Part shown: piece by piece, positions 1 through 64,000 of the stretch | Position numbering within the stretch: the stretch's first letter is position 1 | How the letters are laid out: each line of letters starts with the position of its first letter | Assembly (NCBI RefSeq): GCF_002848265.1 | Contig: NZ_CP025422.1 | Coordinates: forward strand, 2,820,727-2,884,726 | From: Zhihengliuella sp. ISTPL4 | GTDB taxonomy: Bacteria > Actinomycetota > Actinomycetes > Actinomycetales > Microbacteriaceae | DNA length: 64,000 nucleotides | Reading direction: 5' to 3' | Position numbers and translations under genes: made by a program | Notes under the pieces: generated by a model | Told to the model about the DNA's origin: nothing | Databases searched by the model: none | Seen by the model: the letters and a program-made list of their open reading frames with translations, nothing else

Positions 1-2
1 TC

Positions 3-1301
3 CTGGATCCCGAAAAGATGGCTCCTTACATGGGCGACTCGTCCCGTGCGACGGCGCAGGGGATCCCCCTCGCCGTCGTGCGGGCACAATCCGCGGATGA
101 TGTCGCAGCTGCGCTTTCGTGGGCGCACAGAAATGATGTCCGAGTCTCCGTCCGCGGAGCGGGCACCGGACTGTCCGGAGGCGCAGTCGCGTACCCCGGC
201 GGTCTGGTGCTCGCACTTGACGGCATGAATCGCATCGTAGAGATCGACGTAGTAAACCGTCTCGCCATCGTCGAGGCGGGCGTTATAACCGCAGACCTCG
301 ACAGGGCGGCGCGGGAGCACGGCTTGTTCTTCGCCCCGGATCCCGCGAGCGCGCAGACCTCGACCATCGGGGGGAACATCGCCACGAACGCCGGCGGCCT
401 TCGATGCATCGCGCACGGAGTTACACGAGATGCCGTCGCCGGCCTCGAAGTGGTCCTCGCCGACGGGCGCATTCTCCGCACCGGATCTCGCACTCGAAAG
501 AATGTCGTCGGCTACGACCTGACGAGCTTGTTCACGGGATCAGAAGGAACCCTCGGTGTGATCGCCCGTGCGACAGTGCGCCTCGAACCTGTGCCACCGG
601 GCACACCGCAGTCGTTTCGGGCGAGCTTCGACAACATCGGCGACGCGGGACGGGCGGTCTCTGCCATCGTCGCGTCAACCCATACCCCGGACGTGCTCGA
701 GCTGATGGACGCCGCGAGCGTGGAGATCATCGAGCAGTATCAACCGAGCGGCTTGCAGCTCCCGGGCGCCGCGCTGCTTGTCGGGCAGACAGTCGGCACT
801 ACCGCGCGTGAGGAAGCAGAAGCCATCCTCGACCTCTGCCGAGCCGGTGGGGCCGCCGATGTCGCGATCTCCGAGGGGGAAGGGCTCCTGGAAGCTCGCC
901 GTCTGGCGAACCCGGCCCTGACGGCGAAGGGCCTCCGTGTGTCGTGCGACGTGGGCGTACCTGTTGGCGAACTCGCCGCGGTGTTCACCGGCATCGAAGA
1001 GATCGCTCAGCGGCACGGTCGACGCATCAGCACGGTTGCTCACGCAGGCGACGGCAATCTCCACCCGACCGTCGAGGCGGAAGACACCCCAGACGAGCAC
1101 CACGCGGCTGAAGCCGTCATCGACGACATCACTCGTCTCGCTCTCCGTCTCGGAGGAACCATCAGCGGCGAGCACGGGATCGGATCCGTCAAGCGGCATG
1201 AACTCGCATGGCAACTCGACGAAGGTTCTATCTGGGTGCAGAACGCGATCAAGCGGGCGCTCGACCCGCACGGCATCCTCACGCCGGGGCGTGGCATCTA
1301 G
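3..1301 (+). CDS. FAD-linked oxidase, GlcD/D-2-hydroxyacid dehydrogenase type (5' truncated by window edge)
   Basis: This is an FAD-dependent oxidoreductase of the GlcD/D-lactate dehydrogenase family, which oxidises D-2-hydroxyacids such as glycolate or D-lactate; the exact substrate cannot be read. The frame is open to the first base, and the residues LDPEK before the first ATG (18) align with the family N-terminus, so the true start is probably upstream. Family landmarks are the PP-loop FAD-binding stretch GGNIATNAGG followed by VVGYDLTSLFTGSEGTLGVI, then C-terminal HAGDGNLHP and GEHGIGSVKR, the motifs around the flavin and substrate site. The C-terminus is intact (LDPHGILTPGRGI). The visible 427 residues compare with about 450-500 for full homologues, so little is missing. 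No iron-sulfur partner gene follows; the next feature is a tRNA on the other strand. Confidence 0.85.
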   Translation: MDPEKMAPYMGDSSRATAQGIPLAVVRAQSADDVAAALSWAHRNDVRVSVRGAGTGLSGGAVAYPGGLVLALDGMNRIVEIDVVNRLAIVEAGVITADLDRAAREHGLFFAPDPASAQTSTIGGNIATNAGGLRCIAHGVTRDAVAGLEVVLADGRILRTGSRTRKNVVGYDLTSLFTGSEGTLGVIARATVRLEPVPPGTPQSFRASFDNIGDAGRAVSAIVASTHTPDVLELMDAASVEIIEQYQPSGLQLPGAALLVGQTVGTTAREEAEAILDLCRAGGAADVAISEGEGLLEARRLANPALTAKGLRVSCDVGVPVGELAAVFTGIEEIAQRHGRRISTVAHAGDGNLHPTVEAEDTPDEHHAAEAVIDDITRLALRLGGTISGEHGIGSVKRHELAWQLDEGSIWVQNAIKRALDPHGILTPGRGI

Positions 1302-1441
1302 CTGTCTGAGCCGCGAATCGAGCGATAGCCGCGAGTATCGCAGCTTCGACCGAGCCTGGCTACTGGTCGTTCAGGCATCGGTCGAGGACTTCGGTCTGAA
1401 GTAGCTCAAGAATGCCTGGGATAGCTTTGGAAGTCACACTG

Positions 1442-1515
1442 TGGAGGGGCTGACGGGAATCGAACCCGCGCTGTCTGCTTGGGAAGCAGAAGTTCTACCA
1501 TTGAACTACAGCCCC
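1442..1515 (-). tRNA. tRNA-Gly (anticodon CCC)
   Basis: Read on the minus strand, the 7-bp acceptor stem GGGGCTG pairs with CAGCCCC. The anticodon stem TCTGC/GCAGA encloses the loop TTCCCAA, giving anticodon CCC, which reads GGG glycine codons. The T arm GCGGG-TTCGATT-CCCGT is canonical and CCA is encoded at the 3' end (complement of 1442-1444). The D arm is AGTTCAATGGTAGAACT. It lies between two plus-strand genes without overlap. Confidence 0.95.
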
Positions 1516-1632
1516 GTACCCGCCCGAGAGCAGGTGGAGCAAGCCTACCCGCCGCGGGCCGGATGGCCAAAGCGCCGCGACCACTGACACAGGATGCCGG
1601 CATCCGAGCGGGGCTGAGCGGCCGCACATGAC

Positions 1633-1638
1633 TAGGCT
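1633..1638 (+). promoter_or_regulatory. candidate -10 of a leaderless dcd transcript
   Basis: TAGGCT sits exactly six bases before the GTG start of dcd and there is no purine-rich ribosome-binding site in between. Actinobacteria commonly use leaderless mRNAs with a TANNNT box at this distance. Inferred from sequence alone. Confidence 0.4.
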
Positions 1639-1644
1639 TGTGCC

Positions 1645-2250
1645 GTGCTTCTCAGCGATCGCGACATCAGAGCAGAACTCGCCTCCGGCCGCGTCGGCCT
1701 GGAACCGCACGCGCCGGAGATGATCCAGCCGTCGAGCATCGATGTCCGGCTGGACCGCTACTTCCGCCTGTTCGACAACCACAAGTACCCGTTCATCGAT
1801 CCTTCGGTCGATCAGCCCGAGCTGACGCGGCTGATCGAGGTCGACCCCGACGAGCCCTTCATCCTCCACCCCGGCGAGTTCGCGCTGGGAGCGACGTTCG
1901 AGCAGGTCACCCTGCCGGACGACATCGCCGCACGCCTGGAGGGCAAGTCGTCGCTCGGCCGCCTCGGCCTCATCACCCATTCGACGGCCGGCTTCATCGA
2001 CCCGGGCTTCTCCGGGCACGTGACGTTGGAGCTCGCGAACGTGGCGACGCTGCCGATCAAGCTGTGGCCCGGCATGAAGATCGGGCAGCTCTGCTTCTTC
2101 CGGCTCACGTCGCCGGCGGAGAACCCGTACGGCTCCGGTCCCTACGGCAACCGCTACCAGGGTCAGCGCGGTCCGACGGCGTCCCGCTCGTTCCGGAACT
2201 TCCACCGTACGGACGTGGGCGTGACCGACATCGGAGCAGTCGGAGGCTGA
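1645..2250 (+). CDS. dcd: dCTP deaminase, probably dUMP-forming
   Basis: The 201-residue protein matches the Dcd/DUT trimeric nucleotide hydrolase family over its full length. Recognisable blocks are [12 protein letters not shown] at the N-terminus, [18 protein letters not shown], the active-site block [33 protein letters not shown] with the catalytic glutamate of the family, and [12 protein letters not shown]. It deaminates dCTP in the cytoplasm to feed dTMP synthesis. Actinobacterial members such as the Mycobacterium tuberculosis enzyme also hydrolyse the dUTP formed, and the same bifunctionality is likely here. The start is GTG at 1645, six bases after a -10-like TAGGCT, so the message is probably leaderless. 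A small membrane protein gene follows after one base. Confidence 0.95.
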
Positions 2251-2251
2251 C

Positions 2252-2725
2252 ATGGGCGACGCGAGCGGGACCACCCCCGACGAGTCCGCCGCTCCCGATC
2301 AGGGAGCGGCGCCGGACGCCGTCGGGGCGGAGATCGCTCCTGCGGACGCGGTGATCCCGTCCGCCGATGACGTGATCCCGCCCCCGCCGCCGGAGACGCC
2401 GATTCCGGAGGGGTTGCTGACGGCACCGGACGCCGCGGGCGAGGTGCTTCCGGCTCCGACCCGCCGCTCGGAGCGATCCCGTCCGACGCCGTCGATCCTC
2501 CAGGGGGAGCAGCCCGCAGCGGCTGCCGACGACTGGGCGCAGCGGTCGATCGCTCCGGAGGTGCCGGAGACCGGCAGCTACCGGGTCCTCGCCGGCGTGA
2601 TCTTCGTTTTCCTGTTCCTGCTGCTCGCGGCAGCTGTGGTGACGTTCGTGGTGCTGATCACCACTGTCGGGCTGCCGTTCGCGGCTGCTGATCCGAGTAC
2701 GGGTTTCCTCCCGGTGCCGGTGTAG
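2252..2725 (+). CDS. proline-rich single-pass membrane protein, unknown function
   Basis: This 157-residue protein has no family I recognise. Residues 1 to about 105 are low-complexity and rich in Pro, Ala, Asp and Glu (PPPPPETPIPEG, APTRRSERSRPTPS) and look disordered. One strong hydrophobic segment follows near residues 112-135 (VLAGVIFVFLFLLLAAAVV and onward), then a short tail ending FLPVPV. The topology suggests a cytoplasmic acidic N-terminus and a single C-terminal anchor. The ATG lies one base after the dcd stop, so the two genes are probably cotranscribed. Its last 68 bases overlap the 3' end of the convergent hydrolase gene. The real C-terminus could be shorter, but no alternative stop exists in frame. 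Confidence 0.6.
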   Translation: MGDASGTTPDESAAPDQGAAPDAVGAEIAPADAVIPSADDVIPPPPPETPIPEGLLTAPDAAGEVLPAPTRRSERSRPTPSILQGEQPAAAADDWAQRSIAPEVPETGSYRVLAGVIFVFLFLLLAAAVVTFVVLITTVGLPFAAADPSTGFLPVPV

Positions 2726-3593
2726 CCGTTCCGAGCGCATCGACGGCGTCGAGCCCTCCGGTCGCGAGGGCGACCACCGCGTCGAGGGTCGGGTCGGCCG
2801 ACAGCACTTTCGTATGGCCGAGACCCACCGTCCGGACGAGGCGGGAGCGGCCACGGTGGGCGGCGTGCAGCCGGAGGGCGTCCCGGTCGGTCATCCGCCG
2901 GTCACCCCGATCGTGCACGATGAGCAGCGCGGTCTCGACGGGAAGGGGATACGCGGCAGCGTCGTACTGGGAGGCGGCGGAGGCGGCGTCCAGGCCGAGG
3001 CGGCGGTGGAAGCGGGTGCGGAGTCGGTCCGCGGTGGGGATGTCGAGCCGGAGGTCGCGGGCGAACTGGGCGAGGAAGGCCTCGGGTGCTGCGGCGCCGG
3101 CGACGACCGCGAGGGCGGGGACCGGGCCGGACGTCCGGGCAACCGTCAGCGCCGCGAGGCCCCCGAAGGAGTGACCGACCAGGGCGGAGAAGGGCCCGTG
3201 GATCCGCTCCAGCTGCTCCGCGGCCTCGACCCAGTCGCGGATGTCGGTGTTCCGCCCGCCGGAGGCGCCGTGGGCGGGAGCATCGAAAGCGACGACCCGG
3301 AACCCCTCGCTGACGAGCTCCCGCACGAGCGGGGCGAACTGCGAGGTGCGGCCCCGCCAGCCATGCAGAAGCAGCACGGTGCGCGGACCTGTGCCCCACG
3401 TGTAGGTCGTGACGGGGATGCCGCGCACGAGGAGCGTCCCGCGGCGAGCGTCGTCGTGGGTGGCAGCGTCGGCGGCACGCACGGTCATCCGTGGGCGCGT
3501 GAAGAAGAACAGTCGATAGGCGAGGTCGCCGGCGAGGCGGGGAGAGACGCGGCCCACGACGGGAAGGGCGCGGATGAGGAGGGCGGACGGCAT
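2658..3593 (-). CDS. alpha/beta-fold hydrolase
   Basis: This 311-residue alpha/beta hydrolase has the oxyanion segment LLLHGWRGRTSQF, the strand-turn VVAFDAPAHGASGG, and the nucleophile elbow GHSFGG in which Ser is catalytic. A late DRGDRRMTDRDA and GLGHTKVL supply the acid and His of the triad. There is no signal peptide, although the first 30 residues are hydrophobic (RLFFFTRPRM). The substrate cannot be deduced; esterase or C-C hydrolase activity is typical. The gene has a strong ribosome-binding site (GAAGGAG, six bases before ATG) and diverges from the TetR gene across two palindromic operators, so that regulator almost certainly controls it. Hydrolase-TetR pairs of this kind often respond to lipophilic compounds, which is inference here. 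Its 3' end overlaps the convergent membrane protein gene by 68 bp. Confidence 0.85.
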   Translation of the reverse strand: MPSALLIRALPVVGRVSPRLAGDLAYRLFFFTRPRMTVRAADAATHDDARRGTLLVRGIPVTTYTWGTGPRTVLLLHGWRGRTSQFAPLVRELVSEGFRVVAFDAPAHGASGGRNTDIRDWVEAAEQLERIHGPFSALVGHSFGGLAALTVARTSGPVPALAVVAGAAAPEAFLAQFARDLRLDIPTADRLRTRFHRRLGLDAASAASQYDAAAYPLPVETALLIVHDRGDRRMTDRDALRLHAAHRGRSRLVRTVGLGHTKVLSADPTLDAVVALATGGLDAVDALGTATPAPGGNPYSDQQPRTAARQW

Positions 3594-3610
3594 GAGGGCT
3601 CCTTCACCGA

Positions 3611-3636
3611 ACTATACGAACGATCATACGTATAGT
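3611..3636. promoter_or_regulatory. operator 1 of the hydrolase/TetR divergon
   Basis: An imperfect palindrome with arms ACTATACG and CGTATAGT. It contains TATAGT on the minus strand (3616-3611), a good -10 for the hydrolase gene. The half-site TATACGAACGATC recurs in operator 2, so one TetR-type protein probably binds both and represses each promoter. Confidence 0.65.
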
Positions 3637-3637
3637 A

Positions 3638-3660
3638 GGCGAACGATCGTTCGTATACTA
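3638..3660. promoter_or_regulatory. operator 2 and -10 box of the TetR gene
   Basis: The perfect palindrome CGAACGATCGTTCG lies at 3640-3653 and runs into TATACT (3654-3659), which is six bases before the TetR ATG. That spacing fits a leaderless, autorepressed transcript. Confidence 0.65.
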
Positions 3661-3665
3661 GGGGC

Positions 3666-4313
3666 ATGAGGGATGCCGTGGTGCAGGACGGTCGGCGGGC
3701 GCGGGGCGATGCCTCCCGTCGCGTCGTGTTGGAGAGCGCGACCGACCTCGCCTCCGTCGACGGGTTGGACGGCGTGACGATCGGGCGCCTCGCCGCGGCT
3801 TCCGGGTCGAGCAAGAGCAGCATCGCGACGCTGTTCCAGAGTAAGGAAGGCCTGCAGCTCGCGACGGTCGCTGCCGCGCGGGACATCTTCGTCGAGCGGA
3901 TCATCGAGCCCGCCCGCGCGCATCCGCGGGGAATGCACCGCCTGGCGGCTCTCCTCCACAACGCCTTGGTCTACTCGAAGGACCGCGTCTTCACCGGAGG
4001 CTGTTTCTTCGCGGCGACCGCGGCCGACGTCGACTCCAAACCCGGTCCCGTGAGCGATGCCGTGCGGGCAGCCCTTGTCGACTGGTACGGGTACATCGAG
4101 GCCCAGCTGCGGTTCGCGGCAGCGGCGGGGGAGATTGACGTGGCCGATGTCGAGGTCCTGGCGTTCGAGCTCGTCGCCCTGAACGAACAGGCCAACGCGC
4201 GGTCGCTGCTCCTGCGGAGCGACAAGCCGTACGCGCTCGCGGCGACCGCGATGCGCGCGCGCCTCCGCATCGCGGGCGCCCCCGCCACAGCCCTCTCTCT
4301 CCTCTCGTTCTAG
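3666..4313 (+). CDS. TetR/AcrR family transcriptional regulator
   Basis: This 215-residue protein has a TetR-type N-terminal HTH (residues about 15-60: VLESATDLASVDGLDGVTIGRLAAASGSSKSSIATLFQSKEGL). The ligand domain that follows includes FTGGCFFAATAADVDSKPGPV, typical of the TetR_C_16/YsiA-like class. It is expected to repress its own gene and the divergent alpha/beta hydrolase through the two palindromes in the 72-bp intergenic region. TATACT lies six bases before the ATG and the purines in between (AGGGGC) are too close for a ribosome-binding site, so translation is probably leaderless. No ligand is evident. Confidence 0.9.
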   Translation: MRDAVVQDGRRARGDASRRVVLESATDLASVDGLDGVTIGRLAAASGSSKSSIATLFQSKEGLQLATVAAARDIFVERIIEPARAHPRGMHRLAALLHNALVYSKDRVFTGGCFFAATAADVDSKPGPVSDAVRAALVDWYGYIEAQLRFAAAAGEIDVADVEVLAFELVALNEQANARSLLLRSDKPYALAATAMRARLRIAGAPATALSLLSF

Positions 4314-4335
4314 TCCCCGTCCCCGCCCTGCCCTG

Positions 4336-4440
4336 GTGCGGGATCGATAACGCCCCGCGATTCCGCTTCGGCGGGTCGTTTCTGATCCCGACCGACCGCC
4401 GGGTGTGCAGTGCCCTCGCGTGCGGGATCAGAGACGTGCC
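4336..4440. repeat. cluster of short dispersed repeats (GCGGGATCAGAAACG type)
   Basis: The 217-bp gap after the TetR gene holds three variants of one motif: GTGCGGGATCGATAACGCC (4336-4354), the reverse strand CGGGATCAGAAACG (4377-4390) and TGCGGGATCAGAGACGTGCC (4421-4440). Related copies lie in the gap at 15350-15457. It looks like a small intergenic dispersed repeat rather than a gene. Function unknown. Confidence 0.4.
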
Positions 4441-4484
4441 GCAGGGAGTTCGGGAGGGAGCCGTAGTGATCCGGGCTCGGGGGC

Positions 4485-4516
4485 AAAAGCGCCTCACCCG
4501 GGTGTGGGTGAGGCGC
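4485..4516 (-). terminator. rho-independent terminator of the His-rich regulator gene
   Basis: A perfect 11-bp stem, GCGCCTCACCC (4489-4499) with GGGTGAGGCGC (4506-4516), has a 6-base loop. On the minus strand it is followed by TTTT (4488-4485). It lies 15-46 bases past the stop codon of the minus-strand gene that ends at 4531. Confidence 0.8.
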
Positions 4517-4530
4517 TCGCCGGGGTGGGG

Positions 4531-5220
4531 TCAGGCGGCGTGGCCGTGACGGAATCCGGCGTCGAAGCCGCGTTCGAATGCGCGCTCCGCCACCCGCTGC
4601 GCCCGATGGCCGTGGCCGTGGTGGCAGTGGGTGTGGCTGTCGCGGCGACCGTGCCCGCGATGCGAGTCGTCCCCATCTCCGTCGTGGTGGCAGGGGGTGT
4701 CGATGGGGTCGAAACCGGGCCGGGGGCCGAAGCCGTGCCGGCGGTCGACGTGTCCGGGACCGAAGCTGCCCCGGTGGCCGAAGCCGAACGCCGGGCGTCG
4801 CTTGCGGGGGAGAGGAGTCTCCTCGTCCCAGTCGAAGGCGCGGGCGATCTTCTCGAGCGCGGCGAGCGTCGTCGCCAGCTCCTCGGCGGAGACGGCCTCG
4901 GCGACCTTCGCGCGGATGCCGTCGACGGCGGCGCCGAGGCGCTCCTTCGCCGCGCGGCCCTCGTCGGTCAGCGCCCATCCGTCGCCGTCCGCCTCGACCC
5001 AGCCGCGGTCGACGAGGGCGTGCAGCTTGTGCGGGTTCAGCGGGCGGCGCGCGGGGACCGACCCGTCGACGACGTTCAGCAGCCGCCAGTCGCGGCGGGT
5101 CGCGCCCTCCGCGGCGAAAGCGGTGGCGAAGTCCTGTGCCATCAGACGGTCGACGGCCTTGAGCCAGAAACCGAACGGGCGGGAGGTGTTGTCAGAAGTG
5201 CTGTCTGCAGTGGTGTTCAT
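4531..5220 (-). CDS. winged-helix regulator with a His-rich C-terminal tail
   Basis: The 229-residue protein has two parts. Residues about 15-130 form a MarR/PadR-like winged helix (WLKAVDRLMAQDFATAFAAEG, RDWRLLNVVDGS, LHALVDRGWVEADGDGWALTDEGRAA). The remaining part is very rich in His, Gly and Asp (HCHHGHGH, HGFGPRPGF, CHHDGDGDD), suggesting a metal-binding tail. ATG at 5220 is preferred because AAGGATCACC precedes it; an in-frame upstream codon at 5247 has no such signal. It diverges from a second His-rich MarR-type gene across a 126-bp region packed with ATGTCA/TGACAT half-sites, and a CDF metal exporter lies just beyond that gene. A metal-responsive role is my inference. A strong terminator follows. 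Confidence 0.75.
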   Translation of the reverse strand: MNTTADSTSDNTSRPFGFWLKAVDRLMAQDFATAFAAEGATRRDWRLLNVVDGSVPARRPLNPHKLHALVDRGWVEADGDGWALTDEGRAAKERLGAAVDGIRAKVAEAVSAEELATTLAALEKIARAFDWDEETPLPRKRRPAFGFGHRGSFGPGHVDRRHGFGPRPGFDPIDTPCHHDGDGDDSHRGHGRRDSHTHCHHGHGHRAQRVAERAFERGFDAGFRHGHAA

Positions 5221-5265
5221 GGTGATCCTTCGTGGTCTGTGGTGCACCGATGACGGATGTCATCC

Positions 5266-5279
5266 GACATATCAATGTC
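5266..5279. promoter_or_regulatory. secondary GACAT-N4-ATGTC site
   Basis: GACATATCAATGTC is a partial palindrome that shares its right half with the larger 32-bp site. Further ATGTCA copies at 5258-5263 and 5319-5324 suggest several binding sites in this divergent promoter region. Confidence 0.4.
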
Positions 5280-5306
5280 ACTGTGCATGTACATGCAGTG
5301 TGACAT
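5275..5306. promoter_or_regulatory. 32-bp inverted-repeat operator between two His-rich regulators
   Basis: The outer arms ATGTCAC (5275-5281) and GTGACAT (5300-5306) frame the perfect 14-bp palindrome TGCATGTACATGCA (5284-5297). Only the base pairs 5282/5299 and 5283/5298 break the symmetry. It sits midway between the two divergent starts (5220 and 5347) and is the obvious binding site for one or both regulators. Confidence 0.7.
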
Positions 5307-5346
5307 GGAACCCGAACGCATGTCAAGCTGCATGTAAAATCGGGGC

Positions 5347-5907
5347 ATGGCCACCGATCCGATCGACCCCGCGTCTCCCGACGCCGCCGAAGCGATCGCG
5401 CAGGCGCTCTCCCGGCTGCGCGGACGCCGACCCGGACCCGGCGGCCGCGAGCACGGCGGGCCCCGCGGTGCACACGGACACGGGCCCCACGAAGACCCGC
5501 GCGAGCACTTCGCGCATCACCGCGGGCACCCGGGGATGCGGCCCTGGATGGCGGACCCGGGTGGCCGTCTCGGGGGGCCGGCACGTATGCGCATGCTCGA
5601 AGCGCTCGCCGAAGCACCGGAACCGCTCAGCGTGAGCGCCCTCGGCCAGGCGATCGGCGTGGATCAGCCGCGGGCATCCCGGCTCGTGCAACAGGGGGTG
5701 CAGTCCGGATTCGTGCGGCGCGAGGCCGATCCGGACGATGCCCGTCGCACGCGGATCGCCCTGACCGACGAGGGGCGCCGCCTCGCCCGCGGAATGCGGG
5801 GAGAGCGTCGTGCGATGCTCGGTCGCGCGCTGGAGTCGTTCACCGAGGAGGAGCGGACGGAGCTCGCACGGCTGCTCACCAAGCTCGCCGACAACTGGCG
5901 CGCCTGA
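5347..5907 (+). CDS. MarR family regulator with a His/Gly-rich N-terminal extension
   Basis: In this 186-residue protein the first ~75 residues are low-complexity and His-rich (EHGGPRGAHGHGPHEDPREH, HHRGHPGMRPW). A MarR-type winged helix follows (residues about 80-180: MLEALAEAPEPLSVSALGQAIGVDQPRASRLVQQGVQSGFVRRE, then DPDDARRTRIALTDEGRRLAR). The wing motif D-x-R-x-x-x-x-x-LT is canonical. It reads away from the His-rich regulator at 4531-5220, and their shared 126-bp region carries a 32-bp inverted repeat. It converges on a CDF transporter gene six bases from its stop. Histidine clusters in both regulators beside a metal exporter point to metal sensing, but no defined metal site can be named. 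Confidence 0.8.
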   Translation: MATDPIDPASPDAAEAIAQALSRLRGRRPGPGGREHGGPRGAHGHGPHEDPREHFAHHRGHPGMRPWMADPGGRLGGPARMRMLEALAEAPEPLSVSALGQAIGVDQPRASRLVQQGVQSGFVRREADPDDARRTRIALTDEGRRLARGMRGERRAMLGRALESFTEEERTELARLLTKLADNWRA

Positions 5908-5913
5908 CCGGCC

Positions 5914-6831
5914 TCACGCGCGGGCGAAGTCCAGCGAGGGCTCGTCGTCCACCGAGAGGGACAGCACGACGGTCTCCACCGCGTCGTGTGCCTCGATGCG
6001 CCGCTCGACCTCGCGCAACCGGCGAGCCACGTCGTGCTCGCGCGCATCGCCCGCGAGGTCGACCTCGGCGACGAGGAACAGTCGATTCGGACCGACGTAC
6101 TCGATGTGCAGGTAGGTGACCCGCTCGATGTCGTCCATCCCGAGGAGGGCCGTGCCGACCCGCGACCGCAGCGTGGGAGAGACCGACGTGCCGACGAGGA
6201 AGGCGATGTTCCGCCCGATCAGGATCACGGCGACCACGCCGAGCAGGATCCCGACGAGGATCGACCCGATCGCGTCCCAGGCGGCGACGCCCGTCAGCTG
6301 ATGCAGGAGAATCGACCCGCCTGCCAGGACGAGGCCGATGAGGGCGGCGGAGTCCTCGAAGAACACCGCGCGTAAGGTCGTGTCACTCGTCTCGAGCACG
6401 AAGTCCCATGTGGAGGAACCCCGCTCCTGGGCCAGCCGGCGGGAGCGGACCATCGCCTGCGTGAACGACGCCCCCTCCAGGACGAAGGCGATGCCGAGGA
6501 CGATGTAGGCGACGACCGCACTCTCCACGGGACCCGTGTCCGACAGCTCCTGGATGCCGTGCATGATCGACACGATCGACCCGGCGGTGAAGATCCCGAA
6601 TGCGGCGATGAGCGACCACACGAACGCGTTCCGGCCGTAGCCGAGCGGATGCCGGGCATCCTTGGTCTTCGCGCCGCGGCGGTCGGCGATGAGCAGGAAG
6701 ACCTCGTTTCCCGCGTCAGCCCAGGAGTGCGCCGCCTCCGCCACCATCGACGCGGACGAGGTGATGACGGCGGCGACCGTCTTCGCGATCGCGACGAGGA
6801 TGTTGGCGAGGAAGGCGAGGACGACGGTCAC
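5914..6831 (-). CDS. cation diffusion facilitator (CDF) family metal transporter
   Basis: The 305-residue integral membrane protein has the CDF arrangement of six membrane helices and a cytoplasmic C-terminal domain (after about residue 215: RVTYLHIEYVGPNRLFLVAEVDLAGD). The helix II metal site is present as HSWADAGNE. In helix V the usual HxxxD is replaced by FFEDSAAL, with Glu-Asp, as in the SLC30A9-like branch, so zinc specificity should not be assumed. It likely exports divalent cations by proton antiport. The start is GTG at 6831, exactly six bases after TAGCCT, with no ribosome-binding site, so the transcript is probably leaderless. It converges with the His-rich MarR gene. Confidence 0.85.
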   Translation of the reverse strand: MTVVLAFLANILVAIAKTVAAVITSSASMVAEAAHSWADAGNEVFLLIADRRGAKTKDARHPLGYGRNAFVWSLIAAFGIFTAGSIVSIMHGIQELSDTGPVESAVVAYIVLGIAFVLEGASFTQAMVRSRRLAQERGSSTWDFVLETSDTTLRAVFFEDSAALIGLVLAGGSILLHQLTGVAAWDAIGSILVGILLGVVAVILIGRNIAFLVGTSVSPTLRSRVGTALLGMDDIERVTYLHIEYVGPNRLFLVAEVDLAGDAREHDVARRLREVERRIEAHDAVETVVLSLSVDDEPSLDFARA

Positions 6832-6837
6832 CGGGTC

Positions 6838-6843
6838 AGGCTA
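6838..6843 (-). promoter_or_regulatory. candidate -10 of a leaderless CDF transcript
   Basis: On the minus strand TAGCCT is followed by six bases and then the GTG start of the CDF gene. The same spacing is seen before dcd and the TetR gene in this window. Confidence 0.4.
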
Positions 6844-6867
6844 CTCCCGCTCGCTCGATCGGAGCGC

Positions 6868-8274
6868 TCAGCGCGGCGCCTTCACTGGCAGCAGGAGAAG
6901 GAACCCGATGATGAGCACGATGACGATGCCGAGGATGCCGAAAGCCGTCTGGCTGGTGGCGACGATCAGCACGGTCCAGGCGGCCGAGGCCATCCAGCTC
7001 GCGGCCCGACCGGTCGTGGCGTAGAGACCGAAGATCTCGCCCTCCCGTCCGGCCGGGGTCACGCGAGCGAGGAAGGACCGGGCCGCCGCCTGCGCCGGTC
7101 CGACGAAGGCGCAGAGCACGAGCCCGCCGATCCAGAACACGAGCGCCCCGGCGTCCCGGAGCAGGAACACCGCGAAGCCGGCGACGATCATCGAGCCGAT
7201 CGAGCCGAGGATGATCCGCTTCGGGCCGAGGCGGTCGTCGAGGCGACCCGCGATGATGGTCGAGACGCCGGCGACGAGGTTCGCGGCGATGCCGAAGACG
7301 ATGATGTCCTGCGTGCCGAAGCGGAACACCGCGGTGCCGATGATGGCGCCGAACGCGAAGACGCCGCCGAGCCCGTCGCGGAACACCGCACTGGCGAGCA
7401 GGTACCAGAACGTCGGCCGGGTCCGCGGGTCGCGGTACAGGCCGACGACGTCCTGCACGAGAAGCACGTAGGAGCGGAAGAACCCCACCTTGCGCTCGGG
7501 CCGCCCGAGCGACGGCTCCGGCACGTTGAGGAAGATCGGGATGCTGAAGACGATCGCCCAGACTGCGCACCCCACGGCGATGAGCCGGTAGGCGAGGCCG
7601 TTGTCAGTGGACATCCCGAACCAGTCGAAGGTGTCCAGCAGGACGACGATGACGAGGGCGATGATGCCGCCGAGGTAGCCGAAGCCCCAGCCGAGGCCGG
7701 AGATGCGGCCGACGTTCTTCGGGTTCGCAATGCCGATGAGCATCGCGTTGGAGTTCACCGCGGCGATCTCGCCGAACACCGACCCGGCAGAGATCAGCGC
7801 GACGCCGAGCCAGAACAGGGCCGGCTGCGGCTCCACGAACCACAGCCCCAGCATGCAGAGGATGAGAGCGCCGGTGCCGATCCCGAGCCACAGCTTCTGC
7901 CGTCCCGCGGCGTCGGCGCGCTGACCGAGGACGGGGGCGAGCAGCAGGATGCCGAAGGCCGCGATGGTCGAACCGAGTCCGAGGCCGGAGGCGAGGTCGG
8001 CCTCGGCCGCCACGCGGACCGGGTCGCTGGGGTCGAGGGCGGCGACCTCGGGCGGGAGGAACGAGGCGCTGACGAGATACAGCGCCGTGAAGACGAACGT
8101 GAGGATGACGGTGTTGAACGGCTGCGTCGCCCAATCCCACAGTGCCCAGGAGTACACCTGCTTGCGAGGCGCGGGGGTGTCTCCGCGCAGATCGAGGCCG
8201 ACGACGGCAACGGCGCCGCTGTTCGCTGTCGCCACGGGCTCGGGGGCGCCCGCGGCGGGATCGGGTGAAGTCAT
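6868..8274 (-). CDS. MFS transporter, UMF1/Atg22-like
   Basis: The 468-residue protein has 12 predicted membrane segments. The early motif YSWALWDWATQPFNTVILTFVFTALYL is diagnostic of the UMF1 (Atg22-like) branch of the major facilitator superfamily, whose substrates are mostly undefined. A central cytoplasmic loop holds the charged PEPSLGRPERKVGFFRS. ATG at 8274 is chosen because the sequence upstream encodes only Arg/Pro-rich residues atypical of the family. The N-terminal ~35 residues are Ala/Pro-rich and probably disordered. There is no clear operon partner: the gap to the downstream CDF gene is 36 bp on the same strand, so cotranscription is possible. Confidence 0.85.
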   Translation of the reverse strand: MTSPDPAAGAPEPVATANSGAVAVVGLDLRGDTPAPRKQVYSWALWDWATQPFNTVILTFVFTALYLVSASFLPPEVAALDPSDPVRVAAEADLASGLGLGSTIAAFGILLLAPVLGQRADAAGRQKLWLGIGTGALILCMLGLWFVEPQPALFWLGVALISAGSVFGEIAAVNSNAMLIGIANPKNVGRISGLGWGFGYLGGIIALVIVVLLDTFDWFGMSTDNGLAYRLIAVGCAVWAIVFSIPIFLNVPEPSLGRPERKVGFFRSYVLLVQDVVGLYRDPRTRPTFWYLLASAVFRDGLGGVFAFGAIIGTAVFRFGTQDIIVFGIAANLVAGVSTIIAGRLDDRLGPKRIILGSIGSMIVAGFAVFLLRDAGALVFWIGGLVLCAFVGPAQAAARSFLARVTPAGREGEIFGLYATTGRAASWMASAAWTVLIVATSQTAFGILGIVIVLIIGFLLLLPVKAPR

Positions 8275-8350
8275 GCTCGAAGTCTGGCCGCGGACGGTGA
8301 ACGCCCGGTGACGGCGCGCCGTCGGTGGTGTCCGACCGGGGGCCGCCGGG

Positions 8351-8845
8351 TCAGAGCGCCGGGCCGCGTCGGATGCGCACCGGGCCGCGGGCCTCCTCGA
8401 TCCGGACCGGCTCGCCTTTCTGGGTGACCACGACAAGGTCGCGGGATGCGAGGTCTGCCGTCACCCGCCGCACCTCGGGCATCCGGTCGCGCCAGTCCTC
8501 GCCGCCGACCGTGCGGGCGACGTCGCTCGGACAGATCGAGGACTCTGCCCGCTTCCGCGTCAGCGCTCGGATCGTCGCGGCGATCCGCTCCTCCGACTGC
8601 GCTGCGGAGGCCTCCTCCCACCACGGCGCACCGCGCTCGCCGAGGGCCGTCTTCGCGTCCTGCACACGGCGGCGGGCACCCGGTTCCGCGGCCTTGACCG
8701 CGCGTCGTGCGGCCATGAGCTCGTCGACGAGCTCCTGCCGTAGGTTCTCGGGGATCGACGGGTCGGTCGCGCGCCAACGCCGGCCGTTCACGATGATGTG
8801 GTGTCCCTCCGCGGTGCGGTCGCTCTCGAGGCCGTCGTCCGTCAT
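8351..8845 (-). CDS. DUF3253 domain protein
   Basis: In this 164-residue protein the C-terminal half (residues about 85-164: IAATIRALTRKRAESSICPSDVARTVGGEDWRDRMPEVRRVTADLASRDLVVVTQKGEPV, then ARGPVRIRRG) matches the DUF3253 winged-helix-like domain found in many actinobacteria. The N-terminal half contains a charged helical segment (ELVDELMAARRAVKAAEPGARRRVQDAKTAL). The function of DUF3253 is unknown; its shape suggests nucleic-acid binding, which is only inference. ATG at 8845 is chosen; an in-frame ATG at 8854 is equally possible and neither has a strong ribosome-binding site. It lies between the NamZ gene and the UMF1 transporter on the same strand. Confidence 0.75.
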   Translation of the reverse strand: MTDDGLESDRTAEGHHIIVNGRRWRATDPSIPENLRQELVDELMAARRAVKAAEPGARRRVQDAKTALGERGAPWWEEASAAQSEERIAATIRALTRKRAESSICPSDVARTVGGEDWRDRMPEVRRVTADLASRDLVVVTQKGEPVRIEEARGPVRIRRGPAL

Positions 8846-8909
8846 GGGCCCCATGCTGCCGCTCAGGGGACCGTCCGGGACATCCCCTTGACGCGGAGGA
8901 GGGTGCCGT

Positions 8910-10085
8910 TCAGGCGTAGAGCAGGTCGACGGCGACGAGATCCGCCCACTCCGGCACCGCGAGGGCGTCGGGCTCGTCCCACTCGCCGGAGGTGATCCGG
9001 CGGAAGGCGCCCTCGACCCCGAAGAGCTTCTCGAGCGGAGACCAGTCGGACTCGCCGGGCATCGGCACCAGGGCTCGCTCCGCCAGAGCCCCGGGGTAGA
9101 GGCGGGCGAGCAGCGAGAGCAGGCGGACGCCGGTATGCACAGGGCGGAACGCCTCCGGGTCGGTGACGTGAAGGAGCAGGCCTTGGCAGGCCTCGCCGGC
9201 GTGATCACGTACCAACGGGGTGAAGCCGTAGGGGGAGGCGGTGACGCCGGGAAGGGCGAGCTCAACGAAGGCGGTCGTGTACTCCTCGGCGTCGATGAAG
9301 GGCGCGCCGACGACGCGGAACGGCACCGCCGTGCTCCGTCCCTCGGACACGTTCACGCCCTCGGCCAGGCAGGTGCCCGGGTAGAGGAGTGCGGTCGCCG
9401 CGCTGGGCAGATTCGGCGACGGCGGCATCCACGTCAGCTCCTGTCGCCCGAGCGCCGTGCGTGCGCGGTTCCATCCCCGGACCTCCAGGACGTGCAATTC
9501 CACATCGATCCGGCGCGTGCGCACCCAATGGCGAGCAAGCTCCCCGATGGTGAGTCCGTGGCGGATCGGCATCGTCCACCGTCCCACCAGGGAGTTCGCT
9601 GCCTCGTCGAGCATCGGACCTTCTGCCTGCTCCAGCAGCCCGCCGAGCGGATTGGGTCGGTCGAGCACGACCACAGCCACACCCGCATCCGCGCACGCTT
9701 CGAGCACGTGGCTCATCGTCCAGATGTAGGTGTAGAAGCGGGCGCCCACGTCCGGCAGGTCGATGAGGACGACATCGAGGTCGGCGAGGTCGGCGGGCGC
9801 CGGACGCACGTCCGCGCCGTAGAGGCTGCGGACCGGAAGCCCGGTCAGCTCGTCTCGAAGATCATCCACGAGCTCTCCCTCCCGGGCCCGCCCGTCGAGT
9901 CCGTGCTCGGGGCCGAACAGCAGCGCCAGCGGGTGCCCGGCGTCGGCGAGGCCGGCGCGCCCGCGCGCGAGCGTCGAGGTCAGGGCGAGGTCGTTCGTGA
10001 CCATCCCCAGACGGGAGCCGTGGAGGCGATCCCGAAGCGACCGCGGCAGGTCGTTCTGAAGGAGGCGGTCGATTCCGAGGTGCAT
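8910..10085 (-). CDS. namZ: exo-beta-N-acetylmuramidase NamZ family (DUF1343), apparently cytoplasmic
   Basis: The 391-residue protein matches DUF1343 throughout: LGMVTNDLALTSTLARGR, LLFGPEHGLDGRAREGE, SLYGADVRPAP, DVVLIDLPDVGARFYTYIWTM, VVLDRPNPLGG, LTWMPPSPNLPSAATALLYPGTCLAEGVNVSEGRST. DUF1343 includes Bacillus subtilis NamZ (YbbC), which removes MurNAc from the non-reducing end of peptidoglycan chains. Unlike that secreted enzyme, this one starts MHLGIDRLLQNDLP with no signal peptide, so it should act inside the cell on imported fragments. Only two bases separate it from the RpiR/MurR-type regulator upstream, so the two form an operon. Across the divergent promoter lie an ABC importer and an AmiE-like hydrolase, which supports a peptidoglycan-recovery role. 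Confidence 0.88.
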   Translation of the reverse strand: MHLGIDRLLQNDLPRSLRDRLHGSRLGMVTNDLALTSTLARGRAGLADAGHPLALLFGPEHGLDGRAREGELVDDLRDELTGLPVRSLYGADVRPAPADLADLDVVLIDLPDVGARFYTYIWTMSHVLEACADAGVAVVVLDRPNPLGGLLEQAEGPMLDEAANSLVGRWTMPIRHGLTIGELARHWVRTRRIDVELHVLEVRGWNRARTALGRQELTWMPPSPNLPSAATALLYPGTCLAEGVNVSEGRSTAVPFRVVGAPFIDAEEYTTAFVELALPGVTASPYGFTPLVRDHAGEACQGLLLHVTDPEAFRPVHTGVRLLSLLARLYPGALAERALVPMPGESDWSPLEKLFGVEGAFRRITSGEWDEPDALAVPEWADLVAVDLLYA

Positions 10086-10087
10086 GA

Positions 10088-10978
10088 TCAGTCGATTCTG
10101 TGTGCGGTGACGGCGTCGTGGGTGCGCTGGAGGTTCGCCGAGATCCGGTCGTAGTCGGCCTGTGCGATGCGCGTGTACAGGAAGTCGAGGACCGCGAGCT
10201 GCGCGATCCGGCTGGCCATCGCGCCGGAGCGGAAGGTCGACTCCGACACCGCTGTGACGAGGGTGTGCTCGCATGCGCGGGCGAGCGGCGAGCGCGGGTT
10301 GTTGGTGATCGCGATGGTCGTGGCACCGGCCGCGGCGGCCACCTCGGCGGCCTGCACGATCTCCAGCGTCCGACCGGAGTGGGAGATGGCGATCGCGGCG
10401 TCCCGGTCGTCGAGGAGGGCGGCGCCGGTCAGGGCGAGATGGTGATCGGTGCGCGCCTGGGCGACGAGACCCGCGCGATGGAGCTTCTGTTCCAGGTCCT
10501 GCGCGGCGAGACCGCTGGAGGCCGCGCCGTAGATGTCGATGCGGCGCGCACTGCGGACTGCGGCGACGCACCCCTCCAGTTCGGCGATGTCGAGCTGGCG
10601 GGCCGTGCGTTCGATGGCCTCGGCCTCGGCGAAGGCGATCTTGCGCACCGTCGTCGCCGCGTCGTCGTGGCGGCTCACGTCCCCCGCGGAGACCTGGAAG
10701 CGCTCCCGCTCGGACGCGCTCCGCGTGAGTTCGCCGGCGAGCGCGATCCGCAGATCGGGGTATCCGGGGAACCCGAGGCTGCGGGTGAAGCGCGCGACGC
10801 TGGCGACGGAGACCCCGCACTCTTCCGCGAGCCGGGTGATGGAATTCTCCAGGACCGCCTGAGGCTCGGCGAGCACACGTTCGGCGATACGGCGTTCCGT
10901 GGGGGTGAGCGCGGAAAGGCGCTGATGGATGGCTGTCACGACACTGTTCGGCACGAGCCCATGATGGCAGGTCGTCAT
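10088..10978 (-). CDS. RpiR/MurR family transcriptional regulator (HTH_6-SIS)
   Basis: An N-terminal HTH_6 domain (SALTPTERRIAERVLAEPQAVLENSITRLAEECGVSVASVARFTRSLGFPGYPDLRIAL) is followed by a SIS sugar-phosphate-binding domain (residues about 130-260: RRIDIYGAASSGLAAQDLEQKLHRAG, AIAISHSGRTLEIVQAAEVAAAAGATTIAITNNPRSPLAR). The SIS signature SHSGRT-E and TNN contacts the phosphosugar. In Bacillus and enteric bacteria MurR of this family senses MurNAc-6-phosphate. The position beside namZ and an AmiE-like gene suggests the same class of ligand here. ATG at 10978 is taken; GTG at 10954 would remove eight residues and is also plausible. A palindrome 21 bases upstream is the likely operator. Confidence 0.88.
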   Translation of the reverse strand: MTTCHHGLVPNSVVTAIHQRLSALTPTERRIAERVLAEPQAVLENSITRLAEECGVSVASVARFTRSLGFPGYPDLRIALAGELTRSASERERFQVSAGDVSRHDDAATTVRKIAFAEAEAIERTARQLDIAELEGCVAAVRSARRIDIYGAASSGLAAQDLEQKLHRAGLVAQARTDHHLALTGAALLDDRDAAIAISHSGRTLEIVQAAEVAAAAGATTIAITNNPRSPLARACEHTLVTAVSESTFRSGAMASRIAQLAVLDFLYTRIAQADYDRISANLQRTHDAVTAHRID

Positions 10979-10998
10979 CGACCGCGGGTAGGAATTTT

Positions 10999-11018
10999 CA
11001 GAAACACTTGCATTTCTG
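10999..11018. promoter_or_regulatory. candidate RpiR/MurR operator
   Basis: CAGAAACACTTGCATTTCTG has 6-bp arms CAGAAA/TTTCTG around an 8-base spacer, centred between the divergent regulator and importer genes. GAAA-N-TTTC symmetry is usual for RpiR-family sites. TTGCAT inside it could serve as the -35 for the importer operon. Confidence 0.6.
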
Positions 11019-11092
11019 TAAGAGATTGCCCACAGTGGCAGTGTCGGCATCGTTTCCGTGCCGCGACGAAGACGTCACCCGAGAGGAACACC

Positions 11093-12376
11093 ATGCGAAA
11101 CCGCCCCGTCCGCCTCGCTCTCACCGGAGGGATCCTGGTCGCCGGACTCGCCGTCGCCGGCTGCGCGCCCGCAGCATCGAGCGGCGAGGGCCAAGACGAT
11201 GTCACCCTGACCGTCTGGTCCTGGCAGGCGTCGTCGTCCCCGAAGTGGGAGGCCGTGTTCGACGCCTACGAAGAATCCCACCCCGGCGTCACCATCGAGT
11301 TCGAGGGCTTCCAGCCCACCGAGTACAACCAGATCCTCGCCACCGGCCTCGAGGGCAGCGACGGTCCGGACATCGCGATGCTGCGCGCCTACGGCGGTGT
11401 GCAGTCGGCGATCCAGTCGGAGCAGATCGTGCCGATCGACGACATCGTCGACGGGCTCGACCAATTCGACCCGACGGTCCTGCGCGCGGCCCAGGGCAAG
11501 GACGACGGCAAGACCTACGGCGTCCCCTTCGCCTACCAGACCATGCAGATGTTCTACAACAAGACCATGTTCGACGAGATGGGCCTCGAGGAGCCCACCG
11601 ACTGGGACGAGTTCATCGAGCTGCAGGAGACCCTCCTGAAGGAGGGCGTCACCCCCATGGCGCTCGGCGCCCGCGAGGACTGGGTCCTGCCGATGTTCCA
11701 CGACATCGTCGGTTCGGCCCACTACGGCGGTGCGGACTTCGAGGAGAAGGTGCTCGCCGGCGACGTCGACTTCACCGACCCCGCCTACGTGGCCTCCCTG
11801 CAGATCGTGCAGGACATGCAGAAGTACCTCGACAAGAACGTCAACGCGATCGCCGTCGCCGACGCCGTCCTGCAGTTCACCTCCGGACAGGCAGCGCAGT
11901 GGCCCGGCGGCTCGTTCGACCTCCCCACGTTCCAGAGCTCCGCTCCCGACACGGAGTGGGGCGTGTACGAGGTGCCGCCGGCTCCGGGCAGTGCACTCGA
12001 CCACGCCGTCACCCCCGGCTACGCGGACGGCAGCTTCGGCATCAACGCCGCCAGCGAGAACCAGGAGGCGGCCACCGAGCTCCTCAACTGGATGACGACG
12101 AAGGAGTTCGGCCAGCTCGTCGCGGATGAAGTCGATCAGTTCTCCGCGCTGCCCGGTGTCGAGTACTCCGACCCGCTCATGCAGGAGATGAACGAGCAGT
12201 ACACCGCCAACCCGGCTCCGTACCTGCTGCTCGTCGACTTCCGCTACGGCGACCCGACCGGCACCGCGGTGCTCGGCCCGGACATCCAGGCCATGTTCCT
12301 CGGCCAGAAGACCCCCGAGCAGCTGGGCGCCGATCTGCAGTCGGGCGTCTCCACCTGGTTCACCCCCTCCTCCTGA
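11093..12376 (+). CDS. CUT1 ABC importer substrate-binding lipoprotein
   Basis: The 427-residue lipoprotein has a signal sequence RLALTGGILVAGLAVAGC with Cys-21 as the lipidated residue. It belongs to the carbohydrate-binding cluster F/B families (WSWQASSSPKWEAVFDAYEESHPGVTIEFEGFQPTEYNQIL at the start of the mature domain; FNMT-like core FYNKTMFDEMGLEEPTDWDEF). It binds an extracellular oligosaccharide for the two permeases that follow. Next to a NamZ-type muramidase and an AmiE-like hydrolase the likely cargo is a peptidoglycan fragment or MurNAc-containing sugar, which is inference. GAGAGG precedes the ATG by six bases. A strong hairpin after the stop may raise its expression over the permeases. 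Confidence 0.9.
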   Translation: MRNRPVRLALTGGILVAGLAVAGCAPAASSGEGQDDVTLTVWSWQASSSPKWEAVFDAYEESHPGVTIEFEGFQPTEYNQILATGLEGSDGPDIAMLRAYGGVQSAIQSEQIVPIDDIVDGLDQFDPTVLRAAQGKDDGKTYGVPFAYQTMQMFYNKTMFDEMGLEEPTDWDEFIELQETLLKEGVTPMALGAREDWVLPMFHDIVGSAHYGGADFEEKVLAGDVDFTDPAYVASLQIVQDMQKYLDKNVNAIAVADAVLQFTSGQAAQWPGGSFDLPTFQSSAPDTEWGVYEVPPAPGSALDHAVTPGYADGSFGINAASENQEAATELLNWMTTKEFGQLVADEVDQFSALPGVEYSDPLMQEMNEQYTANPAPYLLLVDFRYGDPTGTAVLGPDIQAMFLGQKTPEQLGADLQSGVSTWFTPSS

Positions 12377-12382
12377 TCCGAG

Positions 12383-12416
12383 CGTGGTGGGGCGCCGCGA
12401 CCGGCGCCCCACCACG
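12383..12416 (+). other. intercistronic stem-loop after the binding-protein gene
   Basis: A perfect 14-bp stem, CGTGGTGGGGCGCC with GGCGCCCCACCACG, has a 6-base loop and no T-run. It lies between binding protein and permease genes of one operon. Such hairpins usually protect the upstream message, as in malE-malF spacers, so the abundant binding protein is made in excess. Confidence 0.6.
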
Positions 12417-12431
12417 AGCGAAGGACCACCC

Positions 12432-13388
12432 ATGGCTCTGACCCTCCCCGTGCGCCGGCCGAAGAGCCGGCGCCCCCGCACCGGCATCGCCCTGTCCACG
12501 CCGACGGCGGCGCTGTTCGTGCTGCCGGCCGCCGTGCTCTTCGCGGTGCTGATCCTCTACCCGATGCTCGCCGCGCTCAGCTACTCGCTCTTCGACTGGC
12601 AGGGCACCAAGCAGGGGGGATTCGCCGGCATCGGCAACTACCTCACTCTCCTCACCAAGGAGCCCTACGCCTCCGAGCTGTGGAACGCCTTCGGTCACAA
12701 CCTGCTGCTCTTCGCCGGCGCCCTCATCTTCCAGAACTCGCTGGGCCTCGGGATCGCGACGCTGCTGCACCGCCGCAAGCGCACCAAGCGGTTCTTCCAG
12801 ACGATCTTCGCCCTTCCCTACCTCGTCAGCCCGATGGTCATCGGCTACCTGTGGTCGCTGATGCTGTCCCCCCTGTTCGGACCCGTGAACGCGATCCTCC
12901 GCGGAGTCGGTCTGGAGAGCCTCGCGCTGCCATGGCTCGGCGACCCGCAACTGGCGATCTGGGTCATCGTCCTCGTCAGCGCGTGGCAGTGGATCGGCTT
13001 CCCGATCCTGCTCTACGGCGCCGCCCTCGGCGGCATCCCCGAGGAGATCGAGGAAGCGGCTTCCCTCGACGGCGCCACAGCCGCGAAGCGCTTCCGGTAC
13101 ATCACGCTCCCGATGCTGACCCCCACCATCGGCATCATCACCGTGCTCACCTTCATCGGCAGCATGGAGGCGATGGCGATTCCGTTCGCGCTCGCCGGAT
13201 CCAACGGCGCTCCCGCCGGATCCACCGACGTGATGATGCTCCTCTTCTACCGCACCGCGTTCGAGTCGGGGAACCCGAACTCGATCGGGGTGTCCTCCGC
13301 ACTCGCGACCGTCCTGTTCATCTTCATCATGGTCATCTCCGTCGTCATCACATCGTCGATGCGTCGCGCCGAACGAAAGCTGTTCTGA
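12432..13388 (+). CDS. CUT1 ABC sugar permease (MalF type)
   Basis: The 318-residue permease has six membrane segments, beginning TPTAALFVLPAAVLFAVLILYPMLAALSYSLFDW. The EAA loop that docks the ATPase reads EEIEEAASLDGATAAKRFRYITLPMLTP. The first ~25 residues are basic (RRPKSRRPRTG). ATG at 12432 follows AAGGACCACCC. It pairs with the MalG-type permease whose start overlaps its stop codon. No ATP-binding subunit is encoded in the operon, so a shared MsiK-like ATPase from elsewhere in the genome must energise it. Confidence 0.92.
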   Translation: MALTLPVRRPKSRRPRTGIALSTPTAALFVLPAAVLFAVLILYPMLAALSYSLFDWQGTKQGGFAGIGNYLTLLTKEPYASELWNAFGHNLLLFAGALIFQNSLGLGIATLLHRRKRTKRFFQTIFALPYLVSPMVIGYLWSLMLSPLFGPVNAILRGVGLESLALPWLGDPQLAIWVIVLVSAWQWIGFPILLYGAALGGIPEEIEEAASLDGATAAKRFRYITLPMLTPTIGIITVLTFIGSMEAMAIPFALAGSNGAPAGSTDVMMLLFYRTAFESGNPNSIGVSSALATVLFIFIMVISVVITSSMRRAERKLF

Positions 13389-14305
13389 TGAGCACCGCCC
13401 TCGACACCCGTCAGGAGCCGACCACCGAGGCGATCGTCTCGGGACGGTCCTCCGCGCCGCGGCGACGCTCGCGTCGCACCAACGACACGCCGTTCGTCGG
13501 TCGGCTTCTCGCCAACGTCTTCCTCTGGGGCTACGCGCTCGTCGCGATCGGCCCGCTGCTGCTCATGGTCAACAACTCGCTGCGCACTCAGCAGCAGATC
13601 GCCACCGAGCCGCTCGGACTCCCTGTCCCGCCGACGTTCACCAGCTTCCAGAACGCGTGGATCACCGCCTCGTTCGACACGTACTTCCTCAATTCGATCA
13701 CCGTCACGGTCGGGTCGGTCATCGTCACCACGGTCGTGTCGGTGCTCGCCGCCTACGCTTTCGCGCGGGCAAGGGCGAAGTTCTTCCGCGGCATCGAGGC
13801 CGTGTTCCTCTCCGGGCTCATGCTGCCGGTGCACCTGGCCATCTTGCCGCTGTTCTACCTGCTCGACTCCCTCAAGATGACGAGCAACGTGTTCAGCCTG
13901 ATCCTCGTGTACGGTGCCCTCGGCATCCCGTTCACCACGTTCGTGCTGACCGTGTTCTTCCGGGCGCTGCCCATCGAGCTGGAGGAGGCGGCGCGCATCG
14001 ACGGCGCCGGACCGTTCCGCACGTTCCTGCAGATCCTGCTACCGCTGGTGCGTCCGGCGCTGGCGACCGTGATCGTCTTCCGCTTCGTGCCGGTCTGGAA
14101 CGATTTCTTTTACCCGCTGATCCTGCTGCGCGACCGCGACTCCTACACGCTCCCGGTGGGCCTGACCCGCTTCTTCGGCGAGTACTCGACCGATTGGCCG
14201 CAGTTGTTCGCCGGACTCACGATCGCCACCATCCCGCTCGTGGTCCTGTTCCTGCTGGCGACGAAGCAGATCATCAACGGCCTCACCTCCGGCATGAGCA
14301 AGTGA
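13388..14305 (+). CDS. CUT1 ABC sugar permease (MalG type)
   Basis: The 305-residue permease has six membrane segments after a charged cytoplasmic N-terminus (RRRSRRTNDTPF). The EAA loop is ELEEAARIDGAGPFRTFLQILLPLVRP, followed by PVWNDFFYPLILL, typical of MalG-like subunits. Its ATG overlaps the stop of the preceding permease by one base (TGATG), showing translational coupling. Together with the binding protein it forms the importer of the proposed peptidoglycan-fragment locus. The serine hydrolase gene begins 16 bases later. Confidence 0.92.
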   Translation: MSTALDTRQEPTTEAIVSGRSSAPRRRSRRTNDTPFVGRLLANVFLWGYALVAIGPLLLMVNNSLRTQQQIATEPLGLPVPPTFTSFQNAWITASFDTYFLNSITVTVGSVIVTTVVSVLAAYAFARARAKFFRGIEAVFLSGLMLPVHLAILPLFYLLDSLKMTSNVFSLILVYGALGIPFTTFVLTVFFRALPIELEEAARIDGAGPFRTFLQILLPLVRPALATVIVFRFVPVWNDFFYPLILLRDRDSYTLPVGLTRFFGEYSTDWPQLFAGLTIATIPLVVLFLLATKQIINGLTSGMSK

Positions 14306-14321
14306 CGGTCGCGGACGGATC

Positions 14322-15302
14322 ATGGTGAACGGAGCGCCGGGCTCGGCGTGGGCGTCGGTGCGTGCGGTCGCCGGGGGAGCGGAAGAGCTGCAGCTCCTCG
14401 GGTCGCCGGCGCACGACGATCCCGCTCCGCTCACCGCCGCGCACCTTTTCGATCTCGCGTCGCTGACGAAGGTCTTCACCGCGGTCTCCGCCCTCCGCCT
14501 CGTCGACGCGGGCGCGGTCGACCTGGACGAGCCGGTGGGCGGCGTCCTCGCCGTGGGCGGAGGGGACGGAGCCGAGCGGATCACCCTCCGACACCTCCTC
14601 ACCCACACCTCCGGGCTGCCGGCGGAGGGGCGGGAATGGCGGGCCGGCGTACGCGGGGATGAGTTGCGCGCCCGTGTGCTGGTTCGTCCGCTCGGCGCGG
14701 AACCGGGCACCCGCCACCTCTACTCCGACGTCGGATACATCGCGGCGGGGGAGTACGTGGAACGAGCTTCCGGGCGTCCGCTCGCGGAGCTGTGGGCGGA
14801 GGTGGCCGCAGAGATCGGCGCGGAGTCGCTCACCGCGGCTCCGGAGCGGAGCCGCAGCGTCGCGACCGAGACCCAGCCGCATCGCGGAGACGTGCGCGGT
14901 GAGGTGCACGACGAGCTCGCCCATGCGCTCGGCCGTCCCGCCGGCCACGCGGGACTGTTCGGCACGGTGGGGGATGTCGCCGCTCTCGCCCGGCTTCTCC
15001 GCGACGAGGGCGAAGGACCGCAGGGGCGAGTGCTGTCGCGGGAGTCGTTCCGCGGGATGACGACCCCGTCGATCCGCGCCGATGCCGGCTACGGGCAGGC
15101 GATCGGGCTGCGCGTGCGCGATGCGGCGTGGATGGGTGACCTCGATGCGGTCGGCCACACCGGCTTCACCGGTACGTGCTTCGCTGTCGTCCCCGGGACG
15201 GGCGCTTACGGCGTGCTGCTCCTCAACCGCGTGCATCCCACTCGCGAGGACACCGACGTCGCCGCCGTCCGCCGAGCTTTCTTCGCCCCCCTCGCCCCCT
15301 GA
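14322..15302 (+). CDS. serine beta-lactamase-like hydrolase, AmiE (YbbE)-like
   Basis: The 326-residue protein belongs to the class C beta-lactamase/penicillin-binding fold. The catalytic SxxK is SLTK (in HLFDLASLTKVFTAVSALRL), the second motif is YSD, and the third is HTG in VGHTGFTGTCFAVVPG. LRHLLTHTSGLPAEG is characteristic. In Bacillus subtilis the related AmiE removes peptides from MurNAc during muropeptide rescue and is encoded with NamZ and NagZ. The same neighbourhood here, minus NagZ, supports an amidase role rather than drug resistance. There is no signal peptide, so it would act on imported muropeptides. It is the last gene of the ABC operon, 16 bases after the permease. Confidence 0.8.
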   Translation: MVNGAPGSAWASVRAVAGGAEELQLLGSPAHDDPAPLTAAHLFDLASLTKVFTAVSALRLVDAGAVDLDEPVGGVLAVGGGDGAERITLRHLLTHTSGLPAEGREWRAGVRGDELRARVLVRPLGAEPGTRHLYSDVGYIAAGEYVERASGRPLAELWAEVAAEIGAESLTAAPERSRSVATETQPHRGDVRGEVHDELAHALGRPAGHAGLFGTVGDVAALARLLRDEGEGPQGRVLSRESFRGMTTPSIRADAGYGQAIGLRVRDAAWMGDLDAVGHTGFTGTCFAVVPGTGAYGVLLLNRVHPTREDTDVAAVRRAFFAPLAP

Positions 15303-15349
15303 CCCCCGCACCCGACCCGCCCCGCACCGAGAACCTCTCCCGGTGGAAG

Positions 15350-15457
15350 TGCAGAAACGTGCCTGGGGCGCGAGCGGGAGGCGCGTTTTCGATACCGGGA
15401 TCCGGGGGCCGACGGACGAGCGGGGGTGGGCGAAAGAGGCGCGGTTCTGATCCCGCC
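15350..15457. repeat. second cluster of the GCGGGATCAGAAACG-type dispersed repeat
   Basis: The 173-bp gap between the hydrolase and Lrp genes holds AGAAACGTGCC (15354-15364), a degenerate reverse copy at 15382-15402 and reverse GCGGGATCAGAACCGC at about 15440-15457. These resemble the copies at 4336-4440. No gene or clear terminator with a T-run is visible. Confidence 0.35.
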
Positions 15458-15475
15458 ACGGGGAGCGGACGCGGC

Positions 15476-16372
15476 TCAGTCCGTGCGGAGGGGGCGAAGG
15501 GTGCGGGCGTAGTCCTCCTTGAGTACCGCGAGATGCAGCCACGCCTCGATGCGGGTCACGCCGGGCAGCGCGCGCAGCCGCTCGAGGCTCGCGTACAGGG
15601 CTCCGGCCGAGGGCTCCACCAGGGTCGCGACGGCGTCGAACCGCCCGAGGGTTCGGGCCGCGAAGTCGACGCCACGACCCCGCCGCAGTTCGTCGATCAC
15701 GGCCTCGTCATCGTCGCCGAGCGTCATGCCGACGCCCATCGAGAGCTGCCGATGCGCGAGTCCCCTGGCCTCCACGGCGCTGATCTTGATGACGCCGGCG
15801 TCGATGAGCCGCTGCACCCGCGTGGCGACCGCGCTGGGGGAGAGCCGCACCTCCTCACCGAGCGCGCGGAAGCTCATCCGTCCGTCGGACTGCAGGTGCT
15901 CGATGAGGGCTTCGTCGATGCCGTCGAGGGTCACGCCGCCGTGGTACTCCGAGACGAAGAAGCCCTTGATCACGGTCGAGTAGATGATCGTGTTGATGTC
16001 GAGCACCCCGGCGCTCCCGCGGATGCGCGCGAGCAGATCATGCAGCTCCGACATCGAGCCCACCCGCACCTCCGTCACGATGTCGTGGGCGCCGCCCACC
16101 GCCGACACCAGCACGGTCTCGGACATGTCGCGCAGGTGCTCGGCGACCACCTCGACGGCGCCGTCGGTCCGGATGGAGACGTGCGCGAGGACGTGCTGGC
16201 CGAGGAACACGGGGTCGACGGCCGCGACCACCCGCACGGTGCGGTCGCTGAGCAGCGAGCGCAGGCGTGCCGCCACGACGGCGCGGGACTGGCCGACGCG
16301 CTCGGCGAGGGAGAGGATGCTGGCGCGTCCGTCTTCCTGCAGCGCCCGGATGAGTTCCGCGTCGAAGTCCAT
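15476..16372 (-). CDS. double-domain Lrp/AsnC family regulator
   Basis: The 298-residue protein is built from two AsnC-type units: HTH 1 (residues 1-45, DFDAELIRALQEDGRASILSLAERVGQSRAVVAARLRSLL), an effector domain (about 60-140), then HTH 2 (about 150-190, IDEALIEHLQSDGRMSFRALGEEVRLSPSAVATRVQRLI) and a second effector domain. Single-unit family members are about 150 residues, so this is the fused form common in actinobacteria. It diverges from the transporter-amidohydrolase-ThDP enzyme-ureohydrolase operon and probably controls it in response to a guanidino or amino-acid ligand. An 8-bp inverted repeat in the shared intergenic region is a candidate site. Confidence 0.9.
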   Translation of the reverse strand: MDFDAELIRALQEDGRASILSLAERVGQSRAVVAARLRSLLSDRTVRVVAAVDPVFLGQHVLAHVSIRTDGAVEVVAEHLRDMSETVLVSAVGGAHDIVTEVRVGSMSELHDLLARIRGSAGVLDINTIIYSTVIKGFFVSEYHGGVTLDGIDEALIEHLQSDGRMSFRALGEEVRLSPSAVATRVQRLIDAGVIKISAVEARGLAHRQLSMGVGMTLGDDDEAVIDELRRGRGVDFAARTLGRFDAVATLVEPSAGALYASLERLRALPGVTRIEAWLHLAVLKEDYARTLRPLRTD

Positions 16373-16485
16373 GTCCCGTCCGATTCCGTCGATTTCCCCG
16401 CAGTGCGCGGTCGTCCCCGCAGAACCTCAGCGTAGAGCGCCGTTCGGCCGAGCGGAAGGCCCGGTGTGCGCGATGCGTCCGACAC

Positions 16486-16517
16486 AACTCCAGTGAATGT
16501 CGCCTATCGCTGGAGTT
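16486..16517. promoter_or_regulatory. inverted repeat upstream of the MHS-transporter operon
   Basis: AACTCCAG (16486-16493) and CTGGAGTT (16510-16517) are exact reverse complements separated by 16 bases, placed between the divergent Lrp regulator and the transporter. It may be the Lrp operator. The rest of the 218-bp gap shows nothing else I can name. Confidence 0.5.
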
Positions 16518-16590
16518 CTGCCCTTGCTCACGGTGCCCCACGTCCGTAGCATCCTTCGCTATCCGACACCATCCGCGAAGGAGCGGGTCC

Positions 16591-17934
16591 ATGACCACTA
16601 CCCCCACCCCCCGAAGCGGCGTCCACAGCCGCGCACGCCGCGCCGGCTTCGCCGCCTTCGTCGGCACCACCATCGAGTGGTACGACTTCTACGTCTACGC
16701 CACGGCCGCCGCCCTCGTCTTCGGCCCGCTCTTCTTCCCGAGCGACGACCCCCTGGCCGAGACCGCCGCGGCCTTCGCGACATTCGCGGTCGCCTTCCTC
16801 GTCCGCCCCCTCGGCGGCATCGTCTTCGGCCACATCGGCGACAAGCTCGGCCGCCGTGTCTCGCTCGTCATCACGCTGCTGCTGATGGGGGCCGCGACCG
16901 TCCTCGTCGGCTGCCTGCCCACCTACGAGAACATCGGCATCCTCGCGCCGATCCTCCTCATCCTGCTCCGCGCCGTCCAGGGTCTCGCGGTCGGCGGTGA
17001 ATGGGGCGGCGCCGTGCTCATGAGCGTCGAGCACGCTCCGGAGAAGTCGAAGACCTTCTACGGCGGTTTCACGCAGCTCGGCAACCCGGCCGGCGCCCTG
17101 CTCGCCTCCGGCATCTTCGCGATCATGGCGCGCGGCGGTGACACCTTCATCATCGACGGCGGCTGGCGCATTCCGTTCCTGCTGTCGATCGTCCTGATCG
17201 GCGTCGGCCTCTGGGTCCGGTATCGCGTCGAGGAGTCGCCGGTCTTCGAGGAGAAGATCGAGGGCCGCAAGCAGTCCATGCCGCTCGCCTTCGCCCTCCG
17301 CGTCAACTGGAAGCCGATCCTCCTCGGCATCGGCATCCTGCCGATCTCCACCGGCGGCTACTACCTGGCCACCACCTTCGCCACGGCCTACGCGACGGGC
17401 GAGCCCCTCGCGATCAGCGAGCAGGTCATCCTCGACGCGATGACACTGGCCTCCTTCGTGGAGTTCGTCGTGACCCTGCCGGTCGCCTGGCTGGGCGACA
17501 AGTGGGGCCGGAAGAACGTGATGTACATCGGCCTCATCACCTCGGTGCTGACCTTCGCCCCATTCCTGTTGCTGATGCCCGGACGCGTGGAGCCGCTGAT
17601 CTTCCTCTTCGCCTCGCTCGTGCGCATCGCGATGAGCGCGACGTACGCCCCGATCGCGGCGATCCTCGCGCAGATGTTCCGTCCGCAGGCCCGCTACACG
17701 TCGATCGCGCTGTCCTACGGCGTCGGCGCCGCGATCTGGGCCGGGTTCTCGCCCTGGTTCGCGACCCAGCTCATCGCCTGGACCGGCAGCGTCTGGTCGG
17801 TCATCGCGATGTTCGTCGGCATGGCCGTCATCGCCGGAATCTGCACGCGTCTCGCGCCGCAGCACTCCGACGAGGCGCCGGTCACCGCGTCGTTCACCGC
17901 CCGGACCGACACCACGGCGAACCGCCTGCCCTGA
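16591..17934 (+). CDS. MFS transporter, metabolite:H+ symporter (MHS) family
   Basis: The 447-residue protein has 12 membrane segments. The opening GFAAFVGTTIEWYDFYVYATAAALVF and the loop HIGDKLGRRVSLVITLLLMG mark the MHS family (ShiA/ProP/KgtP-like), which imports organic acids, betaines or amino-acid derivatives with protons. VGGEWGGAVLMSVEHAP is the conserved helix IV/V region. ATG at 16591 follows GAAGGAG by seven bases. It is the first gene of an operon with an amidohydrolase, an AruI-like decarboxylase and a ureohydrolase, and so presumably brings in their substrate. Confidence 0.92.
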   Translation: MTTTPTPRSGVHSRARRAGFAAFVGTTIEWYDFYVYATAAALVFGPLFFPSDDPLAETAAAFATFAVAFLVRPLGGIVFGHIGDKLGRRVSLVITLLLMGAATVLVGCLPTYENIGILAPILLILLRAVQGLAVGGEWGGAVLMSVEHAPEKSKTFYGGFTQLGNPAGALLASGIFAIMARGGDTFIIDGGWRIPFLLSIVLIGVGLWVRYRVEESPVFEEKIEGRKQSMPLAFALRVNWKPILLGIGILPISTGGYYLATTFATAYATGEPLAISEQVILDAMTLASFVEFVVTLPVAWLGDKWGRKNVMYIGLITSVLTFAPFLLLMPGRVEPLIFLFASLVRIAMSATYAPIAAILAQMFRPQARYTSIALSYGVGAAIWAGFSPWFATQLIAWTGSVWSVIAMFVGMAVIAGICTRLAPQHSDEAPVTASFTARTDTTANRLP

Positions 17935-17976
17935 CCGGCACCCTTCCCCCGCACGACACCACCGCGAACAGGCATC

Positions 17977-19644
17977 ATGAGAAAGCTCACCCCCTTCGAC
18001 CGCTCGGCCCAGGCCGCTCCCGTCCTCGTCACCGCGCGAGCCATCCACACGGCGGACGCGGCGGACACCACCGTCACCGCGATGCTGACCGACCGGGGGC
18101 GCATCGTCGCCCTCGGCACGGCGGCGGAGTGCGAGGACGTGGCGGCGAGGGCCGGCCTCTCCCCGGAACGCGTCGACCTGGGCGAGGCGGTCGTCGTGCC
18201 CGGCTTCGTGGACGCGCACGCGCATCCGCTGATGTTCGGGCAGATGATGACCTGGGTGGACTGCGGCCCCGAGAAGGCGGGGAGCATCCCGGAGATCGTG
18301 GCGCTGCTGAAGGCCGCGGCCGCCGAGCTCCCCGCCGGGCGCCCGGTGCGCGGCTACGGCTACGAGCAGCGGAACCTCGCCGAGAAGCGGCACCCCACCC
18401 GCTTCGAGCTCGACGAGGTGGCCGCCGACCGCGAGGTGTACCTCATGAACGCCTCCGGCCACGGCGGCGTGGTGAACTCGTACACGCTCGACCTCAACGG
18501 CGTGGACCGGGACACCCCGAACCCGGACGGCGGCGAGTTCTTCCGCGACGCCGACGGCGAGCTCACCGGCGAACTGTCCGATGCGGCGTGCAACATCCTC
18601 ACCGGCGTCCACGGGGTGAAGATCGGCCACCACGGTCCGAACTTCCACCTCGCGGACGAGCCGGAGGAGCACCTGCGCCAGCTCGACGCGGCGACGCAAC
18701 GGTTCCTCGCGGGCGGGGTCACCTCAATCGGCGACTGCCAGGTCACGCGGCGCGAGTTCGACATGTATCTGCGGCTGGCGGAGGCGGGACGGCTGGAACT
18801 GCGCGTGTCGATGTACCTGCTGTCGCACCTGCTCGACGAGGCGCTGGAGATGGGGCTCGTCGGGCAGTTCGGCAATGCGCACCTGAGCTTCGCCGGTATC
18901 AAGTTCTACGCCGACGGCACCCTCGGCGGTTGGACGGCGTACTTCCCGGACGGCTACGTCGGCGACCCCTGTCGCACCGGCCAGCTCTACCACGAGCCCG
19001 CCGACTACGCCGAGCTCATCCGCAAGGCGCACGCCGCCGGACTCCAGACCGCGACCCACGCCCAGTCGCCCACCGCGATCGAGATGGTCGTGTCGGCGAT
19101 CGAGGCCGCCCTGGCGGAGCGTCCGGATGCGGACGCCCGGCACCGCATCGAGCACTGCGGTCTGCCGACGCCCGCGCAGATCGAGCGGATGGCGGCCGCC
19201 GGCATCCGTCCCGTGAACCAGACGCAGCACTACTTCAACTGGGGCGAGGGCGTGGAGGAGGCCATCGGCACCCCCGGCGAGCGCTTCAACCCCCTCGGGG
19301 AGTTCGAGCGCGCCGGCGTGCCGATGACGATCTCCTCGGACGCCCCGGTCGCCGAGCCGATCCCGCTGGAGGCGATCCAGACCGCGGTCACCCGCGTCAC
19401 CCGGCGCGGGCACAAGCTCGGCCCGGACGACCTGCGCATCTCCGCGATCGCGGCGCTCCGGGCGCACACGATCGAGGGGGCCGTGTCGATCGGCCGGGAA
19501 GACGACCTCGGCTCCCTGGAGCCGGGCAAATACGCTGACTTCGCTGTGCTCTCCGACGACCCGCTCGCGGTGCCGGCCGAGGAGATCGCGGCGATCGAGG
19601 TCCGTGAGACCTGGGTCGACGGCGTCCGTCGGCACGCGATGTGA
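17977..19644 (+). CDS. amidohydrolase, YtcJ-like (Amidohydro_3)
   Basis: The 555-residue metal-dependent hydrolase has the first metal-ligand motif VVVPGFVDAHAHP, then TATHAQSPTAIEMVV, HRIEHCGLP and the late aspartate in MTISSDAPVAEP, followed by the closing LGSLEPGKYADFAVLSDDPL. This is the YtcJ/AepA-like branch of the amidohydrolase superfamily, whose members open amide or cyclic amidine/ureide bonds. No signal peptide is present. It follows the MHS transporter by 42 bases and precedes the ThDP enzyme by 10. Its place in the pathway is uncertain: it might release a guanidino acid from an amide conjugate. The substrate is unknown. Confidence 0.85.
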   Translation: MRKLTPFDRSAQAAPVLVTARAIHTADAADTTVTAMLTDRGRIVALGTAAECEDVAARAGLSPERVDLGEAVVVPGFVDAHAHPLMFGQMMTWVDCGPEKAGSIPEIVALLKAAAAELPAGRPVRGYGYEQRNLAEKRHPTRFELDEVAADREVYLMNASGHGGVVNSYTLDLNGVDRDTPNPDGGEFFRDADGELTGELSDAACNILTGVHGVKIGHHGPNFHLADEPEEHLRQLDAATQRFLAGGVTSIGDCQVTRREFDMYLRLAEAGRLELRVSMYLLSHLLDEALEMGLVGQFGNAHLSFAGIKFYADGTLGGWTAYFPDGYVGDPCRTGQLYHEPADYAELIRKAHAAGLQTATHAQSPTAIEMVVSAIEAALAERPDADARHRIEHCGLPTPAQIERMAAAGIRPVNQTQHYFNWGEGVEEAIGTPGERFNPLGEFERAGVPMTISSDAPVAEPIPLEAIQTAVTRVTRRGHKLGPDDLRISAIAALRAHTIEGAVSIGREDDLGSLEPGKYADFAVLSDDPLAVPAEEIAAIEVRETWVDGVRRHAM

Positions 19645-19654
19645 GGATGGCACG

Positions 19655-21271
19655 ATGAGCACCGACACCACCGGAGACGACCGGTACGCCGACACCGCGG
19701 GCCGCGCAGTCCTGGAGACCATCCGCGCCTACGGGGTGACCGCGATCTTCGGCATCCCCGGCACGCACAACCTGGAGTTCTACCGGCCCCTCGCCGACCT
19801 CGGCATCCGCGCCGTGACGAACCGCCACGAGCAGGGATCGGGGTACGGCGCGGACGGGTGGGCGCAGCAGACCGGGCTGCCCGGCGTGGTGATCACGACC
19901 TCCGGCCCTGGGCTGCAGAACGCGATGAGTGCGATCGGCACGGCGTTCTGCGAGTCGCGCCCCCTGATCGTGCTCTCGCCGGGCGTCCCTCTCGGAGCGG
20001 AGTTCGCCGACGTCGGCACGCTGCACGAGACCAAGGACGCCACGGCCATGGTCGGTGCGATCGCCGAGTGGTCGCGGCGGGTGTCGACCGCGGCGGAGGC
20101 GGTGCACGCTGTGCATGACGCGTTCCACCTCTTCCGCACCGGCCGTCCCCGTCCCGTGCACATCGAGATCCCGCTCGACGTGCTGGAGGCGCCCGCCGGT
20201 GTGCCCGCGGAGGACCGGAAGCCGCGGCCGATGCCCGACCGCGTCTCCGGGGATCCGATCGCGCTCGCCGAGGCTGCCCGGCTGCTGTCCGCCGCCCGCC
20301 GCCCGGTGATCGTGGCCGGCGGCGGAGCGGTGGATGCCGCGCACCAGATCGCCGCGGTGGCCGAGCGGCTCGGGGCCCCCGTGCTCACCACCCTGAACGG
20401 CAAGGCCGTGCTCGACGAGAGGCACCCGCTCTCCCTCGGCTCGAACCTGCGCCTCGCCGCCGCACGGGCTGTGGCTGAAGACGCCGACGTGCTGCTCGTC
20501 GTCGGCTCGAAGCTGGGCGAGGCGGAGCTCTGGGCTCCGCGGCTCGAGGCACGCGGCGCCGTGATCCGCGTCGACATCTCGCCGGCGCAGCGCGACAAGA
20601 ACCTCTCCGCGACGGTCGCTCTCACGGGGGACGCCGCCGCCGTGACCGACGCCCTCCTGCCGCTGCTGCCGGATCCGGCCCTCCCCGCCCGCGACCTCAC
20701 GGCCGAGCGGGCCGCGATCGAGGCCGAGTCCCGGGAGACAGCAGCGGACACCGTCGCGTTGGCCGAGATCATCGCCGACGCCCTCCCCGCCGGGGCGATC
20801 GTCGCGGGCGACTCCTCCCAGATCGTGTACATGGCCTTGGGCAGCGTCCTCCGACAGGAGCAGCCGCACTCGCTCCTCTATACCCCGACCTACGCCACGC
20901 TCGGTTACGGCCTCCCCGCCGCGATCGGCGCGGCCGTCGCGCAGACCGAGCGCCCGGTCGTCACCGTCATCGGCGACGGCGCCCTGATGTTCTGCGTGAA
21001 CGAGCTCGTCACCGCCGTCGAGCAGCGCCTCGACGTCACCGTGGTGTGCATCGACAACGGCGGATACGCGGAGATCCGACAGAACGAGCTCGACCGGGGG
21101 ATGACCCCGGTCGGTGTCGACCTCGTGCAGCCGGATTGGGCCGCGCTCGCGACGGCCTTCGGGGCGACCGGGCGCCGGGTCGCGGCGCGGGTCGACATCG
21201 CCCCGAGCATCCGCGCCGCCATCGCCGACGGGGGAGTGCAGCTCGTGCACATCCCGCAGCACGCCCTCTGA
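19655..21271 (+). CDS. ThDP-dependent decarboxylase, AruI-like (5-guanidino-2-oxopentanoate decarboxylase candidate)
   Basis: The 538-residue protein has the three-domain acetolactate-synthase architecture. The catalytic glutamate is in [15 protein letters not shown] (Glu-59). The central FAD/DHS-like domain spans about 195-335 ([15 protein letters not shown]). The ThDP-Mg motif GDGALMF begins near residue 440 with its partner DNGGYAEI near 466. The early [16 protein letters not shown] is less like true acetolactate synthase. Pseudomonas AruI, of this family, decarboxylates 2-ketoarginine, and its product leads to 4-guanidinobutyrate, the substrate of a ureohydrolase. A ureohydrolase gene follows 31 bases downstream, which is the main reason for this call. 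ATG at 19655 is 10 bases after the upstream stop. Confidence 0.75.
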
Positions 21272-21302
21272 GACCTCACCTCCCGACGAACAGGAACGAG
21301 AA

Positions 21303-22250
21303 ATGACCGACAACATCGGCCCCGTCGACGCCTCCGTGAACCCGCGGTACTCCGGCATCGCCACCTTCGCCCGCCTGCCCCGCATCGAGGACGTGCCGCG
21401 CGCCGACATCGCCGTGGTCGGCATCCCGTTCGACTCCGGCGTGAGCTACCGTCCCGGCACCCGCTTCGGTCCGTCGCACGTGCGGGAGTCGTCCCGACTG
21501 CTGCGCCCCTACAACCCCGCGCAGGACGTGTCGCCGTTCCAGCTGGCCCAGGTGGTGGACGCCGGCGACATCCCGGTGAACCCCTTCGACCTCACCGAGG
21601 CGGTCAGCGAGGTCGAGCGTGCGGCCCTGGCCCTCGGCGAGCAGGTGCAGCGCCTCGTCACGATCGGCGGCGACCACACCGTGGCCCTTCCGCTGCTGCG
21701 CGCCGTCGCCGCGAAGCACGGACCCGTCGCGGTCCTCCACTTCGACGCCCACCTCGACACGTGGGACACCTACTTCGGGGCCCCCATCACGCACGGCACC
21801 CCCTTCCGTCGCGCGAGCGAGGAGGGGCTGATCGACCTCACCGCGAGCTGCCACGTCGGCACCCGCGGACCCCTGTACTCGAAGCAGGACCTCGAGGACG
21901 ACGAGCGCCTCGGCTTCTCCATCGTCTCCAGCGAGTACATCGAGGAGCACGGGGTGGAGGCGGCGATCGACCGCATCCTCACCCGCATCGGTGACAAGCC
22001 GCTGTACGTCTCGATCGACATCGACGTGCTCGACCCCGCGCACGCGCCCGGCACGGGGACCCCCGAGGCCGGGGGGCTCACGAGCCGCGAGTTGCTGCGC
22101 ATCCTCCGGGCGCTGCGCGACCGCGACATCGTCGGCGCCGACGTCGTGGAGGTGTCGCCCGCGTACGACCACGCCCAGATGACCGGGATCGCCGCGAGCC
22201 ACGTCGTATACGAGCTGGTGACCCTTCTCGCCGCCCGACTCGCCTCCTGA
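21303..22250 (+). CDS. ureohydrolase (agmatinase/guanidinobutyrase family)
   Basis: The 315-residue enzyme carries all binuclear manganese ligands of the family: GGDHT (residues about 121-125), DAHLDTWD (about 147-154) and [19 protein letters not shown] (about 236-254). It hydrolyses a guanidino group to urea plus an amine. [18 protein letters not shown] near the start is typical of agmatinase and guanidinobutyrase rather than arginase. With an AruI-like decarboxylase directly upstream, 4-guanidinobutyrate is the best substrate guess, giving GABA. ATG at 21303 follows AGGAACGAGAA. No urease is in the window. It is the last gene of the operon. Confidence 0.88.
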
Positions 22251-22258
22251 CACGGGGA

Positions 22259-23131
22259 TCAGAACAGGGTCCCGAGGAGGTCGGCGAACAGGGCCTCGGC
22301 GTCGCACTCCACGCGCCGCCGGGCGAACCCCTCGCACACGTTGACGCAGTCGCGGTGCAGGAGGTCGAGGCCCTGCGGATTCGCGATCACGTCGACGATC
22401 TGCGGGAGGTCGATCACTCGCACGCGCCCCTCGTGCACGAGGAGGTTGTACGCGGAGAGGTCGCCGTGCGCGAAACCCGCGGCGGCGAAGACGCGCAGGA
22501 GCTTGACCACCTGCGCGAAGTACTCCTGCATCTCGGCGTTCGACCCGCGTACCTGCGCGAGCCGGGGCGCCGCGATGCCCCGGTCGTCGCCGAGGAACTC
22601 CATGAGCACCTCGGTACCGCTGACCTGCACGGGATAGGGCACCGGGGCGCCGCGCTCCCACATCCGGCACAGGGCCTCGAACTCCGCGAGCGACCACTGC
22701 GCCGCGGCGACCTCCCGTCCGTGGGCGGTCTTCTTGGCGAGGGCGCGCGTATCGCGGGTGTTCCGCGTGCTGCGCCCCTCGGTGTAGACAGCGGATCGCT
22801 GGAAGCTCCGGTTCTCGATGCCGCGGTAGCGCTTGGCGGCGAGGAGGGTGCGCTGCGCGGGGTCGTCGGGCACGGCGCGCTCCAGCAGAAACACGTCGGC
22901 CTCCTTGCCGGTCTTCAGGATGCCGAGCTCGGTGTCCAGGGCGCCGGCGGAGGTCACCACCCAGGCGGGGCGGGGTTCCGGCCCCCGCTCGGTGGGGGTG
23001 GATGACGGCCAGGTGGTCCAGCGCTGGTTCGGGCCGGGCTCGACCTCGGCGAAGGAGAGGGCGGTCTCGAGGGAGTCGAAGGCGGTGGCGTCGAAGGACG
23101 GGGCTTCCGAGGAAGCGGGGGATTCGGTCAC
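22259..23131 (-). CDS. RIO1-type serine kinase
   Basis: The 290-residue protein has RIO kinase landmarks: the glycine-poor nucleotide loop GILKTGKEADVFLLER, the ATP-binding lysine in LLAAKRYRG, the catalytic loop HGDLSAYNLLVH and the metal-binding VIDLPQ in place of DFG. The first ~50 residues are acidic and Ser/Pro-rich. Bacterial RIO kinases of this class are widespread in actinobacteria but their targets are unknown. The start is GTG at 23131 with a modest GGAG upstream. It converges with the ureohydrolase operon, eight bases apart. A 20-codon reading frame with a much stronger ribosome-binding site lies just upstream and might be a leader peptide. Confidence 0.88.
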   Translation of the reverse strand: MTESPASSEAPSFDATAFDSLETALSFAEVEPGPNQRWTTWPSSTPTERGPEPRPAWVVTSAGALDTELGILKTGKEADVFLLERAVPDDPAQRTLLAAKRYRGIENRSFQRSAVYTEGRSTRNTRDTRALAKKTAHGREVAAAQWSLAEFEALCRMWERGAPVPYPVQVSGTEVLMEFLGDDRGIAAPRLAQVRGSNAEMQEYFAQVVKLLRVFAAAGFAHGDLSAYNLLVHEGRVRVIDLPQIVDVIANPQGLDLLHRDCVNVCEGFARRRVECDAEALFADLLGTLF

Positions 23132-23164
23132 GGTGTGGCTCCGGGAAGGGAGGCCACGCGGCGA

Positions 23165-23227
23165 TCAGGAGCGGGTGGCCTCGAAGGGAAGGTGGTCGGC
23201 GAGAGGCGCGACGACGACAGTGTTCAT
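23165..23227 (-). CDS. possible 20-residue leader peptide upstream of the RIO kinase
   Basis: ATG AAC ACT GTC starts a 20-codon frame, MNTVVVAPLADHLPFEATRS, preceded by GAAGGAGGCGATGAG, the best ribosome-binding site in this region with seven bases of spacing. It ends 33 bases before the kinase start. No homology is recognised. It may be a real small protein, a translational leader, or chance. Confidence 0.35.
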   Translation of the reverse strand: MNTVVVAPLADHLPFEATRS

Positions 23228-23380
23228 CTCATCGCCTCCTTCGCTCGGGCTTCCCGGGCGGATCCCGGTGCGTCGTCGAGCCTAGGGGGCCGGACGGAGG
23301 TTGTCCAGGGTCGGACGATCGGTCGGATGCGGCGGACGACCGGTCGGGCGCGGCCTCGTTCCCGTTGCGAGTCTGGAAGC

Positions 23381-24577
23381 ATGACCACGACCGCCCCCGT
23401 CCCGACCCTGCCGACCACCCGCGTCGACCGCATCCGCTACGGCGGACTCATCGCCCTCATGGTGATGGGCTTCCTTCTGGTGACCGCTGAGTTCCTCCCG
23501 AACGGGGTGCTCACCGAGATGGCGGACGGCCTCGGCGTGACGCCCGGCCAGGCCGGGCAGACCGTCACCGTCACCGCGCTCGTCGGGCTCTTCGTCGCCC
23601 CGACCGTCGGCCTCGTGTTCCCCCGTCTGGACCGTCGGTCACTGCTGGTGTGGATGGCGCTCGCCGCGGCCGTGTCGAACCTCGTCGTCGCGATCGCCCC
23701 GAACCTCATCCTCGTACTGCTGGCGCGGTTCCTGCTGGGGGCCGCGATCAGCGCCTACTGGACGATGTCGATCACGGTCGCCGCGCGCCTCGCGGGGCCG
23801 GAGCACCTCGGTCGCGGGGTGATGTTCACGTCCGCCGGGGTCTCGCTCGCCACGGTCGCCGGCGTCCCGCTCGGGGTCATGCTGAGCGAGGTCGTCGACT
23901 GGCGTGCCGTGTTCGCGATCGCGGGAGTGCTGATGGTGGTGCTCGCCGTCGCGCTGCGGTGGGCGCTGCCGAGCGTCCCGGCTGAGCGGGCGTCGAGCCT
24001 GCGTCTGCTCGTCGACACGGTTCGGCGTCCGGGGATCGGCCTCGGGCTGGTCGGACACGTGCTCGTCGTGCTCGGCCACTTCCTCGCCTACACCTACGTC
24101 CGTCTCGCGCTGGAGCGCATCCCGGACGTGGACGCGTCGACGATCGTCCTGCTGCTGGCGCTGTTCGGCGTCGGCGGTCTGCTGGGCAACCTCTCGATCG
24201 GACTCGTGATCGACCGTTCCTTCGCGTTCTTCGCGGTGTTCGCGCCGCTCGTGATCTCCGCCGCGGTGCTGTCGATGGTGCTCTTCTCCGGATCGATCAT
24301 CGGGATCGGCGCCGTGGTGCTCCTCTGGGGCTTCTTCTTCTCGTCGTGGCTGATCGTCGTGAACACCTGGGTGGGACACCGCATGCCGGACCGTCTGGAG
24401 GCCGGAGGCAGCCTCGTGGTGGTCGGGTTCCAGGGGGCGATCACGCTCGCGGCCGGCGTGGGCGGACTCCTCGTCGACACCCTGAGCGTCGAGCTCGTCT
24501 ACGCGATCGGTGCGGTGTCCCTCCTTGCCGGCGCCGTGCTCTTCGGCCTCTCGAATCGCCGCAGCTCCCGCCCCTGA
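23381..24577 (+). CDS. MFS transporter, DHA1/AraJ-like
   Basis: The 398-residue protein has 12 membrane helices. GLIALMVMGFLLVTAEFLPNGVLTEMADGLGVTPGQAGQTVTVTALVGLFVAPTVG is typical of AraJ/sugar-efflux or chloramphenicol-type exporters. Motif A is degenerate (VFPRLDRRSLLVWMALAAAVSNL). ARFLLGAAISAYWTMSITVAARL occupies helix IV. ATG at 23381 follows GGAAGC; an upstream open extension is not family-like. It converges on an AraC-type regulator gene 46 bases away, a frequent pairing in which the regulator controls the exporter. The exported compound is unknown. Confidence 0.88.
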   Translation: MTTTAPVPTLPTTRVDRIRYGGLIALMVMGFLLVTAEFLPNGVLTEMADGLGVTPGQAGQTVTVTALVGLFVAPTVGLVFPRLDRRSLLVWMALAAAVSNLVVAIAPNLILVLLARFLLGAAISAYWTMSITVAARLAGPEHLGRGVMFTSAGVSLATVAGVPLGVMLSEVVDWRAVFAIAGVLMVVLAVALRWALPSVPAERASSLRLLVDTVRRPGIGLGLVGHVLVVLGHFLAYTYVRLALERIPDVDASTIVLLLALFGVGGLLGNLSIGLVIDRSFAFFAVFAPLVISAAVLSMVLFSGSIIGIGAVVLLWGFFFSSWLIVVNTWVGHRMPDRLEAGGSLVVVGFQGAITLAAGVGGLLVDTLSVELVYAIGAVSLLAGAVLFGLSNRRSSRP

Positions 24578-24622
24578 CCTCGTGCCCGCCCGGGCAGGGG
24601 TCAGGTCGTGAGGTCAGGCAGA

Positions 24623-25588
24623 TCAGGCCGGAACGAGGGAGTGCGAGGCGCGCCAGGAGGACGGGGTCATGCCCGTGCGACGGCGGAACGCGCGGCTGAA
24701 ACCCTCGTCCGAGGCGTAGCCGAGCTCGCGCGAGACGCTCGAGACGGACTGCCCGTCCTGGAGCAACCGCTTCGCGGCGTCGATCCGCACCTCGGTCACG
24801 TAGTCGGCGGGGGAGCGTCCGACGGCGAGACGGAATCGCTCCGCGAAAGCCGAACGCGACATGGCGCCGACAGCGGCCAGGCGCTCGACGGTCCAGTCCC
24901 GTCCCGGCTGCTCGTGGATGGCTTCCACGACCCGGTCGAGGAAGGGGTCCTTCGACAGCGAGGGCCACCCGGCGGGCGCGCAGCCGTTGGCCGCCCACGC
25001 CCGGATGACTGAGAGCAGCACGGTGGTCGCCATCATCCGGCAGATCAGGGGGTCGCCCTGACGCGCGGGGCACGCGGCGGCGTCCACGACGCCCATGTTC
25101 TCGGCGAGGGCGGCGGCGGCCGGCTCCAGCGCGTCGAACCCGGTCACCGTGAGGAAGGGTGGCAGGAGCGCGGGGAGCGGAGACGCGGCGTCGGCGAGCT
25201 CGATGTCGACGACGAGCAGAGCGGTGTCGGCATCGGCCTCCAGCGCGAAGGTGTCGCCGCGGAGAAGCAGGAAGGCGTCGCCGGCGACGAGCCGGTCTCG
25301 GTGACCCGGTTCCTCGAGCGTGAGCTGCTGCGAGGCGCGGTCCACGTCGAGACGGCAGCCCGTTCCGAGCGGCGGATGACCGTGCACGGCGCCGTCGGCG
25401 ATATAGACGAGGGTGATGCGTCCGGGGGTCAGCGGCAGCAGCCCTCCGCGGGCCAGCCGCGCCCGCCGGGCGATCCCCACACGCAGGTCCACCGTGCCGA
25501 GCACGGAGGACAGCGCATCCGCGTCCACCGTCACCATGCCTTCGGCAACGTCGGCCACCGTCCCGCTATTCCCCTTCGAATCGCTCAC
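24623..25588 (-). CDS. AraC family regulator with cupin (Cupin_6) sensor domain
   Basis: In this 321-residue protein the N-terminal half is a cupin_6-type sensor (VDADALSSVLGTVDLRVGIARRARLARGG, AGDAFLLLRGDTFAL, LVVDIEL). The C-terminal ~100 residues are a double HTH of the AraC family (DPFLDRVVEAIHEQPGRDWTVERLAAVGAMSRSAFAERFRLAVGRSPADYVTEVRIDAAKRLL, then SVSRELGYASDEGFSRAFRRRTGMTPSSWR). The start is GTG at 25588, preceded by GGAGCAGGGT; the frame is open further upstream but that sequence is not family-like. Homologues often regulate adjacent MFS exporters, as seems likely for the convergent gene. Confidence 0.85.
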   Translation of the reverse strand: MSDSKGNSGTVADVAEGMVTVDADALSSVLGTVDLRVGIARRARLARGGLLPLTPGRITLVYIADGAVHGHPPLGTGCRLDVDRASQQLTLEEPGHRDRLVAGDAFLLLRGDTFALEADADTALLVVDIELADAASPLPALLPPFLTVTGFDALEPAAAALAENMGVVDAAACPARQGDPLICRMMATTVLLSVIRAWAANGCAPAGWPSLSKDPFLDRVVEAIHEQPGRDWTVERLAAVGAMSRSAFAERFRLAVGRSPADYVTEVRIDAAKRLLQDGQSVSSVSRELGYASDEGFSRAFRRRTGMTPSSWRASHSLVPA

Positions 25589-25672
25589 CCTGCTCCGTTT
25601 CGGCGGCGGATGGAGCAAATCGGGCGATTCGCAGCGGGATACGCTGGAGGGGTACCCCACCCGAGGAGTTCC

Positions 25673-26134
25673 GTGTTCCGCACCCCTGGCCGCCTGTACC
25701 GTGTCCTCGCGATCGCGGAGGCGATCACCTGGACCATCCTCATCGCCGCGATCATCGCCCGCGCCGTCGGAGCCCCCGGAGTCGTGGTGACCGTCGGCGG
25801 TGGCATCCATGGGTTCGTGTTCCTCGCCTACGCGGCGACCGCCGTCCTCGTCGCGCTCAACCAGCGCTGGCATCCGGGTGCCGGGGTGCTCGCGGTCGCC
25901 AGCGCCGTCGTCCCCTACGCGACCATCCCGATGGAGATCTGGTTGCACCGCAGCGGCCGCCTCCGGGGCGACTGGCGACTCGAAGCCTCCGGTGACCCGC
26001 GCGACCGCCGCTGGTATGACCGCCTGATGCGCTGGTTCCTTCGCCGCCCGTGGGTGCTGGCGGTGCTGCTCGTCGTGGGTATCGTCGCGCTGTACGTGAT
26101 CCTGCTGCTGGTCGGGCCGCCCGGCGGCAAATGA
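25673..26134 (+). CDS. DUF3817 integral membrane protein
   Basis: The 153-residue protein has four hydrophobic segments: residues about 10-32 (VLAIAEAITWTILIAAIIARAVG), 40-62, 68-88 and a final one near 128-148. The start FRTPGRLYRVLAIAEAITW and HGFVFLAYA match DUF3817, a family of small membrane proteins of unknown function common in actinobacteria. The hydrophilic loop (SGRLRGDWRLEASGDPRDRRWYDRLMRWFLRRP) is unusually basic and extends beyond the usual DUF3817 core. The GTG start at 25673 is fixed by GAGGAG five bases upstream. It diverges from the AraC gene across 84 bp. Confidence 0.8.
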   Translation: MFRTPGRLYRVLAIAEAITWTILIAAIIARAVGAPGVVVTVGGGIHGFVFLAYAATAVLVALNQRWHPGAGVLAVASAVVPYATIPMEIWLHRSGRLRGDWRLEASGDPRDRRWYDRLMRWFLRRPWVLAVLLVVGIVALYVILLLVGPPGGK

Positions 26135-26140
26135 CCTCTG

Positions 26141-26791
26141 TCAGGGCGTGACGACGATCGCGTTCGCCTCGTTGACCTCGTCCATCACGGCCGCTGGATC
26201 GCCGCCCGTGCAGTCCACGACGACGTAGAGGCCGACCCCGGTCTTCGTGAAGGCGCGTGCCGCCATGATCCAGGAGCGGTCGCCGTCACCGCCCGCGACC
26301 CAGCGGTTCTCGACGCCGCCCGCGCCTCCGCTCAGGTAGCTGAACTCGCCGGTCTTCGCGTGCGGGGTGATGTCCGCCGTGGTCGACTGCAGCAGGACGC
26401 CGAGGATCGCGTCGGACGAGACGGAGTCGTCGCCGCTCACGGTCGGCACGTCGGAGATGAGGCCTTGCCAGAACTGCGCGGTGCAGGTGCCGTCGACCGT
26501 GCCGTAGGTCCAGCCGCCGTTGCCGTCATCGGGGGCGACCGTCTCCCACCCGTCGTGCGTCAGGAGCCCGTCGCCCCACTCGATGTAGGCGTCGGAGGAA
26601 AGCTCGGCACCCTCGGCGAAGGATAAGGTCGTGCCGCCGGTCGGCTCGTCCGCAGGGGTGTCCGTCTGCGGGGCCGCGGTCGGTGACGGAGCGGACTCCG
26701 GGATCTGCGCGTACAGGCACCCGCTCAGCGAGAGGACTGCAGCGGCGGCGAGGACCGCGGCTGCGAGCCGTCGGACGGGGGTGCGGTTCAT
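26141..26791 (-). CDS. secreted lipoprotein, unknown function
   Basis: The 216-residue protein has a lipoprotein signal, VRRLAAAVLAAAAVLSLSGC, with Cys-25 as the attachment site. A Pro/Thr-rich linker (SAPSPTAAPQTDTPADEPTGG) precedes a compact domain with two cysteines (GTCTAQFWQG and VDCTGGDPAAV) that could form a disulfide. No family is recognised. It converges with the DUF3817 gene, six bases apart, and follows the MerR-type gene on the same strand by nine bases, so it may belong to that transcription unit. Confidence 0.75.
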   Translation of the reverse strand: MNRTPVRRLAAAVLAAAAVLSLSGCLYAQIPESAPSPTAAPQTDTPADEPTGGTTLSFAEGAELSSDAYIEWGDGLLTHDGWETVAPDDGNGGWTYGTVDGTCTAQFWQGLISDVPTVSGDDSVSSDAILGVLLQSTTADITPHAKTGEFSYLSGGAGGVENRWVAGGDGDRSWIMAARAFTKTGVGLYVVVDCTGGDPAAVMDEVNEANAIVVTP

Positions 26792-26800
26792 GCGGTCAGC

Positions 26801-27604
26801 CTAGCGGCGCGCGACGGGCTGCTGGAGCTCGGTGACCCAGTCCGATTGATCATCCCCGAGGGCGCGCACGTACAGTTCCCGGCAGGGACCGGCGTGGACG
26901 AGGCCGCGTGCGACGACCTCGGTGTGGATGGCATGCCAGCTCTCTGCGATCCGCTCCATGGATCCGAGGTGCACCCCGCAGACGGCGTCAGTCTCGGCCG
27001 GAAGTTCGATGATCTCGATCCCCTCGGCGTCCGGACCGGAGTAGGAGTATCCGGCGATGACCTCCATCCCGTCCGGCAGTGTCCGGTACTGCGCGATCGG
27101 CGTGGTGAGGGAGCCGCATTCATCCCCGATGACCTCTGCCACGGCGTCGAAGGCCGGTCCCACGACCTCCGCGACCGCGGGCTGCTCCGCGACGACGGTG
27201 CGGATGGCCGCGAGGCGAACGGCGGGGAGGGGCTTCTGGACGATCTCGACCTGCGACATGTGCTTCTCCTTCTCGATGAGGTGGAGGCGCCGTTCCACAT
27301 CGACGAGTCGCGCGGCCGCGAGCCGGTGCTCCTGCTCGACCTCGGCACGCCGGATGCGCAGGAGTGCCGCGATCCGGTCGGCGTCGACGCCCTGGGCGAG
27401 GATCGCCGAGATGTCGTCGAGACCGAAGCCGAGCTGACGCAGGGCGACGATCCGGTGCAGGCGCTCGAGCTGCGACGGGTCGTAGGACCGGTAGCCCGTG
27501 AACTCGTCCACGTGGGCGGGGACGAGCAGCCCGGCCGTGTCCCAGTGCCGGAGCATCCGGTGGGTCACCTGGCCGATCTGCGCGAACGCTCCGATGGACA
27601 ACAT
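26801..27604 (-). CDS. MerR family regulator with GyrI-like effector domain
   Basis: The 267-residue protein has an N-terminal MerR winged helix (LSIGAFAQIGQVTHRMLRHWDTAGLLVPAHVDEFTGYRSYDPSQLERLHRIVALRQLGFGLDDI), a linking coiled coil (about 75-115, AALLRIRRAEVEQEHRLAAARLVDVERRLHLIEKEKHM) and a C-terminal GyrI-like ligand domain (about 120-265). This is the BmrR-like architecture that binds hydrophobic drugs. ATG at 27604 is nine bases after GGGAG. TGAC and GTCA arms at 27622-27640 with TTGACT on the minus strand could be its autoregulated promoter. The downstream lipoprotein gene is nine bases away. Confidence 0.9.
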   Translation of the reverse strand: MLSIGAFAQIGQVTHRMLRHWDTAGLLVPAHVDEFTGYRSYDPSQLERLHRIVALRQLGFGLDDISAILAQGVDADRIAALLRIRRAEVEQEHRLAAARLVDVERRLHLIEKEKHMSQVEIVQKPLPAVRLAAIRTVVAEQPAVAEVVGPAFDAVAEVIGDECGSLTTPIAQYRTLPDGMEVIAGYSYSGPDAEGIEIIELPAETDAVCGVHLGSMERIAESWHAIHTEVVARGLVHAGPCRELYVRALGDDQSDWVTELQQPVARR

Positions 27605-27621
27605 GTCTCTGTTCTCCCGTC

Positions 27622-27640
27622 TGACACCGTGTGAGAGTCA
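27622..27640. promoter_or_regulatory. candidate MerR-type operator
   Basis: TGACACCGTGTGAGAGTCA has TGAC/GTCA ends. It overlaps TTGACT on the minus strand (27641-27636), a good -35 for the MerR gene. No clear -10 was found at the usual 19-bp spacing. Confidence 0.35.
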
Positions 27641-27773
27641 AGCATGGCGGCTCGCGGTCATCGAGGCGGAGCGCGCTCGGTGTGACCTCCTTCGCACGCA
27701 GAGGATGCCGGAATATCGTTTACCTCGTCTGAACTGGGCTTTCAATGTCGGTGACCCCTGCTTCACTCGGGGT

Positions 27774-29039
27774 ATGACAGGACTGGCGGACGCGACGATC
27801 GAGCAGGTGGAGGCGCTCCGAGCGCTCACGGAGATGCTCGTCGGCGTCGAGCGGACGATCAGTGGTCTGCAGGCTGCGCGGGATGGGATCCTGGCTCTGG
27901 GGTCGCGCCTCGCCGTCGAGGTCGCGGCACAGGCCGACCATCCGGACGGCGCGGATCTGAGCGTGCGCACGGTCGCGGCGGAGTTCGGTGCCGCGCTGCG
28001 GGCGAGCGACAGGACGGTGCAGCGGCGGATGGCGGATGCGGTCTGGATCGTCGAACGCTTTCCCCGGCTGTGGGGTGCATGGGGCGCGGGGCAGGTCACC
28101 GCCCGGCATGCCCGCGTCATCGCGGAGGCGGGGGAGCACCTCGAAGACGAGGCGGACCGCGACGCGTTCTCCGCGCGAATGATCGCCTTCGCCGAGGACG
28201 AGGCACCGAACCGCGTCGCGCGAATGGCCCGCCGGGTCGCGGAGGAGTTTCAGCCACGTCCCCTCGCGGACCGTCACGAGGTCGCCCGTGAGCGGCGGCG
28301 CGTGTGGGTGCGGGACGCCCCTGACGGGATGGCTGAGCTCGGACTCCTGGGGCCGGCGGCGCTGGTGCACGGCGTGTTCGATCGGCTGACCACCATGGCC
28401 AAGACCGCACAGGCCGGCGACGACCCGACGGACACCCGAACCGTCGCGCAGTCCAGGGCCGACCTCGCGCTCGACGTCCTCCTCACCGGTGCGCCGGCCG
28501 GCCATGATGATGATGACGGCACCCTGGCCGCGATCGTCGCCACGGTCGGCGTCACGGTGCCTGTCATGACCCTTCTCGGCCATGGTCGGGCGCCGGCGGA
28601 GATCGACGGGCGCACCCCGATCGACCGGACCACGGCGCGGAAGCTGGCGGGAGCTGCCTCCGGATGGGATCGCATCCTCACCCACCCCGTGACGGGCGCG
28701 GTCCTCGCAGTCGACCGGTATCGCCCGAACGCCGAGCTACGGCGCCATCTGAGAGCGAGGGATCAACGGTGCCGCTTCCCCGGATGCGGCTATGCACCCG
28801 CGGAGTGCGACATCGACCACCACCGGGACGCCGCGCTCGGCGGGGCGACAAGTGCCGGGAATCTCGGCCACCTGTGCCGTCGACATCACGTCTTGAAACA
28901 TCAGTCCGCCTGGCACGTCGAGGCGCGTGGCGGCGGGCTCTACGCCTGGACGAGCCCGGCGGGGAAGATCTACATCGACCGCCCGCCGCCGTCGAACACC
29001 GTCACCTTCACCGAGGAAGCGGCGGATGCGCCCTTCTGA
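27774..29039 (+). CDS. DUF222/HNH endonuclease-domain protein
   Basis: The 421-residue protein has a long N-terminal helical DUF222 region (residues about 1-300) and a C-terminal HNH nuclease domain: RCRFPGCGYAPAECDIDHHRDAALGGATSAGNLGHLCRRHHVLKH. It contains the paired cysteines of the treble-clef zinc site and the catalytic DIDH-H and N-H residues. This family is present in many copies in actinobacterial genomes and is not proven mobile. Its biological role is unknown. ATG at 27774 begins MTGLADATIEQVEALRAL. An in-frame ATG at 27707 would add 22 residues; neither has a clear ribosome-binding site. Confidence 0.88.
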   Translation: MTGLADATIEQVEALRALTEMLVGVERTISGLQAARDGILALGSRLAVEVAAQADHPDGADLSVRTVAAEFGAALRASDRTVQRRMADAVWIVERFPRLWGAWGAGQVTARHARVIAEAGEHLEDEADRDAFSARMIAFAEDEAPNRVARMARRVAEEFQPRPLADRHEVARERRRVWVRDAPDGMAELGLLGPAALVHGVFDRLTTMAKTAQAGDDPTDTRTVAQSRADLALDVLLTGAPAGHDDDDGTLAAIVATVGVTVPVMTLLGHGRAPAEIDGRTPIDRTTARKLAGAASGWDRILTHPVTGAVLAVDRYRPNAELRRHLRARDQRCRFPGCGYAPAECDIDHHRDAALGGATSAGNLGHLCRRHHVLKHQSAWHVEARGGGLYAWTSPAGKIYIDRPPPSNTVTFTEEAADAPF

Positions 29040-29054
29040 TACCGGGGGGCAAAA

Positions 29055-29075
29055 CTTGAGTCAGTTCATATCAAG
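29055..29075. promoter_or_regulatory. HAIR element 1 (HspR operator)
   Basis: CTTGAGT-N7-TATCAAG matches the HAIR consensus CTTGAGT-N7-ACTCAAG at 7/7 and 5/7 positions. It ends five bases before the -35 of the dnaK promoter. Confidence 0.85.
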
Positions 29076-29080
29076 TTCAT

Positions 29081-29107
29081 TTGACAGCCTTTCGGCCTGG
29101 GCGTACA

Positions 29108-29109
<2 letters not shown>
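29081..29109 (+). promoter_or_regulatory. dnaK operon promoter
   Basis: TTGACA (29081-29086) and TACACT (29104-29109) are separated by exactly 17 bases, a strong housekeeping-type promoter. HAIR elements lie on both sides, so HspR would block RNA polymerase at normal temperature. Confidence 0.85.
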
Positions 29110-31050
<1,941 letters not shown>

Positions 31051-31052
31051 TC

Positions 31053-31697
31053 ATGACGGACAAGAACTTCGACGAGAACGAGGTTCCGGAGGGGTCGGAT
31101 GCTCAGGCATCCGGCCCCGTGCCGCAGAACCAGGACTCCCGCGAGGCGAAGGCCGCCGAGGGCTCGGACGAGACTCCGCTCGACGCGGCCGCCGAGGCCG
31201 AGGACGGGCTGACGGTCGAGGACATCCTCGGCGCCGCGCAGACGGCGGATGCCGCCGCAGGCGACGCCGCGATCGCCGACGCCGAGAACGCCCTGCTGAC
31301 CGACCTCAAGCGCCTGCAGGCCGAGTACGCGAACTATCGCCGCCGCACAGAGGAGCAGCGCCAGATCGAGATCGAGCGCGCGAAGGGCGAGGCCGCCAAG
31401 GGCCTCATCCCCGTGCTCGACGACCTGGCCCGCGCCGAGCAGCACGGTGATCTGGTCGAAGGCAGCCCCTTCGCCGTGATCGCCGAGAAGGTGCGCGCGG
31501 TCGTGGAGCGCCTCGGCGTGGTCGCCTACGGCGAGAAGGGCGAGGAGTTCGACCCTCAGCGTCACGAGGCGATCTTCCAGCAGCCGACCCCCGGCGTCGA
31601 GAAGACCACGGTGCTCGAGGTCGTCGAGGTGGGGTACCGCCTCGGCGAGGTCGAGCTGCGTCCTGCGAAGGTCGTCGTCGCCGTCCCTGCGGAGTAG
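31053..31697 (+). CDS. grpE: nucleotide exchange factor GrpE
   Basis: The 214-residue protein has a long acidic, disordered N-terminal part (residues 1-80: DENEVPEGSDAQASG and on). The GrpE core follows: the coiled-coil LLTDLKRLQAEYANYRRRTEEQRQIEIERAKGEAAKGLIPVLDDLARAEQH, and the C-terminal beta wing FDPQRHEAIFQQPTPGVEKTTVLEVVEVGYRLGEVELRPAKVVVA. It releases ADP from DnaK. It starts two bases after the dnaK stop and dnaJ follows eight bases later, so the genes are translationally linked. Confidence 0.97.
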   Translation: MTDKNFDENEVPEGSDAQASGPVPQNQDSREAKAAEGSDETPLDAAAEAEDGLTVEDILGAAQTADAAAGDAAIADAENALLTDLKRLQAEYANYRRRTEEQRQIEIERAKGEAAKGLIPVLDDLARAEQHGDLVEGSPFAVIAEKVRAVVERLGVVAYGEKGEEFDPQRHEAIFQQPTPGVEKTTVLEVVEVGYRLGEVELRPAKVVVAVPAE

Positions 31698-31704
31698 GTG
31701 ATCG

Positions 31705-32688
31705 ATGGCCAGCCAGGATTGGTTCGACAAGGACTTCTACAAGACCCTCGGGGTCTCGAAGGACGTCAGCGACGCTGACCTGAAGAAGACGTACCGCAAG
31801 CTCGCGCGCAAGTATCACCCCGACTCCAATCAGGGCGATGCGAAGGCCGAGGCCAAGTTCAAGGAGATCAGCGAGGCGTACTCGGTGCTCTCCGACGCCG
31901 AGCAGCGCAAGGAGTACGACGAGATCCGCGCCATGGGTTCGGGCGCTCGCTTCACGGCGAGCGGCTCGGGCGCCGGCGGGTTCGAAGACGTCTTCAGCCG
32001 GTTCGGACAGCAGGGGCGCGGCCAGACCGCCGACTTCGAGGACATCTTCGCGATGTTCAACCAGGGCCAGGGCAGCTCGTTCGGCGGAGGCCGATTCGGG
32101 CAGCCGAGTGGCGGCTTCCGTGGCTTCGGCGGTCCGCAGCGCGGCGCCGATGTCACGGCCCGCACCACGCTGGACTTCAGCACCGCCGTGCAGGGCGAGA
32201 CCATCACGCTGCAGGGCGAGGACGGCAAGCCGTTCAAGGTGAAGATCCCCGCGGGCGTCGCCGACGGGCAGAAGATCCGGCTGCGCGGCCGTGGTCGTCC
32301 GTCGCCGGACGGCGGGGAGAGCGGAGACATCGTGGTGCAGATCACGGTGCGCCCGCACCCGGTCTTCACGCGGGACGGCCTCAACCTCCGCGTGGTGGTC
32401 CCCGTGACCTTCACCGAGGCGACCCTGGGGGCGACCATCGAGGTCCCGACGCTCGGCGGCGACGTGGTGAAGCTCCGCGTGGCCCCCGGGACCCCGTCGG
32501 GCCGCGTGCTCCGCGTCAAGGGTCGAGGTGTCGCGACCGCGAAGGGGACCGGTGACCTGCTCGCCGAGCTCCAGGTCGCGGTGCCGACGCACCTCGACGA
32601 CGCCGCGCGCGAGGCTCTCGAGCGGTTCCAGGAGCTGGAGCCTCAGGAGAACCCGCGGGCCGAGCTCATGGCGAAAGCCCGCCGTTGA
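31705..32688 (+). CDS. dnaJ: DnaJ-type co-chaperone without zinc-finger domain
   Basis: The 327-residue protein has an N-terminal J domain (residues about 8-75) with the HPD motif in ARKYHPDSNQGDAKAE. A Gly/Phe-rich linker (about 80-145: GGGRFGQPSGGFRGFGGPQRG) and two C-terminal beta domains (TTLDFSTAVQGETITLQGED, then ARPHP-type VRPHPVFTRDGLNLRV) follow. The four CxxCxGxG zinc-binding repeats of classical DnaJ are absent; the protein has no cysteine at all. It is thus a type II, CbpA-like J protein, although it occupies the dnaJ position of the operon. It stimulates DnaK ATPase and delivers clients. A very strong hairpin follows before hspR. Confidence 0.93.
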   Translation: MASQDWFDKDFYKTLGVSKDVSDADLKKTYRKLARKYHPDSNQGDAKAEAKFKEISEAYSVLSDAEQRKEYDEIRAMGSGARFTASGSGAGGFEDVFSRFGQQGRGQTADFEDIFAMFNQGQGSSFGGGRFGQPSGGFRGFGGPQRGADVTARTTLDFSTAVQGETITLQGEDGKPFKVKIPAGVADGQKIRLRGRGRPSPDGGESGDIVVQITVRPHPVFTRDGLNLRVVVPVTFTEATLGATIEVPTLGGDVVKLRVAPGTPSGRVLRVKGRGVATAKGTGDLLAELQVAVPTHLDDAAREALERFQELEPQENPRAELMAKARR

Positions 32689-32702
32689 CGAGCACAGGCT
32701 TT

Positions 32703-32749
32703 CGCGCCGGGTCAGGCGGTTCCGGGAAGGAACTGCCTGACCCGGCGCG
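32703..32749 (+). other. strong stem-loop between dnaJ and hspR
   Basis: CGCGCCGGGTCAGGC (32703-32717) pairs with GCCTGACCCGGCGCG (32735-32749). The stem continues with GTTCC/GGAAC after one mismatch and closes on a 5-base loop. No T-run follows. It may attenuate read-through into hspR or protect the 3' end of the chaperone message. Confidence 0.65.
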
Positions 32750-32782
32750 ACAGCCTGACGTGACACCAGGAAGGAAGGCGTG

Positions 32783-33190
32783 ATGGACGCGGACACTCCG
32801 GTCTTCGCGATCGCCGCGGCCGCCAAGCTCTCCGGCCTGCACCCCCAGACCCTCCGTCAGTACGACCGGATCGGCCTCGTGGTGCCGGGTCGGACGCCCG
32901 GCGGATCCCGTCGTTACTCGCACCGCAATATCGAGCAGCTGCGCGAGGTGGCCCAGCTCTCCTCCGAAGGGGTCAGCCTCCCGGCGATCGCCCGGCTCCT
33001 CGACCTGGAGGACGAGAACCGGATGCTGCGCGATCGCGTGCTCGCGCTGGAGAGCGCACTCCGCGCCGAGCGGGAGAGCCGCCCCGGCGTGCGGGTGTTC
33101 GCCGCGGGTTCCGCGGGCGTCGTGCCGATGCCGAGCGGACGCCGCATCCGGCGCTCCACGGAACTCGTGCTCTGGAGTCCCCGCTCCTGA
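32783..33190 (+). CDS. hspR: heat-shock repressor HspR (MerR family)
   Basis: The 135-residue MerR-family repressor has the HTH FAIAAAAKLSGLHPQTLRQYDRIGLVVPGRTPGGSRRYSHRNIEQLREVAQLSSEGVSLPAIARLL. The helix LEDENRMLRDRVLALESALRAE follows and likely dimerises. The HPQTLRQYDRIGL recognition segment is characteristic of HspR. It binds HAIR sites upstream of dnaK and autoregulates the operon, with DnaK acting as corepressor in Streptomyces. ATG at 32783 is chosen, four bases after GGAAGG. GTG at 32780 would add one residue. Confidence 0.93.
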   Translation: MDADTPVFAIAAAAKLSGLHPQTLRQYDRIGLVVPGRTPGGSRRYSHRNIEQLREVAQLSSEGVSLPAIARLLDLEDENRMLRDRVLALESALRAERESRPGVRVFAAGSAGVVPMPSGRRIRRSTELVLWSPRS

Positions 33191-33223
33191 TCCTGACCGC
33201 GCGCCCCTGTGTATATCCTGTCA

Positions 33224-33238
33224 ACTGTTAACAGGAGG
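33224..33238. promoter_or_regulatory. GntR operator core over the GntR gene start region
   Basis: ACTGTTAACAG (33224-33234) is identical to the centre of the 28-bp palindrome at 41865-41892. It lies just after a TATCCT box (33214-33219) and merges into the ribosome-binding site AGGAGG, so it fits autoregulation. Confidence 0.55.
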
Positions 33239-33243
33239 TCACC

Positions 33244-33903
33244 ATGACGCAGACGGTCACGCGCGGGGAGTCGCTGGGAGCGCAGGTCGCGCGCGTGCTG
33301 CGCCAGCGCATCGTGCGAGGAGAGCTCGCCCCGGGGGCCCGCCTCACGGAGGAGGCCCTCGCCGAGGAGTTCGCCGTCAGCCGCGGCCCCGTGCGCGACG
33401 CCCTGACGCAGCTCAGCTTCGAGAAGCTCGTCGAGGTGCAGCGCCCTCGGGGCGTCTACATCGTGGGCCTGACGAGCGACGACGTCGATCAGCTTTACAG
33501 CCTTCGAGGAGCTCTGGAGCAGCTCGCCCTCTCCCGAGCGATGCGGGTCGGAGACGACGAGCGGTGGCAGCCGATGGCCGACGCCGTCCAGCGCATGGCC
33601 AAGGCCGCGGACGCCGGCGATCACGCCGCCTTCGTCACCGCCGACCTCGACTTCCACTCCCAGATCTACGCCCTCGCCGATCACCCTCGACTGGAGGGCG
33701 CCTGGAACCAGTACCTCCCGACGTTCACGGCCCTCCTCGAGGTCACGATCAACCACGACGAGGACCTGCACGAGTCGTCGGACGATCACGTGAAGCTGCT
33801 CGATGTCATGCGCACCGGAGCGCCGGAGGAGGCCGCGTCGGTGCTCTCCGCTCATCTCGACGGCGCCCGCGAGCGGATGCTGAACGAGGTCGGCTCCCGC
33901 TGA
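33244..33903 (+). CDS. GntR family regulator, FCD subfamily (FadR type)
   Basis: The 219-residue protein has an N-terminal GntR winged helix (QVARVLRQRIVRGELAPGARLTEEALAEEFAVSRGPVRDALTQLSFEKLVEVQRPRGVYIVGL). The helical FCD effector domain (about 80-215) contains the metal/ligand positions DLDFHSQIYALADHPRL and EDLHESSDDHVKLLDVM. FCD regulators sense carboxylic acids or sugar acids. Its own promoter region contains ACTGTTAACAG, the same core as the perfect palindrome in front of the tricarboxylate-transporter operon at 41.9 kb. I therefore infer that it controls both itself and that operon despite the 8 kb between them. AGGAGG precedes the ATG. Confidence 0.9.
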   Translation: MTQTVTRGESLGAQVARVLRQRIVRGELAPGARLTEEALAEEFAVSRGPVRDALTQLSFEKLVEVQRPRGVYIVGLTSDDVDQLYSLRGALEQLALSRAMRVGDDERWQPMADAVQRMAKAADAGDHAAFVTADLDFHSQIYALADHPRLEGAWNQYLPTFTALLEVTINHDEDLHESSDDHVKLLDVMRTGAPEEAASVLSAHLDGARERMLNEVGSR

Positions 33904-34025
33904 GCCCGCGTTCGCGGACGGAGGCGTTCAGCGGACGGAAAAGAACGATTCCTACCGTGGGGGCCAGGGCAAGAGCCCTGGTCCGCGCCCGCGCGGGTGT
34001 CCTGCCACGAAGGAAGAACCTCCTC

Positions 34026-34469
34026 ATGACGAACACCACAGCCCCCGCCTCCTCCGCCCCGTCGCTCGGACTCCTCGTCCTGCGCATCGTCGTCGGCGCG
34101 ATCTTCGCCGCCCACGGCGCCCAGAAGATCTTCGAGTTCACGATCCCCGGCACGATCGGCAGCTTCGCCGGCATGGGGGTCCCGCTCGCCGAGATCGCCG
34201 CCCCCGTCGTGGCTTTCCTCGAGCTCATCGGCGGGATCCTGCTCATCCTCGGGCTGCTCACCCGTCCGGTCGGCGTCCTCCTCGCCGTCGACATGCTGGT
34301 CGCCCTCGTGCTGGTGCACCTTCCCGCCGGCCTGTGGGTCACGGCGGGCGGCTACGAGTTCGTCGCAGTGCTCGGTGCCGCGGCTCTCGCGCTCGCCCTC
34401 ACCGGCGCCGGGCGCTACTCGATCGACGCGGCAGCGCTCCGCGGACGCGCGCCGGCTTGGCTCGTCTGA
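34026..34469 (+). CDS. DoxX family membrane protein
   Basis: The 147-residue protein has four membrane segments and the DoxX/DoxD core LGLLVLRIVVGAIFAAHGAQKIFEF, then PLAEIAAPVVAFLELIGGILLILGLLTRPVGVLLAVDML. In mycobacteria a DoxX relative works with superoxide dismutase and a rhodanese-like protein in thiol/redox homeostasis; here no such partner is nearby. ATG at 34026 follows GAAGGAAGAACCTCC, with an AAGGAAG ribosome-binding site slightly distant. The 122 bp before it show nothing else recognisable. Confidence 0.88.
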   Translation: MTNTTAPASSAPSLGLLVLRIVVGAIFAAHGAQKIFEFTIPGTIGSFAGMGVPLAEIAAPVVAFLELIGGILLILGLLTRPVGVLLAVDMLVALVLVHLPAGLWVTAGGYEFVAVLGAAALALALTGAGRYSIDAAALRGRAPAWLV

Positions 34470-34473
34470 CCGC

Positions 34474-34905
34474 CTAGTCGCCCGTCTCGCGCGCGGGATC
34501 CACACGCCGGACGAGGACCCAGGTATTGCCGAGATCGGTGACCGTGTGGGTGAACTCGTCGAGCGCGGCCTGCGACAGCGCGAGACCGCGGCCGCTCTCC
34601 GCCTCCTCGCCCGGCATCGACACGGCGTCCCAGTCGATCGGCGCCGGAGGGGCGGTGTCGCGGACGTAGGCGCGCAGTTCGTCCGCGGTCACGTGGACGT
34701 CGACGCTCAGCACGACGTCCTCGCGCTCATTGTGCTGCGCGATGTTCGTGGTGACCTCGCTCAGCGCCAGGGTGAACAGCACCTGGTCCTGCGCCGGCAC
34801 CTCCGGAGCCTGGCCCCAGAGTCGGTCGAGTTCGTCGAGGGCGCGATCGACGAGGGCGAGCCCCGCGGGCCCGTCGATGTGGAAGGCCCGGATATCAGCG
34901 TGCAT
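34474..34905 (-). CDS. RsbW-like anti-sigma/serine kinase (HATPase_c_2)
   Basis: The 143-residue protein has the GHKL ATP-binding fold of RsbW/SpoIIAB: the N box in LFTLALSEVTTNIAQHN, and the G1 and G2 region VRDTAPPAPIDWDAVSMPGEEAESGRGLALSQAALDEF. Such proteins phosphorylate a serine of their STAS antagonist and bind a target, classically a sigma factor. It starts inside the end of the STAS gene (11-bp overlap). Both lie downstream of a phosphatase and a membrane glycosyltransferase in one operon. No sigma factor gene is present, so the output may be direct control of the glycosyltransferase; that is inference. Confidence 0.85.
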   Translation of the reverse strand: MHADIRAFHIDGPAGLALVDRALDELDRLWGQAPEVPAQDQVLFTLALSEVTTNIAQHNEREDVVLSVDVHVTADELRAYVRDTAPPAPIDWDAVSMPGEEAESGRGLALSQAALDEFTHTVTDLGNTWVLVRRVDPARETGD

Positions 34906-35227
34906 CGAACGCCGATTCCGGCGTCGGGTAGTCGCGGAGCACGCGATCCAGGTTGGTCAGGCGGAGGACGGTGCGCACGGCCTCCGGAACCGCGGCGATC
35001 CGCAGATCACCGCCGGCCACGCGGGCACTCTTGAGGCCGCCGACCAGCGCGCCGAGGCCCGAGGAGTCGACGAACTCGGTCTCGCTCAGGTCGATCGCGA
35101 TGCGCGGCTGCCCCGCGGCGACCAGATCGCTCACCGCGTTGCGCAGCAACGGCGCCCCGGAGGCGGTCAGGCGCCCCGTGATCGTGACGACGGCGTAGCC
35201 GTCCCTGGTGTCAGTGCTGACGTTCAT
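34895..35227 (-). CDS. STAS-domain anti-sigma factor antagonist (RsbV/SpoIIAA-like)
   Basis: The 110-residue single STAS domain has the phosphoacceptor signature DLSETEFVDSSGLGALVGGLKSAR, where the Ser of DSSGLG is the expected phosphorylation site. The N-terminal strand VSTDTRDGYAVVTITGRLTASG is typical. In partner switching the unphosphorylated form sequesters the HATPase partner, and the PP2C phosphatase reactivates it. Its start overlaps the glycosyltransferase stop by 17 bases and its end overlaps the HATPase gene by 11, so the genes are tightly coupled. Confidence 0.9.
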   Translation of the reverse strand: MNVSTDTRDGYAVVTITGRLTASGAPLLRNAVSDLVAAGQPRIAIDLSETEFVDSSGLGALVGGLKSARVAGGDLRIAAVPEAVRTVLRLTNLDRVLRDYPTPESAFDAR

Positions 35228-37175
35228 TCGACTCCTTCTCGAGGACCTGCGCGGCGGGACCGCGGTAGCGCGCCGCCTGGATGATGACGCTGAGGACGAC
35301 CAGGTCGTACAGGACCCAGGCGGTGTTGACGAGCGTGCCGGTGCCGTCGCCCGTGCCGACGATGACCCGGGCGACCCCGATGACGAGGGCGATCACGAGG
35401 ACGACCATGGCGGTCAGCTGCGGCCAGATCTCGCGCCACGGGACGCCGCGCGGGTCTCGGCCGTCCTTCCGCGTCACGGCGAAGGAGAGTGGGCGGCCGA
35501 GCACCACGTTGGCGAAGGCCGTCCAGCACGCGCGGATCCACACGGGGAACAGCGCGAGCGAGTACTGCTGCCCTCGCCAGGTCTTCACCCCCTTCGCCAC
35601 CACGAGGAACAGCGCCTGGTTGACGAGGAAGTACGGCAGGAACCGCACGAAGAAGTCGACCGACCAGGCGGTGACGGGAAGCACCCCGAACACGAGGTAG
35701 ATGACGGGGGCGGCGAGGTAGACGATCGCGGCGAAGCCCGAGAGGTAGCTCCACATCGTCGCGAAGTACATCAGGCGCTGCCCCACCGAGAGCCCGCGCT
35801 TGGCCAGGGGATTGTCGCGCAGCATGACCTGCAGCGTGCCCTGAGCCCACCGCAGCCGCTGCGTGAGCATCGTCCGGAGGTCTTCCGGGGCGAGCCCGTG
35901 GGCCAGGATCTCGTGATGGTAGACGCTCTTCCAGCCGAGGGCGTGCAGCTGCATCGCCGTCGCCATGTCCTCCGTCACCGAGATCGTGGCGAGCGGGAGG
36001 ATGGGCTGCGCCTCATCCGCCCGGTCCAGGCGCAGCGCATCCAGCAATCCGCGGACGGCCTCCACGGCGGTGAGGGGGGAGAGGTCGGAGGAGACGAGGG
36101 CTTCGAGCCCGGCCTCGTCCACGACCACCTGTCCGAGCTCCGCGTCCTGCTGCACGGGAAGGGACTCGATCACCGCGAGGTCGGCACGGATGCCTTCCAG
36201 GTCGTGCGCCACGAGGATCCGGGAGGCGTTGTCGACAGCTTCCCCGACTCGCTCGGCGACCTCGGCGACGGATGCGCCGCCGGCGAGCTCCTTCCGCCCG
36301 CGGGCGATCGCGATGCGGAGCGCCCCGAGTTCGGTGGCGAGCGCCGGATCGGTCGCGGCGTCGGCCTCGCGGGCGATCAGGGCCTCGGAGGTCTTCAGCG
36401 CGCGCGCGGCGGAGTCCGTCACGCTCCGGACGTATCCGACGATGCCGAGCTGCATGAGCGCCTCCCGGCGGAGCACGGCGTTCGAGCCGCAGAAGAAGGC
36501 CGCGTTCCAGCCGTCCTTCCCCTGCTGGATCGGCCCGTAGAACAGCGGCGCCTGGCTCCCCAGCGGGTCGGCCTCGTCGACGTTCACGAACCACTGCGGC
36601 GTCTGCACCAGGGCGACCTCCGGGTCATCCGCGAAGTAGCCGAGCGTGCGGTGCAGGATCAGCGGGTCGGGCACCTGGTCGGCGTCGAGGATGAGGAGGA
36701 ACTCGCCATCGGTCTGGAAGAGCGCGCTGTTGAGATTACCGGCCTTGGCATGCCGGGGCTTACCCGTCCAGTCCTCGGAGCGGGTGAGATAGCCGAGGCC
36801 CGCCGCCCGGGCCTCGGCCTCGAGCTCGGGGCGGGAGCCGTCGTCGAGAATCCAGGTGGAGTGCGGATAGGCGATCCGCTTCGCCGCCCTGGCCGTCGTC
36901 ATGACGAGCTCGATCGGCTCGTCGTAGGTCGTGATGAAGACATCGACCGTGCCCTGCGGAGGCGACACGGGCGCCGGACGCTCCTTCGCGCGCCACATCG
37001 TCAGGCAGAACAGGAAGGTGTCGATGAGGCTGTAGGTCTCGGCGATCACGAGCGGTACCGCGATCCACCAGGCCGACCAGTTCACCGACTCCAGCCATCG
37101 CCAGGCGACGTAGTTCACGCCGAGCAGGACCGACAGCAGAGCGAGGACGCGGATGGTCGCGAACCGCGCAGTCAT
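35211..37175 (-). CDS. membrane GT2 glycosyltransferase, cellulose synthase-like, with a large helical insertion
   Basis: The 654-residue protein has two N-terminal membrane helices (about 8-28 and 35-60), a GT-A catalytic domain and several C-terminal membrane helices (about 470-635). BcsA-type motifs are complete: DDGS (111-114), DAD (164-166), FFCGSNAV (228-235), TED (401-403) and QRLRW (439-443). It should polymerise and export a polysaccharide from a nucleotide sugar. There is no PilZ domain, so c-di-GMP control is unlikely. Between FCGSNAV and TED lie about 145 extra residues (252-395), mostly charged helices, where BcsA has only ~20. The gene is flanked by a GAF-PP2C phosphatase (4-bp overlap) and by STAS and HATPase genes, suggesting partner-switch control of synthesis. 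Confidence 0.9.
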   Translation of the reverse strand: MTARFATIRVLALLSVLLGVNYVAWRWLESVNWSAWWIAVPLVIAETYSLIDTFLFCLTMWRAKERPAPVSPPQGTVDVFITTYDEPIELVMTTARAAKRIAYPHSTWILDDGSRPELEAEARAAGLGYLTRSEDWTGKPRHAKAGNLNSALFQTDGEFLLILDADQVPDPLILHRTLGYFADDPEVALVQTPQWFVNVDEADPLGSQAPLFYGPIQQGKDGWNAAFFCGSNAVLRREALMQLGIVGYVRSVTDSAARALKTSEALIAREADAATDPALATELGALRIAIARGRKELAGGASVAEVAERVGEAVDNASRILVAHDLEGIRADLAVIESLPVQQDAELGQVVVDEAGLEALVSSDLSPLTAVEAVRGLLDALRLDRADEAQPILPLATISVTEDMATAMQLHALGWKSVYHHEILAHGLAPEDLRTMLTQRLRWAQGTLQVMLRDNPLAKRGLSVGQRLMYFATMWSYLSGFAAIVYLAAPVIYLVFGVLPVTAWSVDFFVRFLPYFLVNQALFLVVAKGVKTWRGQQYSLALFPVWIRACWTAFANVVLGRPLSFAVTRKDGRDPRGVPWREIWPQLTAMVVLVIALVIGVARVIVGTGDGTGTLVNTAWVLYDLVVLSVIIQAARYRGPAAQVLEKESNERQH

Positions 37176-38326
37176 GTGTCCCTCCGCACGACGACGACGG
37201 TGATGTCGTCGGTCGCGCGCTCGTCGTTCGCGAGCCGCAGAGCCTCGCCGACAGCGCCGCCGGGGCCCATCTCGGCGAGGACGCGCTCGACATGGCCGAA
37301 CGGGTCGTCCGGGTCGAGCACGTCGAGGAGTCCATCGCTGCAGCAGATGAAGGCGTCGCCCGGTTCCAGGCGGGTGGTCACCGGGACGCGGGGATCGGCA
37401 AGGCCCATCCCCATGCCCAGCGGCAGGTTCGTCGAACGCAAGGGCGTCCACGATCCGTCCGCTCTGACGACGAAAGCGAGGCTGTGACCGGCGTCGATGA
37501 CCTCGAGTTCGCCCGTCTGCGGCCGCAGTTCTGCCACGACGGCCGTGACGAACATCGACGTATCGGCGAGGTCGTCCTCGAGCAGGCGGTCCACCTCGAC
37601 CACCGCGTCGGCCAGGGAGCGCTCCGGCGCGGTCCGCAGTGAGGCGCGCACGGTGGCGGCGACCAGCGCCGGCCCCGTGCCCTTGCCCATCGCATCGGCG
37701 AGGGTCACGCGCAGGGCGTCGCCGTGACGCGAGAAGTCGTAGTAGTCGCCGGCGAGCATTCCGCGCGGGGCGGCGCCGGCGGCGATCGTGTAGCCCTCGA
37801 TCTCCGGGTGCACCCGCGGGCGCAGCGCCCGTTGCACCACGGCAGCGTGGTCGATGTCCGCGTCCTGCGCCAGCTCCGTCTGCACCCAGAACGCGAGGTC
37901 ACGCAGAAGGTCCTGCTGGGCGTCCGTGAACGTGTGCGGTTCCGTGTCGAGCACGCACAGCGTCCCGACCGGTTCCCCGCCCGGCGCATGCAGCGGATGG
38001 GCCGCATAGAACCGCAGGTGCGGGTCCCCGGTCACGAACGGGTTCTCGGCGAAGAGGTCGGTCGTGCTCGCGTCCTCCACCACCACCGTCCGGTCCTGCG
38101 ACACGGTGTAGTCGCAGAACGAATCCTGTCGCGGTGCCTCGTTCCCCCCGAGGCCGATCTGCGATTTGCGCCACTGTCGGTCGCGGTCGATCAGCGAGAC
38201 GCTGACCATCGGCACGCCGAACATCTCCTTCGCCAGTCGTGCCACCCGATCCACCCGCTCATCGGGTGGTGTGTCAAGGATCCCCAGTTCCTCGAGCGCT
38301 GCCTGTCGCCGTCGCTCGTCGAACAT
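37172..38326 (-). CDS. GAF-domain PP2C phosphatase (RsbU/SpoIIE type)
   Basis: The 384-residue protein has an N-terminal GAF domain (residues about 20-155: RVDRVARLAKEMFGVPMVSVSLIDRDRQWRKS, SFCDYTVSQDRTVVVEDA, YAAHPLHAPGGEPVGTLCVLD) and a C-terminal SpoIIE-type PP2C domain (about 185-384). Metal-ligand aspartates occur in MLAGDYYDFSRHGDALRVTLADAMGKG, ICCSDGLLDV and TDDITVVVV. It probably dephosphorylates the STAS protein encoded two genes downstream when the GAF domain senses a signal. It leads the operon and overlaps the glycosyltransferase start by four bases (ATGA). Confidence 0.92.
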   Translation of the reverse strand: MFDERRRQAALEELGILDTPPDERVDRVARLAKEMFGVPMVSVSLIDRDRQWRKSQIGLGGNEAPRQDSFCDYTVSQDRTVVVEDASTTDLFAENPFVTGDPHLRFYAAHPLHAPGGEPVGTLCVLDTEPHTFTDAQQDLLRDLAFWVQTELAQDADIDHAAVVQRALRPRVHPEIEGYTIAAGAAPRGMLAGDYYDFSRHGDALRVTLADAMGKGTGPALVAATVRASLRTAPERSLADAVVEVDRLLEDDLADTSMFVTAVVAELRPQTGELEVIDAGHSLAFVVRADGSWTPLRSTNLPLGMGMGLADPRVPVTTRLEPGDAFICCSDGLLDVLDPDDPFGHVERVLAEMGPGGAVGEALRLANDERATDDITVVVVRRDT

Positions 38327-38420
38327 TCCCCCGGCCCTCCTCCGTGTTTATTCCCCACATCCTATTGAGGTTCGTGAGGCCCGGCGCCAGCCCGGTCCAC
38401 GGCATTCAGGTGAACCACAG

Positions 38421-38457
38421 GAAACGGTTCTGCGCAAGCCCCGTGGGGAAACGCTTC
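38421..38457. promoter_or_regulatory. two LacI-type sites upstream of the second ABC operon
   Basis: GAAACGGTTC (38421-38430) and GAAACGCTTC (38448-38457) are near-palindromes with a central CG, spaced 27 bases apart. They resemble paired operators of a LacI-family repressor. TCTAGCAT at 38463-38470 could be the promoter -10 region. The rest of the 197-bp gap shows nothing else. Confidence 0.5.
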
Positions 38458-38523
38458 TCCGGATCTAGCATCGCGCCAGGACTGGAGCGCCTATCCGCGC
38501 GTCCTGAGGAAGGAGGCAGGTGG

Positions 38524-39444
38524 ATGCCGCTCAAGACCCGCCAGCGGGACCGGTACAACCGTCGGGAAGCCCTCGCCGGCTACCTGTTCATCTCGCCGTG
38601 GCTCATCGGATTCCTCATCTTCACAGCCGGGGCGATGGTCTACAGCCTGTACATCTCGTTCAGCAGCTACAACCTGGCCACGAACAGCGCCCGCCCCGTC
38701 GGCATCGACAACTACGCCAACCTCTTCGAGGACCCGCGGGTGGGCGTCTCCCTGGCGAACACCCTGTTCTACGTGGTGATGGCGGTACCGCTGGAGATCG
38801 TGTTCGCGCTGATCCTCGCCCTCCTCCTGAACCGCGTCGGGCGCGGCGCGGGGTTCTTCCGAGTGCTCTACTACTTGCCGAAGATGACGCCGGCGGTCGC
38901 GACCGCCGCGGTGTTCTTCCTCCTCCTGAACGGCAACTCCGGAGCGATCAACCAGTTCCTCCGCCTGTTCGGCATCCAGGGACCGCAGTGGCTCGTCGAT
39001 CCCGCCTGGGTCAAGCCGAGCATCGTGATCATGACCCTGTGGACCGTCGCGGGCACGATGGTGATCTTCCTCGCGGCGCTGAAGAACGTGCCCGTCGAGC
39101 TGTACGAGGTGGCGTCGCTCGACGGGGCGGGACCGATCAGGAAGTTCTTCTCGATCACCCTGCCGATGATCTCGGGGGCCATGTTCTTCAACGTCATCGT
39201 GCTCTCGATCGCCGCCTTCCAGATCTTCGACCAGGCGTATCTGCTGTTCTGGCGCGATCAGAGCAACTCGTCTCCTGAGGCGTCGCTCTTCTACGCGATC
39301 TATCTGTTCCAGCAGGCGTTCCGGCAGTTCAACTTCGGCTTCGCGGCGGCGATGGCGTGGCTGCTCTTCGTCATCATCATGATCATCACGCTCATCCAGG
39401 TGAAGGTCGGCAACCGCTTCGTCTACTACGAGGGAGACCGCTGA
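38524..39444 (+). CDS. CUT1 ABC sugar permease (MalF/UgpA type)
   Basis: The 306-residue permease has six membrane helices. It starts with the basic KTRQRDRYNRREALAGYLFISPWLIGFLIF, and its EAA loop is VELYEVASLDGAGPIRKFFSITLPMIS. ATG at 38524 follows GGAGG by eight bases. It is the first gene of a three-gene importer (permease, permease, binding protein). The next ATG overlaps its stop codon by one base. No ATPase is encoded. The sugar is unknown because no catabolic enzyme lies in the operon. Confidence 0.92.
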   Translation: MPLKTRQRDRYNRREALAGYLFISPWLIGFLIFTAGAMVYSLYISFSSYNLATNSARPVGIDNYANLFEDPRVGVSLANTLFYVVMAVPLEIVFALILALLLNRVGRGAGFFRVLYYLPKMTPAVATAAVFFLLLNGNSGAINQFLRLFGIQGPQWLVDPAWVKPSIVIMTLWTVAGTMVIFLAALKNVPVELYEVASLDGAGPIRKFFSITLPMISGAMFFNVIVLSIAAFQIFDQAYLLFWRDQSNSSPEASLFYAIYLFQQAFRQFNFGFAAAMAWLLFVIIMIITLIQVKVGNRFVYYEGDR

Positions 39445-40397
39445 TGTCCCAGACCCTGCGTCAGATCCCCGTCGAGGCGGACGGCGACGACCTCCCCGAG
39501 ACGGTCGCGGCCCCCGCCCCGGCCCGTTCGCGCTGGCGGCGGCACCTGCGGCAGCCGAAGAGCCTCATCGCCCGCATCGTGCTGAACATCATCCTCGTGC
39601 TGTTCGCGCTGCTGTTCCTCTATCCCTTCGCGTGGCTCATCGCAGCCAGCCTCAAGCCGCGCGGCGAAGTGTTCGACAACGCGCTCATCCCGAAGACGTT
39701 CGTGCCGGAGAACTACGTCGAGGTGTGGAACCAGCTCCCGCTGCTGAACTGGATGGGCAACAGCATCGCCATCGCGCTGCTCGCCGCCGGTGCGGTGGCG
39801 ATCTCCAGCTCGATCGTGGCGTTCGGCTTCGCGTACTTCCGTTTCCCTGGCCGGGGGCTGCTGTTCGGCCTCGTCCTCGCGACGATGATGCTGCCGGGTG
39901 CGGTGACGATGATCCCGATCTACCTCATCTGGAAGGAGACCGGCCTCCTCGGCACGTGGGTGCCGCTGTGGGGCATGAACCTCTTCGGCTCGGCCTTCTA
40001 CATCTTCCTGCAGCGGCAGTTCTTCCTCGGCCTGCCGCGGGAGCTGTTCGAGGCGGCGCGGCTCGACGGGGCCAGCGCCTGGGGTCTGTTCTGGCGGATC
40101 GCCATGCCGCTGTCGATCCCCTCGTTCGTCATCGTGTTCCTGTTCGAGTTCCAGGCGAGCTGGAACAACCTCCAGGCCGCCCTCATCTACCTCAACGCCG
40201 GGTCCGTGGACGAGTTCACCGCGCCGCTCGGCATCGCGTACGCCATGACCAAGTACAGCCCCACCGCGGGTGGTCACGGCGACTACCAGTACGTCATGGT
40301 CGCCTCCCTCCTGGTGACCCTCCCCATGCTCATCCTCTTCGCCTTCGGGCAGCGCGCCTTCATCGAGGGCGTCGCGACCCAGGGGCGCAAGGGATGA
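39444..40397 (+). CDS. CUT1 ABC sugar permease (MalG/UgpE type)
   Basis: The 317-residue permease has an acidic cytoplasmic N-terminus (VEADGDDLPETVAAPAPARS). The first helix is VLNIILVLFALLFLYPFAWLIAASLKP and the EAA loop is ELFEAARLDGASAWGLFWRIAMPLSIPSF. It is translationally coupled to the upstream permease (TGATG). The binding-protein gene starts 26 bases after its stop with a strong AAAGGAG. Confidence 0.92.
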   Translation: MSQTLRQIPVEADGDDLPETVAAPAPARSRWRRHLRQPKSLIARIVLNIILVLFALLFLYPFAWLIAASLKPRGEVFDNALIPKTFVPENYVEVWNQLPLLNWMGNSIAIALLAAGAVAISSSIVAFGFAYFRFPGRGLLFGLVLATMMLPGAVTMIPIYLIWKETGLLGTWVPLWGMNLFGSAFYIFLQRQFFLGLPRELFEAARLDGASAWGLFWRIAMPLSIPSFVIVFLFEFQASWNNLQAALIYLNAGSVDEFTAPLGIAYAMTKYSPTAGGHGDYQYVMVASLLVTLPMLILFAFGQRAFIEGVATQGRKG

Positions 40398-40423
40398 CGA
40401 ACCACAGATCGAAAGGAGCAGTC

Positions 40424-41788
40424 ATGCGTACACGCATGCTGGGAATCACCGCGGTCGCCGCGGCATCCGTCCTCGTCCTCGCCGGGTGCGGTGGGGGAGG
40501 GGGAGACGACCAGGCGGCCGACGCCGACTTCGGTGCGGATCCGACCGGCACGCTGAAGGCGTGGGGCTTCGAGAACGCCGACGACGTGGGCACCTCGCGC
40601 ATGGACTACGCGGCCGCTCAGCTGGAGGGCGTCGAGGTCGACCTCGACGCGACGGCCTTCGACGCGCAGAAGTTCACGACCCGGATCGCGAGCGGCGACG
40701 TGCCGGACGTCGTGCAGATGGACCGCCGGTACGTCACGACGTACGCCGCACAGGATCTCATCATGCCGCTCGACGAGTGCTTCGCCGCCCAGGACGTGTC
40801 GCCGCGCGACCACTGGTATCCGTTCGTGGTCGACGACGTCACCTACGAGGACGCCGTGTGGGCGGTGCCGCAGTTCTACCAGCCGCCCGCGATCCTGCTG
40901 AACAAGGCCGTGCTCGATGAGGCAGGGGTCACGGCGGAGGAGATCGACACCTCGCAGCCCGACGTGCTGCTCGGTGCCATCGAGAAGATGTACCAGGAGT
41001 CCGGTGGCGTGCCGACGCGGCTCGGGTTCGACCCGGTCGCGACGGGCCAGGCCGGCCTGTGGATCCTCGGCATGGGCGGCCAGCTCAACGACGAGGACGG
41101 CGCGCCCACTCTCGACGACCCGAGCAACGTGGCGGGCATCGAGGTGCTCAAGCAGATCACCGACGCGCAGGGCGGCTTCGCGGCCGTCAAGAGCTTCACC
41201 GACTCCTTCGACGCGTTCGGCGACCAGAACCAGTTCGTCGCCCAGCAGGTCGGCGCGCAGGTGAACGCGCAGTGGTATCCGAACGTGCTGAGCCCCTACG
41301 CGGACCAGATCGAGCTGGAGGCCGTGCCGTTCCGGAATGCCGATGGCGAGCCGTTCTCCGTCGCCTCCGGTACCGCGTTCGTGATCCCGGCCGGGGCGGA
41401 GAACCCCGCGGCGGCGTGCGCGTGGATGGTGAACCTCACCTCCGACGACGCATGGAACGCGGCGGGAGAGGCGCGTGCCGAGACGTTGAAGACCGACGGC
41501 GGCATCAACACCGGGCTCTTCACCGGATCGCCGTCCGCCGACCAGTCGATCCGCGAGACCTTCGTCACCGACAGTGGGAACGCCGGCTTCGATCAGGTCA
41601 TCTCCACCTATTACGACGTGGTGGACTACGGGCAGTCCTTCGGCTCCTCGCCGGCGGGCCAGGAGATCCAGAACGAGCTCAACAACGCCATCACGGCGGC
41701 GCTGCTCGGGGACAAGTCGCCCGAGGACGCGCTGAAGGAGGCGCAGGAGGCGGCGATGCGAGCGTACGAGAACGCCACGGCCGGTTAG
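40424..41788 (+). CDS. CUT1 ABC importer substrate-binding lipoprotein
   Basis: The 454-residue lipoprotein has the signal GITAVAAASVLVLAGC with Cys lipidation, then a Gly-rich spacer (GGGGGDD). The mature protein is a family-1-type sugar-binding protein (GTLKAWGFENADDVGTSRMDYAAAQLEGVEVDL, VAQMDRRYVTTYAAQDLI-like contact region, WAVPQFYQPPAILLNKAVLDEAG). It is encoded last in the operon, the reverse of the usual order. ATG at 40424 has AAAGGAG five bases upstream. A hairpin (41803-41834) closes the operon. Confidence 0.9.
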   Translation: MRTRMLGITAVAAASVLVLAGCGGGGGDDQAADADFGADPTGTLKAWGFENADDVGTSRMDYAAAQLEGVEVDLDATAFDAQKFTTRIASGDVPDVVQMDRRYVTTYAAQDLIMPLDECFAAQDVSPRDHWYPFVVDDVTYEDAVWAVPQFYQPPAILLNKAVLDEAGVTAEEIDTSQPDVLLGAIEKMYQESGGVPTRLGFDPVATGQAGLWILGMGGQLNDEDGAPTLDDPSNVAGIEVLKQITDAQGGFAAVKSFTDSFDAFGDQNQFVAQQVGAQVNAQWYPNVLSPYADQIELEAVPFRNADGEPFSVASGTAFVIPAGAENPAAACAWMVNLTSDDAWNAAGEARAETLKTDGGINTGLFTGSPSADQSIRETFVTDSGNAGFDQVISTYYDVVDYGQSFGSSPAGQEIQNELNNAITAALLGDKSPEDALKEAQEAAMRAYENATAG

Positions 41789-41802
41789 ACCCCGGAGGGG
41801 CA

Positions 41803-41834
41803 GAGCGCCAGGCGGTCACCCCCGCCTGGCGCTC
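41803..41834 (+). terminator. stem-loop after the second ABC operon
   Basis: GAGCGCCAGGCGG (41803-41815) pairs perfectly with CCGCCTGGCGCTC (41822-41834) around a 6-base loop. There is no T-run, so termination may need Rho. Its place, 15 bases after the last stop, fits an operon end. Confidence 0.6.
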
Positions 41835-41864
41835 GCGGCGGAGGACGGTCTGCGCAGCATCGAT

Positions 41865-41892
41865 CAGTGTTGACTGTTAACAGTCAACACTG
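41865..41892. promoter_or_regulatory. perfect 28-bp palindrome, GntR operator of the tctCBA operon
   Basis: CAGTGTTGACTGTT is followed directly by its exact reverse complement. Its left arm contains the probable -35 TTGACT (41870-41875), and TAGCCT (41894-41899) lies 18 bases later as -10. Binding here must block transcription of the transporter operon. The central 11 bases recur before the GntR gene at 33244. Confidence 0.8.
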
Positions 41893-41941
41893 GTAGCCTC
41901 GCGGTGTCGACAACACGGTCGACCCACGTAGAGGAGCAAAG

Positions 41942-42910
41942 ATGCCCCGCATGCGCATCACTCGGGCGGCCGCTGCCTTCGCCGCCCTCGCCGCCACCGC
42001 TCTGGTGCTGTCGGCCTGCACGAAGGTCGACGAGAGCGAGGGGGCCGCCTCGACCTATCCCGAGGACGACATCCGACTGATCATCCAGGCCAATCCCGGC
42101 GGCGGCTCCGACCTGTCGTCGCGCGCGCTCGCCACCGAGCTGGAGAAGATCCTCGGCGTCAGCGTGATCCCGGAGAACATGCCCGGAGCCGCGGGAGCGC
42201 TCGCGATGGAGTACGTCGGCTCGCAGGATCCGGACGGCTACGTCATCGGCTTCGCGCCGGTCGAGATCGCGATGCTCAACACGACCCAGAGCGCCGACGT
42301 GCTCCCCGAGGACTTCGACCTGCTCGGCCAGATCATGCTCGCGCCCGGCGTCATCACGGTGGGTGCCAACAGCGGCATCGAGACCCTCGACGACCTCGTG
42401 ACGCAGGCCGAGGCCGGCGCCGTCACGGTCGCGAACTCCGGCGCCGGCTCGATCTGGGAGGCTGCCACCCTCGGCCTGGGTCAGGCGACCGACGCCGACT
42501 TCACCCCCGTCCCGTACGACGGCGGAGCCACGGCGGTCGCCGCCGCCGCCTCCGGTGAGACCGTCGCCGCGGTCTCCGGACTCGGCGAGGCGCTCGCGCA
42601 GGGCGAGGCCGTCCGCATCCTCGCGGTCATGAACGACGAGCGTCACCCGGACGCGGAAGACGTCGAGACGGTCGAAGAGGCCATCGGCGAAGAGGTCGTC
42701 TTCGGTGGCTGGGGCGGCATCTACGCGCCGGCAGGCCTGCCCGACGACGTGCACGACGTCCTCGAGGCCGCGGTCAAGGAGGCCGTGGAGTCGGAGAGCT
42801 ACCAGAAGTTCCAGGCGGACGCCGGCAACCTCGTGGTCTACCGCGACTCCGAGGAGTGGACCGGGTTCGTCGACGACCAGTTCGCCCTGTTCCAGGACCT
42901 CCTGGGCTGA
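41942..42910 (+). CDS. tctC: tripartite tricarboxylate transporter solute-binding lipoprotein TctC
   Basis: The 322-residue Bug-family binding protein has the lipoprotein signal AAAAFAALAATALVLSAC. The family core is recognisable: IRLIIQANPGGGSDLSSRALATELEKILGVSVIPENMPGAAGALAMEYV, the ligand-pocket region, and GWGGIYAPAGLPDDVHDVLEAAVKEAVES. It captures a carboxylic acid outside the membrane and delivers it to TctAB. AGGAGC precedes the ATG. The operon is placed under the 28-bp palindrome. A small hairpin separates it from tctB, consistent with higher expression of the binding protein. Confidence 0.93.
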   Translation: MPRMRITRAAAAFAALAATALVLSACTKVDESEGAASTYPEDDIRLIIQANPGGGSDLSSRALATELEKILGVSVIPENMPGAAGALAMEYVGSQDPDGYVIGFAPVEIAMLNTTQSADVLPEDFDLLGQIMLAPGVITVGANSGIETLDDLVTQAEAGAVTVANSGAGSIWEAATLGLGQATDADFTPVPYDGGATAVAAAASGETVAAVSGLGEALAQGEAVRILAVMNDERHPDAEDVETVEEAIGEEVVFGGWGGIYAPAGLPDDVHDVLEAAVKEAVESESYQKFQADAGNLVVYRDSEEWTGFVDDQFALFQDLLG

Positions 42911-42920
42911 ACACCCCGGT

Positions 42921-42942
42921 GGGGTCGGCATGCGCCGGCCCC
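42921..42942 (+). other. intercistronic stem-loop tctC-tctB
   Basis: GGGGTCGGC and GCCGGCCCC form a 9-bp stem with one G-T pair and a 4-base loop ATGC. There is no T-run, so it probably stabilises the tctC message. Confidence 0.45.
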
Positions 42943-42968
42943 TCCGTGCCCTCCGACGAAGGAACATC

Positions 42969-43508
42969 ATGACCAGCCCTGAGACCGCCGCCGAGTCGGC
43001 CGCGTCGGGCGGCTACGAGGGCGCGACCGCCTCGCGGCCCCTCGAGATCGCGTTCGCCGCCGTCGCCCTCGCGATCACCGCCGGCTACCTCTTCCTCGCC
43101 ACGCAGATCCCGCTGCGGCGCGAGGCCGCCCCCGGGCAGATCGACGCCCGCTTCTGGCCGCTCGTCATCGGCGTGACCGGCGTCGTCGTCGCGATCGCGC
43201 TCCTCGCCGTGGCGATCACAAGACCGGCTCCGACCCGCGAAGACATCGAGCGCATCCAGCCGGGAGGCGTCCTCCGGGTGATCGCGACGATCGCGATCGC
43301 CGGCGCCTTCATCGCCTTCTGGTCCCTCGGCTCTGTCATCCTCTTCGGCTACCGGATCGAGGTCTTCCCGGTGGCCTGTGCCCTGCTCATGGCCGCGCTG
43401 ATGCTCCTCTACGGCCACCGCCGCTGGCTGAGCCTCGTCATCTACTCCGCCGCCGTGACGGCGTTCGTCTACGTCGTCTTCGGCATGCTCCTGAGGATCC
43501 CCCTGTGA
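42969..43508 (+). CDS. tctB: tripartite tricarboxylate transporter small membrane subunit TctB
   Basis: The 179-residue protein has four hydrophobic segments (about 25-45, 60-83, 103-125, 135-175) and the TctB feature PGQIDARFWPLVIGVTGVVVAIALLAVAI. It assists the large TctA permease. Its stop overlaps the GTG start of tctA by four bases (GTGA). ATG at 42969 follows GAAGGAACATC. Confidence 0.9.
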   Translation: MTSPETAAESAASGGYEGATASRPLEIAFAAVALAITAGYLFLATQIPLRREAAPGQIDARFWPLVIGVTGVVVAIALLAVAITRPAPTREDIERIQPGGVLRVIATIAIAGAFIAFWSLGSVILFGYRIEVFPVACALLMAALMLLYGHRRWLSLVIYSAAVTAFVYVVFGMLLRIPL

Positions 43509-45175
43509 ACGCGCTCCTGGAGGGGCTGAACTCGCTCCTCGACATCTCGATCCTGCTCTACATGGGCGTCGGCCTCGTCCTCGGCTTCATGGTCGGCGCC
43601 TTCCCCGGGATCACCGCGACCATGGCGGTCGCGCTCGCCGCCGGATTCACCATGACCCTCGAACCCGTGCAGGGTCTCGCGGTGCTGCTGACGATCTACG
43701 TCGCGGCGAACTTCGGCGACCGGGTGCCGTCCATCCTCATCAACACCCCGGGGACTCCCGCCTCCATCGCCACCACCCTCGACGGTTATCCGATGGCGAA
43801 GCAGGGGAGGGCCGGTCTCGCTCTGACGATCTCCGCGATCGTGTCGGCCGTCGGCATCCTCGCCTCGCTCGTGCTGTTCTCGATCGCCGCCGTCCCGATC
43901 GCCAGCTTCGCGCGGGACTACTTCAAGTCGCCCGAGCTGTTCGCGCTCGTCGTCTTCGGCATCGCGATCATGATCGGCATCTCGTCGAAGTCGATGCTCA
44001 AGGGCATCCTCGCCGGACTCTTCGGGCTGATGCTCGGCAGCGTCGGGACCTACGCGGCCACGGCCGACCAGCGCTTCACCTTCGGCGTGCTGGAACTCGT
44101 CGAGGGTGTGAACTTCATCGCCGTCATCATCGGTCTCTTCGGCATCGCGGAACTGTTCGATCAGCTCCTCACGCACCGGAAGTCGCACGTGCGACCGATC
44201 TCGAGTCTCGGCCGGTGGTGGCCGAACCGCGCGGAGCTGAAGCAGAGCGGGCGGGCGACCGCGGTTGGCGGAGCCGTCGGCCTCGGCGTCGGACTCATCC
44301 CGGCAGCGGGCGGCGACATCGCCGGCCTCATCGGTTGGGAGCGGGCGCGCAAGGTGTCGAAGCACCCGGAGATGTTCGGCAAGGGATCGATCGAGGGCGT
44401 CGCGGCGTCCGACACCGCCTCCAGTGCCACGCTCGGCGGCTCGCTGACCACCACGATGGCGCTCGGTATCCCCGGCGACTCCGTGATGGCGGTGATGATC
44501 GGCTCGATGATCATCTGGGGCATCACCCCGGGCCCCACGCTGTTCACCAACCGCCCAGACCTCGTCGTCTCGATCGTCGGCATCATGCTCGTCGCGACGA
44601 TCCTGTCGCTCGCGCTGAGTCTCGTGCGGATGAAGGGCATGGTGAAGCTGCTGGATGTGCCGCAGCCCTATCTGTGGAGCGGCATCCTCATCTTCTGCAT
44701 CATCGGCACGTATGCCACCTCGAACAGTCTGTCGACGGTCGTCACGATGCTCATCTTCGGCGTGATCGGCGTGCTGCTCAAGCGCATGCAGGTACCGGCC
44801 GGACCCGTCGTGCTCGGCCTGCTGCTCGGTCCGCTCGCCGAGGAGAACCTCGCCCGCACGCTGGCGATCCTCCCGACGAGGCCGTTCTTCGAGGTCGTCA
44901 GCCCCATCGCCCTCGTGCTGCTCGCGCTGGCCGTGCTGTCGATCGTGATGCCGGCGATCCGTGCCGCCCGCAAGCCTCGCGCCGCGCGGGCCTCGCTGGA
45001 GGACTCGATCCTCCGCACCGACAGCATCGAGCAGATCGAGAAGGCGCACGACGAGCTCGCCGCGCAGCCCGATCTGCTCACCTCCACCGTCCGCAACGTC
45101 GACGCGGGTGCGCGCCGGGGACGCGCCGACCGCAAGAACCGCAAGAGCACGACCCCCGAGGAGACCGAGAAGTGA
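43505..45175 (+). CDS. tctA: tripartite tricarboxylate transporter large permease TctA
   Basis: The 556-residue permease has about 12 membrane segments. Conserved TctA blocks are GVGLVLGFMVGAFPGITATMAVALAAGFTMTLEPVQGLAVLLTIYVAANFGDRVPSILINTPGTPASIATTLDGYPMAKQG and, in the second half, GVAASDTASSATLGGSLTTTMALGIPGDSVMAVMIGSMIIWGITPGP. The C-terminal ~60 residues are a basic cytoplasmic tail (RRGRADRKNRKS). The start is GTG within the tctB stop and the aldolase gene overlaps its own stop by four bases. Confidence 0.95.
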   Translation: MNALLEGLNSLLDISILLYMGVGLVLGFMVGAFPGITATMAVALAAGFTMTLEPVQGLAVLLTIYVAANFGDRVPSILINTPGTPASIATTLDGYPMAKQGRAGLALTISAIVSAVGILASLVLFSIAAVPIASFARDYFKSPELFALVVFGIAIMIGISSKSMLKGILAGLFGLMLGSVGTYAATADQRFTFGVLELVEGVNFIAVIIGLFGIAELFDQLLTHRKSHVRPISSLGRWWPNRAELKQSGRATAVGGAVGLGVGLIPAAGGDIAGLIGWERARKVSKHPEMFGKGSIEGVAASDTASSATLGGSLTTTMALGIPGDSVMAVMIGSMIIWGITPGPTLFTNRPDLVVSIVGIMLVATILSLALSLVRMKGMVKLLDVPQPYLWSGILIFCIIGTYATSNSLSTVVTMLIFGVIGVLLKRMQVPAGPVVLGLLLGPLAEENLARTLAILPTRPFFEVVSPIALVLLALAVLSIVMPAIRAARKPRAARASLEDSILRTDSIEQIEKAHDELAAQPDLLTSTVRNVDAGARRGRADRKNRKSTTPEETEK

Positions 45176-46041
45176 CCCGCTACGACATCCTGACCGCCGT
45201 CCCGACCGCGTTCCACCGCGACGGGGCCCTCGACCTCGACGGGTCGCGCGCGATCTTCCGGTTCGTGGCCGATTCGGGGAACGAGGGCGCCTTCGTCCTC
45301 GGCACCACGGGCGAGTTCCCCGCCGTGGACGCGGACGAGTTCCGGGCGCTCGTGGGAGCGGCGATGGAGGAACTGGCGGACCGGATGCGCGTGATCGTGC
45401 ACGTCGGACAGCCGAGCACCTTCGAGGCCGTGCGCCTGGTGGGCATCGCCAAGGAGCTGGGGGCCGCGGAGTTCGCGGCCCTCACCCCCTACTACCTGCG
45501 TGCCACGGACGACGCGATCCTCGACTACTACCGCGCCGTCTCCGCAGCCGTGGGGGACGGGCGCCTCTACGTCTACATCTACCCGGCGCGGAGCGGGAAC
45601 CCAGTCTCGCCGGAACTGCTCGTACGCATCGCCGACCTGCCGAACGTGGTGGGAGCGAAGGTGAGTGAGCTGTCGCTCGACGACATCGCGGCCTATCGTG
45701 CGGCCGTGCCCGCAGGCTTCGAGCTCTACACCGGCGCCGACCGCGACCTCATCGCGGCCGTCGAAGCCGGCGCGCAGGGCGTGGTCTCCGGTGTCTCCTC
45801 CGTCACGCCGAAACCCTTCCGAGCCCTCGCCGACGCCGGACGCTCCGGAGATGCGGATGCCATCGCCGCGGCGCAGATCGCCGTGGACGACGTCGTCGCG
45901 CTCATCGGCGGCGACATGGCGCGCATGAAAGAGGCGTACCGCGTGCTCGACGTGGTGGACACGCACTGCCGCATGGCCATCGCCGAGCCCTCCGCCGACG
46001 AGCGGGCCGCCGTCGCGCAGGTGGTGGCCGCGCACCGCTGA
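45172..46041 (+). CDS. DHDPS/N-acetylneuraminate lyase family aldolase
   Basis: The 289-residue (beta/alpha)8 class I aldolase has the early GTTGEFPAVDADEF (TTGE motif), the catalytic tyrosine region LYVYIYPARSG and the Schiff-base lysine in VVGAKVSELSLDD, all present. GAD and GVVSGVSSVTPKPFRAL close the barrel. The family includes DapA, NanA, KdgD-like dehydratases and 2-keto-3-deoxy sugar acid aldolases. Coupling to a carboxylate transporter (4-bp GTGA overlap with tctA) favours a sugar-acid or keto-acid lyase over lysine synthesis. GTG at 45172 is the start. The substrate is unresolved. Confidence 0.88.
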   Translation: MTRYDILTAVPTAFHRDGALDLDGSRAIFRFVADSGNEGAFVLGTTGEFPAVDADEFRALVGAAMEELADRMRVIVHVGQPSTFEAVRLVGIAKELGAAEFAALTPYYLRATDDAILDYYRAVSAAVGDGRLYVYIYPARSGNPVSPELLVRIADLPNVVGAKVSELSLDDIAAYRAAVPAGFELYTGADRDLIAAVEAGAQGVVSGVSSVTPKPFRALADAGRSGDADAIAAAQIAVDDVVALIGGDMARMKEAYRVLDVVDTHCRMAIAEPSADERAAVAQVVAAHR

Positions 46042-46063
46042 CGACCACGCGCCGCGAGGCCGC

Positions 46064-46079
46064 TGAAACCGGTTACAGT
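46064..46079. promoter_or_regulatory. LacI-type operator over its own -10
   Basis: TGAAACCGGTTACA (46064-46077) is a near-palindrome with central CG. It overlaps TACAGT (46074-46079), which is eight bases before the LacI ATG, so autorepression of a leaderless message is likely. Confidence 0.55.
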
Positions 46080-46087
46080 GGGTGCCC

Positions 46088-47071
46088 ATGGCCACGATCT
46101 ATGACGTCGCGCAGCGCGCCGGCGTCTCGCCCGCCACGGTCTCCCGGGTCTTCAACGGCACGAGCGTGTCGGCGGAGAAGGTGGCGGCCGTGCGGGCGGC
46201 GGCTGAGGAGCTCCGCTTCACCCCGAGCCGGACGGCGCGCACGCTGCGCACGCAGAGCTCCGAGGTCATCGCCCTGGTGATCCCGGACATCGAGAACCCG
46301 TACTTCACCGAGATGGCGCGCGGCGTGGAGGACGCGGCGTCCGAGGCGGGGTACTCCGTCGTGCTGTGCAACTCCGACGCCCAGTCTGAGAAGGAGGCGA
46401 CGTACCTCCGGATCGCGGTCGCCGAGAACATGTCGGGCGTCATCATCGCGACGGCGGACGAGCATTCGGATCTGGCGCCGGTGCGGGCGACGGGACGGCC
46501 GGTGGTCGCGGTGGACCGTCGCACGGACGCCGACATCGACGGTGTGGTCATGGCCAACCGGGAGGCGGGAGCCGCGGCGACGCAGAGCCTGCTCGACGCC
46601 GGGTACCGCCGCATCGCGTACATCGGGGGGCCGGCGCACATCGACACCGCGACCGAGCGGGCGGAAGGCTGGCGGGAAGCGCTTGCGGCGACGGACTCCG
46701 ATCGTGACCTCTTCTCGCTCCAGCGCTTCGCCACGTTCCGGGTAGAAGGCGGGCGCGCGGCCATGGAGGAGCTCCTCGCGCTGCCGGAACCGCCGGACGC
46801 GGTGGTCGCCGGTAACAACCTCATCGGCGTCGGTGCGATCCAGGTCCTCACAGAGCGCGGCCTCACCCCGCCGGAGCTCGGCGTCGCGGTGATCGGGTCC
46901 CTGCCCTTCACGACGCTGTCGCCGTCCGCCGTCACCGTCGTGCGGCTCCCGGCGCGGCACATGGGTGTGACGGCGGCGCGGATGCTGCTGGATCGGATCA
47001 AGGGCGACGAGCAACCGGCCCGGACGATCGTCCTCTCCGGTGAGGTGCAGCGCGCAGCCGCACGCGCCTGA
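46088..47071 (+). CDS. LacI family transcriptional regulator
   Basis: The 327-residue LacI/GalR protein has the HTH TIYDVAQRAGVSPATVSRVFNGTSVSAEKVAAVRAAAEELRF with a hinge helix SRTARTLR. The periplasmic-binding-like effector domain follows (VIALVIPDIENPYFTEMARGVEDAASEAGYSVVLCNSD, then VDRRTDADIDGVVMANREAGAAATQSLLDAGYRRIAYIGGP). ATG at 46088 is preferred over GTG at 46082. TGAAACCGGTTACA just upstream is its probable autoregulatory site, and the similar GAAATCGATTTC in front of the kinase-isomerase gene at 48.1 kb makes that gene a likely target. It sits 46 bases after the aldolase. Confidence 0.9.
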   Translation: MATIYDVAQRAGVSPATVSRVFNGTSVSAEKVAAVRAAAEELRFTPSRTARTLRTQSSEVIALVIPDIENPYFTEMARGVEDAASEAGYSVVLCNSDAQSEKEATYLRIAVAENMSGVIIATADEHSDLAPVRATGRPVVAVDRRTDADIDGVVMANREAGAAATQSLLDAGYRRIAYIGGPAHIDTATERAEGWREALAATDSDRDLFSLQRFATFRVEGGRAAMEELLALPEPPDAVVAGNNLIGVGAIQVLTERGLTPPELGVAVIGSLPFTTLSPSAVTVVRLPARHMGVTAARMLLDRIKGDEQPARTIVLSGEVQRAAARA

Positions 47072-47082
47072 ACTCGGCGGTG

Positions 47083-47904
47083 CTACTGCGAGCGCCAGAA
47101 TCGCGCCGCGAGATTCGTCATCTCCTTATCGAGATCGTCGACCTTCACCTCCAGTCGGTCGAGGCGGTGATCGAGGCCGTCGAGTCGTGCGGTCATCTCG
47201 CCGCGGAGCCCGATCATCTCGCCGCGCAGCCCGATCATCGCTCCGTGCAGCGCACCCATCGCCGCGCGCAGCCCTCCGACCTCGCGCATCATCATTCCGT
47301 GCAGCGCCGCCAACGCTGCGTGGAGTCCACCGGCTTCGTTGGTCGTTTCGGTGCGGAGGCTTGTGATCTCGGTGGTCATGTCGGTGCGGAGGTCGCCGAT
47401 TTCGGCGCGCAGTCGTGTGGTCTCGGTGGTCATTTCGGTGCGGAGGCCTGCGACCTCGGTGGTCATCTCGGTGCGGAGGGTGCCGATTTCGGTGGTCATG
47501 TCGGAGCGTAGTCCACCGATTTCGGCGCGCAGTCGTATGGTCTCGGTGGTCATCTCGGTGCGGAGGCTGCCGATTTCCGTGGTCATGTCGGAGCGCAGCC
47601 CACCGATTTCGACGCGCAGTCGTGTGGTCTCGGCGGTCATCTCGGTGCGGAGGCCGGCGATCTCGGTGGTCATCTCGGTGCGGAGGCCGGCGATCTCGGT
47701 GGTCATCTCGGTGCGGAGGCTGCCGATCTCGGTGGTCATCTCGGTGCGGAGGCTGCCGATCTCGCCAGTCATCTCCCCACGCAGTCCGCCGATCTCGGCA
47801 CGCAGCACGCGGGTGAACTGCGTCGTCATGAGTCCCATGCCACCGAGCATCGTCGTCACGAAGATGCCGATCAGGGTCCACACCTGCGGGTCGTTCAAGG
47901 GCAT
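47083..47904 (-). CDS. membrane-anchored hendecad-repeat coiled-coil protein
   Basis: In this 273-residue protein residues 8-30 form one membrane helix (VWTLIGIFVTTMLGGMGLMTTQF). Residues 38-190 are a repeat array of twelve 11-residue units of the type IGSLRTEMTTE, interrupted by three 7-residue units (TTRLRVE, TIRLRAE, TTRLRAE). Hendecad-plus-heptad periodicity predicts a long, nearly straight coiled-coil rod. The C-terminus (LDGLDHRLDRLEVKVDDLDKEMTNLAARFW) is a second coiled coil. The function is unknown; a spacer or septum/wall-associated scaffold is possible. The array is a 33-bp tandem repeat at DNA level, so unit number may vary between strains. ATG at 47904 starts MPLNDPQVWT with GGAGG immediately before. 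Confidence 0.7.
   Translation of the reverse strand: MPLNDPQVWTLIGIFVTTMLGGMGLMTTQFTRVLRAEIGGLRGEMTGEIGSLRTEMTTEIGSLRTEMTTEIAGLRTEMTTEIAGLRTEMTAETTRLRVEIGGLRSDMTTEIGSLRTEMTTETIRLRAEIGGLRSDMTTEIGTLRTEMTTEVAGLRTEMTTETTRLRAEIGDLRTDMTTEITSLRTETTNEAGGLHAALAALHGMMMREVGGLRAAMGALHGAMIGLRGEMIGLRGEMTARLDGLDHRLDRLEVKVDDLDKEMTNLAARFWRSQ
47335..47793 (-). repeat. 33-bp tandem repeat array (codes for hendecads)
   Basis: About 459 bp of direct repeats, most 33 bp long and built on GGTGGTCATCTCGGTGCGGA (plus-strand view), with three 21-bp shorter units. They stay in frame within the coiled-coil gene. High identity between units makes slippage or recombination plausible. Confidence 0.8.
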
Positions 47905-48034
47905 GCCTCCAGTGTCGATCGGAGGGCACAGGATGTCACGGTATTCCGGTGCTGAACCGGCGTTTTCCCGGTGGAGGGCGGAGACTGTGGAGTCTTCCCG
48001 TATCAGTGAGTGCTGTGGAGGAACAGCAAACGCC

Positions 48035-48064
48035 TTGCCCTTTGAAATCGATTTCGCGTAGCCT
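48035..48064 (+). promoter_or_regulatory. promoter and LacI-type operator of the kinase-isomerase gene
   Basis: TTGCCC (48035-48040) and TAGCCT (48059-48064) are 18 bases apart. The perfect palindrome GAAATCGATTTC (48044-48055) fills the spacer, an ideal position for repression by a LacI-family protein. Confidence 0.7.
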
Positions 48065-48106
48065 GGGTCCAGGCCGGCACGGCCCGTCGGGATCGAAGGA
48101 GAGACC

Positions 48107-51100
48107 ATGCGCTGCACCCTCGGGGTGGACATCGGCACGTCCAGCAGCAAGGGCGTCCTCGTGGCCGCCGACGGCGCGATTCTCGCGTCCGCGACCCGCG
48201 CGCACGACGTCTCCCGCCCGCACTCCGGATGGGTGGAGATGGACGGCCGCATCTGGTGGGACGAGTTCATCGATCTCGCCAGGGACCTCCTCGCCGCTGT
48301 CCCTGATGCGGAGGTCGTGGGCGTCGGTGTGAGCGGCATGGGCCCGTGCGTCCTGCTCGCCGACGAGGACGACGAGCCCGTGCGCCCCGCGATCCTCTAC
48401 GGCGTGGACACGCGCTCCACCGCGCAGATCGAGCGCATGACGACGGAACTCGGCGTCGAGGAGATCACCCGCGTGGGCGGCTCGAGCCTCACGTCGCAGG
48501 CCGGTGGGCCGAAGATCGTCTGGGTCGCCGACGAGGAGCCGGAGGCCTGGCAGCGCGCGCGGCGTCTCTACATGCCCGCCTCCTGGCTGGCTCGCAAGCT
48601 CACCGGCGCCTACGTCCTCGACCACCAGTCGGCCAGCCAGGTCTCGCCGCTGTACGACATCGAGGGCGAGCAGTGGCACGACCCCTGGTGGCAGCGGTTC
48701 GCCGCGACGATCGAGCAGCCGCCGCTGCGCTGGGCGGGGGAGATCGCGGGCACCGTGACCGCCGCTGCGGCGGACCTGACCGGCCTGCCCGAGGGGACCC
48801 CGGTCATCACCGGCACGATCGACGCGTGGACCGAGGCGGTGAGCGTCGGCGCCCACGAGGTCGGCGACCTCATGCTGATGTACGGCACGACGATGTTCCT
48901 CGTGGCGACAGGGGAGCAGACCCTTCGCACGCCCTCGATGTGGACGACCGCCGGCGCGTTCGCGGGCACGCGCAACCTCGCGGGCGGGCTGTCCACGTCC
49001 GGCGCGCTCACCGCGTGGCTGAAGGACCTCTCCGGCACCGATTACCCGACGCTGCTGGCCGAAGCGGAGGAATCGGGGCCCGGTGCGAACGGCCTGCTGA
49101 TGCTGCCGTACTTCGCCGGCGAGCGCACCCCGATCCAGGATCCGGACGCCCGCGGAGTCATCGCCGGACTCACTCTCCGGCACACCCGAGGAGACCTCTA
49201 CCGTGCCGCCCTCGAGGCCACCGCGCTGGGTGTGCGCCACAACGTCGAGACCATGCGCGCCGCCGGCGCTGACATCCGCCGGATCGTGGCGGTCGGCGGA
49301 GGGACGCAGGGGCGGCTCTGGCTGCAGGTCGTGTCCGACATCACCGGTCTCGTCCAGGAGGTGCCGCAGACGACGATCGGCGCGAGCTACGGGGCGGCCT
49401 TCCTCGCAGCGACCGCCACCGTCGAACCCGGCGCCGCGCCCGCGATCACCGACTGGAACCCCATCGTCGACACCGTCCGCCCCGACGAGACGCTGCGCCC
49501 CTTCGCCGACGCCCTCTTCGATCGGTACGTGCGCCTGTACGACGGCTCGAAGGACGTCGTCCATGAACTCGCCGCCGCCCAGCGCGACGCATCCCCCACC
49601 CCCCTCGACCCCGGAGAACTCATGACCGCCTACACCCTGCCCACCCCGGCCCCCCGTCCCACCGCAGCGCCGAAGACCGCGTACCTGATCGCGTCCGGCG
49701 ATCTCCGAGAGTCGGCCAACACGGCCGGCTGGCCCACCCAGGTCGAGCTCGAGGCCGGGGTCAGCGGCGTGCTGAACGACCTCGGGTGGACGGTCGTCCG
49801 CGCCAATGAGGTCGACCCGGAGACCGGTCACGGCTTCATCTCCAGCCAGCGCATGGGTCTCGAGGTGTTCAAGAACATCCCCGTCGACGCGCCTCTCATC
49901 GTCGCCGAGGCCGTGTGGCAGTACTCGCACCACGTGCTCGCGGGCCTCCGCACGCACGAGGGCCCGATCCTCACCGTGGCGAACTTCGCGGGCGACTGGC
50001 CCGGGCTCGTCGGTCTCCTCGGCCTCAATGCGGGCCTGACGAAGATGGACAAGCCGTACGCGACCATCTGGTCGGTCGACTTCACCGACGACTGGTTCCG
50101 CGACGGCATCCGGGAGTGGACCGAGACCGGTGCCATCACCCACGACGCCTCCCACGTGCGTCCGCTCCCCGCGCTGCCCGACAGCCCGGAGAAGGAGCTC
50201 GGCGAGGCTCTCGCCGCGGAACTGCGCGCCGAGAAGGCCATCATCGGCGTCTTCGACGAGGGCTGCATGGGCATGTACAACGCGATCTTCGACGACGAGC
50301 TGCTCAACCAGACCGGCATCTACAAGGAGCGCCTGTCGCAGTCGGCCCTCTACGCGGAGATGCTGAACGTCACCGAGGAGGAGGCCGACGCCGCCTACGA
50401 CTGGCTGGTCGAGCGCGGCATGACCTTCCGCTACGGCGAGGACGCCGCGACCGAGCTCACCCGCGAGCAGGTGCAGTGGCAGCTGAAGATGTACATCGCC
50501 GCCCTCCGCATCGCCGACGACTTCGGCCTCGACGCGGTCGGCATCCAGTACCAGCAGGGCTTGAAGGATCTCGTTCCGGCGTCGGATCTGGCGGAGGGCA
50601 TCCTGAACTCCACCGAGCGCCCGCCGGTGACGTCGCGCGACGGCTCCCGCGTGCTGCACGAGGGGCGGGCATTCCCGCACTTCAACGAGGCCGACGAGGG
50701 CGTCGCCGTCGATGCGCTCGTGACCGACCGCGTCTGGCGCGCGATGGGGCTCGTCCCCGACAACACCCTCCACGACGTGCGCTGGGGTGAGGACTTCGAT
50801 GGACAGTTCGTGTGGGTGTACGAGATCTCCGGCTCGGTGCCGGCCTCCCACCTCGGCGGCTGGCAGAACGCGGAGGGCTGGCGACAGGGGCACGTGTTCT
50901 TCCCCGCGGGCGGCGCGACGATCAACGGCGTCTCGAAGCCCGGCGAGGTCGTGCTCTCGCGGGTGTTCATCGCCGAGGGGATCCTGCAGGCGGACATCTT
51001 CCGCGCATCGGTCGTGGAGCTGCCGGCGGACGAGACGCAGCGCCGGAAGGACGCCACGAACCCGGAGTGGCCGATCGCCCATGTGGTGCTGCACGGCATC

Positions 51101-51256
51101 TCGCGCGACCAGTTCATGGCACGGCACAAGGCGAACCACGCGCAGCTCGTCTACGCCCCTGATGCCGAGACCGCGGACAAGGCGCTGATCGCGAAGGCCG
51201 CGATGTTCGACGGCATGGGGATCAAGGTCAACCTCGTCGGCGACGTCTCGATCTGA
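48107..51256 (+). CDS. FGGY carbohydrate kinase fused to an L-fucose-isomerase-like protein
   Basis: One uninterrupted 1049-residue frame. Residues 1 to ~490 are a complete FGGY kinase: the phosphate-binding CTLGVDIGTSSSKGVLVAADG, and the signature region RIVAVGGGTQGRLWLQVVSDITG. Residues ~520-1049 resemble the L-fucose/L-arabinose isomerase family (TAYLIASGDLRESAN, DEGCMGMYNAIFDDELLNQTGIYKERLSQSALYAEM, and the C-terminal HVVLHGISRDQFMARHKANHAQLVYAPDAETADKALIAKAAMFDGMGIKVNLVGDV). At the junction an in-frame ATG (49622) is preceded by CCGGAGAACTC, a good ribosome-binding site, so the isomerase may also be made alone. The pair would isomerise and phosphorylate one sugar; which one is unknown. 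LacI-type control is likely. Confidence 0.85.
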   Translation: MRCTLGVDIGTSSSKGVLVAADGAILASATRAHDVSRPHSGWVEMDGRIWWDEFIDLARDLLAAVPDAEVVGVGVSGMGPCVLLADEDDEPVRPAILYGVDTRSTAQIERMTTELGVEEITRVGGSSLTSQAGGPKIVWVADEEPEAWQRARRLYMPASWLARKLTGAYVLDHQSASQVSPLYDIEGEQWHDPWWQRFAATIEQPPLRWAGEIAGTVTAAAADLTGLPEGTPVITGTIDAWTEAVSVGAHEVGDLMLMYGTTMFLVATGEQTLRTPSMWTTAGAFAGTRNLAGGLSTSGALTAWLKDLSGTDYPTLLAEAEESGPGANGLLMLPYFAGERTPIQDPDARGVIAGLTLRHTRGDLYRAALEATALGVRHNVETMRAAGADIRRIVAVGGGTQGRLWLQVVSDITGLVQEVPQTTIGASYGAAFLAATATVEPGAAPAITDWNPIVDTVRPDETLRPFADALFDRYVRLYDGSKDVVHELAAAQRDASPTPLDPGELMTAYTLPTPAPRPTAAPKTAYLIASGDLRESANTAGWPTQVELEAGVSGVLNDLGWTVVRANEVDPETGHGFISSQRMGLEVFKNIPVDAPLIVAEAVWQYSHHVLAGLRTHEGPILTVANFAGDWPGLVGLLGLNAGLTKMDKPYATIWSVDFTDDWFRDGIREWTETGAITHDASHVRPLPALPDSPEKELGEALAAELRAEKAIIGVFDEGCMGMYNAIFDDELLNQTGIYKERLSQSALYAEMLNVTEEEADAAYDWLVERGMTFRYGEDAATELTREQVQWQLKMYIAALRIADDFGLDAVGIQYQQGLKDLVPASDLAEGILNSTERPPVTSRDGSRVLHEGRAFPHFNEADEGVAVDALVTDRVWRAMGLVPDNTLHDVRWGEDFDGQFVWVYEISGSVPASHLGGWQNAEGWRQGHVFFPAGGATINGVSKPGEVVLSRVFIAEGILQADIFRASVVELPADETQRRKDATNPEWPIAHVVLHGISRDQFMARHKANHAQLVYAPDAETADKALIAKAAMFDGMGIKVNLVGDVSI
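49610..49624 (+). promoter_or_regulatory. internal ribosome-binding site and start at the kinase-isomerase junction
   Basis: CCGGAGAACTC ends directly at ATG 49622, in frame with both halves. It is either a relic of two fused genes or a working internal start that makes free isomerase. Confidence 0.5.
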
Positions 51257-51284
51257 GGTCGAGGGTTCGGTGCAGGAGTAGCTC

Positions 51285-53186
51285 TCAGGCGGAGGGGCGG
51301 AGGTCGCTCGGCGGGCCGCTCAGCGCGCGCAGGGCGTAGAGGATCGTCGCGAGGTCGACGAGCTCCTGCACCAGCGCGCCGACGACCGCGGGGATGACGC
51401 CGGTCATCGCGACGACCATCAGCCCCACGCTCAGCCCGATCCCGATCCAGATCGCGGTGAGGGCGACGCGGAGGGTGTGCCGTCCGATCGCGACGGCGTC
51501 GACCACCTTGGCGAGCGAATCCACGAGGATGACGACGTCGGCGGCGTCTCCAGCGGCCGTCGCTCCCTTCGCGCCCATCGCGATGCCGATGTCCGCCGCC
51601 GCCAGCACAGGGGCGTCGTTCACGCCGTCGCCGACCATCAGCACGGGCCGTGGTTGCATCTCTGCGGCCAGACGCACCTTCTCGGGCGGCAGGAGCTCGG
51701 CGTGGATCTCGTCGATCCCGACCTGCCGTCCGATCGACGCCGCGGTGGTCTCCACATCCCCGGTCAGGATCGCGAGACGGTCGACCTCATGCGTCCGCAG
51801 CCAGGAGATCACGGCCGGCGCCTCCGGACGGGCGGCATCGGCGAGGACCAGGACCCCCGCGAACCGGCCGTCAACGGCGACGTAGGCGGCGGCTTGTCCC
51901 GGCGCGAGCTCCGCCCGCCCGGTGTCCGGGGCGAGGGAGGCCACATACGCCGGCTTGCCGACGACCACCGCGCGGCCGCCGATCGTCGCGGACACCCCGT
52001 TCGTCGCGGTCTCGCTCGCCTCGGTCGCGCCGTGCAGCGCCAGGCCTCGGGCGGAGGCGGTGCGACGGATGCCGTCGGCGAGCACGTGCGAGGAGTACTG
52101 CTCGGCCGAGGCGGCGAGTCGCAGGATCTCATCCGCATCGAAGCCCGGCGCCGGACGCACGTCGACGAGCTCCGGCCTCCCCTGGGTGAGCGTCCCGGTC
52201 TTGTCGAACGCCGCAGAGCGCACGCGCGCGATCTGCTCGATCACCGCACCGCTCTTCATGATGACGCCCGACTTCGCCGCCCGGGAGAGTCCACCGAGGA
52301 AGGCGACGGGAGCGGCGATCAGCAGGGGACAGGGCGTCGCCAGCACGAGCACCTCGGCGAACCGCGTGGCGTCGCCAGAGAGCGCCCAGGCCGCCCCCGC
52401 GAGCACGAGCGCGACGGCGGTGAACGGGATCGCGAACCGGTCGGCGAGACGAACGATGGGCGCGTGGGAGGACTCGGCCTGGGCGACCAGGGCGACGATC
52501 TGCTGGTACTGGCTGTCGGCGCCGGTGCGGAGGGCACGGAGGCGGATGGCCCGGCTGCCGTTGATCGCGCCGGACAGCACCTCGTCGCCTGCACCACGCG
52601 TCACGGGCAGGCTCTCGCCCGTGAGCGAGGATTCGTCGAACGACGCGCTGTCCGTGAGCAGTTCACCGTCCACGGGGATGATCTCCGCCGGGCGGACGAG
52701 AAGCACGTCGCCCACGGCCACATCGTCGACCGGCACCTCCCTCGCCGCGTCCGAGTCCGCATCCTCGGGATGTGTCAGCACATGGGCGCTGCGCGGCGAG
52801 CGATCCAGCAGAGCGGAGAGGTCGCGCTTGGCCCGGCGGCCCGCGAAGTCCTCCAGTGCTTCGCCCCCGGAGAGCATGAGGACGATGATGAGCGCCGCGA
52901 TGTACTCGCCCACCGCGAGGGTCGCCACCATGGCAACGACGGCGAGGATGTCGAGCCCGACGTGACCGTGGAGCACGTCGCGCACCATGCCGATGAGCGT
53001 CCACACGACCACCGCAGCCACGAAGATCGTCGCGACCCATCGGCCGATGGTCTCCTCCCCGGCGGCGTGGAGCGCCCCGACCACGGCGAAGACCAGGACC
53101 GTGAGCGTGATGACCGGGTAACGCCAGAGGAGTCGGAGGGCGCGCATGCGTCCAGCATCGTCGGAATCCGTGTGCACCGCCAGCAT
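51285..53186 (-). CDS. heavy-metal P1B-type ATPase without N-terminal metal-binding domain
   Basis: The 633-residue P-type ATPase has eight predicted membrane helices, actuator motif SLTGES (187-192), phosphorylation site DKTGT (D328) and hinge GDGVNDAP. The intramembrane metal motif is TPC (284-286, in LATPCPLLIAAP) instead of the CPC of copper and zinc pumps. The last helices carry LVQELVDLATILYALR, without the HEGG(T/S) of P1B-4 cobalt pumps. There is no cytosolic HMA domain or His-rich tail. The exported metal therefore cannot be assigned. ATG at 53186 has GGAAGGGG close by; M14 (53147) is an alternative start. It diverges from the endoglycosidase gene. Confidence 0.9.
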   Translation of the reverse strand: MLAVHTDSDDAGRMRALRLLWRYPVITLTVLVFAVVGALHAAGEETIGRWVATIFVAAVVVWTLIGMVRDVLHGHVGLDILAVVAMVATLAVGEYIAALIIVLMLSGGEALEDFAGRRAKRDLSALLDRSPRSAHVLTHPEDADSDAAREVPVDDVAVGDVLLVRPAEIIPVDGELLTDSASFDESSLTGESLPVTRGAGDEVLSGAINGSRAIRLRALRTGADSQYQQIVALVAQAESSHAPIVRLADRFAIPFTAVALVLAGAAWALSGDATRFAEVLVLATPCPLLIAAPVAFLGGLSRAAKSGVIMKSGAVIEQIARVRSAAFDKTGTLTQGRPELVDVRPAPGFDADEILRLAASAEQYSSHVLADGIRRTASARGLALHGATEASETATNGVSATIGGRAVVVGKPAYVASLAPDTGRAELAPGQAAAYVAVDGRFAGVLVLADAARPEAPAVISWLRTHEVDRLAILTGDVETTAASIGRQVGIDEIHAELLPPEKVRLAAEMQPRPVLMVGDGVNDAPVLAAADIGIAMGAKGATAAGDAADVVILVDSLAKVVDAVAIGRHTLRVALTAIWIGIGLSVGLMVVAMTGVIPAVVGALVQELVDLATILYALRALSGPPSDLRPSA

Positions 53187-53204
53187 CCCCTTCCGGCCCC
53201 CGTG

Positions 53205-53219
53205 CTTAAGCGATATAGT
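53205..53219 (+). promoter_or_regulatory. N-glycan regulon operator a and -10 of the endoglycosidase gene
   Basis: CTTAAGCGATATAG (53205-53218) is one of five CTNNAKCGNTWTAG sites in this locus. TATAGT (53214-53219) inside it is a near-consensus -10. Confidence 0.7.
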
Positions 53220-53282
53220 CGGCCGCGAGTCGCGACGTCGCGACCCGATCTCGACAACGACGCCGAAGGAGAAGATCCCGTC

Positions 53283-54215
53283 ATGAGTTCCTCACCCGCA
53301 CGATCGTCCCGCCTGACAAGAGGTATCGCGGCAGCAGTGGCGTTCGCTGCCGCCGGAGCCGCCGCCCTCGCCGCCTCGACCGCGGCGGTCGCCGATGCCG
53401 ATGCCGTCGACCCGAAGCTCGCCGTCTATGTCGAGGTGAACTCGAACGATTTAGCGAACGTCGCGGACTACACGCTCGCCGAGTCGGGCCGTCCCGCCGT
53501 CGATCTGGCCATGATCTTCGCCGCGAACATCAATTACGACGGGGAGCGGGCGGTCCTCCACCTCAACGACCGGGTCACCGAGACGCTGCAGGATGCGCAG
53601 AACCAGATCCGCCCGCTGCAGGCCCAGGGCACCAAGGTGCTGCTGTCGGTGCTCGGAAACCACCAGGGGGCCGGCTTCGCGAACTTCACGTCGTACGCGG
53701 ACGCGGACGCCTTCGCCGCGCAGCTCGCCGATACCGTGACCACTTACGGCCTCGACGGCATCGACTTCGACGACGAGTGGAGCAACTACGGGGCGAACGG
53801 CACGCCGCAGCCGAACGCACAGTCCTTCGGCTGGCTCGCCTCCGCGCTGCGCGACCGCCTCGGGCCGGACAAGCTCATCACGCTGTATGCGATCGGCCCG
53901 TCCTACACGACCACGGATTTCGGCCTCTTCGACGCCGGCAGCGTGCTCGATCACGCCTGGAACCCGTACTACCCGACCTACGACGCTCCCACCGTGCCGG
54001 GCCTGGACGACCGTGGCCGGCTCGGCGCCGCGGCGATCGACCTCGCGAACACGAGTGCCGCGACGGCCGCCGACTTCGCTCAGCGCACGGTGGCTGACGG
54101 GTACGGCGTGTATGTCGCGTACAACCTCACCGCGACGAACCAGTCGGCCTACCTCTCCGGCATCACCGAGGCGCTGAAGGGCGAGGCGACCGTTTACCGC
54201 ACAGCCGCGCGGTGA
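53283..54215 (+). CDS. secreted endo-beta-N-acetylglucosaminidase, Endo H-like (GH18)
   Basis: The 310-residue protein has an N-terminal signal peptide (RLTRGIAAAVAFAAAGAAALAAS) with likely cleavage near VADADA. The mature enzyme has the GH18 active-site strand LDGIDFDDEW (DxxDxDxE, acid Glu-165), which in Streptomyces plicatus Endo H reads almost the same. VYVEVNSNDLANVADYTL is the first barrel strand of the Endo H group. It cuts between the two core GlcNAc residues of high-mannose N-glycans outside the cell. A LacI-type operator overlaps its promoter -10. It converges head-on with the GH92 gene (one base between stops), and the rest of the N-glycan pathway lies beyond it. Confidence 0.92.
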   Translation: MSSSPARSSRLTRGIAAAVAFAAAGAAALAASTAAVADADAVDPKLAVYVEVNSNDLANVADYTLAESGRPAVDLAMIFAANINYDGERAVLHLNDRVTETLQDAQNQIRPLQAQGTKVLLSVLGNHQGAGFANFTSYADADAFAAQLADTVTTYGLDGIDFDDEWSNYGANGTPQPNAQSFGWLASALRDRLGPDKLITLYAIGPSYTTTDFGLFDAGSVLDHAWNPYYPTYDAPTVPGLDDRGRLGAAAIDLANTSAATAADFAQRTVADGYGVYVAYNLTATNQSAYLSGITEALKGEATVYRTAAR

Positions 54216-54216
54216 G

Positions 54217-57200
54217 TCAGTCCAGGTCGAAGAGCTCGATCTGACGGAGCGTGATCTCGGCCTCCGCGCGGATGCGGACGGCCGAGGTCACGACCCGCGT
54301 CTCCCAGGTGAACGGCGTCGTCCGGTCGGAGGCCAGGTCTTCCCGGTGCGTGGTGGCGAGGGGATGCCAGCCGCCATCGGCACCCTCCATCTCCCAGCGG
54401 AGCGCGACGGCTGCCGCGGGCACGAGGCTCGTGACGGTGACGTCGGTGAGGCCGCGGGGTGAGGGGAATCGCCAGCCCACCCACGAGCCTTCTGGCAGCC
54501 GGACGCCCTCGTCACCCCGCGGGTCGCCATCGTCGAACAGGCGCGGCGCCTCGCGGACATCCGCGGAGGCGACGGCCTCTCCCTCTCCCCCCGTGAGATC
54601 GCGGTGCCACGGCTCCGCGTCGAGCGCGTCCGCCCCGGTCTCCAGCGCGCGCTCCGGGTCCGTGCCGAACACGAGGTCGAGCACCGCGTCTCCCCGGAGC
54701 GCGTCGATCGGGAGGTCGGCAGTGGGGAGAGGGCGCCCGTCCAGTCGTGCCTCCTCCAGCACGTGGGCTTCGGGGGAGCTGCGTCGCGAGCGGATGCGCA
54801 GCAATGAGCCGTCCCCGCGCGCGACGCGGATGTCGTCGGAGAGCGGCGACCCGATCCGCAGTGTTCCTGACGCGAGTTCCAGGGGGTAGAGGCCGAGCGC
54901 GGCCCAGAGCCACCAGGCGCTCATCTCTCCGTTGTCCTCGTCGCCGGGGAAGCCCTGGCCGATGTGCGCACCGGCGAAGAGACGGCGCGCGAGGCCGTGC
55001 ACGAGGCCCGCGCTGTGCCACGGCCGGTCGCTGAAGGCATACATGAAGGGGATGTGGTGGGCCGGTTGATTCGACAGGGCGCACATGCCCGACCGCTGGG
55101 CGCGGGCCTCCCGCTGCTCGTGGATGACCGTGCCGTACGCGCCGCCGAAGCGCTCGTCGGCGGTCTCCGGCTCCGCGAAGAGGGCGTCGAGGTGCCGGCC
55201 GAGTCCGGTCCGCCCGCCGTGCAGCGCCGCGAGTCCCGGCCCGTCGTGCACCGTGCCGACCGACATGCCCCAGGCGTTGGTCTCGACGTTGTCGCCACCC
55301 CAGACCCGAGGATCGAAATCCGGCGCGAACGAGCCGTCCGCCGCGCGACCTCGGAAGAATCCGGACGCCGGGTCGAAGAGCGCGCGCGCCGCGCAGGAGC
55401 GATTCGCGAAGTACCGCGCGAAGGCGCGATAGCGCGCGGCCTGGTCCGTCGCTGATGCCGCGAGCCGGGCGGCGAACCGCCCGAGGGCGGCGTCGCTCAC
55501 GACGTTCTCGATGCTCCAGCTCATCCCCTCCGGCACGTCGGACGGGATGAAGCCGAGGAAGCGCCCGCGGCCGATGCCCTTGCGACCCCGTCGCGGATCG
55601 GGTCCCGGCTCGCACGCGTGGCGCCACCCGCTCTCGAATGCCGTCTCCCGGTCGAAGGGCACGTCCCAACGCGCGGCGTCGGCGAAGATCTGGTCGCTCG
55701 AGGTGCCGACCATGCTGTCGACGTACCCGGGGGCGCTCCAGCGGGCCATCCAGCCGCCGCGGCGATACTGGGCAAGCTGCCCGTCCAGCAGGCGCCCGGT
55801 CAGCGTGGGGTCGAGGAGCGCGAGCGCGGGCCACTCGGTGCGGTACGTGTCCCAGTAGCCGTTGTTGACGACGAGCTCGCCCTCCGCGACCGGCGCTCCC
55901 GTGGTGGTCTCTCCGAAGGCGGTCCGCGGAGCGAACACGTCGGCGAACCGCCACGCCGGTGCCTCCGCGGTGCCCGTGTTCTCCGCCGCCGTGTTCGGAT
56001 ACAGATGCATTCGGTGGAGCGCGGCGGCGATCCGGGCACGCTGCTCCTCGTCGGCCAGGCCGCGGAACGGACGCTCCGCCTCGGGGAGCGGGGGGATCGT
56101 CACGCGACCGAGCACGCGGTTCCACGCGGCGGCCGCGCGGGCGCGGAGCTCGTCGAAGGGAACGGCGGGAGGGGCCTCGAGGGTGAGGCTGTGCCGAGCC
56201 TGCGCGACGGAGAGGAACGAGACCCCGACCCGCACCTCGACAGCGCCCCCGGCGCGGACGAAGCCAGCGACCTGGGCGCGTCCGTCGTCGTCCAGGGCGC
56301 CGCAAGCGACGTCCGAGGCGCTGTGCACGGTGCCGGCGAAGTAGCAGCGCGGCGCGTTCCCCCAGTCCTCGGGCCCCTCGGGGATCCAGCCCTCGAAGCC
56401 GGCGTCGGTGAAGGTGAGTCGGCCGTCGTCCGTGAGCTGGTCGATCACGAACCCCACGGCGTGCGGGTCGTCGCACCGCACGCGGAACGCGGCGGCATGC
56501 GACGTCGCGGTCATCTCGACCTGCAGCCCGTCGCCGAGGTCCGCGGCGTACTCGTGCGGGCGGGCCCGCTCGCTCTCGGGGACGATCCAGCGACGTCGGG
56601 CCGCCCTGTCCGACGTCGGCGTCCCCCGGAACGGCATGAGCTGGAGCACCGAGCGATCGCCGATCCACGGGCTGGGCTGGTGCGAGAACTGCAGCGCCTC
56701 GAGACGCCGCCCCTGGGGATCGTCGTGCACGAACGGGCGATACGGCCATCGCGGGTCCGCCGCATCGGTCGCGGGCGTGACGAAGGTGAAGCCGTGCGGC
56801 ACGGCGACCGCCGGGATCGTGTTCCCGCGGGAGAAGCGCGGGCCGGAGTGGGAGCCGCGCCGGGTGTCGACCCGCTCGACGGGTGGGAGATCGTCGGGGG
56901 CAGGGCGCTCCTCGACGCGGACCTGGACGAAGCCGCTGACCTCGGCGGGCACATCCGGCGTGGTCGCGAGATCGGCGGTACCGAAGACGAGCTCGACCGT
57001 GCCGGTGCCCCTCCCGACGGCAAGGGGCGCGAGGGCGACGCTGTCGGCATTCCACTGCTCGGGCATGCTCCACCGGGCGGCGAACTGTCCCTCGGCCGTG
57101 AGCGGGAAGTCGTAGCGGTCGCGGACGGCAGCGATGTCGCTCAGTCGGCTGCCGTCGGCGCTCCGCACGTCGACGGCGACCGCGAGCGCGGCCCAGGGGG

Positions 57201-57417
57201 CGAGGGTCGCGGCGGGGCTGTCGGCGTAGAACGCCCAGTGCAGCACGGTGTCCGGGGTGAGGGCGATGCCGTCGAGGCCGGGGACGTCGACCCGCTGCGC
57301 CCTGCGGGACGGATCGAACGTGTACGCGAAGACCGGCCCGGGAAACACCCCGGCGTGGGGGCGCGACGACGGAGGATCCGCGGGACCGGAGGCCGGGCGG
57401 AGCTGCGGCGCGTTCAC
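54217..57417 (-). CDS. GH92 alpha-mannosidase, no signal peptide
   Basis: The 1066-residue enzyme has an N-terminal beta domain, then the GH92 (alpha/alpha)6 catalytic domain. Diagnostic blocks are NTAAENTGT, NGYWDTYRTEWPALALLDP, KGIGRGRFLGFIPSD, SNQPAHHIPFMYAFSDRPWHS and GFPGDEDNGEMSAWWLWAALGLYPLELASGTLRIGSPL. The glutamate and aspartates in the last block contribute to calcium-dependent inverting catalysis. The final ~110 residues resemble a carbohydrate-binding discoidin domain. GH92 enzymes remove alpha-1,2-mannose (sometimes 1,3) from high-mannose glycans. The start is GTG at 57417, overlapping the permease stop by four bases, and the protein lacks a signal peptide, so it acts on imported glycan. 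Last gene of the importer operon. Confidence 0.92.
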   Translation of the reverse strand: MNAPQLRPASGPADPPSSRPHAGVFPGPVFAYTFDPSRRAQRVDVPGLDGIALTPDTVLHWAFYADSPAATLAPWAALAVAVDVRSADGSRLSDIAAVRDRYDFPLTAEGQFAARWSMPEQWNADSVALAPLAVGRGTGTVELVFGTADLATTPDVPAEVSGFVQVRVEERPAPDDLPPVERVDTRRGSHSGPRFSRGNTIPAVAVPHGFTFVTPATDAADPRWPYRPFVHDDPQGRRLEALQFSHQPSPWIGDRSVLQLMPFRGTPTSDRAARRRWIVPESERARPHEYAADLGDGLQVEMTATSHAAAFRVRCDDPHAVGFVIDQLTDDGRLTFTDAGFEGWIPEGPEDWGNAPRCYFAGTVHSASDVACGALDDDGRAQVAGFVRAGGAVEVRVGVSFLSVAQARHSLTLEAPPAVPFDELRARAAAAWNRVLGRVTIPPLPEAERPFRGLADEEQRARIAAALHRMHLYPNTAAENTGTAEAPAWRFADVFAPRTAFGETTTGAPVAEGELVVNNGYWDTYRTEWPALALLDPTLTGRLLDGQLAQYRRGGWMARWSAPGYVDSMVGTSSDQIFADAARWDVPFDRETAFESGWRHACEPGPDPRRGRKGIGRGRFLGFIPSDVPEGMSWSIENVVSDAALGRFAARLAASATDQAARYRAFARYFANRSCAARALFDPASGFFRGRAADGSFAPDFDPRVWGGDNVETNAWGMSVGTVHDGPGLAALHGGRTGLGRHLDALFAEPETADERFGGAYGTVIHEQREARAQRSGMCALSNQPAHHIPFMYAFSDRPWHSAGLVHGLARRLFAGAHIGQGFPGDEDNGEMSAWWLWAALGLYPLELASGTLRIGSPLSDDIRVARGDGSLLRIRSRRSSPEAHVLEEARLDGRPLPTADLPIDALRGDAVLDLVFGTDPERALETGADALDAEPWHRDLTGGEGEAVASADVREAPRLFDDGDPRGDEGVRLPEGSWVGWRFPSPRGLTDVTVTSLVPAAAVALRWEMEGADGGWHPLATTHREDLASDRTTPFTWETRVVTSAVRIRAEAEITLRQIELFDLD

Positions 57418-58346
57418 CCCTTCAGTGCACCCTCCTGCACGCCCTTGAAGAAGAAGCGCTGCGTGAAGGAGAACATGATGACGATGGGTACGAGCGCGAT
57501 CATGGTGCCGGCGGCGATGAGTCGCGGATCGACCGAGAAGCTGCTGTTGAGGTAGGCCATGCCGACGGTCAGGGTGTACTTCGCCGGGTCGGAGAGCACG
57601 ATGAGCGGCCAGAGGTAGTCGTCCCACGCGCCGATGAAGGCGAAGATCGCCACGACCGAGACCATGCCGCGGATGTTCGGCCACACGATGTGCCGGATGC
57701 GCTGCCACGTGGTCGCACCGTCGACGGTGGCCGCGTCCAGCACGTCCTTCGGGATCATGCGGCACGCGGTGGCGACGAGCAGCACGTTCATGGCGCTGAT
57801 CGCTCCGGGGAGGAACACGCCCCACAGGGTGTCGGCGAGCCCGAGCGCGCGGATGGTGAGGAAGTTGCTGGTGACCGTGACCTCGCCGGGGAACAGCAGC
57901 GTGGACAGCAGGATGCCCATGACGATCCACTTCCCGCGGAAGCGCATGCAGCCCAGGGCGTAGCCGGCGAACGTGGCCAGGATCACGTTGCTGAGCACGG
58001 TGCCGAGCGAGACGAGCAGCGAGTGCCAGGCGTAGAGGTAGACGGGGACGATGTCGGCGACCCTCGTGTAGTTCTGCAGCGTCGGATCGCGGGGGATGAG
58101 CTCGGGCGGGAAGGAGTAGATGTTCTCCTGCGGTCCCTTGAACGAGGTGGAGAGCTGCCAGACGAAGGGGCCGATGACGAGGAACAGGACGAACAGCAGC
58201 AGCGCGTACCGGCCGATGAGTCCGCCGAGCGTGGGCTTGCTGAAATCGCCGGAACCGCGGCGGCGGAAGATGCGCTCGCGGCCGGGCCGCGGTGCCTCCT
58301 CCGCGGGCGGAGTGCTCTCCACCGGGGGCGTCGTCAGAGTCGTCAT
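57414..58346 (-). CDS. CUT1 ABC sugar permease (MalG type), N-glycan importer
   Basis: The 310-residue permease has a long charged N-terminus (TPPVESTPPAEEAPRPGRERIFRRRGSGDFSKP). Six helices begin YALLLFVLFLVIGPFVWQLSTSFKG, and the EAA loop is DVLDAATVDGATTWQRIRHIVWPNIRG. Its start overlaps the preceding permease stop (ATGA) and its stop overlaps the GH92 GTG, so the operon is fully coupled. No ATPase is encoded locally. Confidence 0.92.
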   Translation of the reverse strand: MTTLTTPPVESTPPAEEAPRPGRERIFRRRGSGDFSKPTLGGLIGRYALLLFVLFLVIGPFVWQLSTSFKGPQENIYSFPPELIPRDPTLQNYTRVADIVPVYLYAWHSLLVSLGTVLSNVILATFAGYALGCMRFRGKWIVMGILLSTLLFPGEVTVTSNFLTIRALGLADTLWGVFLPGAISAMNVLLVATACRMIPKDVLDAATVDGATTWQRIRHIVWPNIRGMVSVVAIFAFIGAWDDYLWPLIVLSDPAKYTLTVGMAYLNSSFSVDPRLIAAGTMIALVPIVIMFSFTQRFFFKGVQEGALKG

Positions 58347-59230
58347 GCGGAGACCTTCGCCTTCTTCTCGCGGTTCATGAATGCGATCGCCGCGAGCGGC
58401 ACGAGCGTGAGGAGGAACAGCGCCACGCTGATCGCGGACGCGTAGCCGATGTTGCCGTTCAGGCCCGAGCCCACCTGGCGGATGAGCATCACGAGCGACA
58501 TGTCGTAGCCGCCGGGGCCGCCCGTGCTCTTGGACAGCACGTCCAGCTCGGCGAACACCCGCATGGCGGACACCGCGATGAGCACGGCGATGAGGAGCAT
58601 CGCCCCGCGGACGGACGGGATCGTGACGGAGAGGAAGCGGCGGAAGGAGCTCGCACCGTCGAGCATCGCGGCCTCGTGCAGCTCCTTGCCCACGTTCCCC
58701 AGGGCGGCGAGGTACACGACCATGTAGTATCCGAGCCCCTTCCACACGGTCAGCAGGATCGCGCAGCCGAGCAGCAGCCAGCGGTCGACGAGGAAGGCCA
58801 TCGGCTGATCGATGAGGCCGAGGAACTCCAGGGTCTGGTTGATGATGCCGCGACTGTCGAACAGCCACGTCCAGATGAGGGCGACCACGACGACCGAGGC
58901 GATGACGGGGAAGTAGAACGTGGTGCGGAAGAACGAGATGCCGGGGAGCTTCTTCTGTACGAGGAGCGCGAGGAGCAGCGGGAGGATCGTGAGCAGCGGC
59001 ACGCACACGACCACGTAGATGAGGCAGGTGGTCAGCGCGTTCCAGAACATCTCGTCGCCGAACATGCGCTCGTAGTTGGCGCCGCCGACGAACTCCGGGG
59101 TCCGCAGGGGGCGGGCGTCCGTGAAGCTGAGGACGACGGTGTTCAGGAACGGCCAGAGCGCGAACACCAGCACCCAGATCACGGCGGGGGCGAGGAGCAG
59201 CCACGGGGTGAACCACTTGTGGGATCTCAT
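58343..59230 (-). CDS. CUT1 ABC sugar permease (MalF type), N-glycan importer
   Basis: The 295-residue permease has six helices, starting KWFTPWLLLAPAVIWVLVFALWPFLNTVVLSFTDARPL. The EAA loop is ELHEAAMLDGASSFRRFLSVTIPSVRG. ATG at 59230 is chosen because GGAGG stands six bases upstream. An earlier in-frame ATG at 59269 lies two bases after the binding-protein stop but lacks such a signal. It works with the adjacent MalG-type permease and lipoprotein, presumably importing the Endo H-released oligomannose glycan. Confidence 0.9.
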   Translation of the reverse strand: MRSHKWFTPWLLLAPAVIWVLVFALWPFLNTVVLSFTDARPLRTPEFVGGANYERMFGDEMFWNALTTCLIYVVVCVPLLTILPLLLALLVQKKLPGISFFRTTFYFPVIASVVVVALIWTWLFDSRGIINQTLEFLGLIDQPMAFLVDRWLLLGCAILLTVWKGLGYYMVVYLAALGNVGKELHEAAMLDGASSFRRFLSVTIPSVRGAMLLIAVLIAVSAMRVFAELDVLSKSTGGPGGYDMSLVMLIRQVGSGLNGNIGYASAISVALFLLTLVPLAAIAFMNREKKAKVSA

Positions 59231-59271
59231 CGTCGACCTCCGCTGCCGGGTGCCGGTGTCCGCGCGCATGC

Positions 59272-60573
59272 TCACTGGTCCACGCGGTTCGCGTTGGCGT
59301 ACTCGACGATCTTGTCGAGCTGCGTCTTGGCGTCGGCCTCGCCGTTCACGGCCAGGGCGATCTGCTGGGTCATGTACGTGGCCATGTCCGAGGTCCACTG
59401 GAAGGGCAGCGCCTTGGCGTCCTTCATCGCGCCGAACACGGTGTCGATCGCGGCGAGCTGCTTCTCTTCCGTGACCGAGGAGGCGATGTTCTCGACCACC
59501 TGGTCGCCGCCGTCGGCCGTGCCGGGGGCGGTGCCGACCGCGAGGGAGGAGAACGCGACCTGGTTCTCCTGATTCGTGGCGAACTCGGCGAACGCGAGGG
59601 CCGCTTCCTTGTTGTCGGAGTCGGCGGACACGTTGAGGCCCTGCACGTAGAGCGGGGCGACGCCGAGGCGCGGGGTGGCGACGGTGTTCTCCAGCAGTGC
59701 CGGGGCGTCCTTCTGCAGATCGGTCGTGAAGCCGGTGCCGCCGGTCGTGAACGCGACCTTCTCCTGGATGTACGCCTCCGCGTTCCCGCCGTAGTCGCCG
59801 GTCAGTGCCTCCGCGGGCATCGCGCCCGCCGCGTAGGCGTCGGCGTACTGCTCGATGATCGCGGCGGCCTCATCGGTGTTGAAGTCGAACTCGCCCTCGT
59901 CGTTGATGACCTCCATGCCGGCGGCGGTGAAAGTGTCGAGCGCCGGGATCGAGGAAAGGAGCTGGACCTTGCCGCCGGACTCCGTGGCGACGTCCTTCGC
60001 GAGCGTGAGCAACTCGTCGACCGTCGTCGGGAGGTTCTCCTCGGTGACGCCGTACGGGGCGAGCTGCGCGAGGTTCCACCAGGACGCGTCGCTCGAGAGG
60101 TACCACGGCAGGCCGTAGGTGCCCTCGACGCCGGGGTACTGGCTGTACGCGTCCCAGGCGCCGGCGTTGTATGCCGCCTTCAGGTCGGGATCCGCGGTGT
60201 CCAGGTCGAGGAGCTTCCCGGCGGCGACGAGCGGATAGGCGATGTCCGGAGGCAGGTTCAGCACGTCGGGCAGGGTGTCGGCGTTCGCCTGGCTGAGGAT
60301 CTTCTCCTGGTAGCCGTCGCCGGGCTGGTCGAGCCACTCGACGGTCACGTCCGGGTGCTCCTCCTCGAAGGCCGCGATGAGGTCTTCGAAGTACGGGGTG
60401 AACTTCTCGTTCTTCAGGGACCACGTCTGGAACTGGATGGTGCCGCTGAGCTCACCGGAGGTGTCGATGGGGCCGGCGCCGTCCGAGGCGGCACCGCCTC
60501 CCGTGCAGCTCACGAGCGCCAGGGCGCCGATCGTGAAGGTTGCCAGAGCGACAATGCGTGCGGGAACTTTCAT
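59272..60573 (-). CDS. CUT1 ABC importer substrate-binding lipoprotein, N-glycan locus
   Basis: The 433-residue lipoprotein has the signal PARIVALATFTIGALALVSC with Cys-23 lipidated, then a Gly/Ala spacer. The mature protein is a family-1 solute-binding protein (IQFQTWSLKNEKFTPYFEDLIAAFEEEHPDVTVEWLDQPGDGYQEKILSQANADTLPDVLNL). It is the first gene of the minus-strand importer-GH92 operon. Operator b, a LacI-type site, lies 49-62 bases upstream of its ATG. GAGGAAGAAGC provides the ribosome-binding site. Expected cargo is Man5-9GlcNAc or a trimmed product, inferred from the neighbouring glycosidases. Confidence 0.92.
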   Translation of the reverse strand: MKVPARIVALATFTIGALALVSCTGGGAASDGAGPIDTSGELSGTIQFQTWSLKNEKFTPYFEDLIAAFEEEHPDVTVEWLDQPGDGYQEKILSQANADTLPDVLNLPPDIAYPLVAAGKLLDLDTADPDLKAAYNAGAWDAYSQYPGVEGTYGLPWYLSSDASWWNLAQLAPYGVTEENLPTTVDELLTLAKDVATESGGKVQLLSSIPALDTFTAAGMEVINDEGEFDFNTDEAAAIIEQYADAYAAGAMPAEALTGDYGGNAEAYIQEKVAFTTGGTGFTTDLQKDAPALLENTVATPRLGVAPLYVQGLNVSADSDNKEAALAFAEFATNQENQVAFSSLAVGTAPGTADGGDQVVENIASSVTEEKQLAAIDTVFGAMKDAKALPFQWTSDMATYMTQQIALAVNGEADAKTQLDKIVEYANANRVDQ

Positions 60574-60621
60574 CGTGCTTCTTCCTCGAGGCGGGCGATT
60601 CGGCGTGGTCCGACGAAGGGA

Positions 60622-60635
60622 CTACAGCGCTTTAG
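60622..60635 (-). promoter_or_regulatory. N-glycan regulon operator b (importer-GH92 operon)
   Basis: CTACAGCGCTTTAG on the plus strand (CTAAAGCGCTGTAG on the gene strand), upstream of the binding-protein start. It is the most symmetric of the five sites. Confidence 0.7.
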
Positions 60636-60689
60636 CAGATGAAACCATCGGATCCCGCCGGTGTCAAGACGTGCCTATCGATGCTGATG

Positions 60690-60704
60690 CTCAAGCGTTA
60701 TAGT
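60690..60704 (+). promoter_or_regulatory. N-glycan regulon operator c and -10 of the GH5_18-like gene
   Basis: CTCAAGCGTTATAG (60690-60703) overlaps TATAGT (60699-60704), 46 bases before the ATG at 60751. Same arrangement as operator a. Confidence 0.7.
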
Positions 60705-60750
60705 GGTGCGACATGTCCTCGTGGGAGGGCGCGGTCCGAAAGGTGCACAC

Positions 60751-62055
60751 ATGACGCAGCGCGGCGCTCTCGACGCCCCTCTCCGCTTCGGGGCGAACTA
60801 CACGCCGTCGAAGGACTGGATGCACTCCTGGCTCGACTTCACGCCGGACGACGTGCGTCGCGACTTCGCGGCCCTCGCCGCGCTCGGCCTCGACCACGTG
60901 CGCGTGTTCCCGCTCTGGACCGTCCTGCAGCCGAACCGCACCCTCATCCGCTCCCAGGCGGTCGACGACGTGCGCATCATGGTCGACATCGCCGCCGAGT
61001 TCGGGCTGGACGCGAGCGTCGATGTCATCCAGGGGCATCTGTCGAGCTTCGACTTCGTCCCGTCCTGGCTGTACACCTGGCACGACCGGAACATGTTCAC
61101 CGATCCGAGCGCCCTGGACGGCCAGGCGCAGCTCGTGGAGCGGCTGGCCGGCGCGCTGCGGGACGCGCCGAACTTCCTCGGGCTCACGCTCGGCAACGAG
61201 ACGAACCAGTTTTCCGCGCACACCCACCCCTCGCCGTGGCCCGTCACGACCGACGAGGCGGGCGGCTGGATCGAGGCGCTGCTCGCCGCGGCGGAACGGG
61301 GCGCCCCGGGGCTGCCGCACGTGCACAGCGAGTACGACGCGGTCTGGTACATGGACGACCACGGGTTCACGCCCGCGCATGCCTCCCGGCTCGGCGCGAT
61401 GACGACCATCCATTCCTGGATCTTCAACGGCACCGCCCAGCGCTACGGCGGCCGCTCGATCGCGGCCGACCGTCATGCGGAGTACCTCATCGAGCTGTCC
61501 CGCGCCTTCGCGACCGACCCCGCCCGTCCGATCTGGCTGCAGGAGGTCGGCGCCCCCTCGAACTGCCTCGACGAGAGCGAGATGCCCGGCTTCCTCGAGG
61601 CCACCGTGCGCTCGGCCCTCCGCACCGAGAACCTCTGGGGTGTGACCTGGTGGTGCTCGCACGACGTGAGCAGGGAGCTCGCCGACTTCCCGGAGCTCGA
61701 GTACTCCCTGGGGCTCATCGATCAGGCGGGCGCGGCGAAGCCCCTCGGCCGCCGGTTTGCGGAGCTCATCCCCGAGCTGCGCACCCGTACCGCGGCTCCA
61801 GCCCGTCCGACGGCGATCGTCGTCGACGTCGACGAGCAGGAGGTGCCGGTGAGCCGGGCGGCGCTGAGCCCCGGCGGTGCGGTCTTCCAGGCCTGGGTCG
61901 ACGCCTGCGCCGCGGGCGAGGACCCCGCGCTGGTGACCTCCCGCGCCGCGCAGGACCCCGCGGCTCTGGAGTCGCGCGGCATCCACCGTCTCATCCACCC
62001 CGCCGCGTCCGCGTCCGACGTCACCCGCTACGCCTCCGTCAACACCGTCGTCTGA
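60751..62055 (+). CDS. GH5_18-like beta-mannosidase (Man-beta-1,4-GlcNAc cleaving candidate)
   Basis: The 434-residue cytoplasmic protein (no signal peptide) has a GH5 TIM barrel. It begins [19 protein letters not shown], then [20 protein letters not shown] and the acid/base in [17 protein letters not shown] (Glu-150) with nucleophile IWLQEVGAP (Glu-265). This sequence style matches GH5 subfamily 18, whose Bifidobacterium member cleaves the Man-beta-1,4-GlcNAc core disaccharide of N-glycans. That is the expected last step after Endo H, GH92 and GH38 action. ATG at 60751 follows AAAGG by seven bases. Control by the LacI regulator is indicated by operator c. The C-terminal ~80 residues form a small extra domain. 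Confidence 0.85.
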
Positions 62056-62056
62056 G

Positions 62057-62116
62057 TCGCCGAGACCCCGGGTTGTCGTCGAGACCCCGGGGTGCGCGCG
62101 TCGAGAGCCCGGGGTG
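62057..62116. repeat. three tandem copies of a TCGTCGAGACCCCGGGGTG-type motif
   Basis: Near-identical 19-22 bp units lie at 62057-62075, 62076-62097 and 62098-62116, between convergent genes. GAGACCCC can also pair with GGGGTCTC at 62130-62137, so the array may act as a bidirectional transcription stop. No T-run is present. Confidence 0.5.
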
Positions 62117-62135
62117 TGGGCGGGGAGGCGGGGTC

Positions 62136-63161
62136 TCAGCGGGGTGGTGGTGCCGTGCTCTCGCGGGCGGTGAGCACCGGGGTCGGGCCCTCGACGCTCG
62201 GCAGCGTGGTCCCGGCCTCGATCTGCTGCAACAACAGCGTGGCGGCCTGCTCGCCGAGTTCGAACGTGTCGCGGGTCATGGCGGTGATCGACGGGTTGAT
62301 GAGACCCGCGATGACGGAGTCGTCGAACGACGCGAGCGAGACGTCACGCGGAACCGCCCGGCCCATCTCCTGCGCGACCCGGAGCCCGGCGACGGCCATC
62401 ACGTCGTTGTCGTAGACGATCGCGGTCGGGCGCTGCCGGCCGGAGAGCTGCGCGCGTGTGACGGCGGAGGCGCGGGTGGGGGAGAAGTCGGTCGTGATGA
62501 CCTCGCCGGCGATGCCGTCCGCCGCCATCCGCTCCAGCACCTCGGCACGCAGGCGGGTGTGCTCCAGCTCGGCCGGGCCCGCGACGTACGCGATGCGCGT
62601 GTGCCCGAGGGCAGCCAGATAGGAGAAGAGGGTCTCCGCGACGGTGTCGTCGCCGATCCACACACTCGGCACGGCGCCGTCCGGCGACGGCTTCGAGCCG
62701 ATCATCACGGCGCGGGCGTCCAGCGCGGTGATGCGCGCGCCGCGAGGGTCGTCGTCGCGCGGGTCGATGAGGATGATGCCGTCGACCTGATTCGACGACC
62801 GCCACTGCCGGTGCACCTCCATCTCTTCGTCGATGTCGGCGACGAGGCGGAGCTGCAGCCCGACCTTGCTCTCGGAGAGCCGGGACTCGATGCCGGCGAT
62901 GAGATCGGTGAAGAAGGCCTCGGAGCCGAGGGAGCGCGCCGGCCGGGCGAGGGCGAATCCGACGGCGTTGGCCCGGGCGCCGACGAGGGCGCGCGCGGCG
63001 GAGCTCGGCTGCCACTGGTGCTCCTCGATGATCGAGAGGATGCGTTGCCGCGTCTCCTCGCTCACACCGGGACGACCGTTGAGGGCGAACGAGACGGCAC
63101 CGGGGGAGACGCCGGCCATGCGCGCGATATCCGCGATGGTCACGCGCTTCCCCGGGGTCAT
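62136..63161 (-). CDS. LacI family regulator of the N-glycan locus
   Basis: The 341-residue LacI/GalR repressor has the HTH VTIADIARMAGVSPGAVSFALNGRPGVSEETRQRILSIIEEHQWQPSSAARALVGARAN with hinge helix, then the effector-binding domain (VGFALARPARSLGSEAFFTDLIAGIESRL, GIILIDPRDDDPRG, TAIVYDNDVMAVAGLRVAQEMGRAVPRDVSLASFDDS). ATG at 63161 is preferred: TAGGGT lies seven bases upstream, acting either as a -10 of a leaderless message or as a ribosome-binding site. An ATG at 63167 is an alternative. Operator d directly precedes it. The regulator probably binds all five CTNNAKCGNTWTAG sites and is released by a mannose-containing sugar. Confidence 0.92.
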   Translation of the reverse strand: MTPGKRVTIADIARMAGVSPGAVSFALNGRPGVSEETRQRILSIIEEHQWQPSSAARALVGARANAVGFALARPARSLGSEAFFTDLIAGIESRLSESKVGLQLRLVADIDEEMEVHRQWRSSNQVDGIILIDPRDDDPRGARITALDARAVMIGSKPSPDGAVPSVWIGDDTVAETLFSYLAALGHTRIAYVAGPAELEHTRLRAEVLERMAADGIAGEVITTDFSPTRASAVTRAQLSGRQRPTAIVYDNDVMAVAGLRVAQEMGRAVPRDVSLASFDDSVIAGLINPSITAMTRDTFELGEQAATLLLQQIEAGTTLPSVEGPTPVLTARESTAPPPR

Positions 63162-63168
63162 AGGCATC

Positions 63169-63174
63169 ACCCTA
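63169..63174 (-). promoter_or_regulatory. candidate -10 of the LacI gene
   Basis: TAGGGT on the minus strand abuts operator d and is seven bases from the chosen ATG. Confidence 0.35.
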
Positions 63175-63188
63175 CTTGATCGGTTTAG
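63175..63188 (-). promoter_or_regulatory. N-glycan regulon operator d (LacI autoregulation)
   Basis: CTTGATCGGTTTAG matches the shared consensus and lies immediately upstream of the LacI gene -10-like box. Confidence 0.7.
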
Positions 63189-63228
63189 CCTCTCGAAAGC
63201 AGGGGAGAACGTGCCGTAGACTCCCGTG

Positions 63229-63243
63229 CTAGATCGTTTTAGT
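63229..63243 (+). promoter_or_regulatory. N-glycan regulon operator e and -10 of the GH38 gene
   Basis: CTAGATCGTTTTAG (63229-63242) overlaps TTTAGT (63238-63243), 52 bases before the GH38 ATG. It is 40 bases from operator d, so one divergent region carries two sites. Confidence 0.7.
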
Positions 63244-63294
63244 AACACGCGCATCGAACCCAGTCCCTCACCGTCGAGCCCGGAGAACCCCACC

Positions 63295-64000
63295 ATGCAT
63301 GACGACACCTCGCTCACCGTCGGCCGCGTCAAGCGGGTCCTCGAAGAGCGCATCCGCCCGGCCATCCACTCGGCCGCGGTTCCCCTCACGATCGAGGCGC
63401 ACCAGCTCCCCGGAGAGCCCATCGCCCCGGCGGAGGGGCTGGCGCTCTCGTTCGCCCCGGCTGCGGTCGGCGAGCTGTGGGGCCCGGCCTGGGGAACCAC
63501 GTGGTTCAAGCTCACCGGTCGGGTGCCCGCGGAATGGGCCGGCCGCCGGGTCGAGGCGCTGATCGACCTGGGCTTCGACGTGAACATGACGGGCTTCCAG
63601 TGCGAGGCCCTCGCCTACCGCCCCGACGGCACGCCGATCAAGAGCATCAATCCGCGCAACCAGTGGGTGCCGATCGTCGAGACCGCCGCGGGTGACGAGC
63701 CCGTCGAGCTCTACCTGGAGGGTGCGTCCAACCCCGTCCTCCTCGACTACCATCCCTTCCTGCCGACCCAGGAGGGCGACATCCTCACCTCCTCGAAGGA
63801 GCCGCTGTACCGGCTGCGGCGCCTCGACCTCGCGGTGTTCGAGCCCGAGGTGTTCGATCTCTCCCTCGACCTCGAGGTGCTGTTCGAGCTGCAGGCGGAG
63901 CTCCCCGCCACGTCGCCGCGCCGCATGCGCATCCTGCAGGCCCTGGATGACGCGCTCGACGTGCTCGACCTGCAGCACATCGTGGAGACCGCCGGCGACG
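63295..64000 (+). CDS. GH38 alpha-mannosidase, N-terminal part (truncated by window end)
   Basis: 235 residues are visible, open to the last base. The sequence matches the N-terminal domain of Ams1-like GH38 alpha-mannosidases: LTVGRVKRVLEERIRPAIH, GELWGPAWGTTWFKLTGRVPAEWAGRRVEALIDLGFD, GFQCEALAYRPDGTPIKSINPRNQWVPI and LYLEGASNPVLL, then a helical stretch (RRMRILQALDDALDVLDL) that precedes the catalytic domain, which lies outside the window. Full-length members have about 1000 residues. There is no signal peptide, so it acts inside the cell, removing alpha-1,3/1,6-linked core mannoses from imported N-glycan. CCGGAGAACCCCACC precedes ATG 63295. Operator e overlaps its promoter. Confidence 0.9.
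   Translation, partial: MHDDTSLTVGRVKRVLEERIRPAIHSAAVPLTIEAHQLPGEPIAPAEGLALSFAPAAVGELWGPAWGTTWFKLTGRVPAEWAGRRVEALIDLGFDVNMTGFQCEALAYRPDGTPIKSINPRNQWVPIVETAAGDEPVELYLEGASNPVLLDYHPFLPTQEGDILTSSKEPLYRLRRLDLAVFEPEVFDLSLDLEVLFELQAELPATSPRRMRILQALDDALDVLDLQHIVETAGD

Follow-up and report, generated by a model that had tools for sequence, protein, structure and literature searches.

A predicted LacI-family regulon for N-glycan genes in Microbacterium, with a conserved operator inside the endoglycosidase gene

The 64,000-nucleotide stretch of DNA analysed here (the window) encodes an endoglycosidase, an importer, alpha-mannosidases and a GH5_18 beta-mannosidase together in an N-glycan utilisation locus. 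A LacI-family protein encoded among them very probably switches the set in this Microbacterium via one short site. The gene for secreted endo-beta-N-acetylglucosaminidase H (EndoH, GH18; 53283-54215, + strand) was assigned by NCBIfam NF045482 (362.3 bits, cut-off 300), and a signal peptide was recognised in its product by eye. On the - strand lie the solute-binding protein (SBP; 59272-60573, PF13416 and PF01547) and the two permeases (58343-59230 and 57414-58346, both PF00528) of an ABC importer, followed by a GH92 alpha-mannosidase (54217-57417; PF07971, 304.5 bits; TIGR01180), and gene adjacency suggests that these form one operon with GH92 last. The GH5_18 exo-beta-mannosidase (60751-62055, + strand) matches PDB sequences 9y4v (847 bits), 7lr7 (ScGH5_18, 513 bits) and 6gvb (359 bits), and the GH38 alpha-mannosidase gene (63295-64000, + strand, continuing beyond the window) encodes 997 amino acids (L016, 11022-14015) and matches PF01074 at 307 bits and PF07748 at 179.2 bits over the full gene. 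The regulator gene lies on the - strand at 62136-63161, where an earlier sequence-only reading had placed it, and its product possesses the N-terminal LacI helix-turn-helix (PF00356, 50.1 bits, cut-off 27) and the periplasmic-binding-protein-like sensor domain (PF13377, 106.3 bits, cut-off 26.5) of the LacI family, both above curated cut-offs. N-glycan hydrolysis is an activity known for homologues, according to the text of PMC6160142, and is predicted here.

Six sites of 14 bp were found in the locus. The five that the sequence-only reading had written out, at 53205, 60622, 60690, 63175 and 63229, are present exactly there and letter for letter, and their shared pattern, CTNNAKCGNTWTAG, does have nine fixed positions. 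A search of the 3.53-Mb genome with CTNNAKCGNTWTAG returned five matches, all within the locus. Read backwards, the pattern had 0 forward matches and 1 reverse match, and 100 dinucleotide-shuffled versions of the window gave a mean of 0.00; the genome-wide search that the reading had proposed did not turn up many equally good matches at unrelated promoters in this genome. Because CTNNAKCGNTWTAG is asymmetric, it obscures the palindromic nature of the sites. The symmetric form CTAAANCGNTTTAG, with up to two mismatches, matched seven places in the genome (reversed control, 8), six in the locus and one outside. The sixth site, CTCGAACGATTTAG at 53441-53454, is inside the EndoH coding sequence and had been overlooked, which raises the earlier count of five to six. 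The place outside, CAAAACCGATTTCG at 757865, does not have the CT..AG ends and was dropped as a candidate regulon member. A looser pattern, CTNNANCGNTNNAG, matched 18 places, comprising the six described sites and 12 elsewhere, the latter not counted as sites; the reversed pattern gave 28 matches on each strand. All six sites are imperfect palindromes in which four to six of the seven half-site positions are symmetric, and all carry the central CG that had been pointed out (positions 7-8).

Operator 1 (CTTAAGCGATATAG, 53205-53218), operator 3 (CTCAAGCGTTATAG, 60690-60703) and operator 5 (CTAGATCGTTTTAG, 63229-63242), all on the + strand, have their 3' ends within -10-like boxes of EndoH (TATAGT, 53214-53219), GH5_18 (TATAGT, 60699-60704) and GH38 (TTTAGT, 63238-63243), respectively; this overlap had been noticed, and each box is completed by the T that follows the site. 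A clearly conserved -35 box was not found at these three promoters in intergenic alignments, and so the three -10 assignments are guesses. Operator 2 of the importer-GH92 operon (CTAAAGCGCTGTAG on the - strand, 60622-60635) lies 3 nt downstream of TTTCAT in the predicted importer promoter TTGACA-N17-TTTCAT (60639-60667, - strand); as a correction to the operator reading, this site is just downstream of the promoter and not on the -10 box. The arrangement TTGACA-N17-TTTCAT-N3-operator is present in all 19 clade-1 loci; it was dropped as a general importer promoter for clade-2, where a looser promoter-plus-operator pattern fitted to it matched 0 of 26 loci. Between operator 4 (63175-63188, - strand) and the start codon of lacI downstream of it lie 13 nt, and the -10 box of lacI is unclear.

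The five promoter sites, at EndoH, importer-GH92, GH5_18, lacI and GH38, are conserved across 19 related loci in every case where a locus has the gene, and the site blocks form conserved islands in intergenic alignments. Operator 1 occurs in 17 of the 17 clade-1 loci holding EndoH, operator 3 is identical in all 20 loci compared, and operator 4, at the autoregulatory position, is kept in 19/19 clade-1 loci; these clade-1 counts are inflated by relatedness, as 19 loci are not 19 independent observations. Across the 19 clade-1 genomes, CTNNANCGNTWTAG gave 114 matches (summed by hand; reversed control, 48), 110 of them within the extracted loci. The presence of the site also follows the presence of the regulator: of the 45 loci in which a LacI ortholog (at least 55% identity) is encoded locally, 44 have a site, the exception being G187 (L088), which has an ortholog (58%) and no recognisable site. 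A further five loci have a site and no LacI in the extracted stretch, and all five genomes encode an ortholog (61-90%) elsewhere. Three GH5_18 genomes with neither a local LacI nor a site in the locus (G033, G071 and G036) gave no LacI match at E<=1e-60, and G036 has one CTNNANCGNTWTAG match outside its locus. At least one CTNNANCGNTWTAG match is found in 54/58 GH5_18 genomes and also in 60 of 140 others across the genus (hand count), and the motif is therefore not limited to GH5_18 genomes. The spacing of the paired promoter operators varies, being 68-69 or 99-101 bp for SBP-GH5 and 21, 52-55 or 97 bp for lacI-GH38, with three steps close to 3, 3 and 4 helical turns; helical phasing of operator pairs is not claimed, as it comprises three events noticed post hoc and the EndoH pair does not stay in phase.

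The recognition helix of the locus LacI, PGAVSF, is unique among the 18 LacI-type proteins of the genome. It is the only one of the 18 with Phe at AA-20 (numbering of Camas et al.), a position occupied by Arg in 13 of them. The text of Camas et al. (PMC2978694) ties AA-20 to the sixth base of the half-site, which is G with Arg; in the locus operators this base is T. The helix is PGAVSF in 44 of the 45 local orthologs and QGAVSF in one, despite overall identity down to 58%. Outside the genus, 43 loci were compared using the pattern CT..A.CG.T..AG, of which six without lacI in range were left out, and 10 of 26 loci with Phe vs 2 of 11 without it had a site in front of lacI, SBP or GH38; the reversed pattern and a TG..CA pattern matched 0 of these 37 loci. 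Beyond the genus, the link between helix and motif is thus loose, and a strict code was set aside as weakly supported. The pairing of a CT half-site with Phe at this helix position suggests an addition to the recognition code known from Arg-bearing LacI proteins.

Genome specificity, promoter conservation, LacI co-occurrence and the unique helix together support the proposal of the sequence-only reading: LacI operators, one per transcription start, that define an N-glycan regulon with the neighbouring LacI as its probable regulator. That a LacI paralog, or else a global factor, binds the sites instead is very unlikely: the genome does encode 17 further LacI-type domains and the motif occurs in genomes without GH5_18, as described above, but none of the 17 paralogs has the same helix, the locus sites track the LacI ortholog wherever it is encoded, with one exception, and a global factor is ill-suited because outside the locus the strict search gives no place and the symmetric search gives one. 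It would be equally surprising if LacI were not a pure repressor and activated some of the promoters. The three promoters without a clearly conserved -35 box would fit activation, whereas four of the five promoter operators lie on or just downstream of a -10-like box, the usual position for repression, and the lacI operator stops 13 nt short of the start codon. The locus LacI would be an autoregulated local repressor that binds as a dimer without its sugar and occupies six imperfect palindromes near CTAAANCGNTTTAG, turning off five units: EndoH, the importer-GH92 operon, GH5_18, lacI and GH38. At the promoter operators, bound LacI would block RNA polymerase, and it would be released by a high-mannose N-glycan product that enters the cytoplasm, be it Man-GlcNAc, mannose or a manno-oligosaccharide.

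Operator 6 (+ strand) spans the last base of EndoH codon 53 to the first base of codon 58, some 220 nt downstream of the predicted EndoH start and 236 bp from operator 1. Codon 57 is TTA, and TTA stands at the operator-6 codon in 17 of 17 EndoH genes and nowhere else among the 77,559 codons that the mapped genes in the 19 loci comprise. The codon directly before it is GAT in 17/17, and at the 16 other conserved Asp columns the commonest codon is GAC. Operator 6 accompanies the promoter operator in all 18 EndoH genes that have one and occurs in none of the nine that lack it, and the arrangement is absent from 6/6 loci in which EndoH follows GH92 in the importer operon. Operator 6 is under selection at the DNA level and forces the TTA codon. 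A rare-codon translational switch, such as bldA in Streptomyces, could make TTA itself the regulatory element and the operator match a by-product, and the lack of any other TTA would fit; this is scarcely credible, as it leaves unexplained the invariant GAT, the full operator match and the absence from the nine EndoH genes without a promoter operator.

DNA looping between operators 1 and 6, as in lac O1-O2 and gal OE-OI, is a more tangible alternative to a roadblock, though still an unlikely one. The two operators occur together in 18/18 genes at a tight spacing (232-238 bp in 17 loci, 234-236 bp in 15 of these), but at 10.5 bp per helical turn the distinct spacings are scattered between 0.1 and 0.67 of a turn. 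The C-terminal helix of E. coli LacI serves tetramer formation; the 341-residue locus LacI appears to lack it, as the match to E. coli LacI extends no further than residue 322 (residue 315 of the 360-residue E. coli chain), and the sequence does not predict the tetramerising repressor of a lac-type looping pair, although a helper protein is conceivable. A repressor site within a transcribed coding sequence and conserved at the DNA level, as for a purB-type roadblock, is what the predicted operator 6 presents. Bound LacI would most likely act there as a roadblock to elongation within EndoH, as PurR does at E. coli purB. EndoH is probably controlled by a conserved operator pair with a LacI-family dimer as the roadblock, the second operator being paid for with the sole TTA codons of the locus family and the arrangement being absent behind GH92. 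The system as a whole is read with high confidence as a regulon of the ordinary LacI-family type, with autoregulation, whose unusual feature is the conserved operator inside a gene; for this operator a roadblock is the most likely function.

The locus, whose operator is defined and whose regulator is named, offers a ready-made, testable N-glycan foraging regulon for a widespread genus. The inducer of LacI would reveal what the cell senses among the products of glycan breakdown, and operator 6 is a clear example of codon choice giving way to a regulatory site.

Judged by titles and the beginnings of abstracts, none of the papers listed deals with LacI control of N-glycan genes, a scope that does not establish absence from print. 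The text of Ravcheev et al. 2014 (PMC4052901) describes an even palindrome with a central CG in 1173 of 1303 LacI-family regulators and autoregulation in 72%, and lists mannose regulators (ManR), and the word N-glycan does not occur in that text. The locus resembles the local sugar regulons described there in its even CG-centred palindrome, autoregulation and sites near catabolic genes, several in divergent promoters, but one of its six sites is in a coding sequence and conserved, whereas coding-region sites make up <1% in PMC4052901. The Cutibacterium acnes locus in the text of PMC6160142 has GH38 and GH5_18 together with a GH18 gene, all three shared with the locus here, and cytoplasmic trimming of the N-glycan core has been proposed for it; that text does not contain the word LacI, and a figure legend marks a regulator gene. 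The C. acnes locus also has GH20, whereas the locus here has GH92 together with a LacI whose operators are mapped.

The closest parallels for operator 6 come from E. coli. PurR is a LacI-family dimer whose operator in purB sits within the coding region, 200-odd nt past the start, and acts as a roadblock, and the lac operon combines the promoter operator O1 with the auxiliary O2 inside lacZ. Both intragenic sites are named in the text of PMC4052901, that in purB as He et al. 1992. EndoH resembles lac in combining a promoter operator with an auxiliary operator within the first gene, and differs in the apparent lack of a tetramer helix in the locus LacI, in the 236-bp spacing and in the gene being a secreted endoglycosidase. 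With purB it shares an operator within the coding sequence and, as proposed here, a LacI-family dimer; unlike purB, EndoH also has a promoter operator, and its two operators are conserved as a pair that is linked to a rare codon.

The five 14-bp LacI-type operators of the sequence-only reading were all confirmed, and a search of the 3.53-Mb genome with CTNNAKCGNTWTAG returned these five sites and no others (53205 for EndoH, 60622 for the importer-GH92 operon, 60690 for GH5_18, 63175 for lacI and 63229 for GH38). The chance expectation in the window had a mean of 0.00 over 100 shuffles, and the pattern read backwards gave 0 forward matches and 1 reverse match in the whole genome. The symmetric pattern CTAAANCGNTTTAG, allowing up to two mismatches, matched seven places genome-wide, six of them in the locus, with eight matches for its reversed control; it revealed a sixth site, CTCGAACGATTTAG, at 53441-53454 within the EndoH gene. 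The original finding is right, and the locus was well read apart from this intragenic site, which the count of five had overlooked.

A looser pattern, CTNNANCGNTWTAG, has at least one match in 114 of 198 same-genus (Microbacterium) genomes and is distributed more widely than GH5_18 loci, being present in 54/58 genomes with GH5_18 versus 60/140 without it by hand count. Its matches in the 19 clade-1 genomes, defined below, sum by hand to 114, with 110 inside the loci and 4 elsewhere, and the reversed pattern totals 48. Four genomes without a GH5_18 match (G063, G053, G055 and G027) carry sites in pairs, 20-25 bp apart, with the sequence CTGAACCGGTTTAG or, in G027, the near copy CTTAACCGGTTTAG, and G085 has a single site of this type approximately 60 bp before a LacI match; these sites probably serve as the distinct operator of a related LacI.

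EndoH (endo-beta-N-acetylglucosaminidase H, 53283-54215) matches NF045482 with 362.3 bits (cut-off 300) and has a signal peptide by inspection, and the solute-binding protein (SBP), two permeases and GH92, identified by domain or family profiles, lie on the minus strand. GH5_18 (60751-62055) matched no Pfam or NCBIfam family at E<=0.001; a search of PDB sequences assigned it to the GH5_18 beta-mannosidases of solved structure. Of these, 9y4v is the nearest and covers all 434 residues at 847 bits, within the range of same-genus orthologs, the scores coming from different searches. GH38 starts at 63295 and spans 997 aa, and both family domains of LacI (62136-63161) score above cut-off. Judged by these families, EndoH would release high-mannose glycans outside the cell and the importer would then bring them in, after which GH92 and GH38 would trim mannose and GH5_18 would split Man-GlcNAc. 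The importer (57414-60573) consists of a binding protein and two permeases with no adjoining ATPase; ABC sugar importers of Actinobacteria commonly use a shared ATPase encoded elsewhere, and this importer is likely to be served by one elsewhere in the genome. A single 1049-aa gene at 48107-51256, near another LacI gene (46082-47071), fuses an FGGY sugar kinase to an L-fucose isomerase C-terminal domain and perhaps acts on N-glycan core fucose; the window search found no regulon operator at this gene.

GH5_18 was found in 58 of the 198 genomes, and the genus was assigned from GH5_18 loci of at least 76% identity, which are labelled Microbacterium bar one unplaced actinomycete bin. The sample comprised 59 loci from 57 of the 58 genomes, own included, because two genomes contributed two loci apiece; G172, lying at a contig edge, was excluded. 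Clade 1 (19 loci, LacI >=87% identical) keeps all four intergenic sites (SBP-GH5 and lacI-GH38) in every locus, and the 17 loci holding EndoH keep both its promoter and intragenic sites; for the other two genomes (G135 and G126), the genus-wide search yielded no EndoH match. Inserts of approximately 3 and 6 kb separate GH5_18 from lacI in L055 and L062, where all six sites are retained. Clade 2 (26 loci, LacI 58-66% identical) has at least one site in 25 loci, frequently with one in the SBP-GH5_18 intergenic region and another at lacI; the exception, G187 (58% LacI), has no near miss of up to three changes by its genes. EndoH occurs in six clade-2 loci, where it always follows GH92 in the same orientation and has no site of its own. 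GH5_18 of G184 and GH38 of G042 are each split between two matches, suggestive of disrupted genes or misassembly.

As the sequence-only reading had noted, the right end of the operator forms part of a putative -10 box (TATAGT or TTTAGT) at EndoH, GH5_18 and GH38; aligned related loci display no clearly conserved -35 box there. The predicted importer promoter, TTGACA-N17-TTTCAT with the operator 3 nt further on, is present in 19/19 clade-1 loci, and none of the 26 clade-2 loci matched a looser form of it. The lacI operator stops 13 nt short of the start codon, with no clear -10 box. These positions would suit a bound repressor blocking RNA polymerase. In the EndoH leader, a 9-bp stem closed by a 4-nt loop (53226-53247) begins close to the predicted transcription start. 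Across 18 leaders, 17 of them distinct and the window's own counted, 91.5% of its pair cells are paired versus 23.5-43.1% when slid, the stem having been drawn from the same leaders. Both sides are changed at 4/9 pairs, and further pair types are no more numerous than in shuffles. A short stem in the GH5_18 leader (GTCCTC..GAGGGC, 60714-60731) varies on both sides among relatives. Mean folding z against mononucleotide shuffles is -1.90 for EndoH (16 leaders), -1.30 for GH5_18 (18), -0.14 for the importer, 0.39 for GH38 and -0.07 for lacI; 53100-63500 has no Rfam match.

The regulator of the sites is very probably the LacI encoded at 62136-63161. Its recognition helix, PGAVSF, is found in 44 of 45 local orthologs; outside the genus the helix-operator link is loose. 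According to an excerpt of Camas et al. (PMC2978694), recognition-helix residue AA-20 is tied to the sixth half-site base, G when Arg. This base is T in the regulon operators, and among 18 LacI-type DNA-binding domains in the genome (six read by eye from printed sequence) AA-20 is Arg in 13, Asn in two, Tyr and Val in one each, and Phe only in the regulon LacI. Beyond the two clades, 14 loci remain, six with a site and eight without. Five of the six lack a LacI within the retrieved region and have an ortholog of 61-90% identity elsewhere in the genome; the sixth, L099, has a LacI of 51% identity. Among the siteless eight, three (G033, G071 and G036) lack any LacI match at E<=1e-60, G036 carrying a single motif match a long way from its locus, and five have local matches of 34-51% only.

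The intragenic site spans EndoH codons 53 (last base) to 58 (first base). Codons 56 and 57 are GAT and TTA in all 17 clade-1 EndoH genes, and these 17 TTA codons, one aligned column, are the only ones among 77,559 codons of mapped genes in the 19 loci. GAC is the commonest codon at 16 other conserved Asp columns, and CTC or CTG at 12 other conserved Leu columns. EndoH was found in 27/198 genomes (E<=1e-40), and the intragenic operator is present in 18/18 genes with the promoter operator versus 0/9 without; these nine (six clade-2 cases behind GH92, and G030, G172 and G043) read GAC ATG, GAC CTC or GAG CTG. The constraint at the sixth site acts on DNA, not protein. The base after the site is C, not T, so no -10 box like those at the three promoters is formed. 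A putative roadblock to elongation is the favoured and reasonably likely reading, given that LacI is without the lac tetramer helix, as matched to lac repressor, and that the spacing to the promoter operator (232-238 bp) is not strictly phased. According to an excerpt of a large comparative study (PMC4052901), coding regions hold fewer than 1% of LacI-family sites, lacZ and purB being the examples given. The regulon is of a well-known kind, its unusual feature being the intragenic operator.
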